Shown here piece after piece: positions 1-64,000 of a stretch of 64,000 bases of DNA. Made by a program: the position numbers and the translations under genes. Under the pieces are notes generated by a model. It ran no database searches and was not told where the DNA came from. It worked only from the letters and a program-made list of their open reading frames with translations. Source of the DNA: Methanosarcina acetivorans C2A (GTDB taxonomy: Archaea; Halobacteriota; Methanosarcinia; Methanosarcinales; Methanosarcinaceae); assembly GCF_000007345.1 (NCBI RefSeq), contig NC_003552.1:620001-684000 (forward strand). Reading direction: 5' to 3'. Each line of letters begins with the position of its first letter. Positions within the stretch are counted from its first letter, which is position 1.

Positions 1-96
1 TGGACCATCCTTGTCGGAGGCACTCTCTGTGTTATTGGTAGTTTCGTTATGTTTACGGAAGACACAAGTGAACTTGAAACTTTGAGAGGTGAGTGA
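1..96 (+). CDS. C-terminal end of a membrane permease, probably methylamine permease (MttP-like), partial
   Basis: The window opens inside a reading frame that gives 31 residues before TGA at 94-96. A hydrophobic helix (TILVGGTLCVIGSFVMF) is followed by a short acidic tail (EDTSELETLRGE), as at the cytoplasmic end of a polytopic transporter. Known context: in Methanosarcina a predicted trimethylamine permease gene, mttP, lies just upstream of a dimethylamine methyltransferase gene, which fits this position. The stop codon is overlapped by the GTG start of the next gene, so the two are translationally coupled. Only the last helix is visible, so the family assignment is an inference from context. 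Confidence 0.5.
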   Translation, partial: WTILVGGTLCVIGSFVMFTEDTSELETLRGE

Positions 97-394
97 AGTG
101 AGCGGAAACCGCCCGATTAAATTCAGGATTCTGGAATTCTTGCTGGATGAAAAGGAACGCTGGAACTATGAGATTGTTTCAAAGATCCAGGAAGAGTACA
201 ACATGCATGGGAATTACAACCGGGACAGCATCAACTTCGATATCATCGAACTGGCGTCCGGAGGGATGCTGAAGGACGTGGAGCAGAAAGTCGATGAGGA
301 CGGGATCTACAAAAAAGGTTTCCTCCTGCACAAATACGTGATCACCGACTTCGGAAAGGCCCGTGGCTCAGATGCCTGTCTGAGATATGTATAA
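89..394 (+). CDS. Small winged-helix-like protein in the methylamine operon
   Basis: A 101-residue protein starting at GTG 89, overlapping the end of the preceding permease frame by 8 nt. The sequence (RILEFLLDEKERWNYEIVSKIQEEY ... NFDIIELASGGMLKDVEQ ... HKYVITDFGKAR) has the spacing of a winged-helix fold. There is an N-terminal helix with a turn, a recognition-like helix, and a strand-rich wing ending in a 'YxITDFGKAR' stretch like that of small archaeal HTH regulators. No catalytic motif is visible. Its place between a permease and mtbB suggests a regulator or accessory factor for methylamine use. That role is inferred from position only. Confidence 0.6.
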   Translation: MSEVSGNRPIKFRILEFLLDEKERWNYEIVSKIQEEYNMHGNYNRDSINFDIIELASGGMLKDVEQKVDEDGIYKKGFLLHKYVITDFGKARGSDACLRYV

Positions 395-412
395 TCTTAT
401 CGGAGGTTAAAC

Positions 413-562
413 ATGGTACAAACAGCAGCTGCAATGGAAGCTTACAATGCCTACTGGGCAAACTCCTTCATCCCTGCCGGGGACATTATGTGGATGGTTC
501 TCATCCTGGTCCTGGCGGTAATCGCCCTCTGGCAGGCAAGGACTTTCGTGTCCAAGTTCTGA
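413..562 (+). CDS. 49-residue single-span membrane protein next to mtbB
   Basis: A short open frame begins at ATG 413, preceded by an excellent Shine-Dalgarno (GGAGG at 402-406), and ends at TGA 560-562. The product is 49 residues: a short polar N-terminus (MVQTAAAMEAYNAYWANSF), one hydrophobic helix (IMWMVLILVLAVIALW) and a basic tail (QARTFVSKF). This topology suggests a single-pass membrane peptide with the C-terminus inside. It lies 18 nt after the winged-helix gene and 60 nt before mtbB, so it is probably co-transcribed with them. A role as a small partner of the upstream permease is plausible but unproven. Confidence 0.65.
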   Translation: MVQTAAAMEAYNAYWANSFIPAGDIMWMVLILVLAVIALWQARTFVSKF

Positions 563-622
563 ACCCGAGTGAATACAGTTTTCCAAACCTAATGTCCAAT
601 AATCAACATAAATGGTGAAAAA

Positions 623-2026
623 ATGGCAACTGAATATGCTTTAAGGATGGGAGACGGGAAGAGGGTCTTCCTCACAAAAGAGAAAATCCTGGAGGAACTT
701 GAGGCAGGTATGGCGAATGCCTCAGACCTCGGGGAAATCCCTGATCTCAGTGCCGATGAGATTGACAAGCTTGCAGAAATCCTTATGATGCCCGGGAAAG
801 CCGTGAGTGTCGAACAGGGCATGGAAGTCCCTGTCACCCACGACATCGGTACAATCCGGCTTGACGGAGATCAGGGCAACAGCGGAGTTGGAATTCCTTC
901 CAGCCGGCTTGTAGGTTGTATGACGCATGAACGTGCTTTTGGCGCCGATACAATGGAACTCGGGCACATCGACTACAGTTTCAAGCCGGTAAAACCCGTG
1001 GTCTCAAACGAGTGCCAGGCAATGGAAGTCTGCCAGCAGAACATGATTATTCCGCTCTTCTACGGCGCAATGCCCAACATGGGGCTTTACTACACCCCTG
1101 ACGGACCTTTCGAAAATCCCGGTGACCTCATGAAAGCTTTCAAGATTCAGGAAGCCTGGGAGTCCATGGAACATGCCGCAGAGCACCTGACCAGGGACAC
1201 TGTCTGGGTCATGCAGAAGCTCTTTGCCTCCGGGACGGACGGTGTCAACTTTGATACAACTGCAGCAGCAGGCGATGCTGACATGTACGGGACTCTGCAC
1301 GCAATCGAGGCCCTCAGGAAGGAATTCCCTGACATGTACATCGAAGCCGGCATGGCTGGAGAATGTGTTCTCGGTATGCACGGGAACCTGCAGTACGACG
1401 GCGTGACCCTTGCCGGGCTCTGGCCGCACCAGCAGGCTCCTCTTGTCGCAAAAGCCGGAGCAAACGTTTTCGGACCTGTGTGCAACACCAACACCAGCAA
1501 GACCTCAGCCTGGAACCTTGCCCGCGCAGTCAACTTCATGAAGGCAGCTGTTCAGGCTTCTCCTATTCCCTGTCATGTTGACATGGGGATGGGTGTGGGC
1601 GGAATTCCCATGCTTGAAACTCCACCTGTGGATGCTGTTACAAGGGCCAGCAAGGCAATGGTCGAAGTTGCCGGTGTCGACGGCATATAGATCGGGGTCG
1701 GCGACCCTCTGGGTATGCCGATTTCCCACATAATGGCTTCAGGTATGACCGGGATCAGAGCAGCAGGCGACCTTGTTGCAAGGATGCAGTTCTCAAAGAA
1801 CATGCGCATCGGAGAGGCAAAAGAGTACGTGGCAAAGAAACTCAATGTGGACGTAATGGACCTCGCAGACGAGCACGTTATGCGCGAACTCCGTGAAGAG
1901 CTCGATATCGGAGTGATCACCTCAGTCCCGGGTGCTGCAAAAGGCATTGCTGCGAAAATGAATATCGAGAAGCTGCTTGACATCAAGATAAACTCCTGCA
2001 ATCTCTTCAGAAAACAGATCCAGTAA
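623..2026 (+). CDS. mtbB: Dimethylamine methyltransferase MtbB with in-frame UAG (pyrrolysine 356)
   Basis: MtbB moves a methyl group from dimethylamine to its cognate corrinoid protein MtbC in the cytoplasm, the entry step of methanogenesis from dimethylamine. The frame runs from ATG 623 to TAA 2024-2026, 467 residues, the usual MtbB length. It is interrupted only by TAG at 1688-1690, exactly codon 356, where MtbB carries pyrrolysine. The frame continues past the TAG with strong family sequence ([18 protein letters not shown] ... [17 protein letters not shown]), so this is readthrough decoding, not a broken gene. Other recognisable stretches are [17 protein letters not shown] and [18 protein letters not shown] before the Pyl site. 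A GGTGA ribosome site precedes the start. No mtbC, corrinoid protein or pyl gene is in this window. Confidence 0.97.
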
Positions 2027-2066
2027 AAAAAGATCTGAAAAACGGATCAGGTAAGAACAGACCTTT

Positions 2067-2107
2067 GAAGGAATCTCAGGCATGAGCCTGCGTTCCTTCT
2101 ATTTTTT
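2067..2107 (+). terminator. Stem-loop plus U-run after mtbB
   Basis: GAAGGAA (2067-2073) pairs with TTCCTTC (2093-2099). An inner stem CAGGC/GCCTG (2077-2081/2086-2090) has an ATGA loop, and the whole is followed by TATTTTTT. This is a convincing transcription end for the methylamine operon, 40 nt after the mtbB stop. Confidence 0.8.
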
Positions 2108-2141
2108 GTGCAGCAGGGAGCACTCTCCTGTCCTGAAAACG

Positions 2142-2407
2142 AGCTAAAAACAGATAGCTAAAAACAGATAGCTAAAAACAGATAGCTAAAAACAGATAGC
2201 TAAAAACAGATAGCTAAAAACAGATAGCTAAAAACAGATAGCTAAAAACAGATAGCTAAAAACAGATAGCTAAAAACAGATAGCTAAAAACAGATAGCTA
2301 AAAACAGATAGCTAAAAACAGATAGCTAAAAACAGATAGCTAAAAACAGATAGCTAAAAACAGATAGCTAAAAACAGATAGCTAAAAACAGATAGCTAAA
2401 AACAGAA
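2142..2407. repeat. 14-bp satellite array, about 19 tandem copies
   Basis: The unit agctaaaaacagat is repeated head to tail without change from 2142 to 2393 (18 copies). A 19th copy at 2394-2407 has a changed final base. The unit length is not a multiple of 3 and each unit contains TAA and TAG in some frames, so it is non-coding. The perfect identity points to recent slippage expansion or active homogenisation. Confidence 0.97.
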
Positions 2408-2778
2408 AGCTCGAAAAAGCCGATTTCACAGGTGCAGGTCAGAAAAGTAATCCTCTGATGGATGACGACAGTATCTTCCTGATGCTTTTATTTTTTAAAT
2501 CTTTTTGGAGCTCTTCTTGAATCTCTTTCTCTGGTGTCTTTTGGATCTCAGGCTAACTACTCCTCCTCGTTTCCTTCATAAGTGAGAAAGGGGCTTCCTG
2601 ATTCATATCTTTCTCTTTCCGTAAAAGGTCTCTGTGTTTATCTCCGGGTTCTGCAGGTACCAGATCATAATCTGGCTTTAATCTTTAAGTTCAAACCTTT
2701 GCCTAAATAGTAACGCTTATGTCTATATAATTTAAACTCCTTTTAACACGAAATAAACTTACATCTTGAGGTATTCTG
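2408..2778. other. Non-coding stretch with promoter of the PepSY lipoprotein gene
   Basis: No convincing gene is seen. A TATA-like sequence (CTATATAAT, about 2723-2731) lies some 50 nt upstream of the next start codon and is the likely archaeal promoter. GAGGT at 2768-2772 is the ribosome site. The rest is pyrimidine-rich and shows no clear structure. Confidence 0.6.
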
Positions 2779-3399
2779 GTGAAAAAAATACTTTTTACGG
2801 TATTGATGGTCGGTTTATTGGTGATCAGTGTTGCCGGCTGTGCGGATACAGATGATACGACACCCAGCACTGCTGATGAAGCAATCTCCCCTACAATTTC
2901 TGCAAACTCATCAACAGATGAAACTACTGCCAGCCCGGATAATATGACTGCAGACCGAGCAAAGGAAATCGCTCTTTCTCATGCCGGACTTGCAGAAGCT
3001 AATGTCACTTTTGTTACAGCAAAACTTGACACAGAAGATGGCAAGCAGGAGTATGAAATCGAGTTTTATAGCGGTAATACCGAGTATGATTATGATATTG
3101 ATGCTTCTACGGGAGAAATTTTGAGTTATGACTATGATGCTGAAAACTATTCGGCGTCCGGCAGTACACAGTCAGGTGATAACAGTACGTATATCGGTGA
3201 AGAAAAGGCAAAATCCATAGCACTTGAAAAAGTTTCAGGAGCAACGGAATCTGACATCCGGCTTTATCTGGACTATGAAGATGGAATGGCAGTATATGAA
3301 GGATCTATTGTTTTTGACAGTATGGAGTATGAATTTGAAATTGATGCAACTACTGGAACAATTGTGGATTGGAATGTCGAATCTGTTTTTGATGATTGA
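2779..3399 (+). CDS. Lipoprotein with two PepSY-like domains
   Basis: A 206-residue exported protein starting at GTG 2779 behind GAGGT. A lipoprotein signal (KKILFTVLMVGLLVISVAGC) ends in a lipobox cysteine. A Ser/Thr/Asp-rich linker follows (about residues 21-55), then two similar modules. The first is about residues 57-118 (DRAKEIALSHAG ... EYEIEFYSGNTEYDYDIDASTGEILSYD) and the second about 138-203 (EEKAKSIALEKVSG ... VYEGSIVFDSMEYEFEIDATTGTIVDW). The 'A-x-x-I-A-L ... Y-x-(Y/F)-x-I-D-A-x-T-G-x-I' pattern is that of PepSY, a family often linked to peptidase inhibition at the cell surface. The mature protein is strongly acidic. It stands alone between long non-coding stretches; its target is unknown. 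Confidence 0.85.
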   Translation: MKKILFTVLMVGLLVISVAGCADTDDTTPSTADEAISPTISANSSTDETTASPDNMTADRAKEIALSHAGLAEANVTFVTAKLDTEDGKQEYEIEFYSGNTEYDYDIDASTGEILSYDYDAENYSASGSTQSGDNSTYIGEEKAKSIALEKVSGATESDIRLYLDYEDGMAVYEGSIVFDSMEYEFEIDATTGTIVDWNVESVFDD

Positions 3400-4103
3400 T
3401 ACGGGCGGAAAATGAAACAAAAGCTTTACCATTCTTGATTCAGAGTCAAAATAAGTCAGCATAATTTTTGTTGGTTTCAGCAGAGTCATCTTTATAAAAC
3501 TTTTCTGAAACCCGGGTTTTAGAAACCGCCATTTCTACGGATTTTCATAGTTTAAACCTTTTTATTTTTTTGCAGTCATTTTTCTTCTTTTTTCCCAATT
3601 TGCAGTTTTTCCTTCGGGTCTGAAAGGTTTTAATTTTGGAGGTCCGTTTAAGTTGTTTTCACTCTTGTTGTTCTGTATATTTTGTTTTTTTAAATATGTA
3701 CTCTACTTAATGCGATAAATTTATATATTTATACATACTTTTATTTATTGGGAAATCAAATTTACTTGATTTTCCTCTTAAAGCGCCATTTTAAGTCTCC
3801 GTAATTCTACAGACTCCTTAATCAATTTGCCTTTGAACCTCCATTTTTTTTTCATTTTTTTCTGCCTCTTAGTTGATGCTCTCTTTCTTCTCTCGTTCAC
3901 TTTTGCTCCTCTTTTTCTATCCTGTGCTCTGATATGGAACGAAATCAGGTAACTTCAGGTTTTTTCATTTCCAGCCCAAAGTTTATCAGTTGAAACGATA
4001 ATTATGCAGGAGACCCAAACCTGTAGATTAATGCATGAACAGGGCCTCATTTCTTGTTTCCATACCTGATTCTACGGTTTATCTGATTATTCTGGTGAGA
4101 ACT
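3400..4103. other. Long AT-rich intergenic region
   Basis: About 700 bp without a supportable gene. Several T-runs could serve as archaeal terminators for the lipoprotein gene. AT-rich stretches near 3715-3745 (TTTATATATTTATA) could be promoters. GGTGAG at 4094-4099 is the ribosome site of lysK. Confidence 0.5.
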
Positions 4104-5717
4104 ATGGCTGACACAATTCACTGGGCAGACGTCATAGCCGAAGACGTGTTAAATAAGAGTGGCAAGCACCTTGTTGCCACAGGAATCACTCCCTCCGGGC
4201 ATATCCATATAGGCAATATGAGGGAGGTCGTGACTGCAGATGCTGCTTACAGGGCTCTCCTTGACATGGGGGCAGACGCCCGTTTAATCTATATTGCTGA
4301 CAACTACGACCCTCTGCGCAAGGTTTACCCTTTCCTGCCTGAAAGTTATGCCGAACATGTGGGAAAACCAATTTCCGAGGTGCCCTGCCCATGCGGGGAC
4401 TGTGCAAACTATGCCGAACATTTCCTGAAACCTTTCATTGAAGCCTTAAGGCGCCTGGGCATCAACCCCGAGGTCTTAAGGGCAGACGAAATGTACAGGG
4501 CAGGACTGTATACCGAAGCGATAAAGACTGCCCTAGCAAAAAGGGATGAAATTGCAAAGATCCTTGAAGAGGTCTCGGGCAAAACAGTTGCAGAAGATTG
4601 GAGCCCTTTCAACCCCCGCTGTAACGAGTGCGGGAAAATCACGACTACTAAGGTTGCGGGTTTTGACCTCGAAGCCGAAACCGTGGATTACGTCTGTGCC
4701 TGCGGGCACTCGGGAACGGTGCCAATGGCAGGGGGAGGTAAACTCACCTGGAGAGTGGACTGGCCTGCCCGCTGGGCTGTACTTGGGGTGACTGTGGAAC
4801 CTTTCGGAAAAGACCACGCCTCAAAGGGCGGCTCCTATGACACCGGCAAGCGAATAGTAAGGGAAATCTACGGGCATGAGCCTCCCTTCCCTATCGTCTA
4901 CGAGTGGATAATGCTCGGAAAGCGGGGAGCAATGTCATCTTCTACGGGAGTTGTTGTCTCGATTTCGGACATGCTTGAGGTCGTGCCTCCGGAAGTCCTG
5001 CGCTACCTGATCATCCGTACAAAACCTGAAAAACATATCCAGTTCGACCCAGGGCAGCCTCTCCTTAACCTGGTGGACGAATACGAGCGGCTCAGGGACA
5101 AATTCCGGGAAAATGATCCCTCCCTCGGGGACTTTGAAAAGAGGATTTATGAGCTTTCCAGGGCAACCGGGATCTGCCATCCTGAAATTCCTTTCAAGCA
5201 GATGGTTACGATCTACCAGGTTGCCAGGGGAGACTTCGAGCAGGTGCTGAAGATCGTAAAGCGTTCGGGCTTTTCAACTGAGAATGAAAAATGCATCAGG
5301 GAACTTGCAGATAACGTCTCCAGATGGCTTGAACTCTATGCGCCTCCGTTTGCGAAATTTAGCGTAAAAGAAAAGGTGCCCGTGCAGACAGCAACCCTTT
5401 CGGAACTCCAGAAAGCCTTTCTCGGAGCTTTTGCCGATCTTATAGAGACGAAAGGAAAAATCAGCGGAGAAGAATACCATATGCTGGTCTATTCCGCAAA
5501 AGACGAAGGTTCCGAATTGAACAGGCTGATTGCACAAAAGGTAAACGTACCTGTCCCGCAGGTGGATCCAAAAGACCTTTTCAAAGCGATTTATACCTCA
5601 ATTCTCGGGCAGAGCTCAGGCCCGAAAGCTGGTTGGTTCCTGTCTTCCTTTGAGAAGGGCTTCCTGATAACCCGGTTCAGGGAAGCTTCAACATACAACC
5701 CTGAAAAAAGCAGCTGA
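4104..5717 (+). CDS. lysK: Lysyl-tRNA synthetase, class I (LysRS1)
   Basis: Charges tRNA-Lys with lysine in the cytoplasm. The product has 537 residues from ATG 4104, chosen because GGTGAG lies 4-9 nt upstream and because class I LysRS proteins begin [15 protein letters not shown]; the frame stays open 23 codons further upstream. The class I Rossmann signature is HIGN (residues 35-38). The KMSKS equivalent is MSSST (277-281). Cysteine clusters (CPCGDC near residue 97, CNECGK and CACGHSG near residues 173-205) look like zinc-binding inserts. The C-terminal third is the helical anticodon-binding cage. Methanosarcina is known to carry both class I and class II LysRS, and the two together were reported to be able to charge the amber-decoding tRNA-Pyl in vitro. 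The dedicated enzyme for pyrrolysine is PylS, which is not in this window. Confidence 0.95.
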
Positions 5718-5756
5718 ATAAAAACGATGAATATGGAAACGGATAACTAACTGGAT

Positions 5757-6557
5757 ATGAAGGACTTCTACATCCCAGCCTCAGAGATTCCAGGCACGGT
5801 AGAAATAAAGGATCTGACCGCCGCACCAGAGGATCCGGTCGCATCAAATAATCTGGTCGCATCAAAGGATCTGGACATACCGGTGAAAAAATCTTCAAGC
5901 CCTTCAAAGGCAGGCTCTTCAAAAAAGCACTTCCTTGCCTGGGATAAGGAGTACTCCCACCTCAAATGGGGGGGGCCTGCATCTATCCGGAGCCTGCAAG
6001 CTTACCTTGCGCCGGGTATGAAGGTTCTTGATGCCGGTTCAGGGAACGGGAGGTACCTTGGGGAACTTTCAAGGCGCTACAGTGCGGTCGGGGTTGACAT
6101 CTCCTTAATTGCTCTTCGCAGTTCCCGTACCCAGCTTGCAAGAAGCGGCAGATTTGCAGAACACTTTGGGGCAAGTGTGCACGCTCTTCCTTTCAAATCC
6201 GGGTCTTTTGACGGAATTCTCTGTTACGGGGTGCTTCAGCACCTTTTCAAAGAAGAGCGGGAGGCTGCAGTCAGGGAGTTCATGCACGTGCTCAACTGCG
6301 GCGGTTTAATTTTTTTCGAGGCTTTCGGCAGGGAGGATATGCGCTGTGGGGGAGAGCCTTCAAGCCCGTTTGAAAATAACACTTTTGTCCGGCAAAACGG
6401 GATAATCTACCATTATTTTACCGAAGAAGAGGTGAAGGAACTTTTCTGTGGGTTTGAAGTTCTTGAACTGGAAAGTGTAAGAAAAGAGAAAACTTTTGGA
6501 GGGGAATCTTATGTCCGGCACATGGTCAGAGGAGTTTTTCGAAAACTTCGAACTTGA
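5757..6557 (+). CDS. Class I SAM-dependent methyltransferase
   Basis: A 266-residue cytoplasmic methyltransferase of the Methyltransf_11/25 type. After a low-complexity, probably disordered leader (about residues 1-62, rich in Ser/Lys/Asp with repeated 'VAS' and 'KDL' words) comes a Rossmann fold. Motif I is VLDAGSGNGRYLGEL, followed by an acidic strand end (AVGVDIS), a motif near ALPFKSGSFDGILCYGVLQHL and a motif III-like NCGGLIFFEAFG. The substrate cannot be read from sequence. It begins 39 nt after lysK on the same strand and may be co-transcribed. The ribosome site at ATG 5757 is weak. No internal start would keep the whole domain except within the low-complexity part. Confidence 0.8.
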   Translation: MKDFYIPASEIPGTVEIKDLTAAPEDPVASNNLVASKDLDIPVKKSSSPSKAGSSKKHFLAWDKEYSHLKWGGPASIRSLQAYLAPGMKVLDAGSGNGRYLGELSRRYSAVGVDISLIALRSSRTQLARSGRFAEHFGASVHALPFKSGSFDGILCYGVLQHLFKEEREAAVREFMHVLNCGGLIFFEAFGREDMRCGGEPSSPFENNTFVRQNGIIYHYFTEEEVKELFCGFEVLELESVRKEKTFGGESYVRHMVRGVFRKLRT

Positions 6558-6733
6558 TTCAGACATTTTCTGAATCTTCTGACCCATCTGTTTTCGCCGT
6601 TTCAGATCCTCTACACAACTTCAAACAAGCCTGAGAATATTTGATTTTAATTCTTATTATAGTTGTAATTTCGTTTTTGATTTCATTTTTAATTTCAGCT
6701 TCAATTTTCTTTTTTTACTTTTGTTTTTGTTTT

Positions 6734-6991
6734 TCATACAAAGGCTAACTTAAGGTAATTGAGCACGATTATTACAAGGGCTCCGAAGATTCCTCCTATT
6801 GCACAGATCAGAACTGCTACCCACGTGATTGCAATTTCAAGTCCCAGCAAAAATTTTGCTACGATCAGGGTTAAGATCCCAAGCACTGCATTTATTGCAA
6901 GGCTGGTGGCAGTCTTGAGGATTTTGTACAGCACAACTGCCGCCACAACTGCCAGAATCAATACTGAAATTTCGGTAATTCCAACTACCAT
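6734..6991 (-). CDS. Small membrane protein of the BofA-like family
   Basis: An 85-residue, very hydrophobic protein with about three membrane helices (ITEISVLILAVVAAVVLY, LAINAVLGILTLIVAKFLLG, ITWVAVLICAIGGIFGALVIIVL). Alternating Gly/Ala-rich helices and the 'NAVLGILTL' stretch resemble the PF07441 BofA/pro-sigma-K inhibitor family, which has archaeal members of unknown function. It stands alone on the minus strand facing the methyltransferase gene. The family call is from pattern memory and moderately sure; the sporulation role known in Bacillus cannot apply here. Confidence 0.65.
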   Translation of the reverse strand: MVVGITEISVLILAVVAAVVLYKILKTATSLAINAVLGILTLIVAKFLLGLEIAITWVAVLICAIGGIFGALVIIVLNYLKLAFV

Positions 6992-7142
6992 AGATTATAC
7001 ATAGTGTTCAAATTATTTATATTTATCATTGAGTTTTATGAAACAGTAGTGGCTTTCTGGAAATTTGTGCCCGGTGTACTTGAAAATGCCGCTCGACATT
7101 TTTTATTTGAGAATGAAATGCTATTTTACGGCACTTTTTCCC

Positions 7143-7592
7143 TTAAAGAGCCAGGGCAAATTCAACAATAATTTCCTTAAGTGCAACCTTGTCTGAATAA
7201 GTCCTTACCTCCAGCGAAGGGTCAGGGTTCCCGAGCACCATTGCAGAAACTGCTGCCTCAGGCCTGTGCAGGCAGAGCACGGGAATTTTCCGGACGAGCG
7301 CCCTGCAGATTTCATAGCCCACACCTATGGACGGTACTGTCACTTCTGCAATCAGGGCATCGCTTTTTGTAAGTAAACCGATATCTCTGGCATAGATCTC
7401 CTGTTCGGTCATTTTCGATTCGTTTTCTTCGAGCCCGGGGTCTGCAACATGCCAGCTGAGTACATCAGCTCCTGCTTCTTCGAGGGAGTCGTACATTAAC
7501 CGATATATCTCAAGAAGCTGCCTCCCTCCCCGGATCGAGCCTGAAAGGAATATTTTCGGGTGCTGCTGTCCTGTGCCGTTATTTATTCCCAT
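7143..7592 (-). CDS. Nucleoside 2-deoxyribosyltransferase / DNPH1-like nucleotide N-hydrolase
   Basis: Predicted to cleave the N-glycosidic bond of (deoxy)nucleoside monophosphates, a nucleotide salvage or sanitising step. The start is placed at ATG 7592 because AAGGAGG lies just upstream on the minus strand; the frame is open 14 codons further. The 149-residue product has the family's opening [13 protein letters not shown], then [31 protein letters not shown] (catalytic region) and [22 protein letters not shown], all typical of the DNPH1/Rcl group. Base specificity is not readable. It lies about 100 nt downstream of the U32 peptidase gene on the same strand. Confidence 0.85.
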
Positions 7593-7700
7593 TATCCTGT
7601 CCTCCTTCTTTCCTACTCTATTCTTTTCTTCCATTCTATTCTGTTCTTTCTTTTCCCGCCTGTTCCTGCCTGTAACATATTTTTTTTCTGTTTCAGCCCT

Positions 7701-10268
7701 TTATTGCACGCCTCTGAAGTAATGCCCCGCGGTAAAACCTTTTCCGAGACTCTCACATTTTTCCTTTATCTTCTCTCCGGTCTCGCAAAACGCATCAATT
7801 GCCTTTCTGTACTCTGCTGTAACTCGCCTGATTTCTTCTGCGCTGTCCATCCCGAGCGTTTCAATCCTCAGGCTTGCAACTCCGCTTTCGACAAGTAAGG
7901 GGATATATTCGAGCATGCAGAGGGACCTTGAGTTCAAAAGGTGAGTCCGGCACTGGTAGTCCATGAGGAGAGGAAATTCATATTTCTTTTCATCTACCAG
8001 AGTAAAGTTTCCTGAGGCACAGGGCGCACTGCATTTGCTTCCTGCTTTCCCTAGCAGCCCACCTACCAGGCAGTGCTCGGATTCCATCAGTTCGAGGCGG
8101 CCGTGGACGATGCATTCGGCAGGTCCGTAAGTCGCTACTTCTTTTAGCTCTTCAAGCGTTAGTTCGGGAGACAGTACCGCCATTTCTGCCCAGTTCTGCA
8201 AAAGGAGGGCAAAGGTGTAACCGTTATAGATATTCAGGGGACTGCCTGCAATACACGGAACCTTTTTTTCTTTTGCAAGGTTAAACGTCCCTAGATTTGA
8301 AACAAGGACTCCGTCAGCTCCGAACTTTTCCGCACGGGAAAAAAGTTCTTCTACCTGTTCCATCCCGGAATCCTTAACGATTTTTGGAGTATTAAAATAG
8401 ATTTTTCTGCCTGCAGCCCTGGATTTCATGACTGCGTTCTCAAAAATAGAGTCCGGCTTTCCGCCGGAAAGCCCCTCTTTATTGGAGGCTTTCTCTCCTT
8501 CGGTTGCTTTTGGCTTCCTGAAAAGCCCTTCTCCGAAATATACACAATCAGCTCCTCCTGCAATTGCTCCTTCCAACCCCTCGGGGGAATATACGGAAAC
8601 CGAAAGTAAGGGCTTTTTTGCAAGTTTTTGAGCTTTTGTTCCCTCTATTCCCTTTATTCCTTCTGTCTTTTTTTCTCCGGGGGCAGGGAGCTGCAGATTC
8701 TCGAGAGGCTTCCGCTTCCACTTTGAGACACGCAGGTTTTCAAGCTGCAGAACCGCTTTTGTCCTCAGCTCGTTCAGCTTTCCTACGGGAATAAAGATGT
8801 CCCCTTCAACATTTACATTAAGTTCGGATGCCTCAAATAGAGTGTTTCCAAGCTTGGTGAGCTGTTTTTCGATCTGGGCTTTTGAGGTCGGGAGCTTTTC
8901 TGCTTCCTCAACAAGATATTCGGATTCCACAGTAACTACATTTGAATCGCTGTCTTTTATCCCGAGCCGGGCAGGTTTTCCGGGGGTAAGGGTTGCTGTG
9001 AGGGATACAGGGATCTTTGGCCTCAGGGTTCCTGATTCGCTTTCTTTTTTCAGGGAATCCATAAGCTTCTTGTCATGAGTCCTGTAGACCGTGCTTCCTG
9101 AGGGCGCCCTTGAATCAAAGGGGATTTCCACGACTTCCCCTTTCCCTGCGCTGTATACGGGGCCTTTTTCAGTATACATCGAAGAGATGATTTTTCCCTT
9201 ATCTTCCGGTCTGGTCTCGGCGTTTTCGACCATTATCCCGTCTCCCGGGCGGAGGGTGTTTGAGAGTTTTACACGGATTCGCTTTGTGCGCCGGTCATAG
9301 CTGACGATCTTGCCTGCAGGAATCCCGCGGTTGTGGGGGTTTTCCCGGCTCATGAGTTTTCCACGTGGGTTTTCGAAAAAGTAGCCTGAGGTAAAACCGC
9401 GGTTAAAAAGCTGGGTAAGAGTCTCCTGCTCCTCTTCGGATACAAAATACCTGGCAGGGTTTTTAAAGTACCTGTCAATCAGGCGGCGGTAGATCCTTAC
9501 AACTCCTGCAACATACTCAGGTCTTTTCATCCTGCCTTCTATTTTGAAGGATTCTATCCCGGCTTCAATGAGGGCTCCGAGGTATGAAGCCGTGTTAAGG
9601 TCCCTGGGACTTAAAAGGTAACTACCGCCTGTTTTAACCTGCTTGCCTGCACAGTACAACCTGTACTTTTTGCGGCACGGCTGGGCGCAGTATCCCCTGT
9701 TCCCGCTCCTCCCCCCTATAAGACTGCTCAGGAGGCACTGGCCCGAATAGGAAATGCAGAGGGCTCCGTGTACAAAAACCTCTATCTCCATATCACTTTT
9801 TTCTTTTATCTTTCTGATCTCTTCAAGCGAAGTTTCCCTTGAGAGTACGACCCTTTCGATTCCCAGATCCTTTGCAAAAGCAACTCCTTCACTATTGTGC
9901 AGGGTCATCTGCGTGCTTGCATGGAGAGGAAGGTCAGGCAGGTATTTTCTGGAAAGGGCAATAAGTCCCGGGTCCTGAATGATAATCGCGTCTGCTCCCG
10001 TTTCTCTTAGCCGGGAAAGCAGTATAAGTGCACTTTCAACTTCCCCTTCCTTGAGCAGGGTGTTTACGGTTACGTATATTTTTACGCCCCTGAGATGGGC
10101 ATAATCAATAGCTTGTTCAAGCTCTTCCTCTGAAAAATTAGATGCATATCCCCGGGCGCTAAAAGCCCTGGCTCCTATATATACAGCGTCAGCTCCGTTT
10201 TCCACAGCTGCCTTCAGGGCTTCCATGCCGCCAGCCGGTGCCAGCAGTTCAGGTTTTGCAGGTTTCAT
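7701..10268 (-). CDS. Peptidase U32 family protein with DUF3656 region
   Basis: An 855-residue member of family U32, related to bacterial YhbU/YegQ/RlhA proteins. Several of these are now known to act in hydroxylation of tRNA or rRNA rather than as proteases. The N-terminal TIM-barrel-like domain begins PELLAPAGGMEALKAAVENGADAVYIG. The diagnostic U32 segment is FVHGALCISYSGQC followed by GNRGYCAQPCRKKY, with cysteines that could hold an Fe-S cluster. A middle beta domain (about residues 300-520) matches DUF3656. A second barrel follows (SVSVYSPEGLEGAIAGGADCVYFG), with its own Cys motif (ECIVHGRLELMESEHC ... CSAPCASG). Two U32-like halves in one chain are usual for the long archaeal/bacterial form. 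The exact substrate in Methanosarcina is unknown. Confidence 0.88.
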   Translation of the reverse strand: MKPAKPELLAPAGGMEALKAAVENGADAVYIGARAFSARGYASNFSEEELEQAIDYAHLRGVKIYVTVNTLLKEGEVESALILLSRLRETGADAIIIQDPGLIALSRKYLPDLPLHASTQMTLHNSEGVAFAKDLGIERVVLSRETSLEEIRKIKEKSDMEIEVFVHGALCISYSGQCLLSSLIGGRSGNRGYCAQPCRKKYRLYCAGKQVKTGGSYLLSPRDLNTASYLGALIEAGIESFKIEGRMKRPEYVAGVVRIYRRLIDRYFKNPARYFVSEEEQETLTQLFNRGFTSGYFFENPRGKLMSRENPHNRGIPAGKIVSYDRRTKRIRVKLSNTLRPGDGIMVENAETRPEDKGKIISSMYTEKGPVYSAGKGEVVEIPFDSRAPSGSTVYRTHDKKLMDSLKKESESGTLRPKIPVSLTATLTPGKPARLGIKDSDSNVVTVESEYLVEEAEKLPTSKAQIEKQLTKLGNTLFEASELNVNVEGDIFIPVGKLNELRTKAVLQLENLRVSKWKRKPLENLQLPAPGEKKTEGIKGIEGTKAQKLAKKPLLSVSVYSPEGLEGAIAGGADCVYFGEGLFRKPKATEGEKASNKEGLSGGKPDSIFENAVMKSRAAGRKIYFNTPKIVKDSGMEQVEELFSRAEKFGADGVLVSNLGTFNLAKEKKVPCIAGSPLNIYNGYTFALLLQNWAEMAVLSPELTLEELKEVATYGPAECIVHGRLELMESEHCLVGGLLGKAGSKCSAPCASGNFTLVDEKKYEFPLLMDYQCRTHLLNSRSLCMLEYIPLLVESGVASLRIETLGMDSAEEIRRVTAEYRKAIDAFCETGEKIKEKCESLGKGFTAGHYFRGVQ

Positions 10269-10356
10269 CAGTTGGGATTACAGAGGATGCTCTTAATTAA
10301 GCTTTGGCATCCTTTTCCTGCCGGATAACTCAAGGGGCTAAAATCAAAGGGTTCTA

Positions 10357-10420
10357 AAATCAAGGATTATGGGAAACAAAATGTTCTGAAATCAAGGATT
10401 ATGGGAAACAAAATGTTCTA
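10357..10420. repeat. Two tandem copies of a 32-bp unit upstream of the U32 gene
   Basis: A 32-bp unit starting aaatcaaggattatggga and ending aaatgttct(g/a) occurs at 10357-10388 and again at 10389-10420. Shortened pieces (aaatcaaagggttct before, aaatcaaaagg after) flank it, showing decay or growth at the edges. It is non-coding. Confidence 0.9.
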
Positions 10421-10524
10421 AAATCAAAAGGAGGAACACCAAGAATAAAAAGTAAAAAGTAAAAAACAAAAAAGGGTTAGACTGCAGAGCTACCGGACAG
10501 AGTCCGATAGAATGTTTTTTCGGG

Positions 10525-10926
10525 TTATGCCTTTGGCCCTATTATCCAGGTAATGATCCTATCGCTTTTCTTATCTTTTGAGGTTTCGCAGAGTATCTTT
10601 CCCTCATGCATGTGGGATTCACAGGAATAGCTGACTTTGTCTTGCTTCCCTATGTACTTGAAGTGTATCTTGAAATATCCTTCCGAACACCCTATTCCGT
10701 ATTTTATCCAGCCTTCAATGTCCGCTCCACCTTCGCAGCTTCCTTCGCATGCAACCAGTCCAAAACTCTTTTCCTCGTAAGACCCAATCTTTTCTGGAGC
10801 AATGTGGCTTTTTTTGTACATTCCCTTCTCGATTTTCTGAGCCTGAAGTACAAAGTCATCACCGGTGTTGTTAAGGATCTTCAACTGCAAACCTTCAAGA
10901 GTTTCCATGTTTTCTGTTTCTGACAT
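10525..10926 (-). CDS. Unrecognised 133-residue protein
   Basis: I do not recognise this protein. It starts at ATG 10926 behind GGGGTAA and has no signal peptide or membrane segment, so it is probably cytoplasmic. The sequence alternates short strands (LQLKILNNTGDDFVLQAQ, WIKYGIGCSEGYFKIHFKYIG, KVSYSCESHM) with glycines, suggesting a small beta-sandwich. There are five cysteines (ACEGSCEGG, GCSEG, SCESH, LCET). The general look (N-terminal beta strand, 'C-x-G ... G-x-I-x-Y') is faintly like aegerolysins, but I cannot support that family. It is a single gene between the U32 and mazG genes. Confidence 0.6.
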   Translation of the reverse strand: MSETENMETLEGLQLKILNNTGDDFVLQAQKIEKGMYKKSHIAPEKIGSYEEKSFGLVACEGSCEGGADIEGWIKYGIGCSEGYFKIHFKYIGKQDKVSYSCESHMHEGKILCETSKDKKSDRIITWIIGPKA

Positions 10927-11273
10927 CTTCGATTACCCCGAGAAATAACAAATCAGATAAAACTCCGAACAAGAGATTGCCTCTAATAAATAAAAAAGTA
11001 TCTCAAAATCTCTGAAACTGAGTATTTTTATAATTATATCTAATTGGAGAGAATAAAATTGATAGCATCGGCTCTGGACAGATTAAATCCCTTAAAAACA
11101 GGTTGTCCTGAAAAAGCAGATTATTCCCAAAAAACTTTTTGTTTTGAAAAAGTAGAATCCTTGAAAGTGGGATCATGAGGATTCTCACTTTTGAATACCG
11201 TGGTCCCAATTCTCAGGTTTTTCTGCTTGAACAAAACCGCCTGAACAAAAACTAACTCCGAACTTCTGTATCC

Positions 11274-11561
11274 TCAGTCAGTGCAAATGCAGGGTTTTTG
11301 ACTGCAGGTAGGGCAAACTCCAGGGTATTTTTTAAGAAAGGCTTCTTCAAGGTCAATTCCGTAAAGGTTGGCAAGAGCTCCTATCCAGGCAAAACAGTCC
11401 GCAAGTTCTTCTTCTATATTTTCGGGTTCTTCTCTGCGAATAGCTTCGGCAAGTTCTCCTACTTCTTCAACCAGCCAGAGCATGGTAGCCTTCCCACCTC
11501 GCCTTTTGTCGTTATGGGCGTAGAGTTCATACATAAGCTTCTGAAACTTGGAAATCTCCAT
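11274..11561 (-). CDS. MazG-like nucleotide pyrophosphohydrolase
   Basis: Predicted to hydrolyse nucleoside triphosphates to monophosphate and pyrophosphate, a house-cleaning function. The 95-residue chain carries the all-alpha NTP-PPase metal motif: LVEEVGELAEAIR (EExxE) then EEELADCFAWIGALAN (ExxD). It ends in a short cysteine-rich tail CPTCSQKPCICTD that could bind zinc, as seen in some archaeal members. It is 47 nt downstream of hisF on the same strand and likely shares its transcript. Confidence 0.88.
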   Translation of the reverse strand: MEISKFQKLMYELYAHNDKRRGGKATMLWLVEEVGELAEAIRREEPENIEEELADCFAWIGALANLYGIDLEEAFLKKYPGVCPTCSQKPCICTD

Positions 11562-11608
11562 TCTTCTCTCTCCTGCCTCTCCTGTTTTGCCCTCAGTTTT
11601 TCTAGCAT

Positions 11609-12430
11609 TCAGAGCCTTACAGGGATTTCCCGCTCTCTCAGGTATTCTTTAACTTCCCATATCGAATATTCACTGAAGTGGAAAATGCTTGCTGCAAGGG
11701 CTGCATCGGCTTTTCCTTCGGAAAATCCTTCGTAGATGTGCTGCGGGTTCCCTACTCCTCCGGAGGCGATGATGGGAATGTCGAGCTCTTCGGAGAGCTT
11801 TCTTGTAATCGGTAGGTCGTAGCCAGCACAGGTCCCGTCCCGATCCATGCTTGTAAGGAGGATTTCGCCGGACCCCAGTTCTTCAGCTTTTTTTGCCCAC
11901 TGCACGGCATCAATCCCTGTCGCTTCCCTGCCTCCGTAAATTACCACTTCGTACCAGGCCGGGGTCCCGTCTTCAAGTTCCAGGACGGTTTTGTCGGGAT
12001 TATTCTTTATATCGGTATTTCGCCTGCAGTCAATCGCAGTAACGATACACTGGGCCCCGAATATATCCGAAGACTCTTTGATAAAATCAGGATTCTTTAC
12101 TGCCGAGGTATTGACCGAAACCTTATCCGCGCCTGCCCTGAGGATCTGGCGGATTGCGTCGATCGAACTGATCCCGCCTCCCACTGTGAGGGGAATGAAA
12201 ACCTCATCTGCAGTCCTTTCGATTACATCGATCATTGTTTCCCTTCCGTGGGCTGAAGCTGTGATATCCAGGAAAACAAGTTCATCTGCGCCGTCTTCAT
12301 TATAACGCTTGGCGAGCTCCACAGGGTCTCCGGCCTCTTTCAGGTCCACAAACTCCACACCCTTGACTACACAGCCGCCTGCCCTGTCAAGGGTCACATC
12401 AAGGCATGGTATTATTCTTTTGGTGAGCAT
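11609..12430 (-). CDS. hisF: Imidazole glycerol phosphate synthase cyclase subunit HisF
   Basis: With the glutaminase HisH, HisF turns PRFAR and ammonia into imidazole glycerol phosphate and AICAR, linking histidine and purine synthesis. At 273 residues it is slightly longer than the usual 250-255. The beta/alpha barrel begins [12 protein letters not shown] with catalytic Asp11. The second catalytic aspartate is in [10 protein letters not shown]. Phosphate-binding glycines are in LTVGGGISS and [12 protein letters not shown]. The chain is complete and all key residues are present. No other his gene is adjacent; hisF stands apart from a his operon. Confidence 0.96.
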
Positions 12431-13026
12431 CTAAGGGATTATGAAATTAACTGTTATTAAAAGCTTATTGAAATTGAGTGGGAGAAGTCCTGAAGACAGC
12501 AGGCTGCCAGAATAAGCAGAGACAAAATAACCCCCGGTGGGCTGTTATTAACTCGTTGGCTTCTTGCAGAGTCCCGGCAGAGATCTTCCGTTTTTCTCCC
12601 CCTGTGCCGCAAGGGGCTCGGGTCAACCGTCAGTCCAATAAAATGCGGTCTAAAAGCCGGCGTCGCAATTAAGAGAGATAGATCTTGAAGGAAATATCCC
12701 CGGGCCGAAAGAATACTTTCTCTTTTCCAGAATATGCTTTTTCAAGTCACATGGACTATAAGCGCTCCGGCCAGCCGATCCGGAGGTCATGCAAAAAAGC
12801 AGAAAAAGCAGATCTTAAATGCTAAAACCCATCAAGTAGTCCTCTTGGGCGCAACTCACTTCTTAACCCATAAATAGTCTGCTTGAGCGGAGCGAAACAG
12901 ACCGCGTACTGTTGCGATTACATCGCAACTCCCAGAAAATCTATGATTTTCTTGTGATCCCGGGGCGCAATTCGGGAAGGACAGCGCACTGCAGAGCCGC
13001 AACTCTGCTGGCGCAACTCTGCCGGT
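12431..13026. other. GC-richer non-coding stretch with several inverted repeats
   Basis: No gene is supportable in these 600 bp. Near 12525-12550 an AATAAC ... GTTATT stem encloses a GC-rich core. Near 12877-12902 GTCTG ... CAGAC flanks the word gagcggagcg. At 12911-12929 GTTGCGAT-TAC-ATCGCAAC is a perfect hairpin. The word GCAACTC recurs four times between 12850 and 13020. The stretch is richer in G+C than neighbouring intergenic DNA and could hold a structured RNA. It lacks the signatures of SRP RNA or RNase P RNA that I looked for. Confidence 0.4.
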
Positions 13027-13491
13027 TCAGCCAAAAATATTCATTACACGGGCGCCTTCAAGTCTCGACATTTCTATTTCGGAACATTCCAGCACTTTCT
13101 TTCTGATCCTTATGGGGGCTCCCACTCTGAGGGCAAGAGCGATACAGTCGCTTGGTCTGGCATCAAACTGCATTATGTTATTGTCCTTTCTGACCAGGAG
13201 GCGGGCATAATAGACTTTGTCTACCTTGTCATCGATCATTACGCCCTCAATCTTTATTTCCAGGCGGTCGAAAATATTGACCATGAGATCATGGGCCATC
13301 GGGCGAGGAGGAGAGATATTTTTAATCACATTTCCTATTGAAAGGGCTTCCAGATGTCCTATATATATGGGAAGCATCTCACCTTTCAAATTCTCTAAAA
13401 GTACAACAGGGGTCGGGTCACTGAAAACATCGACTATATAGACATCCTTAACATAAATTTCTTCAAAATCTTCGTAGTCATCGATGTCCAT
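13027..13491 (-). CDS. Bifunctional nuclease (BFN/DUF151) family protein
   Basis: A 154-residue cytoplasmic protein of the PF02577 family, whose characterised plant and bacterial members show DNase/RNase activity. Diagnostic stretches are VVLLENLKGEMLPIYIGHLEALSIGNVIKN and ARLLVRKDNNIMQFDARPSDCIALALRVGAPIRI, where the D-A-R-P-S-D-x-I-A-L-A motif is the family hallmark. Length is as expected. The first ten residues are strongly acidic (MDIDDYEDFEE). It stands alone, 112 nt downstream of the first pcm gene on the same strand. Confidence 0.9.
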   Translation of the reverse strand: MDIDDYEDFEEIYVKDVYIVDVFSDPTPVVLLENLKGEMLPIYIGHLEALSIGNVIKNISPPRPMAHDLMVNIFDRLEIKIEGVMIDDKVDKVYYARLLVRKDNNIMQFDARPSDCIALALRVGAPIRIRKKVLECSEIEMSRLEGARVMNIFG

Positions 13492-13603
13492 ATCCAGTAG
13501 TTAATTTAACAAATATTAATACCTTTTTTAATTTTTTTTAATTTATTAAAGGAGATGCGTATACCCTGATTCATACTTTTTCTGGTGCCAAATTTTTGCA
13601 TAT

Positions 13604-14314
13604 TCAACTTCTTGGGAAGCCATGTCTTCCAAGCATAGGCACGAAGATAACTTCACCTTTTCTTTTCTTATATATGTTGCCATTGCTATCTTTTTTAACC
13701 CTGATAAGTTCCTGGGAATAATCTCCTACAGGAATTACCATTATTCCTCCAGGCTTTAACTGTTCCAACAGAGCCTTGGGGATGGTGGGGGCCGCGCATG
13801 TTACAGCGATCCTGTCATAAGGTGCATATCTGGGATAACCCATTGACCCATTCTCAAGTAATACTGTAACATTATCGTACCCCATTTGCTCCAGGTTCTT
13901 TCTTGCAAAATTTACAAGAGGTTCTATGCGTTCCACACTGTATATATGTCCGGTTTTTCCTACGAGCTCTGCCATTACTGCAGCGTTATATCCGGACCCG
14001 GTTCCAATTTCCAGGACTTTATGCCCTTCAGACAGCTCCAGGATTTCACACATAAGCGCAACCGTATGAGGGGTGGATATTGTTTGCCCATGACCGATTT
14101 CTAGAGGTCTGTCCGTATAAGCTGCCCTTTGCTCATATTCCGGAACAAACCTGTGTCTGGGAACACGGAACATGGCCTTGAGCACTTTTTTATCCCGTAC
14201 GATATCTTCAAGCCCTTCTACAAGGAGCTTGCGAAGCTTTTCGAATTCTTTTTCTTCTTTTTTTCTTCTCCTGCTATCCTTGATATAGTCCTTTTCGGAA
14301 ATCGCGTTGACCAG
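13604..14314 (-). CDS. pcm: Protein-L-isoaspartate O-methyltransferase, copy 1 (start uncertain)
   Basis: Methylates L-isoaspartyl residues in aged proteins with SAM so that they can revert. The PIMT hallmarks are present: [29 protein letters not shown], motif [19 protein letters not shown], and [31 protein letters not shown]. The first canonical start is GTG 14185, giving 193 residues, but this removes a conserved N-terminal helix. In frame upstream lies [21 protein letters not shown], which belongs to the family, and no ATG, GTG or TTG occurs before the TAG stop. A GAGGGG ribosome site lies 6 nt upstream of CTG 14312-14314, so I place the start there (236 residues). The region overlaps a decayed zinc-protein gene. 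If CTG is not used, the copy may be crippled. Confidence 0.75.
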
Positions 14315-14448
14315 AACAATCCCCTCTTTCTAGCAAATTTTTTTATGTATTTTGCAAGCACAATGTCGCCTTTTCTGGACCTGAACACCCCCGTTCCTGG
14401 CTTTTATCGGTGAAAAGGCGTGTATTTCCCGATTTTTTCCATCTTCAT
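14218..14448 (-). pseudogene. Relic of the HVO_0476-type zinc protein gene (C-terminal part)
   Basis: Just downstream of pcm copy 2, one frame reads [22 protein letters not shown], nearly identical to [22 protein letters not shown] at the end of the intact zinc protein gene at 15158. DNA similarity begins at gaaaaaatcggg (near 14437), matching gaaaaagttggg of the intact gene. At least one extra base (in the GGGGGTG run) and other shifts break the frame. The frame then runs through the pcm copy 1 N-terminus and stops at TAG 14218-14220. The relic shows that a zinc protein plus pcm pair was duplicated and this zinc copy was lost. Confidence 0.8.
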
Positions 14449-14460
14449 TTCTCTCCTTTT

Positions 14461-15216
14461 TTAAAACCCGTATTTGCCTATCAAAGGTACGAAAACAACT
14501 CCCCCTCTTTTTTCTTCGTGTATCTTGCCTTCAGGATCTTTCTTAATTCTGACCAGTTCCTGGATATAGTCCCCCACGGGAATTATCATTATTCCTCCGG
14601 GTTTCAACTGCTCCAGCAGAGGCTCGGGAATATCGGGAGCTGCGCATGTTACAACTATCCTGTCATAGGGAGCACATTTGGAGTAGCCCATGGACCCGTC
14701 ATCAAGCAGCACTGTAACGTTTTCATAGCCCGCTTTTTTCAGGTTCTCCCTGGCAAAATCCACAAGGGGCTCGATGCGTTCAACAGTATAAACATGCCCG
14801 CTTTTTCCTACCAACTCCCCCATTACTGCTGCGTTATAACCTGACCCTGCCCCAATTTCCAGGACTTTTAGCCCTTCCGAAAGCTCAAGGAGATCACACA
14901 TGATAGCAACCATATGAGGGGCAGAGATAGTTTGCCCGAAGCCGATCTCAAGGGGTGTATCAATATAAGCCCCTTTTTTCGCGTATTCCGGGACAAATAA
15001 ATGCCTGGGGACCCTGAGCATGGCTTTGAGGACTTTTTCATCCGCTCCGTGGATTCCAATTCTTCTTATGAGACGCTCTCGCATCTCTTCGAGTTGATGC
15101 AGTTCTTCCTGGTTTTCTTCCTGTTTTCTTTTGTCCTTTTTTTCGCTGTGGCCTTTTTTACCACGGTCCTCTGCTGCTCCCACGCTGACCTGACCCTTCT
15201 CTTTTCTTTCTGGCAA
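14461..15216 (-). CDS. pcm: Protein-L-isoaspartate O-methyltransferase, copy 2
   Basis: A complete PIMT paralogue of 251 residues. Key motifs are [66 protein letters not shown] and [33 protein letters not shown]. It has a highly charged N-terminal extension of about 45 residues (MPERKEKGQ ... [20 protein letters not shown]). This lies over the 3' end of the upstream zinc protein gene, with a 59-nt overlap in a different frame. It is much like copy 1 downstream in sequence and layout. Translational coupling with the zinc protein gene is likely. Confidence 0.93.
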
Positions 15217-15793
15217 ATATGCGTTTTACATATTTTGCAAGTACAACGTCCCCTTTTCTTGATCTGAAATTCCCGTCCCGGACCTTGATTTTGCTAATGA
15301 AAAGCCTGGTGTTCCCAACTTTTTCTTCCGCTCCCACTACAAATTCATAGTCCCCGGGAACGCGTTTTTCTATTACTTCCGTTTTTTCAGTTCCTTCCTG
15401 TGCGGAGAATTTTACCGTTACTTCGTCAATTGCCCTGCCCCACACAGTTTCGATTTCTTCTGCCTTTCCTGCATTGACCCTTTTTCCTCCGGCTTCAAGG
15501 GAGGTGATCAGAATGGGACATACTATTCCGCTTTCTTCGTCATCAACAACCAGCTCATCATCCACCTGAAGTACAGTCTCGGAGTCTAGCTCGGTTTTGA
15601 AGGTATTTGAGACGTCCATCTTGCTGACGATGACCTTTAATCTGACATTTTTCGGGGTTTTCATCTTTGCAGGATGCACCTGACCGCATTCCATACAGCG
15701 GACAAGGGGACTCTGTCCTTCTTTCAAAACTTCATGCGTGACTTCCTCTTGCGGGGAACAGGAAGGGCACTCAATCTCAATTTCTCTTATCAT
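15158..15793 (-). CDS. HVO_0476-family zinc finger protein
   Basis: A 211-residue archaeal protein with an N-terminal zinc ribbon, [10 protein letters not shown] ... [10 protein letters not shown] (two CxxC pairs about 20 residues apart). A beta-rich region follows ([20 protein letters not shown] ... [32 protein letters not shown]). The C-terminal basic segment is [23 protein letters not shown]. This matches the widely conserved haloarchaeal/methanogen family named after HVO_0476, whose function is unknown; nucleic acid binding is plausible from the ribbon and basic tail. The conserved pairing with pcm (overlap of 59 nt, repeated twice here) suggests a functional link with protein repair or translation. 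Confidence 0.85.
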
Positions 15794-16079
15794 AGTCTAA
15801 TCAGTAGATGGATTCAAAATACTAAATACTTAACTTCTCCGGTGATGTTTTCTTCCGAAGGCATCCTCCAGGAGAAGTCAGGACTTGAGAAAATTCCACT
15901 AAAAATGAACTCAAGATATCGAAGAAGAGTAAAAAAGCAAATAACTTCCTATTTCGGACCCGAATTTTTTCTTTTCCAAGGAAGGCTCCGAAGACTCTCG
16001 GCGCGCGGAGAACCAGGCTTAAAAGCTACTTGAGGATGTTCCGGGCAATACCGGCCAATTTTCCGGGAGGTTTCGCAAA

Positions 16080-16565
16080 TTATGTTTCCTGTACTATGTC
16101 GAAGGCTTCTGAAGGGGTGGGAACTCCGATCATATTTTCCAGAGCTGCGGGGTGTTTTTGTCTCCCTTTCCTTCTCTTTGCGAAAGCTATTTCGTCAAGA
16201 GGTCTTGCCCAGATTGTGTCCAGTTCCTCTGCGAGGGCAGAAGGCACGCGCCTGACTCCTACCTGGAGCGAGGTTATAATATACTGGTTTCCATCACTGT
16301 TTCTTCCTGAATCCAGAACTATTTCCTCATCTTTGTGAAGAAGTTCTCCTGCATTCAGTTTTACCCAACGGGTGAAGGGTCGCTCGATCCTGTTTACATA
16401 AACTCTTACGCTTATTTTGTCAGGGGTTTTCAGTCCTGAGGCAGTGTAGACAAGTCCGCAATTAAGACAGTGTACCATAGGGCTTATTCCGAATTTTATC
16501 AGTTCGTGAGAAACTTTTTCCTCCGGTGAACAGGAGGGGCATTCGATATTGATATGTTGTGTCAT
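16080..16565 (-). CDS. Shorter HVO_0476-family paralogue
   Basis: A 161-residue protein homologous to the first three-quarters of the neighbouring zinc protein: zinc ribbon CPSCSPEEKVSHE ... VHCLNCGLVY, then DKISVRVYVNRIERPFTRWVKLNAGEL, YIITSLQVGVRRVPSALAEELDTIWARPLDEI. After this it leaves the family (AFAKRRKGRQKHPAALENMIGVPTPSEAFDIVQET), so the C-terminal beta/basic region of the 211-residue paralogue is absent. It may be a naturally shorter subfamily or an old truncation. The 286 bp that follow it contain no recognisable remainder of the domain. The start ATG 16565 leaves about 100 bp to the divergent rbkR operator region. Confidence 0.8.
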   Translation of the reverse strand: MTQHINIECPSCSPEEKVSHELIKFGISPMVHCLNCGLVYTASGLKTPDKISVRVYVNRIERPFTRWVKLNAGELLHKDEEIVLDSGRNSDGNQYIITSLQVGVRRVPSALAEELDTIWARPLDEIAFAKRRKGRQKHPAALENMIGVPTPSEAFDIVQET

Positions 16566-16678
16566 AGCAAGTCTGCATTTCTAATTCTCATTATCCTACT
16601 TAATTGTTTCGTAAAACTTTTTATATTAATATTAGGAATACCGCTTCCGTTTGCCTTCTACCTTACTCAATATCAAAA

Positions 16679-16724
16679 GTTTTATTATAATGAAACGCGT
16701 AGTCTAACATCTCATTATTGAGAT
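16679..16724. promoter_or_regulatory. Two palindromes in front of rbkR, candidate RbkR operators
   Basis: An 18-bp near-palindrome GTTTTATTATAATGAAAC (16679-16696, one mismatched pair) contains a TATA-like core. A perfect palindrome ATCTCA-TTAT-TGAGAT follows at 16709-16724 and overlaps the first possible start codon. RbkR proteins are known to autoregulate by binding palindromes upstream of their own and rib genes. That these are the sites is an inference. Confidence 0.45.
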
Positions 16725-17436
16725 GCGTCTCAAAATTAAGGCAATATGGGTGCCGACAGTGCCGGACATTGAATACCTGAAGAAACTTGCCCTCAGAGGG
16801 GCAGTAAACAAAACTGTTAAGGTCTCTTCGAGTGAGTTTCACAAGCATACGGGGGACAGCTCTAAAACCGCAGCAAGAAAGCTAAAACAGATGGAAGAAG
16901 AGCGTTTAATTGAAAGAAAGATAGTTCCCGGTGGCCAGTTGATAAAAATGACAGAAAAAGGGATTGAAATCCTGAAGAACGAATATATCGAATACAGCAG
17001 AATCTTTTCCTCAGAGCCCGATGTTCTGGAGCTCGAAGGAAATGTGCTTAAAGGCCTTGGTGAAGGCCAGTACTATATAAATATCCCCGGATACAGGAAT
17101 CAATTTGAAGAAAAACTGAATTTTGTGCCTTTTCCGGGTACTCTGAACGTGCAGCTTTCGGAAAGCAGCTCGGCTCTTCGAAACAGGCTTAAAGAAATGC
17201 CTGCTGTCCGAATAGACGGTTTTAATGACGGAGAACGCACTTTCGGAGGTGGGAATTGTTATCCTATCAAAGTAGAGGGGATCGAAGCTGCTGTGGTCGT
17301 TCCTGACAGGACACATTACCCCGCGGATTTGATTGAGATTATTGCACCGGTCAAACTCAGGGATGCCCTGAAATTGAAAGATGGAGACAGAATTGTGACA
17401 AGGGTAAAAAAACAGGGTATGGAGGGACAGAAGTGA
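16723..17436 (+). CDS. rbkR: CTP-dependent riboflavin kinase with HTH domain (RbkR)
   Basis: A bifunctional archaeal protein that phosphorylates riboflavin to FMN using CTP and represses flavin genes. The N-terminal winged helix (about residues 20-90) contains SSSEFHKHTGDSSKTAARKLKQMEEERLIERKI and QLIKMTEKGIEILKNEY. The kinase domain (about 105-230) has GNVLKGLGEGQYYI, FEEKLNFVPFPGTLNVQL, DGFNDGERTFGGGNCYPIKV and ERTHYP-like DRTHYPADLIEIIAP, all typical. The first ATG is 16723. GTG codons at 16750 and 16759 would give the more usual short N-terminus (VPDIEYLKKLAL), so the start is uncertain by about 12 residues. It overlaps ribB by 4 nt (GTGA), so the two form an operon. Confidence 0.92.
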   Translation: MRLKIKAIWVPTVPDIEYLKKLALRGAVNKTVKVSSSEFHKHTGDSSKTAARKLKQMEEERLIERKIVPGGQLIKMTEKGIEILKNEYIEYSRIFSSEPDVLELEGNVLKGLGEGQYYINIPGYRNQFEEKLNFVPFPGTLNVQLSESSSALRNRLKEMPAVRIDGFNDGERTFGGGNCYPIKVEGIEAAVVVPDRTHYPADLIEIIAPVKLRDALKLKDGDRIVTRVKKQGMEGQK

Positions 17437-18176
17437 ACGAAAGCACGGTATATGAATGCCTGAAGTACGGGAATGAAAACATTAACAGGGCACTGGAAGT
17501 TCTGCGTGCCGGAAAAATGATCCAGATCTATGATTCGGACTCCAGAGAAGGGGAAACTGATCTTGTGATCCCTGCAAAGGCTGTCACTTATAAGGACGTG
17601 AAGTGGATGCGGAAAGACGCAGGCGGACTTATCTGTGTGGCAGTGGATCCTGTTGCCTCAAAACAGCTCAAGTTGCCTTTTATGGCAGACCTTGTCCGGG
17701 AAGCCAGCAGAACCAGCGAATCCCTTGGAGAAGTTGTTGAAAAAGACGGGGACCTTAAGTACGATTCTCATTCCTCCTTTTCCATCTGGGTCAACCACAG
17801 GGACACAAGGACCGGAATTCCTGACCTTGAAAGAGCCCTTACAATCAGGAAAATAGGTGAAATCACCGAAAAATCCCTTTCTGGAAACGGAATCCGTTTT
17901 GGAAATGAATTCAGGACGCCGGGGCATGTGGCTCTCCTCCGGGCTGCCGAGGGGCTCCTCGATGAACGTATGGGCCAGACCGAACTTTCAGTTGCCCTCG
18001 CCCGAATGGCAGGAATTACCCCTGCAATGGTAGTCTGTGAAATGCTGGATGACGAGAGTGGGAGAGCTCTTTCAAAAGAAAATTCAAAAGATTACGGTAA
18101 AGATCACGGGCTTGTCTTCCTTGAAGGGCAGGAAATCCTGGAAGCTTATATGCTGTGGACAGGTTCAGAGTGCTGA
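17433..18176 (+). CDS. ribB: 3,4-dihydroxy-2-butanone 4-phosphate synthase
   Basis: Makes the four-carbon unit of riboflavin from ribulose 5-phosphate, releasing formate; a Mg-dependent cytoplasmic enzyme. At 247 residues it is the stand-alone archaeal form without a GTP cyclohydrolase half. The acidic loop DSDSREGETDLV holds the catalytic and metal residues. Other signatures are MRKDAGGLICVAV, FRTPGHVALLRA (with the metal-binding His) and GQTELSVALARMAGITPAMVVCEMLDD. It starts at GTG 17433 inside the rbkR stop (GTGA overlap). The product of the upstream gene is the kinase and likely regulator of the same pathway. Confidence 0.96.
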   Translation: MNESTVYECLKYGNENINRALEVLRAGKMIQIYDSDSREGETDLVIPAKAVTYKDVKWMRKDAGGLICVAVDPVASKQLKLPFMADLVREASRTSESLGEVVEKDGDLKYDSHSSFSIWVNHRDTRTGIPDLERALTIRKIGEITEKSLSGNGIRFGNEFRTPGHVALLRAAEGLLDERMGQTELSVALARMAGITPAMVVCEMLDDESGRALSKENSKDYGKDHGLVFLEGQEILEAYMLWTGSEC

Positions 18177-18398
18177 AATACCTTTTTTCTTCCCTCTTTT
18201 GACCTTATTTTTTATTTTCTACCTTTGATTACTTTTTCCTTTTTTATTTTTCTCTTGTTTGCAAGTCAGGCACAGCAGAATATTATAACATAAAACATAA
18301 GTTACTATATAACAGCAGTTTCTTCCGACTATACCGAATCTTTTGTTTCTTTAGTGCCTTATTCCTGTGTTTTGCAGCCACATCCGGGGTACCATCCG

Positions 18399-19289
18399 AT
18401 GATCCATAGGTACAAAAAAATTCAACAAGTTCTTGTTCTTGTACTTTTCCTGAACCTTGCCGTAGCTTTTGCTAAGATCATCTACGGAACCTTTACCGGC
18501 ACCCTGAGCATGACTGCGGATGGATACCATTCTCTTTTTGACGGGGTTTCCAATATTGTGGGGCTTGTGGGAATTTATATCTCATCCCGTCCTCCTGATA
18601 GGGATCATCCTTACGGCCACCAGAAGTACGAGACATTTGCTTCTATTTTTATAGCTATCCTGCTCCTTTTTGTCGGTTTTGAGATTTTCCAGAATGCTTT
18701 GAACCGTTTTCTTGTAAGGAGCACCCCCAAGGTGACAACCCTGAGCTTTGTCATTATGCTCGGGACAATGGGCATAAACTACCTTGTCACCCGCTACGAA
18801 TACCTGAAGGGCGTAGCCCTGAGAAGCCAGGTCCTTATTGCGGACTCCATGCATACTAAAAGTGATATCTATGTTTCTCTCTCGGTTATCGCAAGCCTGG
18901 TTGCTATAAAGTCCGGTTTTCCTCTTCTGGACCCGCTAATTGCTCTTCTCATATCGTTCCTTATCTTCAGGGCCGGGTTCAGGATTATGAAGGAGAGCTC
19001 AAGAGTCCTCCTCGATATGTCCAGGCTTGAGGAAGAAGAGATATGCAGCCTTGTCCTGGGAGTTGAGGGAGTTCTGGGCTGCCATAAGATCCGGACTCGC
19101 GGAGGCATGGGTGATATCCGGATAGACATGCACGTGCTTGTGCGGCCTGATATGCCGCTTGAAGACGCACACCTTATAGCGCACAGGGTTAGCAAAATGT
19201 TGAAGGCTGAATACAAAGACGTTTCCGATGTAGTTGTGCATCTGGAACCTGCCTCACCCCAAGGATCAAATAGCAAAAAAACCAGTTAA
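18399..19289 (+). CDS. Cation diffusion facilitator (CDF) family metal transporter
   Basis: An inner-membrane exporter for divalent metals (Zn, Fe, Mn or Co; specificity not readable). The start is set at ATG 18399 because GGGGT lies 8 nt upstream; an in-frame GTG at 18354 is an alternative. The 296-residue protein has six membrane helices. The paired metal sites are in helix 2 ([16 protein letters not shown]) and helix 5 ([14 protein letters not shown]), and the family signature [15 protein letters not shown] is present. The C-terminal cytoplasmic ferredoxin-like domain (about 205-290) contains [24 protein letters not shown] and [23 protein letters not shown]. It ends 5 nt before aroC, so the two may be co-transcribed. 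Confidence 0.9.
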
Positions 19290-19294
19290 GATGC

Positions 19295-20392
19295 ATGGCT
19301 GGAAACATTTTCGGGCAGATGTTTCGAATCGCGACCTGGGGCGAGTCCCACGGCAGGGCTGTCGGAGTCGTGGTTGACGGGCTGCCTGCAGGGCTTCCTT
19401 TTTCAGAAGCCGATATTCAGAAAGAACTGGACAGAAGGCGCCCGGGACAGAGTGAGGTTTCCACACCGAGAAGCGAAGCTGACAGGGTGGAGATCCTTTC
19501 AGGAATTTTCGAAGGCATGAGTACAGGTACTCCTATCTCCATGCTGGTCTGGAACTCGGATGCCAGGTCTTCTTCTTATGATGTTATTAAAAATACTCCC
19601 CGTCCAGGACATGCCGATTTTTCATACATGGCCCGCTACGGAATTCGGGACCACCGCGGAGGAGGCAGGTCTTCCGCCCGCGAAACAATCGGCAGGGTCG
19701 CAGGCGGGGCTCTTGCAAAGCTTCTGCTTTCCCGTTACGGAGTCCGGATTGCAGGGCATGTTCTCGAACTTGGCGGAATCCGGGCAAAACCCCTTTCTTT
19801 TGAAGAAATTCTCGAAAACGTGGAAAAAACTCCTGTGCGCTGTGCCGATCTTGAGGCTGCTGAAAAAATGCTTGAAAAAGTTGCAACCCTGCGGCAGGAA
19901 GGAGACAGCGTCGGCGGAATTGTAGAACTTATTGTAAAAGGTGTGCCTGCAGGGCTCGGAGAACCCGTATTTGACAGACTGGACGCAGACCTTTCAAAAG
20001 CCCTTATGAGCATCCCCGCAGTCAAAGGCTTTGAAATCGGGGCCGGGTTTGAGGCAGCTCGCATGCGCGGAAGTGAAATGAATGATCCTTTCCGCATGGA
20101 ACAAGGGGAAATAACCTGTTCGAAAAATAATGCCGGCGGAATTCTCGGAGGAATTTCGACAGGTCTGGATATCATCTGCAGGGCAGCAGTAAAACCTACT
20201 CCCTCAATAGGAAAAGTCCAGCAAACCGTTGACCTCACAACCAGGGAAAATACTGAAATCTCGATTAGAGGCCGGCATGATCCCACTATCCCTCCGCGCA
20301 TGGTGCCGGTTGCCGAAGCTATGGTTGCTCTCGTACTTTCCGATCATATGCTCAGGAGTGGTTTTATCAACCCCAGGACTCTTCTGGAATAA
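19295..20392 (+). CDS. aroC: Chorismate synthase
   Basis: Last step of the shikimate pathway: converts 5-enolpyruvylshikimate 3-phosphate to chorismate with reduced FMN as cofactor. At 365 residues it is of standard length. Signatures are [84 protein letters not shown] and [18 protein letters not shown]. All FMN- and substrate-binding blocks are present. It follows the CDF transporter gene closely on the same strand. FMN dependence gives a loose biochemical link to the nearby rbkR-ribB operon. A decayed piece resembling its 5' end appears near 56870. Confidence 0.97.
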
Positions 20393-20699
20393 AGATATGT
20401 GGTTCTATGCAACAAATTGGATAACTGTTGCAGATTGGATTACTGTTGCAGGCTTGATAAATTATATATATGCCAAAATTAATAAAAAATGATTATTATT
20501 TATATTTGTCATATGGCTGGCATATTATTGTGAGCTGTCAACTCTCCGTCAAATAGGATTTTTGATTCTCCCGAATATCGTTCTGCACAGAATTTTTTAA
20601 GTGAAAGTCTAGTTATGAAACACGGGAAGACAAGATCACAAACTATAGATACAACGGATTTTTTGCCTTATACATCGTCAAGTAGGAGAAAATTTTTGA
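20393..20699. other. Intergenic region upstream of the first sensor kinase
   Basis: Contains a short direct repeat (aactgttgcagattggatta then actgttgcagg, 20421-20453) and AT-rich promoter-like DNA (about 20459-20472, 20495-20512). A ribosome site TAGGAGAAA ends 8-9 nt before ATG 20700. Nothing else is seen. Confidence 0.5.
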
Positions 20700-23600
20700 A
20701 TGAAAGAAAGCCTGAGAAAATCTGGCATTGATATAATTGGAGAAGTGCCCTGGGGAACGCACTTCTGCCAGTTTTACCACACAGAAGAAGATCTGATGGA
20801 CACACTGGTTCCTTACTTCAAAGCAGGACTGGAAAATAACGAGCTTTGCGTGTGGATTATTTCACAACCTCTGGAAGTAGAAGATGCAAAAGAAGCCATG
20901 AAAAGGGTTGTTCCTGATATTGATGTTTATCTGGAGAAAGGGCAAATAGAAATCATCCCTTATGCTCACGGGTATCTGAAAGGGGGTATTTTCGACCCGG
21001 ATGGAATCGTAAATAGCTGGGTTGAAAAAATCGATCAGGCTCTGGCAAGAGGCTATGACGGGCTCAGGGCTGCAGGGGACAATCGCTGGCTGGAAAAAGA
21101 AGGCTGGAATGGATTTGTTGATTATGAGAATAAAATGGACGCCATTATCGACAAGCACCAGGTGATAGCTCTGTGCCCTTATTATCTCGATATGTGCAGC
21201 ACAGCCGAGATTGTTGATGTGGTTTCCAACCATCAATTTGCTTTGATCAAAAGGGAGGGGAAATGGGAGCGGACAGAAAATTCCGGGAGGAAGAAGGCGG
21301 AAAAAGAAGCTATTCAGGCTGCAAAAAATTGGAAACAGACCTTTGATGCTGTGCCGGACCTGATAGCTATAATCGATGATAAATATAGAGTTATTCGCAC
21401 AAACAGAGCCATGGCGGAAAGATTGGGGATAACACCGGAAGAGTGTGCAGGGTTACCCTGCTATCGTGTAATCCATAGGACAAACAGTCCCCCCCCTTTT
21501 TGTCCGCACCAGCAGTTACTTAAGGACGGGGCTGAGCACACCGCAGAGGTTTGCGAGGCTCTTCTTGGTGGTAATTTCGCAGTAATCGCTTCTCCACTAC
21601 ATGATTCGGAAGGAAGACTCGCTGGGAGTGTTTGTGTCGCCCATGATATCAACGAACGCAAACAAGAAGAGCACAAAATACGCAGATACAACCGTATTCT
21701 TGAGGGAATCAACCGGATCTTCAGCAATGTGGTGCAGGCAAAAACAGAAGAAGAAGTGGGAAATGTATGTCTATCTGTAGCCTTGGAAGTGACCGGCAGC
21801 GAGTTCGGTTTCATTAACGAAATGGGCGCCGACGGGTTGCTGCACGATGTTGCAAAAAGCGAACTGGGATGGGAACGGTGCTTTATGTACGACAAGACAG
21901 GGCATTTGCATCCTCAGAGCGATTTCGCTGTCCACGGCCTGTACGGCATTGTAATTAACAATGATAAAGGCTTCTTTACCAATGATCCACAGTCACACCC
22001 GGACAGCAGAGGCTTGCCGGAAGGACATCCGCCAATCAGATCGTTTCTTGGCGTTCCCCTTGTCCAGGACGGAAAAACGATAGGCTTGATAGCGGTTGCA
22101 AACCGTGAAGGCGGATATAGCTGCGAGCAGCAGGAGGATCTTGAAGCTATAGCGCCGGCAGTGGTGCAGGTTCTGCAGAGGAAAAAGGCAGAACAGAAGC
22201 GGAAGCAGGCAGAGGAGGCTCTACAGATAAGTGAAGAGCGCTACCGATCTCTATATGAAAACAGCCTCGACGGAATCTTGCTGACAAAACCCGACGGCAC
22301 TATTCTCTGTGCAAACCCTCAAGCGTGTCAAATGTTTGGCATGGCTGAAGATGAAATTATCCGGGCTGGAAGAGAAGGGCTGGTAGTCAACGATGAGAAG
22401 CTTGCTGCTGCACTTGAAGAACGAAAGCTGACCGGCCGGGCGAGGGCTGAACTGACATACAGACGAAAAGATGGGTCAACTTTAGTCTGCGATGCAACCT
22501 CTAAACTCTTTGTGGGTGCCGATGGGAATATAAACACAAGTCAGATCATTAGAGACATCTCGGAACGCAAGCAGATTGAGGAAGCTTTGAGGGCTAGCGA
22601 AGAGAAGTTCCGGCAGATAGTGGAGACTGCCAGTGAGGGTATCTGGTTAATCGACAGTGATGAACGAACTGTCTTCGTCAACCGGAAGATGTCCGAAATG
22701 CTGGGCTACAGTATTGAGGAAATATTGGGACAGTCCCCTCGAAAGTTCATGTCCTCGGAGTTTCGCGCAAAGGCTGATGATAAACTGCATAAACATCTAC
22801 AGGGGATTAACCAGGTAATCGATTACATGTTCATCCGGAAGGATGGCTCGGAACTCTGGTGCATTGTTTCCTCCAGTCCCTTTTTTGATGATTGTGGAAA
22901 GTACGCGGGGTCTCTGGGCATGATCACGGACATTACCGAGCGTAAAAGGGTTGAGGAGGCTCTCAGATTATCAAATCTCTATAACCGTAGTTTGATTGAG
23001 GCCGGCCTGGATCCTCTGGTAACCATTGGACGTGACGGTAAAATAATGGATGTAAATGTTGCTACTGAACATATTACCGGATATTCCAGAAACGAATTAA
23101 TTGGAACTGATTTTTCCGAGTACTTCATTGATCCTGAAAAAGCCCGTACAGTTTATCGAAGAGTATTCACAGATGGTGAAGTCAGGGATTATCCTCTTGA
23201 GATTCAGCATAAGGATGGACATATAACTCCTGTTTTGTACAATTCTTCGGTTTATAGAGATGAGAAGGGTGAAGTTATTGGTGTTTTTGCAGCTGCACGT
23301 GATATTACTGAACGTAAGAAAGCAGAAGAAGCTCTAAAAGAAGCACATGACAATTTGGAAAAACTAATTGAAGAACGTACAATGCAGCTTGAGAAAGCTT
23401 ACAATTCATTGAAAGAAAGCGAGGAAGGACTTGCTGAAGCTCAAAGAATGGCTCATATCGGAAACTGGGACTGGGAACTTATAAATGGTGGAGGATACTG
23501 GTCTGATGAACTGTACCGCATTTTTGGGCGCAGTCCTCAGAAATCAGCTCCCTCTTATGATGAACTTTTAAATTATATACACCCCGACGACCGAGACTAT

Positions 23601-24749
23601 GTAGATAAAAGCATCCGGAACGGGCTAAAAGAAGAACCTAAAGGTGGCATTGACTATCGTATTATCTTGGCTGACGGAGAAGAACGTACAGTCCATTCAC
23701 AAGCTGAAATTATCTTTGATGAGCAGAAAAACCCTGTTCGAGTGAAGGGAATAGTTCAGGATATTACTGAGCGTAAGAGAATTGAGGCTGAACTGGAGTT
23801 AGTAGCACGCCTGTCTCAGGAAAATCCCGATCCGGTGATGCGCCTGAACCAGGGACTTATCATCAATTATGCTAATCCCTCTGCCCAGGTGTTGTTGAAA
23901 TACTGGGGAAGTGCAATCGGTAAGGAAGCTCCCGAAGAAATCACAGAGCCCTCCGTTGCCGCCCTTGGGGACGGTATCCGGCGTAAACTTGAGTGCACCT
24001 ATGCCAATCGGATATATATGATAGATATAGCTCCGTTCACGGGTGCCGGTTATGTCAATCTTTACGCCCACGATATCACAGAGAGTAAAGAAGCAAAAGA
24101 AGCCCTGGAGAAAATAGATAAAATTCGGATAAAAGAAATTCATCACAGAATTAAGAACAACCTGCAGGTAATCTCTTCCCTGCTGGACCTCCAGGCTGAA
24201 AAATTCCAAAATAAGGAAGTGCTGGAAGCTTTCAGGGAAAGCCAGAATCGGGTAACCTCAATGTCTCTTATCCATGAAGAACTCTATAAAGGGGGAGAAA
24301 ACAATACTCTGAACTTTTCTACTTATCTTCAAAAGCTGGCTGAAAATCTCTTCCAGACTTACAGCCTCAAGAGTAAAAAGGTCCTCCTGTGTATGGATCT
24401 GGAAGAGAATACACTCTTTGATATGGATATTGCTGTCCCGTTAGGAATAATTGTTAATGAACTCGTTTCCAACTCTCTCAAGCATGCATTCACTGAGGAA
24501 GAAGAAGGGGAAATACGAATAAAGCTTTGCAGAGAAGAAAAGGGTAATGAAATGCATAGATCCCTTTTCAGCCTTTCAATTTCAGATAACGGAAAAGGAA
24601 TTCCTGAAAGTACAAAGCTGGAAAGTATTGAGTCTCTGGGCCTGCAGTTAGTGAGCATCCTTGTTGACCAGCTGGATGGGAAAATTGAGCTTAAAAGAAC
24701 TCATGGGACGGAATTTAGGATTACTTTCAACGTAACAGAAAGACCATAA
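20700..24749 (+). CDS. MEDS/GAF/multi-PAS sensor histidine kinase 1
   Basis: A 1349-residue soluble sensor kinase with no membrane helix. Residues 1-190 form a MEDS domain (GIDIIGEVPWGTHFCQFYHTEEDL ... FALIKREGKWE), first named in methylotroph/methanogen sensors. PAS1 follows (about 205-325, with the cysteine/histidine-rich CYRVIHRTNSPPPFCPHQQ). Then comes a GAF domain (about 335-500, with SELGWERCFMY, a Cys placed as in methanosarcinal GAF domains that can hold heme). Three PAS domains (about 515-890), a coiled coil (KEAHDNLEKLIEERTMQLEKAYNSLKES), a PAS_3-type domain (about 940-1060) and a weak PAS (1065-1140) follow. The HisKA_2 site is KEIHHRIKNNLQVISSLLDLQ with His1148/His1149. The HATPase has NELVSNSLKHAF and SDNGKGIPES. 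No receiver domain or response regulator is adjacent. The stimulus is unknown; heme binding is an inference. Confidence 0.92.
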   Translation: MKESLRKSGIDIIGEVPWGTHFCQFYHTEEDLMDTLVPYFKAGLENNELCVWIISQPLEVEDAKEAMKRVVPDIDVYLEKGQIEIIPYAHGYLKGGIFDPDGIVNSWVEKIDQALARGYDGLRAAGDNRWLEKEGWNGFVDYENKMDAIIDKHQVIALCPYYLDMCSTAEIVDVVSNHQFALIKREGKWERTENSGRKKAEKEAIQAAKNWKQTFDAVPDLIAIIDDKYRVIRTNRAMAERLGITPEECAGLPCYRVIHRTNSPPPFCPHQQLLKDGAEHTAEVCEALLGGNFAVIASPLHDSEGRLAGSVCVAHDINERKQEEHKIRRYNRILEGINRIFSNVVQAKTEEEVGNVCLSVALEVTGSEFGFINEMGADGLLHDVAKSELGWERCFMYDKTGHLHPQSDFAVHGLYGIVINNDKGFFTNDPQSHPDSRGLPEGHPPIRSFLGVPLVQDGKTIGLIAVANREGGYSCEQQEDLEAIAPAVVQVLQRKKAEQKRKQAEEALQISEERYRSLYENSLDGILLTKPDGTILCANPQACQMFGMAEDEIIRAGREGLVVNDEKLAAALEERKLTGRARAELTYRRKDGSTLVCDATSKLFVGADGNINTSQIIRDISERKQIEEALRASEEKFRQIVETASEGIWLIDSDERTVFVNRKMSEMLGYSIEEILGQSPRKFMSSEFRAKADDKLHKHLQGINQVIDYMFIRKDGSELWCIVSSSPFFDDCGKYAGSLGMITDITERKRVEEALRLSNLYNRSLIEAGLDPLVTIGRDGKIMDVNVATEHITGYSRNELIGTDFSEYFIDPEKARTVYRRVFTDGEVRDYPLEIQHKDGHITPVLYNSSVYRDEKGEVIGVFAAARDITERKKAEEALKEAHDNLEKLIEERTMQLEKAYNSLKESEEGLAEAQRMAHIGNWDWELINGGGYWSDELYRIFGRSPQKSAPSYDELLNYIHPDDRDYVDKSIRNGLKEEPKGGIDYRIILADGEERTVHSQAEIIFDEQKNPVRVKGIVQDITERKRIEAELELVARLSQENPDPVMRLNQGLIINYANPSAQVLLKYWGSAIGKEAPEEITEPSVAALGDGIRRKLECTYANRIYMIDIAPFTGAGYVNLYAHDITESKEAKEALEKIDKIRIKEIHHRIKNNLQVISSLLDLQAEKFQNKEVLEAFRESQNRVTSMSLIHEELYKGGENNTLNFSTYLQKLAENLFQTYSLKSKKVLLCMDLEENTLFDMDIAVPLGIIVNELVSNSLKHAFTEEEEGEIRIKLCREEKGNEMHRSLFSLSISDNGKGIPESTKLESIESLGLQLVSILVDQLDGKIELKRTHGTEFRITFNVTERP

Positions 24750-25561
24750 ACCTGGATATAACGCATATGAAATTCTTCGAATTACAGGCACAAAAAATGA
24801 AAGTACTCCAGAACTTTCATGCTAAATGAAAGTACTCCGGAACTTTCATGCTAAATAAGTGTCCTAAAAGCACTCACATTCAAAAGATCTTTCTTGTTAT
24901 TCGGTCAAGGAATCTCTTAGCGTTAAATGACTACTGCGGTCAGCTATCTATCTCAATTTACACTTACGGGTTTACATAAGATTGAATATTATTATTTTAG
25001 CCAACTGCTGTGAGGGTGTCTCTCTCTTTTTTCTTGCTTTCATACGGGATTTTTCCCCTTATCGAGCACATATTCATTTATGTGAATAGTGAGTGTATTG
25101 CTTACGATTATGTGAATTACGAGTACATCCCTTTCAATTTTTTTCCACATACGTTAATTTATATAATAAAATTTTTCTTTATGTTTATAGATTAGTCTGA
25201 AAAAGAACGAGTTGTGCTTTTTTGTTTGCTGTTCAGGAAAATGCAAGCTATATACTTATCAAGCTCAAAGCTTATTCTTAAAATTCAAGTTTCATTATAG
25301 TTTGGAATGCAAGCATTTTGTTTTATATATGAAATCGTCATACAAAACATGATCGTGGGCAGTCATTCTCAAATCTGAAATATGAATAGATCCCGGATTT
25401 TGGGAAAAAACAGAGAGATTCTTGTGCTATGGTTTTCAGCAACTGACTTCCAGAGCAAAGGATGCAATAAGTTTAATTTGAAACATGGAAAGGTGAAACT
25501 GCATACCACAGAGATAACAGGACTTTCGCTTTACACATCCTCAGGTAGGAGGAAATTTGGA
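24750..25561. other. Intergenic region between the two sensor kinases
   Basis: About 800 bp without a supportable gene. After the twin hairpins, a segment at 24857-24890 (gtcctaaaagcactcaca) matches the DNA just after kinase 2 (29447-29480, gtcctgaaagcgctcaca), a remnant of the duplication that made the two genes. AT-rich promoter-like runs occur near 25155-25190 and 25320-25335. AGGAGG at about 25545-25550 is the ribosome site of kinase 2. Confidence 0.5.
24797..24849. repeat. Twin hairpin repeat after sensor kinase 1
   Basis: Two copies of a 29-bp unit lie at 24797-24825 and from 24826. Each is a perfect hairpin, ATGAAAGT (loop ACTCCAGA or ACTCCGGA) ACTTTCAT. Tandem stem-loops 47 bp after a stop codon could act in transcript end formation or protection, although no U-run follows directly. 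Confidence 0.85.
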
Positions 25562-28500
25562 ATGAAAGAAAGCCTGAGAAAATCTGGCATTGATATTATT
25601 GGAGACGTGCCCTGGGGGACGCACTTCTGTCAATTCTACCAAACAAAAGAAGAGTTAGTGGAGATACTTGTTCCCTACTTCAAATCAGGGCTGGAAAATA
25701 ACGAGCTTTGCGTGTGGATCATATCAAAGCCTCTGGAAGTGAGAGAGGCAAAAGAAGCCTTGAGAAGGGTTATTCCTGATTTTGATGTTTATCTGGAGAA
25801 AGGGCAAATCGAAATCATTCCCTGCACTCACGAACATATAAATGAAGGTGTTTTCGGTTCAGAGAAAGTCATAAAAGGCCGGGTTAAGAAATCAGATCCG
25901 TTTCTGGCAGGCGGCTATGACGGGCTCAGGACAGCAGGGGACACTCCCTGGTCAAAAAAAGGGGAGTTGGATGATTTTGTTGATTATGAGAGTGAAGTGG
26001 ATGCGAATATCGGCAAATATCAGACTATATCTCTGTTTCCATATTTTCTCGATATGTGCAGCACCGTAGATATTCTCAAAATTGCCTTCAACCATCAATT
26101 TGCTTTGATCAAAAAGGAAGGAAAATGGGAGCGGATAGAAAGTTCCAGCCGAAAGCGCACAGAAGAGGCTCTACGCCGGAGTGAGCAGCACTTCAGGCCG
26201 GAGAACATGCTTTCGCTTACCTTGCCTTCCCGGCAGATGGCTGAGCCGGAGCTTGCCGATATAGTTGATGCCCGTGCGATCCGTTCCCTGATGGATGATT
26301 TCTATAACTTTGCTCGCATTACCATGGCTCTGGTGGACCTCAAAGGCAATGTTCTGGTAAATGTCGGATGGCAGGACATCTGCACCAGGTTTCACAGGGT
26401 TCACCCCGAAACCTGCAAGCACTGCATAGAAAGCGACACAAAACTGTCCGCTGGCGTTGCCCCTGGAGAATTTAAGCTGTACAAATGCAAAAACAACATG
26501 TGGGACGTAGCAACCCCTATCATAGTGGACGGCCGGCATGTGGGCAATATCTTCTCAGGGCAGTTCTTTTTTGAGGAAGAAACTCCGGACTACGAGATTT
26601 TCCGATCCCAGGCTAGAAAATACGGCTTCAATGAAGAAGAATACATAGCGGCGCTTGAAAAAGTTCCGCACCTGAGCAGGGAGACTGTAGGCACATGCAT
26701 GGCTTTTTTCATGAAGCTTGCCCACATGATCTCGCAGCTAGGCTACAGCAATATCAAAATGGCCCAGTCGCTGGCGGAACGCGATGCCCTGTTGGACGCG
26801 GTACGGGAGAGCGAAGAGCGGTTCCGCTCGGTTCTTGAGCATTCCCTCGATGCGGCGTACCGGCGAAACCTTCAGACTGACAGCTATGATTACATGAGCC
26901 CGGTGATAAAGCAAATAACAGGCTTCTCTGCGAGGGAGATGAGCACGATGAGCATAAATGAAGTTCTTGGTCGCATTCATCCCGACGATCTCTCTCTGGT
27001 TAGCGCGGAACTGGCCCGGGCATTAGATGCAGGTCGTGGGACCGTCGAGTACCGGTTCAGGTGCAGGGACGGAAAATACCGCTGGCTTGCAGATCACTTC
27101 ACGGAGATAAAGGATCAGAATAGCAGGCCCCTCTTCAGGGGAGGTATCGTCCGCGACATTACCGAGCATAAGCAGGTTGAAGAGGCCCTGATAAGGAATG
27201 AGAACAAATTCCGTAGACTGGCTGAAAATTCTCCCGACATAATTACCCGGTTTGACAGACAAAAGCGGCATATATATGCCAATCCTGCAGTTGTGGAACC
27301 ATATGGCCGCTCTCCGGAAGAGATCATTGGGAAAACTCACGCTGAACTGGGAATGAATCCTGAGGAAGTACAATTCCTGGAAGAACACCATGATAATGTT
27401 TTTTCCACAGGCAAACCCGAAACAGTGGAATTTCAGCATACATCGCCCCAGGAAAAAAAGTACTATTTTAATACACTAATAGTACCGGAGTTTGCTGGCG
27501 GTGAAGTGACTTCTGTTCTTGTGATTTCCCGGGATATTACATATGCAAAAGAAGCAGAAGCCAGGTTGAAAGAAGCACATGAAAATTTAGAAAAATTAGT
27601 TGAAGAGCGAACAATACAGCTTGAGAAAGCTTACGAATCATTGAAAGAAAGCGAAAAAGGTCTGGCTGAAGCTCAAAAAATGGCTCATATCGGTAACTGG
27701 GACTGGGATATTGCAACTGATAAAGCATACTGGTCTGATGAATTATATCGTATTTATGGATGTAATCCCCAAGAATCAGGTGCAACTTACGACGAACTTT
27801 TTAATTATGTACACCCCGACGATCGAGACTATGTGGCTAATGCAATTAAGGCTCTTTTAAAAGGAAAACCATATGGTGGCATTGATTATAGGATGATTTT
27901 AGCTAATGGGAAAGAACGTATAGTTCATGCGAAGGGTGAAGTCGTTTTTGATGAGAAAAATGTTCCTATTCGAATTAAAGGAATAACTCAGGATATCACT
28001 GAGCGTAAAAAATCAGAAGAGAAAATTCAGATCTTAGCGAATATTGTGAAATCATCAAATGATGCTATTGGCACTATATCCCTTGATGGAATTATTACAA
28101 GTTGGAATGAAGAAGCAGAGCGTGTTTATGGTTATTCAGCGGAAGAAATTATCGGGAAGCACACATCCTTCGTGGCTCCACCTCATTTAGATACAGAAAC
28201 AAAAAAATTAAGTGAACTTATTAAACAGGGGAAAAAGATCCACCACTATGAGACTTCAAGGTTAAGAAAGGACGGGAAGATAATACATGTTTCAATAACT
28301 CTTTCTCCGGTTTTTGATAGCTGTGGCAAACTGACTGCAATCTCGTTTATCTCCAGGGATATAACCGAAAGAAAAAGAGTTGAAGAAAAACTTCGGGAAA
28401 GTGAGGAGAAGTACCGCAACATCGTAGAGACAGCCAACGAAGGAATATTCATAACAGATGCCGAGACCATAGTCACCTATGCTAATAAGAAAATGACGGA

Positions 28501-29428
28501 TATGCTCGGATACACTCTGGAAGAAGTTATTGGCAGAGCTATATGGGACTTCGTCACTGAAGAGGGTAAGGCTATAATCAAACTGAATCAGGAAAGAAGA
28601 CGGCAGGGTATTAATGAGAGCTACGAATTGAAATTAATATGTAAAGGTGGCTCATCCTTATGGGGGCTAATAAGTGCTAAATCCCTTTTTGGCAAAGATG
28701 GCAGGTTTATGGGCTCGATAAGTATGCTAACTGACATCACCAAGCGAAAAGAGGCTGAAGAAGCTCTGGAAAATATCGAAATCGCCCGCAAACAGGAAAT
28801 CCACCACAGGATCAAGAATAATCTGCAGGTAATCTCCTCTCTGCTGGATCTTCAGGCTGAAAAATTCAATAACAGAGAGGATATTAAGGATTCGGAAATT
28901 CTGGAAGCCTTCAGGGAGAGTCAGGACAGAGTAATATCAATGGCTCTTATCCATGAGGAACTGTACAAAGGTGGAGGGTTTGACACCCTGAACTTTTCAT
29001 CGTATATTGAGGAACTCGCTGAGAATCTTTTCCAGACATACAGCCTTGGAAAGGCTGATATCAGCTTAAAAATGGATCTTGAAGAAAGAATCTTTTTTGA
29101 TATGGATATTGCTGTCCCGTTAGGAATAATTGTTAATGAACTCGTTTCTAACTCTCTCAAGCACGCCTTCACTGAGGGAGAAGAAGGGGAAATTCGAATC
29201 CGGCTTTGCCGGGAAAAAAAGAATAACGAACTGGATAAATCTCTTTTCAGCCTGACAATTTCAGATAACGGAAATGGAATTCCTGAAAACGTAGAATTAA
29301 AAAGTTTTGAATCACTCGGACTGCAGTTAGTGAGCATCCTTGTTGACCAGCTGGATGGAAAAATCGAGCTTAAGCAAGAGCAGGGGACAAAATTCAGAAT
29401 TACATTCAAGGTAGCGGAAAGGCCATAA
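25562..29428 (+). CDS. MEDS/PocR/multi-PAS sensor histidine kinase 2
   Basis: A 1288-residue paralogue of kinase 1. The start is ATG 25562 behind AGGAGG; the frame is open 60 codons upstream, but similarity to kinase 1 begins at MKESLRKSGIDIIG. Order: MEDS (1-190, GDVPWGTHFCQFYQTKEE). A PocR sensory domain (about 220-400) replaces the first PAS and GAF of kinase 1 and carries the cysteines GWQDICTRFHRVHPETCKHC and YKCKNNMWDVATPI. Then come about five PAS domains with a coiled coil (ENLEKLVEERTIQLEKAYESLKES), HisKA_2 EIHHRIKNNLQVISSLLDLQ (His1081/His1082) and a HATPase (NELVSNSLKHAF, SDNGNGIPEN). The ends are nearly identical to kinase 1 while the middle has been swapped. PocR domains in other proteins are proposed to bind small hydrocarbon derivatives. 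The ligand here is unknown. Confidence 0.92.
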   Translation: MKESLRKSGIDIIGDVPWGTHFCQFYQTKEELVEILVPYFKSGLENNELCVWIISKPLEVREAKEALRRVIPDFDVYLEKGQIEIIPCTHEHINEGVFGSEKVIKGRVKKSDPFLAGGYDGLRTAGDTPWSKKGELDDFVDYESEVDANIGKYQTISLFPYFLDMCSTVDILKIAFNHQFALIKKEGKWERIESSSRKRTEEALRRSEQHFRPENMLSLTLPSRQMAEPELADIVDARAIRSLMDDFYNFARITMALVDLKGNVLVNVGWQDICTRFHRVHPETCKHCIESDTKLSAGVAPGEFKLYKCKNNMWDVATPIIVDGRHVGNIFSGQFFFEEETPDYEIFRSQARKYGFNEEEYIAALEKVPHLSRETVGTCMAFFMKLAHMISQLGYSNIKMAQSLAERDALLDAVRESEERFRSVLEHSLDAAYRRNLQTDSYDYMSPVIKQITGFSAREMSTMSINEVLGRIHPDDLSLVSAELARALDAGRGTVEYRFRCRDGKYRWLADHFTEIKDQNSRPLFRGGIVRDITEHKQVEEALIRNENKFRRLAENSPDIITRFDRQKRHIYANPAVVEPYGRSPEEIIGKTHAELGMNPEEVQFLEEHHDNVFSTGKPETVEFQHTSPQEKKYYFNTLIVPEFAGGEVTSVLVISRDITYAKEAEARLKEAHENLEKLVEERTIQLEKAYESLKESEKGLAEAQKMAHIGNWDWDIATDKAYWSDELYRIYGCNPQESGATYDELFNYVHPDDRDYVANAIKALLKGKPYGGIDYRMILANGKERIVHAKGEVVFDEKNVPIRIKGITQDITERKKSEEKIQILANIVKSSNDAIGTISLDGIITSWNEEAERVYGYSAEEIIGKHTSFVAPPHLDTETKKLSELIKQGKKIHHYETSRLRKDGKIIHVSITLSPVFDSCGKLTAISFISRDITERKRVEEKLRESEEKYRNIVETANEGIFITDAETIVTYANKKMTDMLGYTLEEVIGRAIWDFVTEEGKAIIKLNQERRRQGINESYELKLICKGGSSLWGLISAKSLFGKDGRFMGSISMLTDITKRKEAEEALENIEIARKQEIHHRIKNNLQVISSLLDLQAEKFNNREDIKDSEILEAFRESQDRVISMALIHEELYKGGGFDTLNFSSYIEELAENLFQTYSLGKADISLKMDLEERIFFDMDIAVPLGIIVNELVSNSLKHAFTEGEEGEIRIRLCREKKNNELDKSLFSLTISDNGNGIPENVELKSFESLGLQLVSILVDQLDGKIELKQEQGTKFRITFKVAERP

Positions 29429-29745
29429 TCCCTGATAAACTATACAGTGTCCTGAAAGCGCTCACATCCAAATGACCTTTCATGCCCTCTTTTCTCGTTG
29501 ATAGTAAAATCTTCAGTCCTGCACTCGACCGGAGCTTTACTTCCTGTTCTCTTTTCGCAGCTTCCTTTTTAAATGTCAGAGCATTAACTGTAGAATATGA
29601 AGTCCTTTTTTATATCATGAAAAAAGTCTGGGTCAACTGTAACCTTATAAGTTTTCTCTCCCGGATATTAAACATCAAAGGTCAAAGAATAATTGTTTAC
29701 TCCAAAATAGTACTAAAAAACGTCAGTTTGATGATCTGGCTAGAA

Positions 29746-29880
29746 AACTTATATATAGTCGATTAAATGTCAATTATGGAGTTCAAATATACTTTCCATA
29801 CTCATCGCCTGAACTCCATGCTCCTGGGGCAGGATTATGCCGGTTTTGGAAGTACTGGCTTATCTGGCCCTGCTTCTCGG
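29746..29880 (+). promoter_or_regulatory. Leader element A: promoter plus GGAGTTCA/TGAACTCC stem
   Basis: A TATA-like box (CTTATATATAG, about 29748-29758) lies about 20 nt upstream of GGAGTTCA (29778-29785), which pairs with TGAACTCC (29810-29817) across a 24-nt loop. After it comes atgctcctggggcaggatta, shared with leader B. The spacing suggests that the stem sits at the very 5' end of the mRNA of the next gene (start 29933). Confidence 0.6.
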
Positions 29881-29932
29881 GAAATTAGGGAACTTGTTAA
29901 TTATGTGAAAGGATAAAAGCGGATGAGTAAAA

Positions 29933-30793
29933 GTGAGAAAAAAGAATTTACTACTCCTGGCTATATTTACCGTTCTTTTTGTTGTAGGCATATTTGCTCA
30001 TGCTATTTATATGGATGCAGAGGACTGGAGAGAGCCGGGTCGAAGATATAGTTGTGTATATAGTGTCAGGGTGGGCGGCCTTTCCGGAAGGGAAGTTGTC
30101 GGAACTACGGTGATAATGGTTCCTATTCCTGCAACAAAAGAAGGCAAGTTTTTTACTCCACCTGCCCAGAAGGATCCCTATTTTAGCCAGAGACTGATAC
30201 ATGAAATCCTTGACTGGCCTGAACAACACCGTAAAGGACCCTATTTCAAAAATGCGACTGAAGTTTTTGACAACAAAAAGATATCCGGGAACTGGACAAC
30301 ATTCATTGCAGAAACTGATAAAGGTTATATGTATGGGTTCAGGACAAATGAGACAAGGCTTGAAGATATCTCTTTTGGTAGAGAATTCGTTGCAGACTAC
30401 TTCGATATTTTCGATCCCATAAATAATGGAAGCCCTGTATTGTATCCCGTTGAAAACGTTTCTGAAATCTCTGTAGTTCCTTATGGATACGCTAAGTATG
30501 CCTCAAATCCGACATATGACACATATGTCTACTTAAGCGATAATCTGGAAGGAGGAGAAACAGTATCTTTCAATATCGAATTGGAGGCAAATAATGATCC
30601 GACGGAATGGCCTGAAGAGTACTGTGGTTATTACACTAATCTACTATTAACAAAAGTTAATGACACAGGCTATGTAAAAGTCCGGGCTATTCTCGGACAG
30701 GTCGTGCCGCATAGGAGTAACTCTGCTTCTTTATGGAGTAGTCAGTATGTTTTAGATTTTTATGGTGAGGAGACCTCTGACACTGAAAGTTAA
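29933..30793 (+). CDS. Unrecognised exported/membrane-anchored protein
   Basis: I do not recognise this 286-residue protein. It starts at GTG 29933 with an N-terminal hydrophobic helix (KKNLLLLAIFTVLFVVGIFAHAIYM) that is either a signal peptide or an anchor. The rest is extracellular in character: Asp/Asn-rich, several N-glycosylation sequons (NATE, NWTT, NETR, NVSE, NDTG), and alternating beta-type segments (YSVRVGGLSGREVVGTTVIMVPIP; EISVVPYGYAKYASNPTYDTYVYLSDNLEGGETVSFNIEL). Beta-sandwich surface protein is the likely structure. It is preceded by leader element A, and no operon partner is evident. A GCGAC-TATTG-GTCGC hairpin at 30805-30819 follows the stop. Confidence 0.7.
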   Translation: MRKKNLLLLAIFTVLFVVGIFAHAIYMDAEDWREPGRRYSCVYSVRVGGLSGREVVGTTVIMVPIPATKEGKFFTPPAQKDPYFSQRLIHEILDWPEQHRKGPYFKNATEVFDNKKISGNWTTFIAETDKGYMYGFRTNETRLEDISFGREFVADYFDIFDPINNGSPVLYPVENVSEISVVPYGYAKYASNPTYDTYVYLSDNLEGGETVSFNIELEANNDPTEWPEEYCGYYTNLLLTKVNDTGYVKVRAILGQVVPHRSNSASLWSSQYVLDFYGEETSDTES

Positions 30794-30819
30794 ACTGTTG
30801 AGTTGCGACTATTGGTCGC

Positions 30820-31080
30820 CTTTGTCAGAGCCTCTTAATAGCTGGCTGAAATTATAAGAAGCTATTGACCGGTTAGAAACATCCATCAATCATATGCAGG
30901 GATTGGGTTATGTGAACGCTCTTCCTAACTAAGCAATTATCTTCAACTTACACAAAATAGAGAAGAGCTGAAAACTTTAGTATTTTTCAGTGTGGAAAAC
31001 GAATGTGGGAACTATCATCTTATAAGTTTTCTGACCAGAGTCTTTAACAATCATTAATTACAGGCTTTTTGTGTATTTGA
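30820..31080. other. Intergenic DNA before leader B
   Basis: No gene is seen. Together with leader B and the following 260 bp it makes 726 bp between coding regions (30794-31519). The stretch 31010-31060 (cttataagttttctgaccag) recurs near 29650 and 41415 in similar form, so this DNA also shares ancestry with other intergenic pieces of the region. Confidence 0.4.
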
Positions 31081-31119
31081 AATAAGTATGGTAAACCATT
31101 AGTTTGATGATCTGGCTAG

Positions 31120-31270
31120 AAAACTTATATAGTGTCTATTAAATGTCAAGTATGGAGTTCTTATTGACTTTCCCGACTCGCTTGAACTCCATGCTCTTGG
31201 GGCAGGATTATACCAGTTTTGGAAGTACTGGTTTCTCTGGTTCTGCCTCTCGAGTAAAGAAAAGGGCTGA
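31120..31270 (+). promoter_or_regulatory. Leader element B: promoter plus GGAGTTC/GAACTCC stem
   Basis: AACTTATATAG (about 31122-31132) is followed by GGAGTTC (31154-31160) and GAACTCC (31184-31190). The promoter part is nearly the same as in leader A (tttgatgatctggctagaaa). The stretch after the stem (ggggcaggatta, ggaagtactgg) is also shared with A. The next start codon (31520) is 330 nt further on, so the leader would be unusually long here. Confidence 0.55.
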
Positions 31271-31519
31271 AGGTGTGATACCAAAGAAGAAACCTGAAGG
31301 AACGATAATTTCAGCAATGTTGCTGAGCGAATTTGTGTTTTTTTTGGGTACTTAAACATTGACCGAAGAAACGGTTGTTATAACATTTACGGACTGTTAT
31401 ATCGGTTTTGGAGCCAGGGATAGAGCTGGGGATAATTATTCTGGCAGAGGAACTGCTGGTGGAAAAAATTTTGTAAAATAGTATTATTCTTACCTTTTTT
31501 AGGGAGATTTGGTGATAAT

Positions 31520-32707
31520 ATGGGTAAAAAATCAGTTCTTATTTTTTTGATGTTAGTCCTGCTTTCAGGACTTGCATCTGCAGATACTTACAATGTGTCC
31601 GGCCAGAATGAAATATTAGGGGAAAAGACTTTAGAGGAAAATAATGGCTGGTCAGAGATACCTGTGTATGATGTACCGTACTATACCTGGCACGATAGTC
31701 CGGAGACAACAATCTTCCTGCTCTCAAAATTAAGCGAAGAATCTCTTACAAACTGTACGAACCCTGAAAGTCCTGTATATGACCCCAACGTGTTACAAGC
31801 ATATGGAAGTGTTCCGGCGATTAAAAATGCTTCCCAGCTAACTGAGTTCAGTTCAACCCTGCAGGCTGTAAGGGACAGTTCTATTCGTGAGGCAAAGCCT
31901 TATCTTTATCCTGACGGTCCGATAGTTTACTACGGGGGCGGTCCTATGCCAGGGTATTTTTTGATCAAACTCTATGACTATGGGGGTAACAAAACCGCTT
32001 ATCTCGAAACCGAGTTAAAAGATATCTACAACGTTGTGGAAAAGAATGCTAATAAAGCCGGACTTGATGAAGTCCCGGTCATATTTTGTCTCTGGGATAA
32101 GACAGCAATATTTTGTTTTCCTGAAAATAAACCTGGCTTCGGCAAAGATGTTGTCCAGCTAACAGATGTTTGCTTCCCGGCGTGTTTTTATTATATAGTT
32201 AATTCCTCCTCATTGCAAATTATACAAAACAGTTCGCTCCCCGAAATAAAACCATACCTCTACCCCGAAGGCCCGATAATTGCCTACGGTTCCGACACCA
32301 TGGATCAAATTTTCCCTATAGAACTCTATTATGAAGGAAACGAAACAATCTATTCCCAAAGCGAACTTACTGAAATATATAATATTGTGGAAAAACATGC
32401 AAAAAGAGCCGGTCTTGATGGCGTTTCCGTTGAGTTCTACAACGAGAAGGGTAAAGTGCGTTTTGATAATTACTATAATAAATCATATTTCCGGCCCGGT
32501 AACCTAACTTCATGGAGTAGCGGCGGGATAGAAAATTCCACATTAAACAGCTCGGCCCGATTAAACGATCCGGAAAATACTACCTTTTCGGTAGGAGATA
32601 AAAATACTACTTTTTCGGTAGGGGATAATGTCTTTCCTATAGGGATATTCATCATGCCGCACCGATTGGGTTATGCTCAACAATCCGGGAAATTTTTGGG
32701 ATTGTAA
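31520..32707 (+). CDS. Secreted protein with two internal repeat domains
   Basis: A 395-residue exported protein of unknown function. The signal peptide is KKSVLIFLMLVLLSGLASA, with cleavage probably before DTYN. Two similar modules of about 70 residues are seen. The first is at roughly 118-190 (REAKPYLYPDGPIVYYGGGPMPGYFLIKLY ... LKDIYNVVEKNANKAGLDEVPVIF). The second is at about 240-315 (PEIKPYLYPEGPIIAYGSDTMDQIFPIELY ... LTEIYNIVEKHAKRAGLDGVSVEF). Between them is a cysteine-containing linker (VCFPACFYY). The tail has a duplicated 'NTTFSVGDK/N' and no membrane anchor. ATG 31520 is preceded by AGGGAG at 31501-31506, somewhat far from the start. No family is recognised. Confidence 0.75.
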   Translation: MGKKSVLIFLMLVLLSGLASADTYNVSGQNEILGEKTLEENNGWSEIPVYDVPYYTWHDSPETTIFLLSKLSEESLTNCTNPESPVYDPNVLQAYGSVPAIKNASQLTEFSSTLQAVRDSSIREAKPYLYPDGPIVYYGGGPMPGYFLIKLYDYGGNKTAYLETELKDIYNVVEKNANKAGLDEVPVIFCLWDKTAIFCFPENKPGFGKDVVQLTDVCFPACFYYIVNSSSLQIIQNSSLPEIKPYLYPEGPIIAYGSDTMDQIFPIELYYEGNETIYSQSELTEIYNIVEKHAKRAGLDGVSVEFYNEKGKVRFDNYYNKSYFRPGNLTSWSSGGIENSTLNSSARLNDPENTTFSVGDKNTTFSVGDNVFPIGIFIMPHRLGYAQQSGKFLGL

Positions 32708-32831
32708 TTGTAATAAACTAAGCTTTACATTCCCGGTTTCGGTATGCTGCTTTAATTTTCTAATTTTTAAATTTTCTTACTTTTTATGAATCTGCCTTCT
32801 TAAACCAAAATCAAGATTTGAGGGATTTGAC

Positions 32832-35138
32832 TTGAAAGTAAAGGCATTGAAAATAAGGGCATTGATAGTTATCTTCCTGCTGGCGATAACTCTTATTTCC
32901 GGGTCCGGCTGCATTGACAGCAGTAGCGAACCGGTTAACGAAACCGGCCTGGAAGAAATGACAGATAATAAAGAAGATGATCCGAGCGATTCATTTAACG
33001 ATTCCATAAGAACCGCTTCTCCAGATAATTTATCCGAAAAGAGCAATACTCTTGGACTTGATAAGGAAAGCTCCTTTTCCGGATATTACAGTAAAGAAAA
33101 CCCGCAGTTCGAGGCTGATGTTCCTGCTTATTCCCTGCCTCTAAAGGCTTCTGAAATTGAAAATTATGACGATTTCATCAGGGAAATTCCCCTGACGAAC
33201 GAAAGCAGGGATCTGTTGTACAAAAATGGATTTGTTGTGCTCAAGAGTGGAGATTACGAAAACCCACCTGGAGTGGGAGACACGCTGGTAAATTCTACTT
33301 ATAATGACCTGAAAGTGGCTGATGTTCCTATTTTCATCACATCGGATTCTCTTCTTCACCTTTATCACATCCAGTTTGATGAGACACTAAAAAGGGCAGA
33401 ATCTGAGGAATTTTACGACGAGCTCTGGAAACTTGACAAAGCTCTCCTTGATGTCTCCGTAGAGGATTATGACAGCGCTTCAGGGCTGGAAAAGGAAGCT
33501 GCAAGAAGAAATGTTGCATACTTTGCAGTGGCTTTGAAACTACTTGAGCCGGAATCTTACCAGATAGGGGAATCACGGGAAGATTCGGGGGATATTCTAC
33601 TCTTCGTCTCTCAGGAAGCAAAACAATACAGTGTCGAAGTCCCCTCTTTTGTAGAAACCGATGTAGAGGCCGAACTGCGCTTAATAGAAGCCCGGGAAGG
33701 AGGAGTGTCTCCAATTTTCAAGTACGGGGAAGATTATTCTCAGTACGCCCCAAGGGGCCATTACACTCGCTCTGAGAAACTGCAGAACTACTTCAAGGCC
33801 ATGATGTGGCACGGCAGAATGAGTATGTTGCTCCAACCTGACATGATTTCTGCGGAAGATACGGAAAAGGAAGCAAAAATTCAGACTATTCAGGCCTTTT
33901 TAATTTCCGACCATTTTGACAGGGACAAAGAGCTCCGGGATAGGTGGGACAGGATTTACGAGGTGACGGCTTTTTATGTCGGTTATTCCGACGACCTCGG
34001 GCCTTATGAATATGCAAAAGCCCTGGATACCGTCTTTGGGGGTAATAGATATGGAGTGAGTTTCGACAACGAAAGCCTGGCGGAACTGAAAACCGAGCTG
34101 GAAATATATGAAAGTCCGAAAATCTACGGCGGAACCGGTGGAATAATTCAGGCAGGCTCCGAAACTGAATACAAAACTCTTGATTCTACAAAGGGTTTCA
34201 GGTTCATGGGTCAGCGATATACGCCAGACTCCTATATCTTCCAGAATCTCGGTTTCCCTGCCCTGAATATCATGGATCTTCTCGGTTCTGAAAGAGCCAC
34301 GGAACACCTTAAAAATATGGGTATTTCCGAAAACGAAGAATATGAACTCAGCCATCAATCTCTGGAATACGAGTTCGGAGCTTTTGATGAAGAAGCCTGG
34401 AATAAAAACCTTTACTGGGCTCAACTATATGCCTTAAAGCCCCTCCTTGTAAGTTATCCTGAGGGTTATCCTACTTTTATGCAGACCGAAGCCTGGGAAG
34501 ACAAACAGCTTAATGCCGCCCTTGCTTCCTGGACCGAGCTCAGGCACGACACTATCCTTTATGCAAAACAGGCTTACTTCATGGGCTCTCCTCAAATTCA
34601 GGAAGAAAAACCTGTAGAGGGATATGTGGAACCGGTTCCGGAGTTTTATGCCCGGATGCTTGCCCTTACCAAAATGGCACATTCCGGATTAAATGATATG
34701 GAAGTGCTTGATGAGCAGTCGGATAAAGACTTTACAACTCTTGAAAACACCCTTGAAAGGCTGCTGGAAATCTCAATTAAAGAGCTTGAAAACGAAGAGC
34801 TGACGGATGAAGAGTATGAGTTCATAAGGAATTTTGATCAGAATATAGCTCCAATGCTTGAGAACGTAGATATCAAGTCCCAGATGTCCACTCTGGTTGC
34901 GGATGTTTATACAGGTCCGGGAGGAAATGTCTTGGAAGAAGGGACCGGAAAACTGGACCTGATGGTTGTAGCTTATAAACAGCCCGACGGCAGGATCGTG
35001 CTTGGAGCAGGTCCAGTAATGAGTTACTATGAGTTCTGGCAACCTTTGGGAGAAAGGTTGACTGATGAAGAATGGAGATCGATGCTGAATAATAACCCTC
35101 CTGAAAGACCGGAGTGGATAAGTTCCTTTAGGGGGTAA
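32832..35138 (+). CDS. DUF3160 lipoprotein, copy 1
   Basis: A 768-residue lipoprotein of the DUF3160 (PF11369) family. It starts at TTG 32832 with GAGGG about 10 nt upstream, an arrangement shared by all five copies. The signal KIRALIVIFLLAITLISGSGC ends in a lipobox Cys, and a Glu/Asp/Ser-rich spacer follows (about 30-85). The large domain has the fixed blocks PIFITSDSLLHLYHIQFDETLK, KAMMWHGRMSMLL, ISDHFDRDKELRDRWDRIYEVTAFYVGYSDDLGPYEYAKALD, GFRFMGQRYTPDSYI, PTFMQTEAWEDKQLNAALASWTELRHDTILYAKQ and GTGKLDLMVVAYKQPDGRIVLGAGPVMSYYEFWQP. Conserved His/Asp/Glu (LHLYH, MWHGR, LRHDT) suggest a metal or active site, but no activity is known. It is closest to copy 3 in its middle part. Confidence 0.88.
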   Translation: MKVKALKIRALIVIFLLAITLISGSGCIDSSSEPVNETGLEEMTDNKEDDPSDSFNDSIRTASPDNLSEKSNTLGLDKESSFSGYYSKENPQFEADVPAYSLPLKASEIENYDDFIREIPLTNESRDLLYKNGFVVLKSGDYENPPGVGDTLVNSTYNDLKVADVPIFITSDSLLHLYHIQFDETLKRAESEEFYDELWKLDKALLDVSVEDYDSASGLEKEAARRNVAYFAVALKLLEPESYQIGESREDSGDILLFVSQEAKQYSVEVPSFVETDVEAELRLIEAREGGVSPIFKYGEDYSQYAPRGHYTRSEKLQNYFKAMMWHGRMSMLLQPDMISAEDTEKEAKIQTIQAFLISDHFDRDKELRDRWDRIYEVTAFYVGYSDDLGPYEYAKALDTVFGGNRYGVSFDNESLAELKTELEIYESPKIYGGTGGIIQAGSETEYKTLDSTKGFRFMGQRYTPDSYIFQNLGFPALNIMDLLGSERATEHLKNMGISENEEYELSHQSLEYEFGAFDEEAWNKNLYWAQLYALKPLLVSYPEGYPTFMQTEAWEDKQLNAALASWTELRHDTILYAKQAYFMGSPQIQEEKPVEGYVEPVPEFYARMLALTKMAHSGLNDMEVLDEQSDKDFTTLENTLERLLEISIKELENEELTDEEYEFIRNFDQNIAPMLENVDIKSQMSTLVADVYTGPGGNVLEEGTGKLDLMVVAYKQPDGRIVLGAGPVMSYYEFWQPLGERLTDEEWRSMLNNNPPERPEWISSFRG

Positions 35139-35225
35139 AAGATGCTATTTTGGATAGGCTATCTTTTTCACTTTCTTTTTTGAGCCTGTTCACTAAAACC
35201 AAATTCAAGATGTGAGGGATTTGAT

Positions 35226-37511
35226 TTGAAAATAAGGACATTGATAGTTATCTGTCTGCTGGCAATAACTCTTATTTCCGGGTCCGGCTGCATTGACAGC
35301 AGCAGCGAACCAGTCCAAGAAGCCGGCCTTGAAGAAATAACAGATAATCAAACAAATAATCAGGAAGGTTCGTTTAATGATTCCATAAAAACCTCTCCTG
35401 CAGAGAATCTCTCCGAAAAAAGCAATTTATTTAATGATTCTGTAGAGCTCGTTCCTGTAGAGAATTTCTCTGACAAGAGCAATATTCTTGAACTTGAAAA
35501 GGAAAGTTCTTTTTCCGAATATTACAATAAAGAAAAACTGCAGTTCGAGGCTGATGTTCCAGCTTATTCCCTGCCTCTAAAGGTTTCCGAAATTGCGAAT
35601 TATGACGATTTCATTCAGAAAATTCCCCTGGCAAACGAAAGCATAGATTTGCTGTACAAAAATGGATTTGTTGTTATTGAAAATCCGGCTATCGAAAATT
35701 TGCCTGGAGCAGGGAATTCACTGGTAAATTCTACTTATAGAGACCTGAAAGTTGCTGACGTTCCTATTTTCATCACTTCGGATTCTCTTCTTCACATTTA
35801 TCATATACAGTTTGATGAGACGCTAAAAAGGGTCGAATCTGAGGAGTTTTACGACGATCTCTGGAAACTTGATAAAACTCTCCTTGACGCCTCCATAGAA
35901 GATTATGACAGTGCCTCTGGACGAGAAAAGGAAGCTGCAAGAAGAAATGTTGCATACTTTGCGGTTGCTTTGAGCCTGCTCCAGCCCGAAGGGAATCAGA
36001 TCAAATATCGTTTTAAGGTTCCTTCATTTGTAAAAAATGATGTTGAGGCCGAGCTGAGTCTTATCGAAGCTCACGCAGGCTCTCAGATCTCTCCGATTTT
36101 CCTTTATGAGGAAGACTATTCCCAGTACGTGCCCAGGGGACATTATACTCACTCCGAACTCCTGAAAAAGTACTTCAAGGCCATGATGTGGCACGGCAGA
36201 ATGAGTATGCTCCTCCAGCCGGATGCGATTACTGCAGAAGACCCGGAAAGGGAGGCAAAAATTCAGACTATTCAGGCCCTTTTGATTTCTGACCATTTTG
36301 ACAGGGGCAAAGACCTCCGGGACAGATGGGACAGAATTTACGAGGTAACAGCCTTCTATGCGGGTTATTCCGATGATCTTGGACCCTATGAATATTCAAA
36401 AGCTCTGGATGCCGTCTTTGGGAATAAGAGACATGGAATGAGTTTTAACAACGAAAGCCTGGAAGAACTGAATGCCGAACTGGAAGGATACGAAAGTCCG
36501 AAAATCTACAGTGGAACAGGTGGACTAATTCCAGCAGGTCCAGATGCTGAAAATAAGATTCTTGATTCTACAAAGGGTTTCAGGTTCATGGGTCAGCGCT
36601 ATACCCCTGATTCCTATATTCTCCGTGTTCTGCATCCTCCTGCCCTGAACATTATGTATCTTCTTGGCTCTGAAAGAGCCGGAGAACATCTTGTAAACCT
36701 GAACATTTCCGATAGTGAAGATTATAATGTACGCTATCGAGCTCTTGAAAATGAATTTGGAGCTCTTGATGGAGATGAGTGGAATAAAAACCTTTACTGG
36801 GCTCAACTATATGCCTTAAAGCCCCTCCTCGTAAGCTATCCTGATGGTTATCCCACTTTCATGCAGACCGAAGCCTGGGAAGATAAACAGCTTAATGCCG
36901 CCCTTGCTTCTTGGACCGAGCTCAGGCATGATACTATTCTCTATGCAAAACAGGAATATTTCATGGGTTTTCTTCCTGCGGAAAAACCGGTTCAAGGATA
37001 TGTAGAACCGGTTCCTGAATTCTATGCCCGGATGCTTGCTCTTACAAAAATGACACACTACGGGCTGGCAGAAATGAATGTTCTTGATGAGCAGTCGAGT
37101 AAAGACTTCATAACTCTTGAAATTAATCTTGAATATCTTTTGAAAATCTCGATTAAAGAGCTTGAAAACAAAGAGCTAACAGAGGAAGAGTACGAATTCA
37201 TCAGGAATTTTGACCAGAATATAGCTCCCATGCTTGAGAATGTGGATATAAAGTCCCAGACATCTGTTCTGGTTGCGGATGTTTATACTTCTCCTAATGG
37301 AGTACTGGAAGAAGGGACCGGAAAACTGGACCTGATGGTTGTAGCTTATAAACAGCCCGACGGCAGGATCGTGCTTGGAGCAGGTCCAGTAACGAGTTAC
37401 TATGAGTTCTGGCAACCTTTGGGAGAAAGGTTGACTGATGAAGAATGGAGATCGATGCTGAATAATAACCCTCCTGAAAGACCGGAGTGGATAAGTTCCT
37501 TTAGGGGGTAA
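35226..37511 (+). CDS. DUF3160 lipoprotein, copy 2
   Basis: A 761-residue paralogue, TTG start at 35226 with GAGGG upstream; the lipobox is LISGSGC. The spacer carries an internal near-duplication (ENLSEKSNLFNDSVELVPVENFSDKSNILEL). The domain lacks the 'SYQIGESREDSGDILLFVSQEAKQYS' stretch of copies 1 and 3 (shortened to NQIKYRFKVPSF). In the middle it shares ILRVLHPPALNIMYLLGSERAGEHLVNLNISDSEDY with copy 4 rather than with copy 1. Its last 200 bp and the downstream spacer are almost identical to those of copy 1. It is thus a mosaic, best explained by gene conversion. Mature protein predicted to be anchored outside the cytoplasmic membrane. Confidence 0.88.
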   Translation: MKIRTLIVICLLAITLISGSGCIDSSSEPVQEAGLEEITDNQTNNQEGSFNDSIKTSPAENLSEKSNLFNDSVELVPVENFSDKSNILELEKESSFSEYYNKEKLQFEADVPAYSLPLKVSEIANYDDFIQKIPLANESIDLLYKNGFVVIENPAIENLPGAGNSLVNSTYRDLKVADVPIFITSDSLLHIYHIQFDETLKRVESEEFYDDLWKLDKTLLDASIEDYDSASGREKEAARRNVAYFAVALSLLQPEGNQIKYRFKVPSFVKNDVEAELSLIEAHAGSQISPIFLYEEDYSQYVPRGHYTHSELLKKYFKAMMWHGRMSMLLQPDAITAEDPEREAKIQTIQALLISDHFDRGKDLRDRWDRIYEVTAFYAGYSDDLGPYEYSKALDAVFGNKRHGMSFNNESLEELNAELEGYESPKIYSGTGGLIPAGPDAENKILDSTKGFRFMGQRYTPDSYILRVLHPPALNIMYLLGSERAGEHLVNLNISDSEDYNVRYRALENEFGALDGDEWNKNLYWAQLYALKPLLVSYPDGYPTFMQTEAWEDKQLNAALASWTELRHDTILYAKQEYFMGFLPAEKPVQGYVEPVPEFYARMLALTKMTHYGLAEMNVLDEQSSKDFITLEINLEYLLKISIKELENKELTEEEYEFIRNFDQNIAPMLENVDIKSQTSVLVADVYTSPNGVLEEGTGKLDLMVVAYKQPDGRIVLGAGPVTSYYEFWQPLGERLTDEEWRSMLNNNPPERPEWISSFRG

Positions 37512-37598
37512 AAGATGCTATTTTGGATAGGCTATCTTTTTCACTTTCTTTTTTGAGCCTGTTTGCTAAAACCAAATTCAAGATGTGAGGGATTTGAC

Positions 37599-39947
37599 TT
37601 GAAAATGAAGACATTGATAGTTATCTGTCTGCTGGCGATAACACTTATTTCCGGTTCCGGCTGCATTGACAGCAGCAGCGAACCGGTTAACAAAACCGGC
37701 ATGGAAGAAATAACAGATAATCAAGCAGGTACTCAGAGCGATTCATTTAATGATATCATAGAAACTTCTACTCTAAAGAATTTCTCCGAAAAGAGCAATT
37801 TATTTAATGATTTTGTAGAGCTTGTTCCTGCAAAGAATTTCTCCGAGAGGAGCAATACTCTTGAACTTGAAAAGGAAAGTTCCTTTTCCGGATATTATAA
37901 TAAAGAAAACCTGCAGTTTGAGGCTGATGTTCCAGCTTATTCCCTGCCTATAGAGGCTTCCGAAATTGCGAATTATGACGATTTCATTCAGAAAATTCCC
38001 CTGACAAGCGAAAGCAGGGATTTGCTGTACAAAAATGGATTTGTTGTAATTGAAAGTGGAGATTACGAAAACTCACCTGGAGTAGGGGACACGCTGGTAA
38101 TTTCTACTTATAAAGACCTGAAAGTGGCTGATGTTCCTATTTTCATCACCTCGGATTCTCTTCTTCACCTTTATCACATCCAGTTTGATGAGACACTAAA
38201 AAGGGCGGAATCTGAGGAATTTTTCGACGAACTCTGGAAACTTGATAAAGCTCTCCTTGATGTCTCCATAAAGGATTATGACAGCGCTTCAGGGCTAGAA
38301 AAGGAAGCTGCAAGAAGAAATGTTGCATACTTTGCAGTGGCTTTGAAGCTTCTTGAACCGGAATCTTACCAGGTAGGGCAGTCATGGGAAGAATCGGGAG
38401 AAATTCTACTCTTTGATTCTCAGGAAGCAAAACAATACAGTGTCGAAGTCCCCTCTTTTGTAGAAACCGATGTAGAGGATGAATTGAACTTAATAGACTC
38501 TCAAAAAGGAGGAACATCTCCAATTTTCAAATACGGAGAAGATTACTCGCAGTACACCCCAAGAGGACATTACACTCGCTCTGAAAAACTACAAAACTAT
38601 TTTAAGGCCATGATGTGGCACGGCAGAATGAGTATGCTACTCCAACAGGACCTGGTTTCTGCAGAAGACCCGGAAAAGGAAGCCCAAATTCAGACTATTC
38701 AGGCCTTTTTAATTTCCGACCATTTTGACAGGGATAAAGAGCTCCGGGACAGGTGGGACAGGATTTACGAGGTGACGGCTTTTTATGTCGGTTATTCCGA
38801 CGACCTCGGGCCCTATGAGTATGCAAAAGCTCTGGATACCGTCTTTGGGGGTAATAGACATGGAGTGAGTTTCGACAACGAAAGCCTGGCGGAACTGAAA
38901 ACCGAGCTGGAAAGATATGAAAGTCCGAAAATCTACGGCGGAACCGGTGGAATAATTCAGGCAGGCTCCGAAACTGAAAGCAAAACTCTTGAAGCTACAA
39001 AAGGCTTCAGGTTCATGGGTCAGCGCTATATCCCGGATTCCTATATCTTCCAGAATCTCGGTTTCCCTGCCCTGAATGTCATAGATCTTCTCGGTTCTGA
39101 AAGAGCCAAGAAACACCTTAAAAATATGGGTGTTTCCGAAAATGCAGAATATGAACTCAGCCATCAATCTCTGGAAAACGAATTCGGAGCTTTTGATGAA
39201 GAAGCCTGGAATAAAAACCTTTACTGGGCTCAACTATATGCCTTAAAGCCTCTCCTCATAAGCTATCCTGATGGTTACCCCACTTTCATGCAGACCGAAG
39301 CCTGGGAAGATAAACAACTTAATGCTGCTCTCGCCTCCTGGACCGAGCTCAGGCATGATACTATTCTCTATGCGAAGCAGGCTTACTCCATGGGCTATCC
39401 TCAAATTCAGGAAGAAAAACCTATAGAGGGATATGTGGAGCCAGTTCCCGAATTTTATGCCCGGATGCTTGCCCTTACAAAAATGGCACATTCCGGATTA
39501 AATGATATGGAAGTGCTTGATGAGCAGTCGGATAAAGACTTTACAACTCTTGAACACACTCTTGAAAGGATGTTGAATATCTCGATTAAAGAGCTTGAAA
39601 ACAAAGAGCTAACAGAGGAAGAGTACGAATTCATCAGGAATTTTGACCAGAATATAGCTCCCATGCTTGAGAATGTGGATATAAAGTCCCAGACATCTGT
39701 TCTGGTTGCGGATGTTTATACAGGTCCGGGAGGGAATGTCTTGGAAGAAGGAACCGGAAAACTGGACCTGATGGTTGTAGCTTACAGACAGTCCGACGGT
39801 AGGATCGTGCTTGGAGCAGGCCCTGTAATGAGTTACTATGAGTTCTGGCAACCCCTGGGAGAAAGATTAACGGATGAAGAATGGAGAGATATGCTGGCAA
39901 ATGCCCCTCCTGAAAGGCCGGAATGGGTTGAGTCTTTTAAGGCGTAA
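37599..39947 (+). CDS. DUF3160 lipoprotein, copy 3
   Basis: A 782-residue paralogue. The start is placed at TTG 37599 by analogy with copies 1 and 2 (GAGGGATTTGAC then TTG); an in-frame TTG at 37563 and ATG 37605 are alternatives. Spacer contains the doubled block NFSEKSNLFNDFVELVPAKNFSERSNTLEL. The core matches copy 1 closely (SYQVGQSWEESGEILLFDSQEAKQYSVEVPSF, IFQNLGFPALNVIDLLGSERAKKHLKNMG). The C-terminus (RDMLANAPPERPEWVESFKA) instead resembles copy 5. This copy is followed by a small membrane protein gene, the same arrangement as copy 5, so gene and follower were duplicated together. Confidence 0.88.
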   Translation: MKMKTLIVICLLAITLISGSGCIDSSSEPVNKTGMEEITDNQAGTQSDSFNDIIETSTLKNFSEKSNLFNDFVELVPAKNFSERSNTLELEKESSFSGYYNKENLQFEADVPAYSLPIEASEIANYDDFIQKIPLTSESRDLLYKNGFVVIESGDYENSPGVGDTLVISTYKDLKVADVPIFITSDSLLHLYHIQFDETLKRAESEEFFDELWKLDKALLDVSIKDYDSASGLEKEAARRNVAYFAVALKLLEPESYQVGQSWEESGEILLFDSQEAKQYSVEVPSFVETDVEDELNLIDSQKGGTSPIFKYGEDYSQYTPRGHYTRSEKLQNYFKAMMWHGRMSMLLQQDLVSAEDPEKEAQIQTIQAFLISDHFDRDKELRDRWDRIYEVTAFYVGYSDDLGPYEYAKALDTVFGGNRHGVSFDNESLAELKTELERYESPKIYGGTGGIIQAGSETESKTLEATKGFRFMGQRYIPDSYIFQNLGFPALNVIDLLGSERAKKHLKNMGVSENAEYELSHQSLENEFGAFDEEAWNKNLYWAQLYALKPLLISYPDGYPTFMQTEAWEDKQLNAALASWTELRHDTILYAKQAYSMGYPQIQEEKPIEGYVEPVPEFYARMLALTKMAHSGLNDMEVLDEQSDKDFTTLEHTLERMLNISIKELENKELTEEEYEFIRNFDQNIAPMLENVDIKSQTSVLVADVYTGPGGNVLEEGTGKLDLMVVAYRQSDGRIVLGAGPVMSYYEFWQPLGERLTDEEWRDMLANAPPERPEWVESFKA

Positions 39948-40108
39948 AAGATGCTGTTCTTTATGGCTTCTTTTTCCTTTCATTTTTCTTTCATGGATGT
40001 GCTTGCGTAGCCCGGAAAAAAACAGTAACATTCAAGAGCTCCATAACTCTAAAATTCTAAATAATATACAAAATATTTATAGACACTGATGGTCAGGGAG
40101 GAATAATT

Positions 40109-40654
40109 CTGGACGGAAGTAAATGGTTTATGCTGGTGATCCTTGGTTTTCTTTCGGCAATTTTTCTTTTATCCCTCTATGAATCCGGAAATTTGTCCCT
40201 GGGTATGAATGACGTTGATAATTGTGATGAAATAAACAGGTTAGATATTGCAGAAGCTTTGCGTAAAATATACAGTAATGATAGCGATTTTCAAAACCTG
40301 ACAAAAGGTAACTACACAACTCCGGGGGCAATCTTCAATGAAACCGGAGAATCCGTAGTATGTATCCAGATAAACGGCTGGTATATTCATGAAGTAACCT
40401 TTGAGCTGCAGAACGGTACAATAAAAACCATCGGACCGTCCGAATCCCTGGAAGATCTTTACAGGGAAGCCGATTCCCTGAACGGGTCCGTAGTATCCGT
40501 TGATTCGCGAATCACAGGTGGAGAATTCTACATGATAACTATTGACACACCGAATAAAACAGTGACATCTATTGAAAAAGTGAGCGGGTACGACGAGTTG
40601 CCTGAATGGGCTAGAGGTCCTATAATCGTTTCAGAATATGAACCTGCTGATTAA
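40109..40654 (+). CDS. Small exported/membrane protein after DUF3160 copy 3 (probable CTG start)
   Basis: An unrecognised protein of 181 residues if begun at CTG 40109, or 174 from ATG 40130. GGGAGG (40096-40101) lies 7 nt before the CTG and would be too far from the ATG. The CTG start gives (M)DGSKWFMLVILGFLSAIFLLSLYESG, a normal signal or anchor, whereas the ATG start begins inside the hydrophobic helix. The paralogue at 46552 keeps the CTG but has lost this ATG. The exterior part has several sequons (NDSD, NLTK, NETG) and a beta-rich pattern (ESVVCIQINGWYIHEVTFELQNGTIKTIG ... GGEFYMITIDTPNKTVTSIEKV) that recalls PepSY-like small domains. A TATA-like AATATTTATAG (about 40072-40082) lies 30 nt upstream. 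Confidence 0.7.
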   Translation: MDGSKWFMLVILGFLSAIFLLSLYESGNLSLGMNDVDNCDEINRLDIAEALRKIYSNDSDFQNLTKGNYTTPGAIFNETGESVVCIQINGWYIHEVTFELQNGTIKTIGPSESLEDLYREADSLNGSVVSVDSRITGGEFYMITIDTPNKTVTSIEKVSGYDELPEWARGPIIVSEYEPAD

Positions 40655-40798
40655 GAAGAGGCTATTTCCAAACTTCTGGAAACAAGTGAGTATTCAAGGG
40701 AAGAGTAACTCGACCCTGTAAATCCATTTGGCAATAAAACGAACAAAAGTGAAGAATCTCTCTCCTGATATGTGTAATATTTAAGATAACTAATATTA

Positions 40799-41040
40799 AG
40801 AGGCTGTCTTAAAATTCAAATCATTTCTACATTTGGGTAGTACGCATTGTTGATCTTAAGTTCACTCCGTAAATTAATTAGATCTGACTTATTCGCTCGA
40901 TGCATAATATCAAATGCATTAGACATCATGGTTAAAATTTAAACTTTAGACATTTAACGGTTCAATTCTACCGTTTTTCAATCCAAATACATGAGTCCTA
41001 TCCCAATTGTATAATCAAATTGAATTTTAAGACACGCTCT
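40799..41040. mobile_element. MITE-like element 1 (about 240 bp)
   Basis: Terminal inverted repeats of about 21 bp bound a short non-coding, AT-rich core. The left end reads AGAGGCTGTCTTAAAATTCA... (40799-40819). The right end (41020-41040) reads, on the other strand, AGAGCGTGTCTTAAAATTCA.... They differ only at a swapped GC/CG. There is no open frame inside. The form is that of a miniature element mobilised by a transposase elsewhere. Target duplications are not clear. Confidence 0.75.
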
Positions 41041-41156
41041 AAGTATGATTTCAGGAAAAATGCCGTCTATAAAAATTCTCAAAATTTTAATCGATCTGTC
41101 AGCTCGGGGATATACCATTGGGCTTTCAATTAGTTTTTGGGCTTCGTAGAAGATTT

Positions 41157-41290
41157 AGAGCCTATCCGAAAAGTCGATAATGGCATGTTGCAAAGATTAC
41201 GAGAAGGATATACTATCTGGGTTCCGTTCCGGTTGCTTATTGCCCAATGTAAAAGTTATAGCAAACTGCAGCACTTTTCGGATAGGTTCT
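41157..41290. mobile_element. MITE-like element 2 (134 bp)
   Basis: Left end AGAGCCTATCCGAAAAGT (41157-41174) and right end ACTTTTCGGATAGGTTCT (41273-41290) form 18-bp terminal inverted repeats with one mismatch. The core is non-coding. TTA-like bases flank both ends and could be a short target duplication. It lies 116 bp from MITE-like element 1 but has different ends, so it is a separate family. Confidence 0.75.
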
Positions 41291-41376
41291 TAATGTCTTA
41301 CAGGTAGCTAATGTTTACAGGTACCCAATGTTTACAGGTACCCAATGTTTACAGGTACCTGATGTCTCACAGGACC
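41291..41376. repeat. 17-bp tandem repeat, five copies
   Basis: The unit caatgtttacaggtacc occurs as two exact copies at 41326-41342 and 41343-41359. One-mismatch and looser copies lie before (41291-41308, 41309-41325) and after (41360-41376). The array abuts the right end of MITE-like element 2 directly. Confidence 0.9.
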
Positions 41377-41626
41377 TTTGGTATTTCGCTTCAAATACAC
41401 TTTCAGCAGGTATGGTCATATAAGCTTTCTGTCCAGAGTCTCAAACAATCAAAGGTAGGGGAATAAGCACATACCTGAAAAGAATGTGAAAACAGTCATT
41501 TCGAAAGTTTTACCGGGAAAACATATAAAGATATAAATAAAATTTCGTGTAAAGTTAGTTTTCCGATTTTCTATAAACGTGCCAGCCACAGATATACTTA
41601 TTATTGCAGTTTTGAAGGGATCTCAA

Positions 41627-43963
41627 TTGAAAATAAGGACATCGATAGTTATCTTTTTACTGGTGGTTTCACTGATACCTGGATCAGGCTGTATTGACAG
41701 CAGTAGCGAACCTGTCAAAGAAACGAAACTGGATGAAGGAACAGACAATCAGGACGTTTCGTCCATTGATACAGCAGAAACCTCTCCTCCAGAGAATTTC
41801 TCTGACAGGAGCAATGCCCTTGAACTTGAAAAACAAAGAGCCTTTTCCGGATATTACAGTAAAGAAAACCTGCAGTTTGAGGCCGATGTTCCTGCTTATT
41901 CTTTGCCCCTGAAGGCTTCAGAGCTTGAAAATTTTTATCATTTCACCCAACAGATCTCCCTTACAAACGAAAACAGGAACTTATTGTACAAAAATGGGTT
42001 TGTTGTAATTGAAAATGAGGTTACTAAAGATCGATTTAAAGCGGAGCAGGTAAATGCAACTTACAGGAGCCTTAAAGTGGCTGGGGTCCCGATCTTCATC
42101 ACAACGGATTCTCTTCTTCACCTTTATCATATCCAGTTTGATGAGACTTTAAAAAGAGTCGAAGAAGAGGAGTTTTATGACAAGCTCTGGGAACTTGATA
42201 AAGCTTTTCTTGAAGCTTCCATAGAAAATTATAATGAGGCAAAAGAAAACAATTCTTCATCTGAAGAAGTAACAGAGGCTGCAAGAAGAAATGTTGCATA
42301 TTTTGCAGTTGCCCTTAGTTTGCTTGAAGAGAAACCGGATCCAAACAGGACCGAAGTCAAATCTACAGAGGAGCAGGGTTCCGAAGAATACAGCTTTGAA
42401 GTCCCTTCATTTGTAAAAGAAGAGGTTGAAACCGAGCTTGCTTTGATAGAAGCTCACGAAGGATTTGCTCGCTCCCCGATTTTCCTGTATGAAGAAGATT
42501 ACTCTCAGTACGTCCCAAGAGGACATTACACGTCCTCTGAAAAGCTGATGAACTATTTCAGAGCCATGATGTGGCACGGTAGAATAAGTATGCTGCTCCG
42601 GTCGGATCTCATCACTGCAGAAGAGCAAACAATAGAAGGCTCAGCTACAGAAGATTCAACAGCAGAAGAATCAGCTTTGGAAGTATCAGAAAAGAAAGCA
42701 AAAATTCAGACTATTCAGGCCCTTTTAATTTCTGACCATTTTGACAGGGACGAAAGCCTTCGGGCCAGATGGGATCGGATCTACGATGTAACAGCTTTCT
42801 ATGTCGGTTTTTCCGATGACCTCGGGCCCTATGAATACGCAAGAGCTCTTGATGCTGTTTTTGGTGGCAATAGAGAAAGGGTAAGCTTCGACAACGAAAA
42901 CCTCACGGCACTGAAAACCGAGCTGGAAAAATATGAAAATCCGAAAATCTACGGCGGAACGGGGAAAATAATTCCTGCAGGTCCAGATACTGAAAATGAA
43001 ACTCTTGACGCTACAAAAGGTTTCAGGTTCATGGGTCAACGATATGTTCCGGACTCCTATATTCTCCAAGTTCTGCACCCTCCTGCTCTGAATATAATGT
43101 ATCTCCTCGGTTCTGAAAGAGCCAGAGAACATCTTATTAACCTGAATATTTCCGAAAGTGAAGGTTATAAAGTGCGTTACAGATCCCTTGAAAATGAATT
43201 TGGAGCTCTTGATGAAGAAGCCTGGAACAAAAACCTTTACTGGGCTCAACTATATGCTTTAAAGCCCCTCCTTGTAAGTTATCCGGCGGGTTATCCTACC
43301 TTTATGCAGACCGAAGCCTGGGAAGATAAGCAGCTTAACACCGCCCTCGCCTCCTGGACCGAACTAAGGCATGATACTATTCTCTATGCAAAGCAGGCTT
43401 ACTTTACAGGTGCTCCCTACGTGCCGCCGGAGGAAAAACCGGTTCAAGGATATGTGGAGCCAGCTCCTGAATTCTATGCCAGGATGCTTGCTCTTACCAG
43501 AATGGCACATGCCGGGCTGGCTGATATGAAAGTGCTTGATGAGCAGTCGGATAAAGACTTTACAACTCTTGAAACCACTCTTGAAAAATTGCTGGAAATC
43601 TCAATTAAAGAACTTGAAAATAAAGAGCTAACGGATGAAGAGTATGAATTCATTAGAAATTTCGACCAGAATATAGCTCCAATGCTTGAGGACATCGATG
43701 GGGATGCCCAGAGCTCTGTCATGGTTGCAGATGTCTACACAAATCTGGGGAGCGTTTTGGAAGAAGGGACCGGAAAACTGGATCTGATGGTTGTAGCTTA
43801 TAAACAGCCTGACGGCAGGATCGTGCTTGGAGCAGGTCCTGTAATGAGTTATTATGAGTTCTGGCAGCCTTCAGGAGAAAGGTTGACTGATGAAGAATGG
43901 AGAGAAATGTTAGAAAATGACCCTCCTGAAAGGCCGGAGTGGATAAGTTCCTTTAGGGGATAA
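41627..43963 (+). CDS. DUF3160 lipoprotein, copy 4
   Basis: A 778-residue paralogue and the most divergent of the five. Start TTG 41627 behind GAAGGGATC; a GTG at 41579 in the same frame is unlikely. The signal KIRTSIVIFLLVVSLIPGSGC has the lipobox. The spacer is short (about 25-60). Two acidic insertions distinguish it: NEAKENNSSSEEVTE in the first helical part, and a Glu/Ser/Thr-rich stretch (EEQTIEGSATEDSTAEESALEVSEKK) in front of KIQTIQALLISDHFDRDESLR. All family blocks are kept. It sits after the MITE-like elements and begins the second half of the array. Confidence 0.88.
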   Translation: MKIRTSIVIFLLVVSLIPGSGCIDSSSEPVKETKLDEGTDNQDVSSIDTAETSPPENFSDRSNALELEKQRAFSGYYSKENLQFEADVPAYSLPLKASELENFYHFTQQISLTNENRNLLYKNGFVVIENEVTKDRFKAEQVNATYRSLKVAGVPIFITTDSLLHLYHIQFDETLKRVEEEEFYDKLWELDKAFLEASIENYNEAKENNSSSEEVTEAARRNVAYFAVALSLLEEKPDPNRTEVKSTEEQGSEEYSFEVPSFVKEEVETELALIEAHEGFARSPIFLYEEDYSQYVPRGHYTSSEKLMNYFRAMMWHGRISMLLRSDLITAEEQTIEGSATEDSTAEESALEVSEKKAKIQTIQALLISDHFDRDESLRARWDRIYDVTAFYVGFSDDLGPYEYARALDAVFGGNRERVSFDNENLTALKTELEKYENPKIYGGTGKIIPAGPDTENETLDATKGFRFMGQRYVPDSYILQVLHPPALNIMYLLGSERAREHLINLNISESEGYKVRYRSLENEFGALDEEAWNKNLYWAQLYALKPLLVSYPAGYPTFMQTEAWEDKQLNTALASWTELRHDTILYAKQAYFTGAPYVPPEEKPVQGYVEPAPEFYARMLALTRMAHAGLADMKVLDEQSDKDFTTLETTLEKLLEISIKELENKELTDEEYEFIRNFDQNIAPMLEDIDGDAQSSVMVADVYTNLGSVLEEGTGKLDLMVVAYKQPDGRIVLGAGPVMSYYEFWQPSGERLTDEEWREMLENDPPERPEWISSFRG

Positions 43964-44050
43964 AATATGCCATTCTGAATAGGTTATCTTTTTCACTTTC
44001 TTTTTTGAGCCTGTTTGCTAAAACCAAATTCAAGATGTGAGGAATTTGAC

Positions 44051-46390
44051 TTGAAAATAAAGACATTGATAGTTATCTGTCTGCTGGCGATAACACTTAT
44101 TCCCGGGTCCGGCTGTATTGATAGCAATAGTGAACCAGTCAAAGAAACAGGACTGGAAAAAGTAACCGATAAACAGGACAGTTCGCCCGATGTCACAGTA
44201 GAAACTGCCCTTGAGGGAAACTTCTCCGAGAAGAGTAATACCCTTGAACTTGAAACAGGAAGCTCCTTTTCCAGATATTACAGTAAAGAAAACCTGCAGT
44301 TCGAGGCCGGCGTTCCCGCTTATTCTCTGCCTCTAAAGGCTTCCGAAATTACAAATTATGACGATTTTATCCAAAAAATTCCTCTGACGAACAAGAACAG
44401 GGACTTACTGTACAAAAACGGGTTTGTTGTAATTGAAAGCAGAGCTTCTGGAAACCTGTTTGAGGCCGAGCCGGTAAGAGTAAACGAGATTTACAGCGCC
44501 CTGAAATCGGCTGATATTCCTATCTTCATTACGTCGGACTCTCTTCTTCATCTTTACCACATCCAGTTTGATGAGACCTTAAAACAGGTAGAAAAGGACG
44601 AATTTTATGATGATTTGTGGAAACTTGACAAAGCTCTTCTTGAAACCTCCATAGAGGATTATAACAGGTCGATAGAGGATAAAGCCTCTGAAGAAGTAAC
44701 GGAAGCTGCAAGAAGAAATGTTGCGTACTTCGCCGTGGCTTTGAGCCTGCTCCAGCCGAAACCTGAGCAGATAGAGCAATCACAGAGATATTTAGGGAAA
44801 GCTACACTTTTTGATCCACAGAATGCGAAACAGTACAGTGTAGAAATCCCTTCATTTGTAAAAGCTGATGTAGAAGCCGAAATTGCCCTGATAGGAGCGC
44901 AAAAAGGAGGAATATCTCCTATTTTCAAGTATTATGAAGATTACTCTCAGTACATTCCAAGAGGGCACTATACAACATCTGAGAAATTAACTAATTATTT
45001 TAAGACCATGATGTGGCACGGTAGAATGAGCATGCTCCTTCGGCCGAACATGATCACTTCAGAAGAATCAATGGTAAAAGAATCAGTTACGGAAAAATCA
45101 GCTGCGGAAGAATCTGAAAAGGAGTCCAGAATTCAGACAATTCAGGCTCTTTTGATTTCTGACCATTTTGATAGGGACAAAAACCTCCGGGCTGAATGGG
45201 ACAGAATTTACGATGTGACGGCTTTTTATGTCGGTTTTTCCGACGATCTCGGGCCTTATGAATATGCAAAAGCTCTGGACACCGTCTTTGGGAATGATAG
45301 AGAAGAATCAAGCTTCGACAACGAAAACCTTACAGCACTGAAGACCGAGCTGGAAAGATATGAAAACCCGAAAATCTATGGAGGTACAGGGGAAATAATT
45401 CCGGCAGGCTCAGAAACTGAAAACAAAACTCTTGAGGCTACAAAGGGATTCAGGTTCATGGGTCAGCGCTATACTCCCGACTCGTATATCCTCCAGAAAC
45501 TCTATCCTCCAGCCCTGAACATCATGGACCTTCTCGGTTCCGAAAAAGCTAGAGAACACCTGAAAAATATGGGTTTTTCCGAAAACGAAGAATACAAAGA
45601 ACGTCATTTGTCTCTGGAAAATGAATTTGAAGCTTTTGAAGGAGAGGACTGGAATAAAAACCTCTACTGGGCACAGCTATACGCCTTAAAGCCCCTGCTT
45701 GTAAGTTATCCAGAGGGCTATCCTACTTTTATGCAGACAGAAGCCTGGGAAGATAAACAGCTGAACGCGGCTCTTGCTTCTTGGACCGAGCTCAGACATG
45801 ATACCATTCTCTATGCAAAGCAGGCTTACTTTGTAGGTGCGTTCTATGATCTGGAAGAAATACCTGTTCAGGGATATGTAGAGCCAGTGCCTGAATTCTA
45901 TGCCAGGATGCTTGCCCTTACAAAAATGGCGCATAGTGGGCTGGCTGAAATGGAAGTACTTGACGAACAGTCGGATAAAGACTTTACAACTCTTGAAAGC
46001 ACTCTTGAAAAACTGCTGGAAATCTCGATTAAAGAGCTTGAAAATAAAGAGCTGACAGATGAAGAATATGAGTTCATCAAAAGTTTCGAAAAAAATATAG
46101 CTCCAATGCTTGAGAACATAGATGAAGACACTCAGAGCTCTGTTGTGGTTGCGGATGTTCATACAGATCAGGAAGGGAGAGTTTTGGAAGAAGGAACCGG
46201 AAAACTGGACCTGATAGTAGTAGCCTATAAACAGCCCGACGGCAGGATCGTTCTTGGAGCAGGCCCTGTAATGAGTTATTATGAGTTCTGGCAGCCCTCA
46301 GGGGAAAGATTGACTGATGAAGAGTGGAGAGAAATGCTTGAAAATAAACCTCCTGAAAGGCCGGAATGGGTTGAGTCTTTTAAGTCGTAA
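44051..46390 (+). CDS. DUF3160 lipoprotein, copy 5
   Basis: A 779-residue paralogue starting at TTG 44051 with GAGG upstream (the same spacer as before copies 2 and 3; an in-frame TTG at 44015 is an alternative). Lipobox LIPGSGC. It shares with copy 4 the acidic insertion before the ISDHFDRDK block (here EESMVKESVTEKSAAEESEKE). It shares with copies 1 and 3 the segment NMGFSENEEYKERHLSLENEFEAFEGEDWNKNLYW. Conserved motifs FITSDSLLHLYHIQFDETLK, MMWHGRMSMLL and WTELRHDTILYAKQ are intact. Its end (PPERPEWVESFKS) and 3' flank match copy 3. It is followed by the second copy of the small membrane protein gene. Confidence 0.88.
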   Translation: MKIKTLIVICLLAITLIPGSGCIDSNSEPVKETGLEKVTDKQDSSPDVTVETALEGNFSEKSNTLELETGSSFSRYYSKENLQFEAGVPAYSLPLKASEITNYDDFIQKIPLTNKNRDLLYKNGFVVIESRASGNLFEAEPVRVNEIYSALKSADIPIFITSDSLLHLYHIQFDETLKQVEKDEFYDDLWKLDKALLETSIEDYNRSIEDKASEEVTEAARRNVAYFAVALSLLQPKPEQIEQSQRYLGKATLFDPQNAKQYSVEIPSFVKADVEAEIALIGAQKGGISPIFKYYEDYSQYIPRGHYTTSEKLTNYFKTMMWHGRMSMLLRPNMITSEESMVKESVTEKSAAEESEKESRIQTIQALLISDHFDRDKNLRAEWDRIYDVTAFYVGFSDDLGPYEYAKALDTVFGNDREESSFDNENLTALKTELERYENPKIYGGTGEIIPAGSETENKTLEATKGFRFMGQRYTPDSYILQKLYPPALNIMDLLGSEKAREHLKNMGFSENEEYKERHLSLENEFEAFEGEDWNKNLYWAQLYALKPLLVSYPEGYPTFMQTEAWEDKQLNAALASWTELRHDTILYAKQAYFVGAFYDLEEIPVQGYVEPVPEFYARMLALTKMAHSGLAEMEVLDEQSDKDFTTLESTLEKLLEISIKELENKELTDEEYEFIKSFEKNIAPMLENIDEDTQSSVVVADVHTDQEGRVLEEGTGKLDLIVVAYKQPDGRIVLGAGPVMSYYEFWQPSGERLTDEEWREMLENKPPERPEWVESFKS

Positions 46391-46551
46391 AAGATGCTGT
46401 TCTTTATGGCTTCTTTTCCCCTTCTTTTTTCTTTCATGGATATGCTTACGTAACCCGGAAAAAAACAGTAGCATCCAAGAGCTCTATAACTCTAAAATTC
46501 TAAATAAAATACAGAATATTTATAGACACTGATGGTCAGGGAGGAATAATT

Positions 46552-47085
46552 CTGGACGGAAGTAAATGGTTCTCGCTGGTGATTCTTGGTATTCTCTCGG
46601 CAATTTTTCTTTTATCCCTCTATGAATCAGGAAATTTGCCCCTGGGTATGAATGACGTTGATAATTCTGGAGGGATTAACAGAGAGCCCGGATCGGAAAT
46701 ATTAAGAAAAATATACGCGAACGATAGTGATTTTCAAAACCTGACAAAAGGGAACTATACCTATGAAGTTGGAATCTTCAATGAAACAGGGGAATCTGTA
46801 GTATATATCCGGATTAACGGCTGGTATCTTCGCGAAGTAACTGTTGAGCTGCAAAATGGTACATTAAAAACCATTGGACCGTCCGATTCCCTGGAAGATC
46901 TTTATATGGAAGCTGATTCCCTGAACGGATCCGTAATATCCACTTATTCGAAAATGACCGGCGGAGAATTCTACATGATAACCGTTGACACGCCAAACGG
47001 GACAGTGAAATCGATTGAAAAGGTGGACGAATTGCCTGAATGGACCGCAGAAGCTGAAGTAGTGGGATCTGAGCTTATTCCCTGA
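46552..47085 (+). CDS. Small exported/membrane protein after DUF3160 copy 5 (probable CTG start)
   Basis: Paralogue of the gene at 40109, 177 residues from CTG 46552. The ribosome site GGGAGG and the CTG are kept at the same spacing. The in-frame ATG of the first copy is TCG here, so the only canonical alternative is GTG 46579 in the middle of the hydrophobic helix. The N-terminus is (M)DGSKWFSLVILGILSAIFLLSLYESGNLPLGMNDV. The exterior part ESVVYIRINGWYLREVTVELQNGTLKTIG ... MTGGEFYMITVDTPNGTVKSIEKVDELPEWTAEAEVV matches the first copy throughout. Function unknown. Its 3' segment coding for MTGGEFYM is echoed in the leader of the next gene. Confidence 0.7.
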   Translation: MDGSKWFSLVILGILSAIFLLSLYESGNLPLGMNDVDNSGGINREPGSEILRKIYANDSDFQNLTKGNYTYEVGIFNETGESVVYIRINGWYLREVTVELQNGTLKTIGPSDSLEDLYMEADSLNGSVISTYSKMTGGEFYMITVDTPNGTVKSIEKVDELPEWTAEAEVVGSELIP

Positions 47086-47156
47086 CATGACCTGACATGT
47101 CCTGACATAATCATGCAGATACGTTCGGTAATAAAATGACCGGTGGAGAACTCTAC

Positions 47157-48335
47157 ATGAAGAATAAATCCAAAAGACATTTTCTGCTCATCCTGTTCCT
47201 GGTATCCCTATCCATTTTTATTTCAGGTTGTGGGGAGAAATCCGGTGTTGAAGGGTTTACATCTGACATACGGCCCGACGGTGAAGAAGTCGTATCTAAC
47301 ATGCAGATGAAAATGGATAGTCTTGAAGACTATTCTTTCACAATGTATGTAAATTCAAGTTCAAGAGGGCAGAATCCGGAAATATATGAAGTTGTCTGGA
47401 AAAAACCTGATTTAATGAAAATGATTCTTTTAGGTCCGGATAATGATACGAAAATAATTATGGTCTCTGACGGAGATTTTCAATGGATTTACAGTTCCGA
47501 ATCCGAGACTGTTTTCAAAGCGGAAACTTCGGATGATTTTGAAGGTTTGAAACTTTTTGAGCCTGATATTTATGCTGGTTTTTTGAACGGTTTCGTCCTT
47601 AGTGGGAGGTCACCTTCCCTCCTCGGGACCGAAAATATAGATGGAGAAAGCGTATATTTGCTTGAGCTCACACCTTATGGGAATAATGAATCACTTCAAT
47701 CGAAATCAAGAATATGGGTCGACAGCGAAAACTGGATGCTTCTCGGGTATGAACTATATGACAGCAAAGGAAATGTTTATCTTGATATGGAAATTCGGGA
47801 CCTGAGATTGAATACGGAAATTCCGGATTCTGAATTTGAGTTTAATATTCCGGATGGGGCACAGGTAAAGGTATTGGAGCCGGAGGACTTCAAAAATGAG
47901 CCTGAAAAAATGACACTTGAAGAAGCAAAACAACTTACTGATTTTGAAATACTTATCCCTGATTCTCTCCCGGAAGGATATGAATTTAATTATTCAACGG
48001 TATCTTCCGGTATCGATACGCCTTATTCTACTTTTCTCCATAGCGGCTTCAGCATTTTTGCAGGATACCCTCAAGAAAAGATCACTCTGGTATATACGAA
48101 TGGGGAAGACGAAATACGTATTGTAGAAAGCATTTCTGAACAGAGTTTACCTGAAACTCAGAATTTTGAAAGTGAAGGAGAGCCTGTTCTGGTCAATAAC
48201 AAGTCCGGTACGATTTCTTCGGTATTTGGAGGAAATATGAAAGCTCTGACCTGGCAAGATGGGGAACTCGAAATTACTATTTTTTCTTCTCTTGATAAGG
48301 GGGAGCTGCTTAATATCGCAGAATCCTTCTCCTGA
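47157..48335 (+). CDS. Lipoprotein with LolA-like and DUF4367-like domains
   Basis: A 392-residue lipoprotein from ATG 47157, preceded by GGTGGAG; an in-frame ATG lies 7 codons upstream. Signal KRHFLLILFLVSLSIFISGC. Residues about 40-240 resemble the LolA/LppX-type half-barrel of 'outer membrane lipoprotein-sorting' proteins (MQMKMDSLEDYSFTMYVNSSSRGQNPEIYEVVWKKPDLMKMILLGPD ... SKSRIWVDSENWMLLGYELYDSKGNVYLDMEIRDLRLNTEIPDSEFEF). The C-terminal 120 residues (LTDFEILIPDSLPEGYEFNYSTVSSG ... GGNMKALTWQDGELEITIFSSLDKGELLNIAESF) match DUF4367. It probably carries or senses lipids or peptides at the cell surface. The 3' third is duplicated at 51001-51363. Confidence 0.85.
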   Translation: MKNKSKRHFLLILFLVSLSIFISGCGEKSGVEGFTSDIRPDGEEVVSNMQMKMDSLEDYSFTMYVNSSSRGQNPEIYEVVWKKPDLMKMILLGPDNDTKIIMVSDGDFQWIYSSESETVFKAETSDDFEGLKLFEPDIYAGFLNGFVLSGRSPSLLGTENIDGESVYLLELTPYGNNESLQSKSRIWVDSENWMLLGYELYDSKGNVYLDMEIRDLRLNTEIPDSEFEFNIPDGAQVKVLEPEDFKNEPEKMTLEEAKQLTDFEILIPDSLPEGYEFNYSTVSSGIDTPYSTFLHSGFSIFAGYPQEKITLVYTNGEDEIRIVESISEQSLPETQNFESEGEPVLVNNKSGTISSVFGGNMKALTWQDGELEITIFSSLDKGELLNIAESFS

Positions 48336-48365
48336 CATCCGAGAAGTTTTCAGAATGAAGTATGG

Positions 48366-48396
48366 GTGAAGTTACAGACTTCACATTCTTTTTTTT
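48366..48396 (+). terminator. Hairpin plus T-run after the LolA/DUF4367 gene
   Basis: GTGAAGT (48366-48372), loop TACAG, ACTTCAC (48378-48384), then ATTCTTTTTTTTC. A clear terminator; the same structure recurs at 51399-51427 after the duplicated fragment. Confidence 0.8.
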
Positions 48397-48529
48397 CTGT
48401 ATAAAAGTACTGGTGATATTTGGGAGTTACAATCATTCTGTCAAAATCAATCAAATGATTTCTCACATAAAGTGTTACAATTGATGGAATTAATCGTAAA
48501 TTGAGCGTTTATTGTTAGATGATATGGTG

Positions 48530-48690
48530 AAAAACTTTATACTTTATATCATATGTCTGAGAAAATAATTTCAGGAGTTCAAACGCACCTTCCAGAGTAG
48601 ATTTGAACTCCATTGTGCCCGGCGGCATGGTTAGTGTTAGCTTTTCGGTTATTTAAGGTTTGCCTGATTCTGCCTCTGGAGTAAAGTAAA
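48530..48690 (+). promoter_or_regulatory. Leader element C: promoter and double hairpin
   Basis: ACTTTATACTTTATATC (about 48534-48550) is the promoter. GGAGTTCAAA (48574-48583) pairs over 10 bp with TTTGAACTCC (48602-48611). Five bases on, a second hairpin TGCC-CGGC-GGCA occupies 48616-48627. The segment ends shortly before the start of the C39-like protease gene at 48702. It is the best-formed copy together with leader D. Confidence 0.65.
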
Positions 48691-48701
48691 GAGGTTAAAG
48701 A

Positions 48702-49973
48702 ATGATTGCAAACAGAAAATTTGGGATCGGCACATTACTTGCTGCAATATTTATCGTGAGCATGGCGTTTGTGCCGGCTGTGAGTGCACAGGAAGAATCA
48801 TTAAATGGGACTGACACATTAAATGTAGTCAGCGTAAAACAAGCTGAGGAAGTTGCGTCTTTCTCTATAAAAGAGATTTCTGGATCTTTATCTAATTTTT
48901 CAGAATGGGGGGATGCAACAGTGAAACTTTCTACTGTCTACTACGATCTTGATGGTAAAAAGTCAGCCTATTCATTTAATATTATCGAAAATAAGCAACA
49001 AATAGGTCATATTTTTATTTCAGCGACAAAGGATAATTGCCCAGTTCTGGAGTTTTCAAAAGGTAAGATACCTAATGAAATTCCAGAATTTACAACTCGT
49101 TCTGAATCACTGGTACAAGAACATGCTAACAAACTAATATCTGAAAATAATTCTAAAGAAGAGCTGACTATTGGAAAGATGAAACCTCTTTACTTAGGCC
49201 CAACATTTTACTATGCAGAGTATACCCTAACCGATACTAAAGGTAATATCAAAGAAAAAGTAATAGTGGATTTGCCATTTTCTACTATAGTAAACTTTAA
49301 TGAATCAAATGTGAATGTTCCTGTAGGTGAAGACTACTTTTTTAACAACACATATTTACAACAGCAACAAGAAATGAGAATACAAAATGCAAATGCACAA
49401 TGGACTGCCTTAGAAAAAGAAATGGTTGATTCCTCAAGTTATTCTGCCTCTTCCAGTGTAGAATATTCGATCAGTGGTGTGCCATATTATCCCTGGCGCG
49501 ATGGCTGTTCTCCAACTGCGGCTGGAATGGTATTAGGATATTGGGATACTCATGGGTATTCTAATTTCCCATCAAGAGATTATCTAATAGATGAATTAGC
49601 GGAAGCAATGGGTACAGATTGGCCAGGAAATGGAGCAACTTGGCCATGGAATATTGATGATGGCATAGAGACGGTTTGTGATACGTACAATTATCCCAGG
49701 TTTCAGGCAAGTAATGATTATGTCTCATGGAGCGAGGTAAAAACCGAAGTGAATGCAAATAGACCTTTCGTACTTAGCATGTTAAACGGCGGGACAGCTA
49801 TTGGTTGCAGTCAGGACTATGGTGAGCATAGTGTTACTTGTATGGGATATTATGAGGGGAGTACTGATTATGTACTTTTACATGATACATGGAGTACAAC
49901 CACTACACGCTACCTGGCTTTTGGAAGCTGGACCGGAGCTATGGCAACATGGGTCAAGTATGTGACTGGGTGA
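48702..49973 (+). CDS. Secreted C39-like papain-fold cysteine protease
   Basis: A 423-residue exported protein. Signal peptide ANRKFGIGTLLAAIFIVSMAFVPAVSA, cleaved before QEES. A pro-region of about 200 residues (VKQAEEVASFSIKEISG ... EKVIVDLPFSTIVNF) probably keeps it inactive or directs folding. The catalytic domain starts near residue 250: SISGVPYYPWRDGCSPTAAGMVLGYWDTHGY with Cys269 (after G, before SPTAAGM), then CSQDYGEHSVTCMGYYEG with His376, and YVLLHDTW with Asp395. This is the Cys-His-Asp order of peptidase_C39_2-type proteases. No transporter or bacteriocin gene is nearby, so it likely acts on cell-surface or extracellular protein. It is preceded by leader element C. Confidence 0.85.
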   Translation: MIANRKFGIGTLLAAIFIVSMAFVPAVSAQEESLNGTDTLNVVSVKQAEEVASFSIKEISGSLSNFSEWGDATVKLSTVYYDLDGKKSAYSFNIIENKQQIGHIFISATKDNCPVLEFSKGKIPNEIPEFTTRSESLVQEHANKLISENNSKEELTIGKMKPLYLGPTFYYAEYTLTDTKGNIKEKVIVDLPFSTIVNFNESNVNVPVGEDYFFNNTYLQQQQEMRIQNANAQWTALEKEMVDSSSYSASSSVEYSISGVPYYPWRDGCSPTAAGMVLGYWDTHGYSNFPSRDYLIDELAEAMGTDWPGNGATWPWNIDDGIETVCDTYNYPRFQASNDYVSWSEVKTEVNANRPFVLSMLNGGTAIGCSQDYGEHSVTCMGYYEGSTDYVLLHDTWSTTTTRYLAFGSWTGAMATWVKYVTG

Positions 49974-50085
49974 AGTGTGTGAGTTCATGAACTCACTAGA
50001 TGCCGTTTGGGGGCTGGACTGGAAGATATGACAATAAGGGTGAGACCTTAATCGCCCATTATATTTTTTTGAATGGGGAATGTAA

Positions 50086-50751
50086 ATGTTTTATAAGAAA
50101 GTGAATAAAAAGATAATATTTTTAATATTTTTGATAGTTGTTCTTATCGGAGTATGGCTTGTGCTTGACCTCATTAAAATAGGTCCAGGACTGCCCCCTT
50201 CAGAATCGATGCCTAAATGGTACATCCCTGGAGCTTGGCAAGGAAATGTAGAGAGCTGTACTTCATCTTTTCCGAAAATTTCACCTTATTGCAAAGTTGG
50301 AGTATTTTCCGGAGGAAAATTTATAAGTGTCTGGTACTTTGATGATGAATCTAAATTTCTAAACGGAGAAGAGATGCTTTATCTCCATCTGGAAGAAAAC
50401 GGTAATGTGTTCCATCAGGAACTGAATATTAGTACAGAACTTCATGAAGAAATTGAAAGACGTGAAGTTGAAAATTTCCCTAATATCACATCTTTTAATT
50501 CAACAAGATATGAAAGCCCTAATACGTCGGGATACTTTATAGTATACGAGAGACCTTTCCTTAAAGGGAGAGAAGACTATTTCATAGCGTATTACGGAAT
50601 CATGGGAACAACAAATCTCTCTGAAGAAACTCCAGCGCTGAAAAAATTGATTGCAGAATCCTTTTATATGTCTAATGAAGAAGGAAAAGTTGACGGTTTA
50701 AAGATGGGGAATAAAAAAGGAACGGGTAATTCGTTACTTCCATGGTTTTAA
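50086..50751 (+). CDS. Unrecognised membrane-anchored protein
   Basis: A 221-residue protein with a single N-terminal helix (KKIIFLIFLIVVLIGVWLVLDLI) and an outside domain. The start ATG 50086 follows GAATGGGGAATGTAA, a weak ribosome site. The domain contains two close cysteines (ESCTSSFPKISPYCKVGVFSGG) that may form a disulphide, beta-type stretches (KFISVWYFDDES, YFIVYERPFLKGREDYFIAYYGIMG) and N-sequons (NISTE, NITSF, NTSG). No family is recognised. It lies 112 bp after the C39-like protease on the same strand; whether they share a transcript is unclear. Confidence 0.65.
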   Translation: MFYKKVNKKIIFLIFLIVVLIGVWLVLDLIKIGPGLPPSESMPKWYIPGAWQGNVESCTSSFPKISPYCKVGVFSGGKFISVWYFDDESKFLNGEEMLYLHLEENGNVFHQELNISTELHEEIERREVENFPNITSFNSTRYESPNTSGYFIVYERPFLKGREDYFIAYYGIMGTTNLSEETPALKKLIAESFYMSNEEGKVDGLKMGNKKGTGNSLLPWF

Positions 50752-50784
50752 CAAAAAGGTTAGCCCTCATTTGCATTTTTTTCG

Positions 50785-51000
50785 ATGAGCAGATCCCAAA
50801 ATTCAATACGTGACTCCATTGGTCATCAGCTAAGGAATTTTCTTGCCCGAAAGCTATCGATTTTGCACCATAAGTCTGCCTCAATTTTGCCCAATCTTCC
50901 TCAAATTGACACCTGCTCTATCTCCTTATACGTTAAAATTTTGAACATCTGTTGTGGAAATGGATGCAATATATCACGATTCCTTACTTAACCGAAGACG
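50785..51000. repeat. Non-coding segment repeated at about 53785-53990
   Basis: cattggtcatcagctaagga and gctatcgattttgcacca here match cattggtcatcggttaagga and gatatcgattttgcacca at 53790-53845. The end gattccttacttaaccgaag is matched at 53955-53975. Both copies are broken in all frames. They look like remnants of a gene or spacer once shared by two modules. Confidence 0.65.
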
Positions 51001-51363
51001 CATGGATATGAATTTAATTATTCAACGGTATCTTCCGGTATCGATACGCCTTATTCCACTTTTCTCCATAGCAGCTTTAGCATTTTTGCAGGATACCCTA
51101 ACGAAAAGGTCACTCTGGTATATACGAATGGGGAAGACGAAATCCGTATTGTAGAAAGCATTTCTGAAAAGAGTTTACCTGAAACTCAGGATTTTGAAAG
51201 TGAAGGAGAGCCTGTTCCGGTCAATGACAAGTCCGGTACGATTTCTTCGGTATTTGGAGGAAATATGAAAGCTCTAACCTGGCAAGATGGGGAATTCGAA
51301 ATTACTATTATTTCTTCTCTTGATAAGGGGGAGATGCTTAATATTTCCGAATCCTTCTCCTGA
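51001..51363 (+). pseudogene. 5'-truncated copy of the DUF4367 domain
   Basis: An open frame without a start codon reads HGYEFNYSTVSSGIDTPYSTFLHSSFS ... GEMLNISESFS and stops at TGA 51361. It is a close copy (few substitutions, no gaps) of the last 120 residues of the lipoprotein gene ending at 48335. An in-frame TAA lies just upstream of the junction. The duplicated block continues past the stop into the terminator, leader and signal peptide of the next gene. It is therefore a passenger of a segmental duplication, not a gene in its own right. Confidence 0.88.
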
Positions 51364-51398
51364 TATCCGAGAAGTTTTCAGAACGAATAAAATAAAAG

Positions 51399-51427
51399 GT
51401 GAAGTTACAGACTTCACATTCTTTTTT
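51399..51427 (+). terminator. Duplicated hairpin terminator
   Basis: GTGAAGT (51399-51405), TACAG, ACTTCAC (51411-51417), then ATTCTTTTTT. Same structure as at 48366, inside the duplicated block. Confidence 0.75.
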
Positions 51428-51549
51428 GTTGTAAAAAAAGTACTGGCAACATTTGGGAGTTACAATCATTCTGTCAAAATCATCATGTAATTTCTCATAT
51501 AAAGTGTTACAACTGATGAAAATAATCGTAAATTCAGCGTTTATTGTTA

Positions 51550-51700
51550 AATGATATGGTGAAAAACTTTATACTTTATATAATATGTCTGATAAAATAG
51601 TTTGTGGAGTTCAAACGCACATTCCAGAGTAGATTTGAACTCCATTGTGCCCGAAGGCATGGTTAGTGTTAGCTTTGCGGTTATTTAAGTTTTGTCTGAT
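51550..51700 (+). promoter_or_regulatory. Leader element D: promoter and double hairpin
   Basis: ACTTTATACTTTATATA (about 51566-51582), GGAGTTCAAA (51606-51615) paired with TTTGAACTCC (51634-51643), then TGCC-CGAA-GGCA (51648-51659). Compared with leader C, both stems are unchanged while the second tetraloop differs (CGGC versus CGAA). This fits selection on pairing, though the copies are young. Confidence 0.65.
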
Positions 51701-51738
51701 TCTGCCTCTGGAGTAACAAAATGGTGAGGTAGAAACAA

Positions 51739-52695
51739 ATGATAAAAAATAAATTTGGAATAAAAATGCTAATTTTGGCAATTCTGCTGGTAAGCATGGC
51801 GTTTGTGCCGGCTGTGAGTGCCTCTTTTGAGAAAACCAATGAACAACAGATGCCAGAAGAAGTAAAAGAATGGATTGAAAAAAATACGGTGGATGAAGAA
51901 ACAAAAATTTGGAGAGCGAAACAAACCGAACAATGGATGCAAAATCATACTGTAAATGTAACATCAACTACAACTTACAAATACTATAATGGGCAACTCG
52001 AAATAAAAGAAGTTTATACAAGTAAAGATCCTGAAAATAAAGCTAAAGTCAATGATTTTACAAAAATAAGTAAAATACCAATCAGCGCAAAAGATAAAAT
52101 TACGATTTTAAATGGTGAGTCCTTCACTCTTGAAGAAGGAAACGAGAAAGTTATCGTAACTGAAAAAACAGTAGTAATAACAAGTCAAACTGATCCATAC
52201 CCCTGGTGGGATTATGGCTATCAATATCCTCAGTGGACATGGTCAGAAGACAATGACCAGTATGCCAGAGAAGACCCGATAAATCTTGCATGGGAATATA
52301 CAAATCTCAATACTGTAAAGTCTGTGATTTTAGACCAAGGATGGAAGGACAACATTTTCGAATATACTTATTATGTATCGGACCCGGTAAATGGTTGGAT
52401 TGAAGATGATGGCGTTGCCACTGACGAAGAACGTTATCTTGGCGGTTATCACACAAGATTGTTTGAATTGAATAACGGAGATGTCGTGGGTGGCGCGCAT
52501 CATGATGATCCATTCCCTCATGAAGCAGATGAATTTGAAACTGCTGAAGATGTGGTTGCTGAATTCTTTGACGGCAATGTAAATAACTGGTGGGTATTAT
52601 ATGATCACCGAGAGCTTGATAATGAAGTAGGAACGCCAAATTCAGAACCATGGAATGATGGAGAAGCCACTTGTATATATAAAGTAGGAAGTTAA
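51739..52695 (+). CDS. Unrecognised secreted protein sharing the signal peptide of the C39-like gene
   Basis: A 318-residue exported protein. Its signal IKNKFGIKMLILAILLVSMAFVPAVSA is nearly the same as that of the C39-like protease at 48702, including the DNA (gtaagcatggcgtttgtgcc region), while the mature parts are unrelated. A charged region with Lys/Glu helices (EVKEWIEKNTVDEETKIWRAKQTEQWMQNHTVNV) is followed by an aromatic-rich domain (PYPWWDYGYQYPQWTWSEDNDQY). A C-terminal part with HHDDPFPHEADEFETAEDVVAEFFDG could bind metal through its His/Asp cluster. No family is recognised. It is preceded by leader element D. Confidence 0.75.
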   Translation: MIKNKFGIKMLILAILLVSMAFVPAVSASFEKTNEQQMPEEVKEWIEKNTVDEETKIWRAKQTEQWMQNHTVNVTSTTTYKYYNGQLEIKEVYTSKDPENKAKVNDFTKISKIPISAKDKITILNGESFTLEEGNEKVIVTEKTVVITSQTDPYPWWDYGYQYPQWTWSEDNDQYAREDPINLAWEYTNLNTVKSVILDQGWKDNIFEYTYYVSDPVNGWIEDDGVATDEERYLGGYHTRLFELNNGDVVGGAHHDDPFPHEADEFETAEDVVAEFFDGNVNNWWVLYDHRELDNEVGTPNSEPWNDGEATCIYKVGS

Positions 52696-52775
52696 GGGAT
52701 CAAAATTCTGCAAGTACATATCAAACGGAAAATGATGAAAAAAAATCATCTTTCCTATTTTTAGGGGGCTTAAAC

Positions 52776-53219
52776 ATTAATTTCCAAAAGAAATTATTTC
52801 ATCCTTTGATAATCTCTTTTGTAGTTGTTTGCATCGTAGCTGGTCTTGAAACTATAGATCTTTACAGGATATTTGGAACTTATGGTGAGAGATTTGAGAC
52901 AGTTATTAATCTACTTATCTTCCCTGCAACTCCGATTATTTATGGGTGGATTGTAAAAGATAAGATAGGGGCAATTATAGTTGGAACAGTTCCTATTTTC
53001 ATTCTTTTGTTTTTTGGAAATTTATTTTTTGGAAATCTTATCTATAAGGACGGTCTCAACATCAGCCGGTTTTTGACTATTCTTGTCTATGCTGTGAGTT
53101 TGGCAACTCTTGGTGGTTTAGCCGGGTATTTTTCATCAAAGAGAGAATTAAAGTACCTTATTATTTCCATTTTTTTTGGAATAATGTGGACTCCGGTTTT
53201 CTTAAGTGGAATCAATTGA
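52776..53219 (+). CDS. Small integral membrane protein (probable ATT start)
   Basis: A polytopic membrane protein of about 147 residues with four likely helices (IISFVVVCIVAGLETIDLY, ETVINLLIFPATPIIYGWIV, AIIVGTVPIFILLFFGNLFFG, RFLTILVYAVSLATLGGLAGYF and a last hydrophobic stretch YLIISIFFGIMWTPVFL). The first canonical start is TTG 52806, which lacks a ribosome site and begins at the first helix. AGGGGG lies 7 nt upstream of ATT 52776, giving (M)NFQKKLFHPLIISF, a natural basic N-terminus. I therefore extend to 52776. No family is recognised. It follows the secreted protein gene by 80 bp. Confidence 0.6.
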   Translation: MNFQKKLFHPLIISFVVVCIVAGLETIDLYRIFGTYGERFETVINLLIFPATPIIYGWIVKDKIGAIIVGTVPIFILLFFGNLFFGNLIYKDGLNISRFLTILVYAVSLATLGGLAGYFSSKRELKYLIISIFFGIMWTPVFLSGIN

Positions 53220-53309
53220 TTTTAAAATCTAACTGATGGCAATAATTTAATAATTTGGGGGTAATACTCCTGAAGGGTTGACTATAAACGGTGTGTGAGA
53301 GATGTAGCA

Positions 53310-53600
53310 GATATATGGAGTGATGCTGAATCATCTTTCAGTAACAGTTGAAGTATTGACTCATATAATAAATCTATATTCAAAGAAACGTATGAACTGG
53401 CTCCCGAAGAACACATAGCACAACCCAAAACACATAGCACAACCCAAATCATTATGGCTACTTCGATGGTCGATGCCATGGTCCGAAGGAAAATATACGT
53501 ATTGGGCAGAGGGAGAATATGAATTTAAAGTTATTTTTGAAGGTGAAATTACGGATACCTACGGAACACTGCCACACCCATGGAATTCTGTAATTATAGA
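53310..53600 (+). pseudogene. Frameshifted relic of the small membrane protein family found at 54025 and 56154
   Basis: Successive frames read VTVEVL (near 53342-53359), then DSYNKSIFKETYELAPEEHIAQPK (about 53357-53430), then KYTYWAEGEYEFKVIFEGEITDTYGTLPHPWNSVIIELI (about 53490-53607). These line up in order with EVTVEVLDSHNSSIFKESYKLHPNETISEAKP ... KEYTFRTTLDNGTEESTITITLHRWSTAIIVI of the intact genes. At least two frameshifts break it. An 18-bp direct repeat (acacatagcacaacccaa, 53411-53446) has arisen inside the relic. Confidence 0.75.
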
Positions 53601-53734
53601 GCTCATCCCAAAACCTATTTTTATCCCTGCATCGGTCAAAATTTCAGAATTATTTTCATTATCTGTGACTCGATTGACTATTTCAGATTCAAGATTCGGA
53701 GAGCCGATTTTGAGTTTTGGGATAAGCTCATAGA

Positions 53735-54024
53735 TATAGATGAAGCGAATGATTCTAACTCTCAAATCTGCATAAAAGAAATAACCGTCCATTGGTCATC
53801 GGTTAAGGAATTTTCTTGCCTGAAGGATATCGATTTTGCACCAAAAGTCGTCTTAAATTTTGTCCTTTTTACATGAAATCGATATCCAGTTCCAATCACC
53901 AATGGGATACAGTTTTTGAGAACTGTTACGAAAATGGAGGCAATTTATCATGATTCCTCACTTAACCGAAGACGCATGAATAACCGTCTAATCTTTTGAA
54001 CCTGCGGTCATAGGAGGATTTCAA
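53735..54024. other. Broken spacer shared with two other sites
   Basis: gatgaa(g/a)(c/t)gaatgattctaactctcaaatctg and the following pieces recur at 56067-56105. The middle matches 50818-50900. The final cttttgaacctgcggtcata with its ribosome site (AGGAGG at 54013-54018) recurs before the paralogous gene at 56154. It is a mosaic of duplicated pieces; no gene is supported. Confidence 0.6.
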
Positions 54025-54435
54025 ATGCAACATATCAGAAAAATACTTCTCTTCTTGCTGATCATACCCATAGTTGCAATTGTGGGTTATTATGCATTGA
54101 TATTTCTTCTGGGCGGTCCGGCTTTACCTAATTTTTTTGAAATCAGAAATAATGATGCAGGGACCCATGAAGTAACTGTAGAAATATTGGACTCGCACAA
54201 TAGTTCCATATTTGAAGAATCATACAAGCTTTATCCGGATGAAAGGGCTTCAGAAGCAAAACCGTTCGGTCTTCAATATTCTACTGGAATGAAAAAATAT
54301 ACATTCAAGATTACACTGGATAACGGAGTTGAAGAGGAAACCATTCCAGTACCCTTACATCGTTGGAGCACAGCTATCATAGTTATAGATTGGGAAAACG
54401 AAGACCCGATAATGATAATGATGGATATTGTTTGA
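54025..54435 (+). CDS. Small membrane-anchored beta-sandwich protein, copy 1
   Basis: A 136-residue protein of unknown function from ATG 54025 behind AGGAGG. It has an N-terminal anchor (RKILLFLLIIPIVAIVGYYALIFLLGG) and then an outside domain with the order of a small immunoglobulin-like or DUF-type sandwich: FFEIRNNDAGTHEVTVEILDSHNSSIFEESYKLYPDERASEAKPFGL ... KYTFKITLDNGVEEETIPVPLHRWSTAIIVIDWENEDPI. The pattern 'N-x-D-x-x-x-H-x-V-x-V-x-I-x-D' followed by 'Y-x-L-x-P-x-E' recalls archaeal surface domains in which a charged group modulates a carrier. Intact paralogue at 56154; decayed relative at 53310; distant relative at 54649. Confidence 0.75.
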   Translation: MQHIRKILLFLLIIPIVAIVGYYALIFLLGGPALPNFFEIRNNDAGTHEVTVEILDSHNSSIFEESYKLYPDERASEAKPFGLQYSTGMKKYTFKITLDNGVEEETIPVPLHRWSTAIIVIDWENEDPIMIMMDIV

Positions 54436-54502
54436 GAGGAAGCTTGTCCAGGTATTTTCTAACAAGTTTACACATCACTGAAATTATATTTTTGTATTAT
54501 AG

Positions 54503-54565
54503 GGGTTCAAACGAACCTTCCGGAGTAGATTCAAAATCCCGTTGTTCCCGGAGGCATGAGTTTAT
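54503..54565 (+). promoter_or_regulatory. Leader element E: decayed copy
   Basis: GGGGTTCAAACGAACCTTCC (54503-54522) and GGAGTAGATTC, followed by TTCCCGGAGGCATG (54546-54559), match leaders C and D across the loop and second hairpin. The right arm (TTCAAAATCCC) no longer pairs well. A TATA-like ATTATATTTTTG lies upstream (about 54484-54495). The next gene (54649) is itself frameshifted. Confidence 0.5.
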
Positions 54566-54648
54566 GCTATTATAACTAAGCGAATATTTTCGTACATTTA
54601 CAGAATAACACAGATTGTTATCTTACTATTTTAGAAAGGAGTGACAAG

Positions 54649-55076
54649 GTGAGTCTATTTAATAAAATAATAGCAGTATTTCTAATTTTCTTTGTTTTGA
54701 CAATGCTTCTTATAACAGCACCATGGCGTTCACAACAATCGAACCACTTTATACAATCAAGAATTATGATGAACATCCACATAATGCAACTGTCAGAATT
54801 ACTGGGTACAATGGAGAGTATTTTGGAGAAACAGATTATCAACTCAATTCAGGACAAACTGTAAGTGTAGAAAAACCAAGAAAGCTCTTAATGAAATGGT
54901 CGAACCCATTTAAAGATGGGTATTTACACTATGCGTCCGGGGATTATCATTACTATATTGTATCTGAGAATATGTCAACAACTTATTATTCTACTCCGCA
55001 CCTTACAAACACTGTAATCTTTGAACTAATCAATGAAAGTGGAGAATTCAACGTATTCATTACAGAAACTACGTAA
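54649..55076 (+). pseudogene. Frameshifted small membrane protein of the same family
   Basis: GTG 54649, behind AAAGGAGTGA, opens a frame with an anchor (SLFNKIIAVFLIFFVLTMLLITAP). The matching outside domain continues in another frame from about 54723 (TTIEPLYTIKNYDEHPHNATVRITGYNGEYFGETDYQLNSGQTVSVEKPRKLL ... NTVIFELINESGEFNVFITE) and ends at TAA 55076. It aligns in order with the proteins at 54025 and 56154. A single lost base (or two extra) near 54718-54724 would restore one 142-residue protein. It is either a recent frameshift mutation or a sequencing error. The second frame starts with its own ATG but lacks an anchor and ribosome site. Confidence 0.75.
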
Positions 55077-55279
55077 AAAAGGAAAAATTAAAAATGGGGA
55101 TGGGTTCCACATAATACCTATTTTTAAGTGGTTTATTTCATTGCAAAAAAAGTACTGGTAATATTTAACAGTATATATTTTTCTGACCAAACTCTCAAAC
55201 AATTCTCCTTATTATATATTACTGTTAAAAAATATAATCATAACTATTACATGCAATTTGGTTGTTGAATACGCTGGTA

Positions 55280-55355
55280 AGAAAACTTATAAAGAGCTAT
55301 CTAAATGTAGTTTATGGAGTTCAAACATAGAAACTCAAGTTGAATTATTGAGAGG
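55280..55355 (+). promoter_or_regulatory. Leader element F: promoter with left arm only
   Basis: AAACTTATAAAG (about 55283-55294) is a good TATA box. GGAGTTCAAAC at 55316-55326 is the left arm. The right arm is reduced to a partial TTGAA (about 55340-55344). The start codon of the next gene is only 40 nt further on. Confidence 0.5.
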
Positions 55356-55364
55356 TTTTATTGT

Positions 55365-55823
55365 ATGGAAGACACGACCTCGGTTCTAAATAAAACTCAG
55401 GAAGTAGTTGGAGTTTTATTTGGAGTCGTATTATTTTATTCTTGGCTCATATTTATATCTGATATAAAAATGTTATTTTTTTCAGAAACGATGTTTGTAA
55501 ATGGCAACGAAATGACCAAGGCTCAATATTGGGGTCAAGTAGATCAATGGCTTGGAGCAGGTCTTATTTTATTTTTTTTGATTTTTGGACACTATTTACT
55601 GTATAGTAAGAACATGAGCAGTATTGAAAAAAGTCGTGACATCATCGGTATGAAAAGCGCATTAATAGGCTTTATTCTGTGGCTCTTAATAGCAATAATT
55701 ACTTTTTTATCTAAAATTACTATTCCTTATTCTCTCAATATAGCCGGTGGATACATTATAATAATTTCCATTTATTTTTTAATGAGAAAGAATCTATATG
55801 AAATTTCAGATTTCGGGCAATAA
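55365..55823 (+). CDS. Unrecognised membrane protein with about four helices
   Basis: A 152-residue integral membrane protein from ATG 55365 (weak ribosome site GAGAGG at 55350-55355). The helices are VVGVLFGVVLFYSWLIFI, GAGLILFFLIFGHYLLY, SALIGFILWLLIAIITFL and YSLNIAGGYIIIISIYFLM. A loop contains FVNGNEMTKAQYWGQVDQW. The ends are hydrophilic (MEDTTSVLNKTQE, RKNLYEISDFGQ). No family or motif is recognised. It is single, with leader element F immediately upstream. Confidence 0.7.
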   Translation: MEDTTSVLNKTQEVVGVLFGVVLFYSWLIFISDIKMLFFSETMFVNGNEMTKAQYWGQVDQWLGAGLILFFLIFGHYLLYSKNMSSIEKSRDIIGMKSALIGFILWLLIAIITFLSKITIPYSLNIAGGYIIIISIYFLMRKNLYEISDFGQ

Positions 55824-55909
55824 CAGAATAGTTTTGGCATGTTATTTACATTATAACTTTTGACCTTCCTTTACTATACTCAAACGGTCTCTAACTCCTT
55901 TGACATCAT

Positions 55910-56035
55910 AGAATCAAAGTAGCTCGTACTCACAGCTTACTTACATTCGTGCAGACTGAGGCTTAGGAAGAGCGGCTTGACACAGTCCTCGCCTTTCGGA
56001 CTGAATTCAGGCATGACAACTATCTTTACACTGCC
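55910..56035 (+). pseudogene. Short DUF3160 relic
   Basis: From 55943 the DNA translates TFVQTEA-stop-EERLDTVLAFRTEFRHDNYLYTA. This lines up with TFMQTEAWEDKQLNTALASWTELRHDTILYA, a fixed block of the five intact DUF3160 genes. A weaker match to the preceding KPLLVSYP block lies just upstream. One Trp codon has become TAG. This remnant shows that a sixth DUF3160 gene once existed here, between members of the small membrane protein family. Confidence 0.7.
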
Positions 56036-56153
56036 GCATACATGGAGTTCTGTAATTATGGGTATAGATGAAATGAATGATTCTAACTCTCAAATCTGTA
56101 TATCAGAAATAACCGTATAAGCTTTTGAACCTGCGGTCATAGAGGAATTTCGA

Positions 56154-56576
56154 ATGCAAAATATCAGAAAAATACTTTTCCGCCTGTTGATCATACCCAT
56201 AGCTGTAATTGTGAGTTATTATGTGTTAATGCTTCTTGCAGGCGGTCCAGCCTTACCTGATTTTGTTGAAATCAGAAATAACGATACGGAGCCCCACGAA
56301 GTAACTGTAGAAGTATTGGACTCACATAACAGTTCCATATTCAAAGAATCATATAAGCTGCATCCAAACGAAACGATTTCTGAGGCAAAGCCGTTTAGTC
56401 TTCTATATTCTATTTATATGAAAGAATATACATTCAGGACTACACTGGATAATGGAACTGAAGAATCAACTATTACAATAACTTTACATCGTTGGAGCAC
56501 AGCTATCATAGTTATAGATTGGGATAACAGGTATCCAATAACGACAATGGTAAAGGTCGAAACTGGTAACCATTGA
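56154..56576 (+). CDS. Small membrane-anchored beta-sandwich protein, copy 2
   Basis: A 140-residue paralogue of the protein at 54025 (most residues identical or similar). It starts at ATG 56154 behind AGAGGA. Anchor RKILFRLLIIPIAVIVSYYVLMLLAGG; outside domain FVEIRNNDTEPHEVTVEVLDSHNSSIFKESYKLHPNETISEAKPFSL ... EYTFRTTLDNGTEESTITITLHRWSTAIIVIDWDNRYPI. The tail differs (TTMVKVETGNH). The DNA both upstream (cttttgaacctgcggtcata) and downstream (caggtatt.tct near 56600) is shared with the 54025 copy, so the duplicated unit was larger than the gene. Function unknown. Confidence 0.75.
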   Translation: MQNIRKILFRLLIIPIAVIVSYYVLMLLAGGPALPDFVEIRNNDTEPHEVTVEVLDSHNSSIFKESYKLHPNETISEAKPFSLLYSIYMKEYTFRTTLDNGTEESTITITLHRWSTAIIVIDWDNRYPITTMVKVETGNH

Positions 56577-57228
56577 AATGGTTTGAGAAGTTGATTATTC
56601 AGGTATTCTCTGATACTTTTTACATCACTGATATCACATCTTTGTATGATAGGAAGCCGTCTACTTCAAAAGTGTAGTTCTCTCAAACCCTATTGGTGGC
56701 ACAAACCTGAAGTTCCAACCACCATATTTTTTCATTTTGGCTTTCAGGAGAAAGCTCAAACTGATTAATGTTAAAACCGGAGCGCATTAATGGTATGCCA
56801 TAATAACAAATAGTTATGCCTGGTAAGAAGTTATTTTCTACTTAATTCATCTCCGGGGCCGGACTTTTCGCTGGAAGCTATGTTTTCCTGAAATGTTCTC
56901 TCCACCGGAGTTCCAATGGCAAGGCTGTCGTAACTTCCGGAACTCTCCCGTCCTGAGACAGTAAGGATTTTAAGCGTTTGATAGCTAATCCCTGGACTTC
57001 GATCAAATTAACCGAAATTCCTATTCTCTTTTCACAGGTTCCTGTTCGAAATGACAGAATATTAATATTACTTTATTAATATGGTCTCTCAAGTTTCAAT
57101 AAGATTAACTATCAGTAAAATTAATCCTTATCTACATTCAGTCTTCAGGTTATGATTCTTACGTCATTATTATCGTTAATCTGTAACCTTCATTGACCTT
57201 TGACTGTCATCAATAAAACCCTTAATTC
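56577..57228. other. Intergenic region with a possible aroC relic and the heme operon promoter
   Basis: No intact gene. Between about 56870 and 56945 the DNA resembles the 5' end of aroC: gctggaa, ttttc, atgtt and ggcaaggctgtcg appear in the order and spacing of gctggaa, ttttc, atgtt, ggcagggctgtcg at 19298-19370. A palindrome at 57059-57082 is listed separately. AT-rich promoter-like DNA lies in 57055-57130. Confidence 0.4.
57059..57082. promoter_or_regulatory. Perfect 9-bp inverted repeat upstream of the heme operon
   Basis: ATATTAATA (57059-57067), spacer TTACTT, TATTAATAT (57074-57082). It overlaps TATA-like sequence about 150 bp before ahbD. It has the size of a dimeric regulator site and may control the heme genes; no regulator gene is adjacent. 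Confidence 0.45.
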
Positions 57229-58838
<1,610 letters not shown>

Positions 58839-58842
58839 AATT

Positions 58843-59301
58843 ATGGATAAAACGGATGTAAAACTTCTAAAACTCGTGCAGGATGGAATTCCTATCACTC
58901 ATTCTCCTTTCAAAGGGTTTGCTTCCGAACTTGGAATAAGTGAACAGGAGGTTGTTGACAGGCTTAAAAAGCTCCAGAAAGCCGGGAAGATCCGTCGCTT
59001 TGCGGCTTCAATCGGACACAGAGCCATAGGCATAACAGCCAATGCAATGTGTGTCTGGAATGTTCCTGATGAGCAGATCGAAACGGTAGGGAATATCATG
59101 GCGGACTTTCCCGAAGTGACGCACTGTTATGAGCGTCCCCGTTATCCTGACTGGCAGTACAATCTGTTTACGATGGTGCATTCCTATACTCCCGAAGATT
59201 GCAAAAAAGTGGCTGAAAGGATCTCGGAAGCTACCGGGATTAAGGATTATACCCTTTTCTTCAGCGACAGAGAATTCAAGAAAACAGGAGTAAGGCTTTA
59301 A
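58843..59301 (+). CDS. ahbB: Siroheme decarboxylase subunit AhbB
   Basis: Partner of AhbA, 152 residues from ATG 58843 (AGGTGA 5-10 nt upstream; an in-frame upstream ATG at 58825 is unlikely). Same fold: MDKTDVKLLKLVQDGIPITHSPFKGFASELGISEQEVVDRLKKLQKAGKIRRFAASIGHRAIG then ANAMCVWNVPDEQIETVGNIMADFPEVTHCYERPRYPDWQYNLFTMVHSY. The VTHCYERP His and WQYNLF stretch are typical of the decarboxylase branch. The gap to ahbA is 4 nt, so the two are translated together. The order ahbD-ahbA-ahbB on one strand supports a single heme unit. Confidence 0.9.
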   Translation: MDKTDVKLLKLVQDGIPITHSPFKGFASELGISEQEVVDRLKKLQKAGKIRRFAASIGHRAIGITANAMCVWNVPDEQIETVGNIMADFPEVTHCYERPRYPDWQYNLFTMVHSYTPEDCKKVAERISEATGIKDYTLFFSDREFKKTGVRL

Positions 59302-59495
59302 AAGCCGGAGGTAAATAAGACTGAGCGGCTTTGAGGCTGGCTGTAAAAGCGGGCTTTAAGGCATTAATCATCCATTTATTATTCGTTTGTTAAACACTTA
59401 TTACCATATTATTGTCAATTTATTATATATTTACGCAAAATTTATTAATTATTTATATTCATTCACCAGAGCTTTCATTTGCGAGGTCCCTGAAA

Positions 59496-60158
59496 ATGGC
59501 TGAAACAAATAATTTTCTCCCCCTCATGCTTGACCTTTCAGGTAGGAAAATCGTGATTTTTGGGGGTGGCTCCGTTGGGGAGCGCAAGGCTGAGCTTTTC
59601 TGCGGCTGCGCGGATACCGTTGTCGTCAGCCTTGACTTCTCCGAAAAGCTGCAGGAACTCGGGGCATCAGGGCAGGTTCGGCTGCTCAGGCTTGACCTTG
59701 CAGCAGCGACGGACTCCGAGCTAGGGGAAATCATTTCAGGGGCTTTTCTCGTTATTCCTGCAACCAGCAGTTCCGAACTTAATCGGAAAATCACTGATAT
59801 TGCAGGGGAAAGCGATATTTTGATTAATCAGGTGGATGCTTTAGGTAGTGTCGTAATCCCCTCTGTCATCAAAAGAGGAGACCTTGTGATAGGGATTTCC
59901 ACCCTCGGGCACAGTCCTGCGGTCTCGAAATACACCCGCAGGCAGATAGAAGGGGTGATAACTCCTGCATATTCCGATATGATCCGGCTTCAGGACGAAC
60001 TGAGGACTTATCTCAAACTGCACGTAAAGGAGCAGAGGAAAAGGAAAGCGCTTCTCTGGAAGGTCCTGGAAAGCGAGGGTGTCTGGAACGGCTTTTCCGA
60101 ATCTTATGAAAAGGCTGCAGAAAATGCGTATGCAATAATCTCGGATAAGCTCGAATAA
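59496..60158 (+). CDS. Precorrin-2 dehydrogenase (Met8/CysG N-terminal type)
   Basis: Oxidises precorrin-2 to sirohydrochlorin with NAD, on the way to siroheme, and from there to heme, F430 or corrinoids. 220 residues from ATG 59496 (GAGGT at 59483-59487); the frame is open 28 codons upstream through AT-rich non-coding DNA. It has the Rossmann signature PLMLDLSGRKIVIFGGGSVGERKAELF, then FLVIPATSSSELNRKITDIAGESDILINQVDALGSVVIPSVIKRGDLVIGISTLGHSPAVSKYTRRQIEG. The latter contains the Met8-like region with the catalytic Asp (NQVDA). There is no ferrochelatase or methylase domain attached. It comes about 190 bp after ahbB on the same strand. Confidence 0.9.
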   Translation: MAETNNFLPLMLDLSGRKIVIFGGGSVGERKAELFCGCADTVVVSLDFSEKLQELGASGQVRLLRLDLAAATDSELGEIISGAFLVIPATSSSELNRKITDIAGESDILINQVDALGSVVIPSVIKRGDLVIGISTLGHSPAVSKYTRRQIEGVITPAYSDMIRLQDELRTYLKLHVKEQRKRKALLWKVLESEGVWNGFSESYEKAAENAYAIISDKLE

Positions 60159-60299
60159 TTTCAAATAATATCGAACAATCAATCTTTAAATGGAAACCCT
60201 TTAGTAAAAAAATGGCTGAAGATTTCCGGACAAGTTTAATTTACAACTCCCTATATTATTCATTCTATTTCCTGTATTCATTCTATCCGGAGGCTCTCT

Positions 60300-61682
60300 G
60301 TGACAGAAATCTCAAGTATGGTTATATCCCATAAAAAAGCAAAGATTGAGGAAATGGAGTCCGCCTGGCACGGAGATCTGGACGGGCTGCTCAATAACCT
60401 GTACCACCATGAATATGTATACGAGTGCGTCGTCTTAAAAACCTGCAACCGTGTTGAAATCTACGTTGTTTCCCCCAAAAGCAGCAGTGTACTTTTCTCT
60501 TTTGCAAAAGAAATGGGAGCTTCCACCCATATCATCGACTTTTACGGGCATGACGAGTCCCTTGAACACCTGCTCAGGCTTGCAGGGGGGCTTGAGTCCA
60601 TGATTGTAGGAGAAGACCAGATTCTCGGGCAGATAAAGGATCTCTACGCTTATTCAAAGAAAGCCGGAACCACGGGCAAAATCCTTGATACGGCTTTTGA
60701 AAAAGCTATCCAGGTAGGTAAGCGAATCCGGAACGAAACCCGGATCAATAAAGGTTCGGTCTCCATAGGTTCTGCGGCTGTGGATCTTGCCGAAGATATC
60801 TTCGGGGGGCTCACGGGAAAATCCGTGCTCGTAATCGGAGCCGGAGAAATAGGAGTCCTGGTCGCAAAGGCTCTTGCCGAAAAGGACATCGAGGCTATTT
60901 ACATTGCAAACCGCACTTTTAAGAAAGCTGAAGAAATCGCCTACGAGCTCGGAGGGTATGCGGTCAGGCTTGATGATATAAGAGGGCATCTCCCGGACGC
61001 AGATGTCGTGATCAGCGGTACCGGAGCTCCTCATTATATTCTTACTCGGGAGATGATTGAAGAAGCCCTGGATGGCAGAGAAAGAAAACTTCTTCTTATC
61101 GATATCGCAAATCCCCGGGATATTGAGGAATCCGTCGCAGAGCTTGAAAATGTTGAGCTCTGCAATATTGATAACCTGAGGGTCATAAGTGAAAGGACCC
61201 TGAAGATGCGAAAAGAAGAAGCAAAAAAGGCTGAGGCCATTATCCAGGAAGAAATCCGGCTTTTGAATATCCAGTACAAACGCCAGAAAGCCGACCGTTT
61301 GATTTCCGAGCTTTACAGGCAGGTCTACGATGTCCGGGTTAGGGAGAGGGAAAAAGCCGTCAACCGGCTCAGCGCCTATCATACTATCGGGGAGATCGAA
61401 ACCGAGGTGCTTGACGATCTCACTCATTCGATCGTTAACAAGATCCTGGCCGAGCCTACCAAAGTCCTCCGCCAGGCTGCAGAACTCGGAAATGAGGAGT
61501 TCCTTGATGTGGTTTCAAGGGTCTTCTGTCTTGAAAAGGATAAGGCAAAACTTGAAAAAATAAACCAGGCAAAGTTTGAACAGATAGAACCCGGCTGTGC
61601 AAAAGAACAGGCTGCAGTTAAAGAACAGACAGCGGTTAAAGAGCAGGCCGTGGTTAAAGAACAGGCAGCTGTTAAGGATTAA
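60300..61682 (+). CDS. hemA: Glutamyl-tRNA reductase HemA
   Basis: Reduces glutamyl-tRNA(Glu) to glutamate-1-semialdehyde with NADPH, the first committed step of tetrapyrrole synthesis. 460 residues from GTG 60300 with GGAGG upstream. Catalytic cysteine Cys49 in VVLKTCNRVEIY. The segment EHLLRLAGGLESMIVGEDQILGQIKDLY is diagnostic. The NADPH domain has GKSVLVIGAGEIGVLVAKALAEK. The C-terminal dimerisation helix follows (about 300-410). Residues after about 425 form an unusual tail of hexapeptide repeats, (K-E-Q-x-x-V) four times, which is not part of the family. No adjacent hemL is found in this window. Confidence 0.95.
   Translation: MTEISSMVISHKKAKIEEMESAWHGDLDGLLNNLYHHEYVYECVVLKTCNRVEIYVVSPKSSSVLFSFAKEMGASTHIIDFYGHDESLEHLLRLAGGLESMIVGEDQILGQIKDLYAYSKKAGTTGKILDTAFEKAIQVGKRIRNETRINKGSVSIGSAAVDLAEDIFGGLTGKSVLVIGAGEIGVLVAKALAEKDIEAIYIANRTFKKAEEIAYELGGYAVRLDDIRGHLPDADVVISGTGAPHYILTREMIEEALDGRERKLLLIDIANPRDIEESVAELENVELCNIDNLRVISERTLKMRKEEAKKAEAIIQEEIRLLNIQYKRQKADRLISELYRQVYDVRVREREKAVNRLSAYHTIGEIETEVLDDLTHSIVNKILAEPTKVLRQAAELGNEEFLDVVSRVFCLEKDKAKLEKINQAKFEQIEPGCAKEQAAVKEQTAVKEQAVVKEQAAVKD
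61600..61680 (+). repeat. In-frame 18-bp repeats in the 3' end of hemA
   Basis: Four imperfect 18-bp units of the form gcagttaaagaacaggct occupy the last coding bases. They give a predicted flexible or helical tail AAVKEQ-TAVKEQ-AVVKEQ-AAVKD. They differ at third positions and a few codons, so the repeat is not of the last few generations. Confidence 0.85.
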
Positions 61683-61829
61683 ATCCACAATGTGCTGGAA
61701 AGCCGATACAAATTACCCGTATGTAGAAATAATTCCGAAAGAATCATTCAGATAAAATCAACTTCTCGGGAATTAATTTCCGGATTAAAGCAATTTGCAG
61801 TAAAAAATTCATATTTCAGGAGTGATCAC

Positions 61830-62804
61830 ATGTTTCCAGATGTCAGGTTGAGAAGGTTGAGAAAGGGAAAAATCAGGGATCTTATCCGTGAAACGACACT
61901 GTCGGTTAACGACCTGGTCATGCCTATTTTTGTGAACGAGAATATCGATTCCCCGGTTGAAATCTCTTCCATGCCCGGGATATACAATTTTCCCCTCTCC
62001 GAGGTTGCAAAAGAGGCAAAAGAGACTGCGGACCTCGGGATCCCGGCAGTGATCCTTTTCGGAGTTCCTGCCTTCAAGGACGCTGAAGGGAGCTCTTCCT
62101 GCGGGGAAACCGATATTGTCCAGGAAGCTGTAAGGAGGATCAAAGCCGAACTTGGAGACCGACTTGTGGTGATCACGGATATCTGTATGTGTGAGTACAC
62201 AAGCCACGGGCACTGCGGGATAATAGACTTTGAAACCAAGGAAATCCTCAACGACCCGACGCTCGAAGTCCTCGGGAAGATTGCTGTCAGTCATGCAAGA
62301 GCCGGGGCTGATATGGTAGCTCCTTCGGGAATGATGGACGGAATGGTAGACGCAATCCGACAGGCACTTGATTTCAGTGGGTTTGAGAATGTTCCCATAA
62401 TGTCCTATGCCGCAAAATACCATTCCTGTTTCTACGGTCCTTTCAGGGAAGCTGCCGAATCCGGCTATTCTTTCGGAGACCGTTCGACCTACCAGATGGA
62501 TCCTGCAAACAGTGACGAAGCGCTCAGGGAGGTAACTCTTGACGTGGCGGAAGGTGCAGATATCCTGATGGTAAAGCCTGCTCTCCCCTATCTGGATATT
62601 GTCTACAGAGTCAAGACCGAGTTCGACATGCCAACAGCCGCATATAACGTAAGCGGAGAGTATTCCATGATCAAGGCAGCCGCAGCTAACGGGTGGCTTG
62701 ACGAGAAAAAAGCCATTTACGAGTCTCTTATCTCGATCAAGAGGGCAGGGGCGGATTTCATTATCACTTACTTTGCAAAAGATGCTGCCCGGATGCTGAA
62801 GTAA
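61830..62804 (+). CDS. hemB: Porphobilinogen synthase HemB
   Basis: Condenses two 5-aminolevulinate molecules to porphobilinogen. 324 residues from ATG 61830, chosen for AGGAGTGATC directly upstream and because family members start [18 protein letters not shown]; an in-frame start 46 codons earlier is unlikely. Zinc-site cysteines lie in [16 protein letters not shown]. The two catalytic lysines are in [18 protein letters not shown] and [16 protein letters not shown]. Substrate-binding stretches [20 protein letters not shown] and [14 protein letters not shown] are intact. It follows hemA by 147 bp on the same strand. Genes for later steps (hemL, hemC, hemD) often found here are not in this window. 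Confidence 0.96.
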
Positions 62805-63302
62805 GAACTCCTTTTCAGGTATTCCCTTCTTCTGGAGCTTAGACCAGGGCTTCCTTCCCGGCTCCTTTTTGCATTTTATTTTTGAGCCTGCCTGTTAATT
62901 GCCTGTTAATTTTACCTGTATACTGTTCTTAAGGAGTGCTTCCATCGATAGCTGCTTAATAGGTGAAGGCTCTGTTGTTATAAAGATAAGTAGGGCATAG
63001 ATAAAGATGGCTGGAACATAGATAAAGATGGCTGGGGCATAGATAAATATGGCTGGAGCATAGATAAAGATAAGTGGAAATGATAAGTGGAGTACAGGAT
63101 GAGCATAACTTGATCCAGAAGCTTATTCAAAAATGAAAATTTGCTTTATTTTAATTTGCTCTGGTTTGCTTTAATTTGCTCAAGTGAGTCGGTTAACTCA
63201 ATTGATTAAGTTAAGGTTTTAAATTAATCTGATAAATTCTTCAGGTGTTTTATCCCGAAATTATTTCGCGCTAAATATGTCGGTTGTAATCCCTTATCTT
63301 TT
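62805..63302. other. Intergenic DNA between hemB and the transposase
   Basis: Contains a short direct repeat (gcctgttaatt twice at about 62890-62911), the 21-bp tandem array listed separately, and further short repeats of ttgctttaatttgct near 63140-63180. No gene is seen. The last 100 bp probably includes the left end of the insertion element. Confidence 0.5.
62993..63076. repeat. 21-bp tandem repeat, four copies
   Basis: Units of 21 bp at 62993, 63014, 63035 and 63056 share catagataaagatggctg with single-base changes; the last copy is degenerate (aagataagtg). No convincing coding potential. Confidence 0.9.
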
Positions 63303-64000
63303 GTGAAACTTAATGGAAAAAAGATACGTTGGATCATTGCTCAAAAATCGAAAGGTGAATCTACCTCGACGATAGCTGAGATCCAGGGGATCTCAGCCCG
63401 TCGAGTTCAGCAGATCTACAAAGAATACGTTGAAACTGGTCAGCTTCCTCAAGTTGGCATTAATCTTGGAAGACCAAAGAACCCCTTATCCTCCTCTGAT
63501 CAGGAATTGATTGACCAAACTTACTCTGATTATAAGTTTGGAGCCTGTTACCTTGAGATTCTCATCGAAGGCAAATATAATCGTAAGATATCTCATAACA
63601 GAATCCATAACTACCTACTTAGCATGGACCTTGCCAAGGAAAACCGAAAAAAGAAACAGAGAAGAAAATGGTGTAGATACGAACGCGAACACAGCATGTC
63701 TGCTGCACACATCGATTGGCATGAGAATCCCCTGTTAGGACTGCAAGTCTGTGCCATTCTTGATGATTCATCAAGAATGATAATTGCAGGTGGAGAGTAC
63801 GTTCATTGCAACACGGAGAACACCATTAAAGTGATTGATGAACTTGTCAAAGAGTACTGGGACATATACCCTTTAAGAGAGCTCATTATGGATCATGGAA
63901 GTGAATTCGGGGCTCACAGGATTAATAAGGATGGTTCATGGGATAGTGACTTTAAAAGATGCATTGAAGAACTTGGAATCAAACCAATACTTGCAAGGGT
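63303..64000 (+). CDS. DDE (rve-type) transposase, 3' end cut by the window
   Basis: Moves an insertion element by cut-and-paste. An open frame from GTG 63303 runs past the window end (at least 232 residues); the frame is open upstream too, so the start is uncertain. An N-terminal helix-turn-helix (IRWIIAQKSKGESTSTIAEIQGISARRVQQIYKEYVETG) is followed by a linker (INLGRPKNPLSSSDQELIDQTY ... ISHNRIHNYLLSM) and an integrase core. The core holds the first Asp in SAAHIDWHENPLLGLQVCAILDDSSRMIIAGGEY and the second in ELIMDHGSEFGAHRINKDG. The third acid (Glu) would lie beyond 64000. This resembles IS481-like or archaeal integrase-core elements. The exact IS name is not readable here. Confidence 0.88.
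   Translation, partial: MKLNGKKIRWIIAQKSKGESTSTIAEIQGISARRVQQIYKEYVETGQLPQVGINLGRPKNPLSSSDQELIDQTYSDYKFGACYLEILIEGKYNRKISHNRIHNYLLSMDLAKENRKKKQRRKWCRYEREHSMSAAHIDWHENPLLGLQVCAILDDSSRMIIAGGEYVHCNTENTIKVIDELVKEYWDIYPLRELIMDHGSEFGAHRINKDGSWDSDFKRCIEELGIKPILAR

Follow-up and report, generated by a model that had tools for sequence, protein, structure and literature searches.

A candidate translational switch in the leader RNA of exported-protein genes in Methanosarcina acetivorans and related archaea

Background

Translational riboswitches combine a conserved folded domain in the 5' leader of an mRNA with helices that exclude one another, one helix hiding the Shine-Dalgarno (SD) sequence. The regulons of cyclic-di-GMP (GEMM) riboswitches have many copies per genome, which stand before genes for unrelated surface or secreted proteins. 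To our knowledge, archaea have few known cis-regulatory RNAs. The crcB/fluoride and TPP riboswitches are classes named for both bacteria and archaea (PMC2864571). The nearest report to the element described here concerns the S-layer gene slmA1 of Methanosarcina, which has a conserved UTR with predicted structures (PMC3361143).

The window analyzed here is a stretch of 64,000 nucleotides (positions 620001-684000) of the 5,751,492-base genome of Methanosarcina acetivorans C2A, and all coordinates below are positions in this window. An earlier note on the window had drawn attention to a repeated leader that begins with a short stem and precedes unrelated surface-protein genes. Its observation is confirmed in part and its interpretation is supported in part. 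At the gathering cut-off of Rfam 15 no family matches the leaders, and a search of 29.5-56 kb at E <=5 gave nothing relevant. The only family found in the whole window is PYLIS_2 (RF02509), the pyrrolysine insertion sequence of mtbB, with a strong match of 114 bits at 1688-1787. The open full-text literature, as searched, yielded no description of the element. The accessible part of a transcription start site study of Methanolobus psychrophilus (PMC5378194) does not mention it.

Results and discussion

Leaders in the window

Two covariance models were used: R1, built from nine copies, and the broader R2, built from 108 copies. Six sites had been proposed on the basis of the word GGAGTTC, and four of them (leaders A-D) are intact (Table 1). 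In these the right arm GAACTCC, already noted for four leaders, is found at 29811, 31184, 48605 and 51637 and pairs with GGAGTTC at 29778, 31154, 48574 and 51606 across a gap of 23-26 nt. The R2 scores of A-D are 53-110 bits, which do not amount to independent evidence since A-D are partly within the training sets. Site E scores only 28 bits with a broken P2 and was rejected as a full copy, and site F was rejected as a copy of the element since neither model matches it. Leaders C and D have long flanking sequence in common and look like recent duplicates. The expectation of a gene after each leader does not hold for leader B, where no open frame follows directly and the first downstream ORF of at least 100 aa begins at 31520.

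The window also has a run of five long ORFs, each of 761-794 aa, at 32832-46390 (starts 32832, 35226, 37563, 41579 and 44015). Several of them carry antisense ORFs of identical length, which suggests that the five are tandem duplicates.

Table 1. Leaders, their helices and the genes behind them, in window coordinates
Feature	Position	Strand	Description	Evidence
Leader A	29778..29886	+	P1 29778-29817; P2 basal arms near 29828-29831 and 29871-29874	R2, 53 bits
Gene A	29933..30793	+	286 aa; GTG start; hydrophobic N-terminus	
Leader B	31154..31259	+	P1 31154-31190; P2 basal arms near 31201-31204 and 31244-31247	R2, 58.7 bits
Leader C, TATA-like word TTATAT	48544..48549	+	30 nt 5' of P1	Fits genus-wide peak at -30 to -28
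Leader C, P1 hairpin	48574..48611	+	Arms 48574-48583 and 48602-48611; 10 bp	Fold and covariation
Leader C, P2 long hairpin	48624..48674	+	Basal arms GGCA 48624-48627 and TGCC 48671-48674	R2 and covariation
Leader C, P3	48673..48694	+	CCTCT 48673-48677 with AGAGG (SD) 48690-48694	
Gene C	48702..49973	+	C39-like peptidase family, 423 aa, exported	PF13529, E 1e-20; signal-like start
Leader D, P1 hairpin	51606..51643	+	Arms 51606-51615 and 51634-51643	Fold, R2
Leader D, P2	51656..51706	+	Basal arms GGCA 51656-51659 and TGCC 51703-51706	Fold, R2
Leader D, P3	51705..51729	+	CCTC 51705-51708 with GAGG (SD) 51726-51729	
Gene D	51739..52695	+	318 aa, exported	Signal-like start; no Pfam match
Leader E	54502..54608	+	Decayed; imperfect P1, P2 broken in most pairs	R2, 28.4 bits
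Site F	55316..55325	+	Promoter and first P1 arm alone	No R1 or R2 match

Conserved fold

The whole genome holds 10 occurrences of the pattern GGAGTTCN{12,34}GAACTCC and 0 of the reversed-pattern control; therefore, the spaced inverted repeat is not due to chance. The conserved stretch reaches beyond the stem to about 115 nt and ends near TGCCTC(C)NNGGAGTAA. The first helix, P1, is formed by GGAGTTC(AAA) paired with (TTT)GAACTCC. The second, P2, is a long hairpin that starts with AGGCA and ends with TGCCT and has inner helices near GATTA/TGATT and AGCTT/AAGCT; it was already seen in several copies by single-sequence folding.

Compensatory substitutions, by which the earlier note had proposed to judge the stem, are present in P1 and P2. 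Both sides change at least once in 19 of the 22 modelled pairs of the two helices (107 distinct sequences). The count of both-side-change cells is 178, versus 70 after shuffling and 25-60 with the arms slid; as the structure guided the alignment, the counts lean towards it, a bias limited by these two controls. In P1, pairs such as GAAATCCAGAC...CCTGGATTTC (L099) and GGGATCCGAAC...TTCGGATCCC (L096) keep the pairing by compensatory changes while the loop varies. The loop core TTCC that had been noted is common within the genus but does not persist through the family. Of 69 unpaired positions, only 9 reach 85% conservation or more, and the conserved unpaired bases are GCCC in the linker together with, in P2, TT and the TTTG...TTAA loop. 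A mutual-information search for pseudoknots gave no clear extra helix; it lengthened P1 by two pairs and gave a weak signal in the SD region.

A second hairpin, TGCC-NNNN-GGCA, had been described in leaders C and D. It turns out to be part of a larger structure, in which its GGCA doubles as the 5' arm of P2; the local hairpin and P2 therefore compete. The description was incomplete, as it missed the 50-nt P2 and the covariation of the P2 3' strand with the SD. Pairs of the form GCC-N3-6-GGC are found in 180 of 204 copies and in 18% when shuffled. Since its flanking pairs do not covary (z -2.5), the local hairpin is kept as a putative helix only. A test for a transcription attenuator of the intrinsic-terminator type found no U run after P2 or P3 in the copies listed, where GGAGTAAA-like or coding sequence follows instead. 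The element is a folded conserved domain in a 5' leader with compensatory changes, as is expected of a riboswitch.

Pairing with the Shine-Dalgarno sequence

In its 3' strand P2 carries GCCTC or GCCTCCT(A/G)G, which has a matching counterpart, GAGG or C(T/A)AGGAG, immediately upstream of the start codon. This pairing is called P3. Duplexes between a leader and its own SD have a mean energy of -8.2 kcal/mol, versus -6.2 kcal/mol with swapped partners (z -12.6), and none of 5000 permutations equalled the cognate pairing. The effect is seen within clades, with z of -5.7 in Methanosarcina and -9.9 in the other genera. The base after GCCTC covaries as A-T, T-A, G-C and C-G (Fisher p 0.002, 0.002, 0.0006 and 3e-8); since the sequences are related these p-values are inexact, and the within-clade tests are safer. 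Departures from the usual words are matched as well, with GCCTTTT pairing AAAAGG in L125 and L132 and GCCTCG pairing CGAGG in L063 and L079. At ordinary genes with an SD the upstream pairing is weaker than P3.

P2 and P3 have 4 nt in common in 69 of 91 leaders and are mutually exclusive because they use the same nucleotides. The predicted ground state varies by copy: P2 is ahead in most, by a median of 4.2 kcal/mol, and P3 is ahead in C and D. Folding C and D without constraints, together with part of their coding regions, gives P1, the local TGCC-NNNN-GGCA and P3. The local hairpin with P3 against P2 would make an attractive two-state picture, in which the local hairpin has no covariation of its own. 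On sequence evidence, the leaders thus hold an alternative helix that would hide the SD, which is what an expression platform provides.

Promoter and position in the mRNA

Counted from the first P1 nucleotide, a TATA-like word begins at -30 to -28 in most Methanosarcina copies. Such a word lies within -35 to -24 in 71% of the genus copies, versus 1-6% in windows further upstream. Therefore, transcription should begin at P1 in Methanosarcina. The proposal that the stem is at the 5' end of the mRNA is supported by this promoter geometry, that is, for a predicted start. A TATA box had been reported upstream of A, B and F, a list that was incomplete, as TTATAT begins at -30 in C and D too. P1 and the start codon lie a median of 131 nt apart, within a narrow range (5th-95th percentile 124-143 nt).

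The other genera have a weaker TATA signal and a different upstream consensus, and the RNA is kept. Since the RNA is kept where the upstream consensus differs, a role at the RNA level is argued. Five copies from other genera (L080, L083, L085, L086 and L090) have a near-palindrome of the type CACATT...AATGTG just upstream of P1. It may be a transcription-factor site that takes the place of the Methanosarcina promoter words.

Distribution

The search for further copies that had been suggested was productive. In the genus, 28 of 31 genomes have matches (E <=0.01), with up to 37 per genome and about 385 in total, a number that may include a few antisense hits on the P1 palindrome. Three genus genomes have no copy, namely G011 (99% complete), G017 (92%) and G019; therefore, the element is dispensable. 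The element is found in 65 of 112 genomes and 9 of 14 genera of the family, and in 103 of 186 genomes and 18 of 27 genera of the order, three other families among them. In the class search, all of the matches listed are inside the order. One copy, in genome G074, lies at 1377876-1377988 of that genome, on the minus strand.

The three outer families, which we take from the known taxonomy of the order to be probably ANME-2 methanotroph groups, were kept out of R2 and serve as a test set. In this set, P1 is 96% paired, the base of P2 is 97% paired and the next ORF is signal-like in 27 of 28 cases. In these families the P3 letters hardly vary (z -1.2), and P3 is there a putative helix with which the sequences are consistent.

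Among named records, the strict core pattern is found chiefly in Methanosarcina and Methanolobus. Three MAGs labelled Syntrophomonadaceae, Cloacimonadota and Clostridia (L251, L259 and L273) also hold this pattern, and are probably mis-binned archaeal contigs. A viral origin was rejected, as the strict pattern has no match in viral contigs.

Genes behind the leader

Among the 132 proteins of 100 aa or longer that are encoded downstream of a leader, 126 have a signal-peptide-like start, versus 24 of 219 in the background (Fisher p ~1e-61). The measure is a simple hydrophobicity rule rather than a trained predictor; the background is 400 kb in 20 spread regions of one genome, and the linked genes come from many genomes. 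An earlier background of ORFs near the elements (56 of 139 signal-like) was too rich in surface genes and was replaced. Most linked proteins have no further membrane segments. The fixed distance to a signal-peptide gene also rules out a dispersed repeat with no gene association.

Compared beyond residue 40, the linked proteins form 39 clusters. A Pfam scan of 75 of them could name few, and these are mostly proteases: 7 C39-like peptidases, 7 M12B reprolysin-like metallopeptidases and 2 matrixins, the remaining names being single DUFs and repeats. None of the named targets serves the biosynthesis or the transport of a single metabolite. The unrelated downstream families reported before are thus borne out, and nearly all of the products are exported, a signal which the earlier note had overlooked. 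The property common to the targets is export and not family. The protein behind one copy (L126:430-1257, + strand) has a halocin C8-like domain (TIGR04449) at 28.5 bits, above the NCBIfam cut-off, and it is possible that it is an archaeal antimicrobial peptide.

Proposed mechanism

On comparative grounds, P1 and P2 form and P2 has a 3' strand that matches the SD of its own mRNA. We infer that the two helices exchange in the cell, as well as the direction of the exchange and a signal that would drive it. The best explanation, which we hold to be reasonably probable, is a switch acting in cis on the translation of part of the secretome, which would work by P2/P3 exchange in a leader RNA of about 115 nt. 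With P2 formed the SD would be free and translation on, and with P3 formed the SD would be paired and translation off. One signal that shifts this exchange could then govern how far many unrelated secreted proteins are translated. The most likely binding sites for an effector are the GCCC linker and the TT and TTTG...TTAA loop of P2. Candidate signals are a small molecule, a protein or sRNA and, least likely, temperature. P1 at the extreme 5' end may additionally protect the mRNA. It is probable that otherwise unrelated exported proteins share one unrecognised RNA switch.

The short conserved unpaired words, GCCC and TTTG...TTAA, could be the site at which a protein or small RNA binds the leader and shifts P2/P3, and a regulator of this kind may report the state of export or of the surface, which would suit targets linked by export and not by pathway. 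This explanation depends on a putative regulator, and we regard it as a rather unlikely one. A strict riboswitch, in which P1 and upper P2 bind a metabolite or second messenger and the P2/P3 exchange serves as expression platform, seems slightly less likely again. It would account for a conserved, compact domain that adjoins a helix sequestering the SD, and the many copies before unrelated exported proteins recall the cyclic-di-GMP regulons; however, the highly conserved unpaired positions are few for an aptamer, and the named targets do not belong to the metabolism of one compound. That the leader could work like a riboswitch is well supported, although strict ligand-binding membership cannot be claimed. 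An undescribed, order-wide class of archaeal riboswitch-like RNA, which would coordinate how part of the secretome, with extracellular proteases among its exported proteins, is translated under one cellular signal (export capacity and a second messenger are possible ones), is put forward tentatively, at somewhat short of an even chance.

The position of P1 at the predicted transcription start, and its pairing kept while the loop varies, would also fit a stability element in which P1 shields the mRNA from attack at the 5' end and P2/P3 are passive. This would leave the covariation of the P2 3' strand with the SD unexplained, so we consider it improbable. Since the SD is predicted to be paired in C and D, heat could melt P3 and free it, as in an RNA thermometer; however, the modelled SD of C and D stays paired at 20, 37 and 45 C, and most other copies are predicted to favour the open state at 37 C. 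A thermometer seems very unlikely. The promoter words common within the genus and the recent duplication suggested by the shared flanks of C and D might instead reflect an operator palindrome in the DNA, or a cassette copied with its promoter and signal-peptide start, the RNA having no role. The compensatory changes in P1 and P2, the covariation of P3 with the SD across genera, and an upstream consensus that differs between Methanosarcina and the other genera make this the most doubtful explanation, with hardly any weight.

The translational switch by P2/P3 exchange remains the preferred explanation. One folded leader, in up to 37 copies per genome, stands almost exclusively before genes for exported proteins. 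If it switches, it would be a natural archaeal translation switch and a handle on how these archaea, including the genetically tractable Methanosarcina, set their outer protein coat, with relevance that probably extends to the anaerobic methane oxidisers. The covariance models and the swap of SD partners make the claim testable by ordinary reporter fusions.

Comparison with known systems

The slmA1 leader is similar in that a long conserved 5' UTR precedes an exported-protein gene, with a TATA upstream of the mapped 5' end (PMC3361143). However, its sequence has no P1, P2 or conserved words, which rules it out as a member. The crcB/fluoride and TPP riboswitches are likewise cis-regulatory leader RNAs in archaea, but they are other RNAs with other targets, and neither is matched here. 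With the cyclic-di-GMP (GEMM) regulons the element has in common its many genome copies before unrelated surface or secreted proteins; its sequence and structure are different, it has no Rfam match, and the matches listed all fall within one archaeal order. The element differs from the translational riboswitches in its targets, which are linked by export and not by a metabolic pathway, and in its few conserved unpaired bases. The element is like them in its 5' leader position, its folded domain, its mutually exclusive helices and the helix that would hide the SD.
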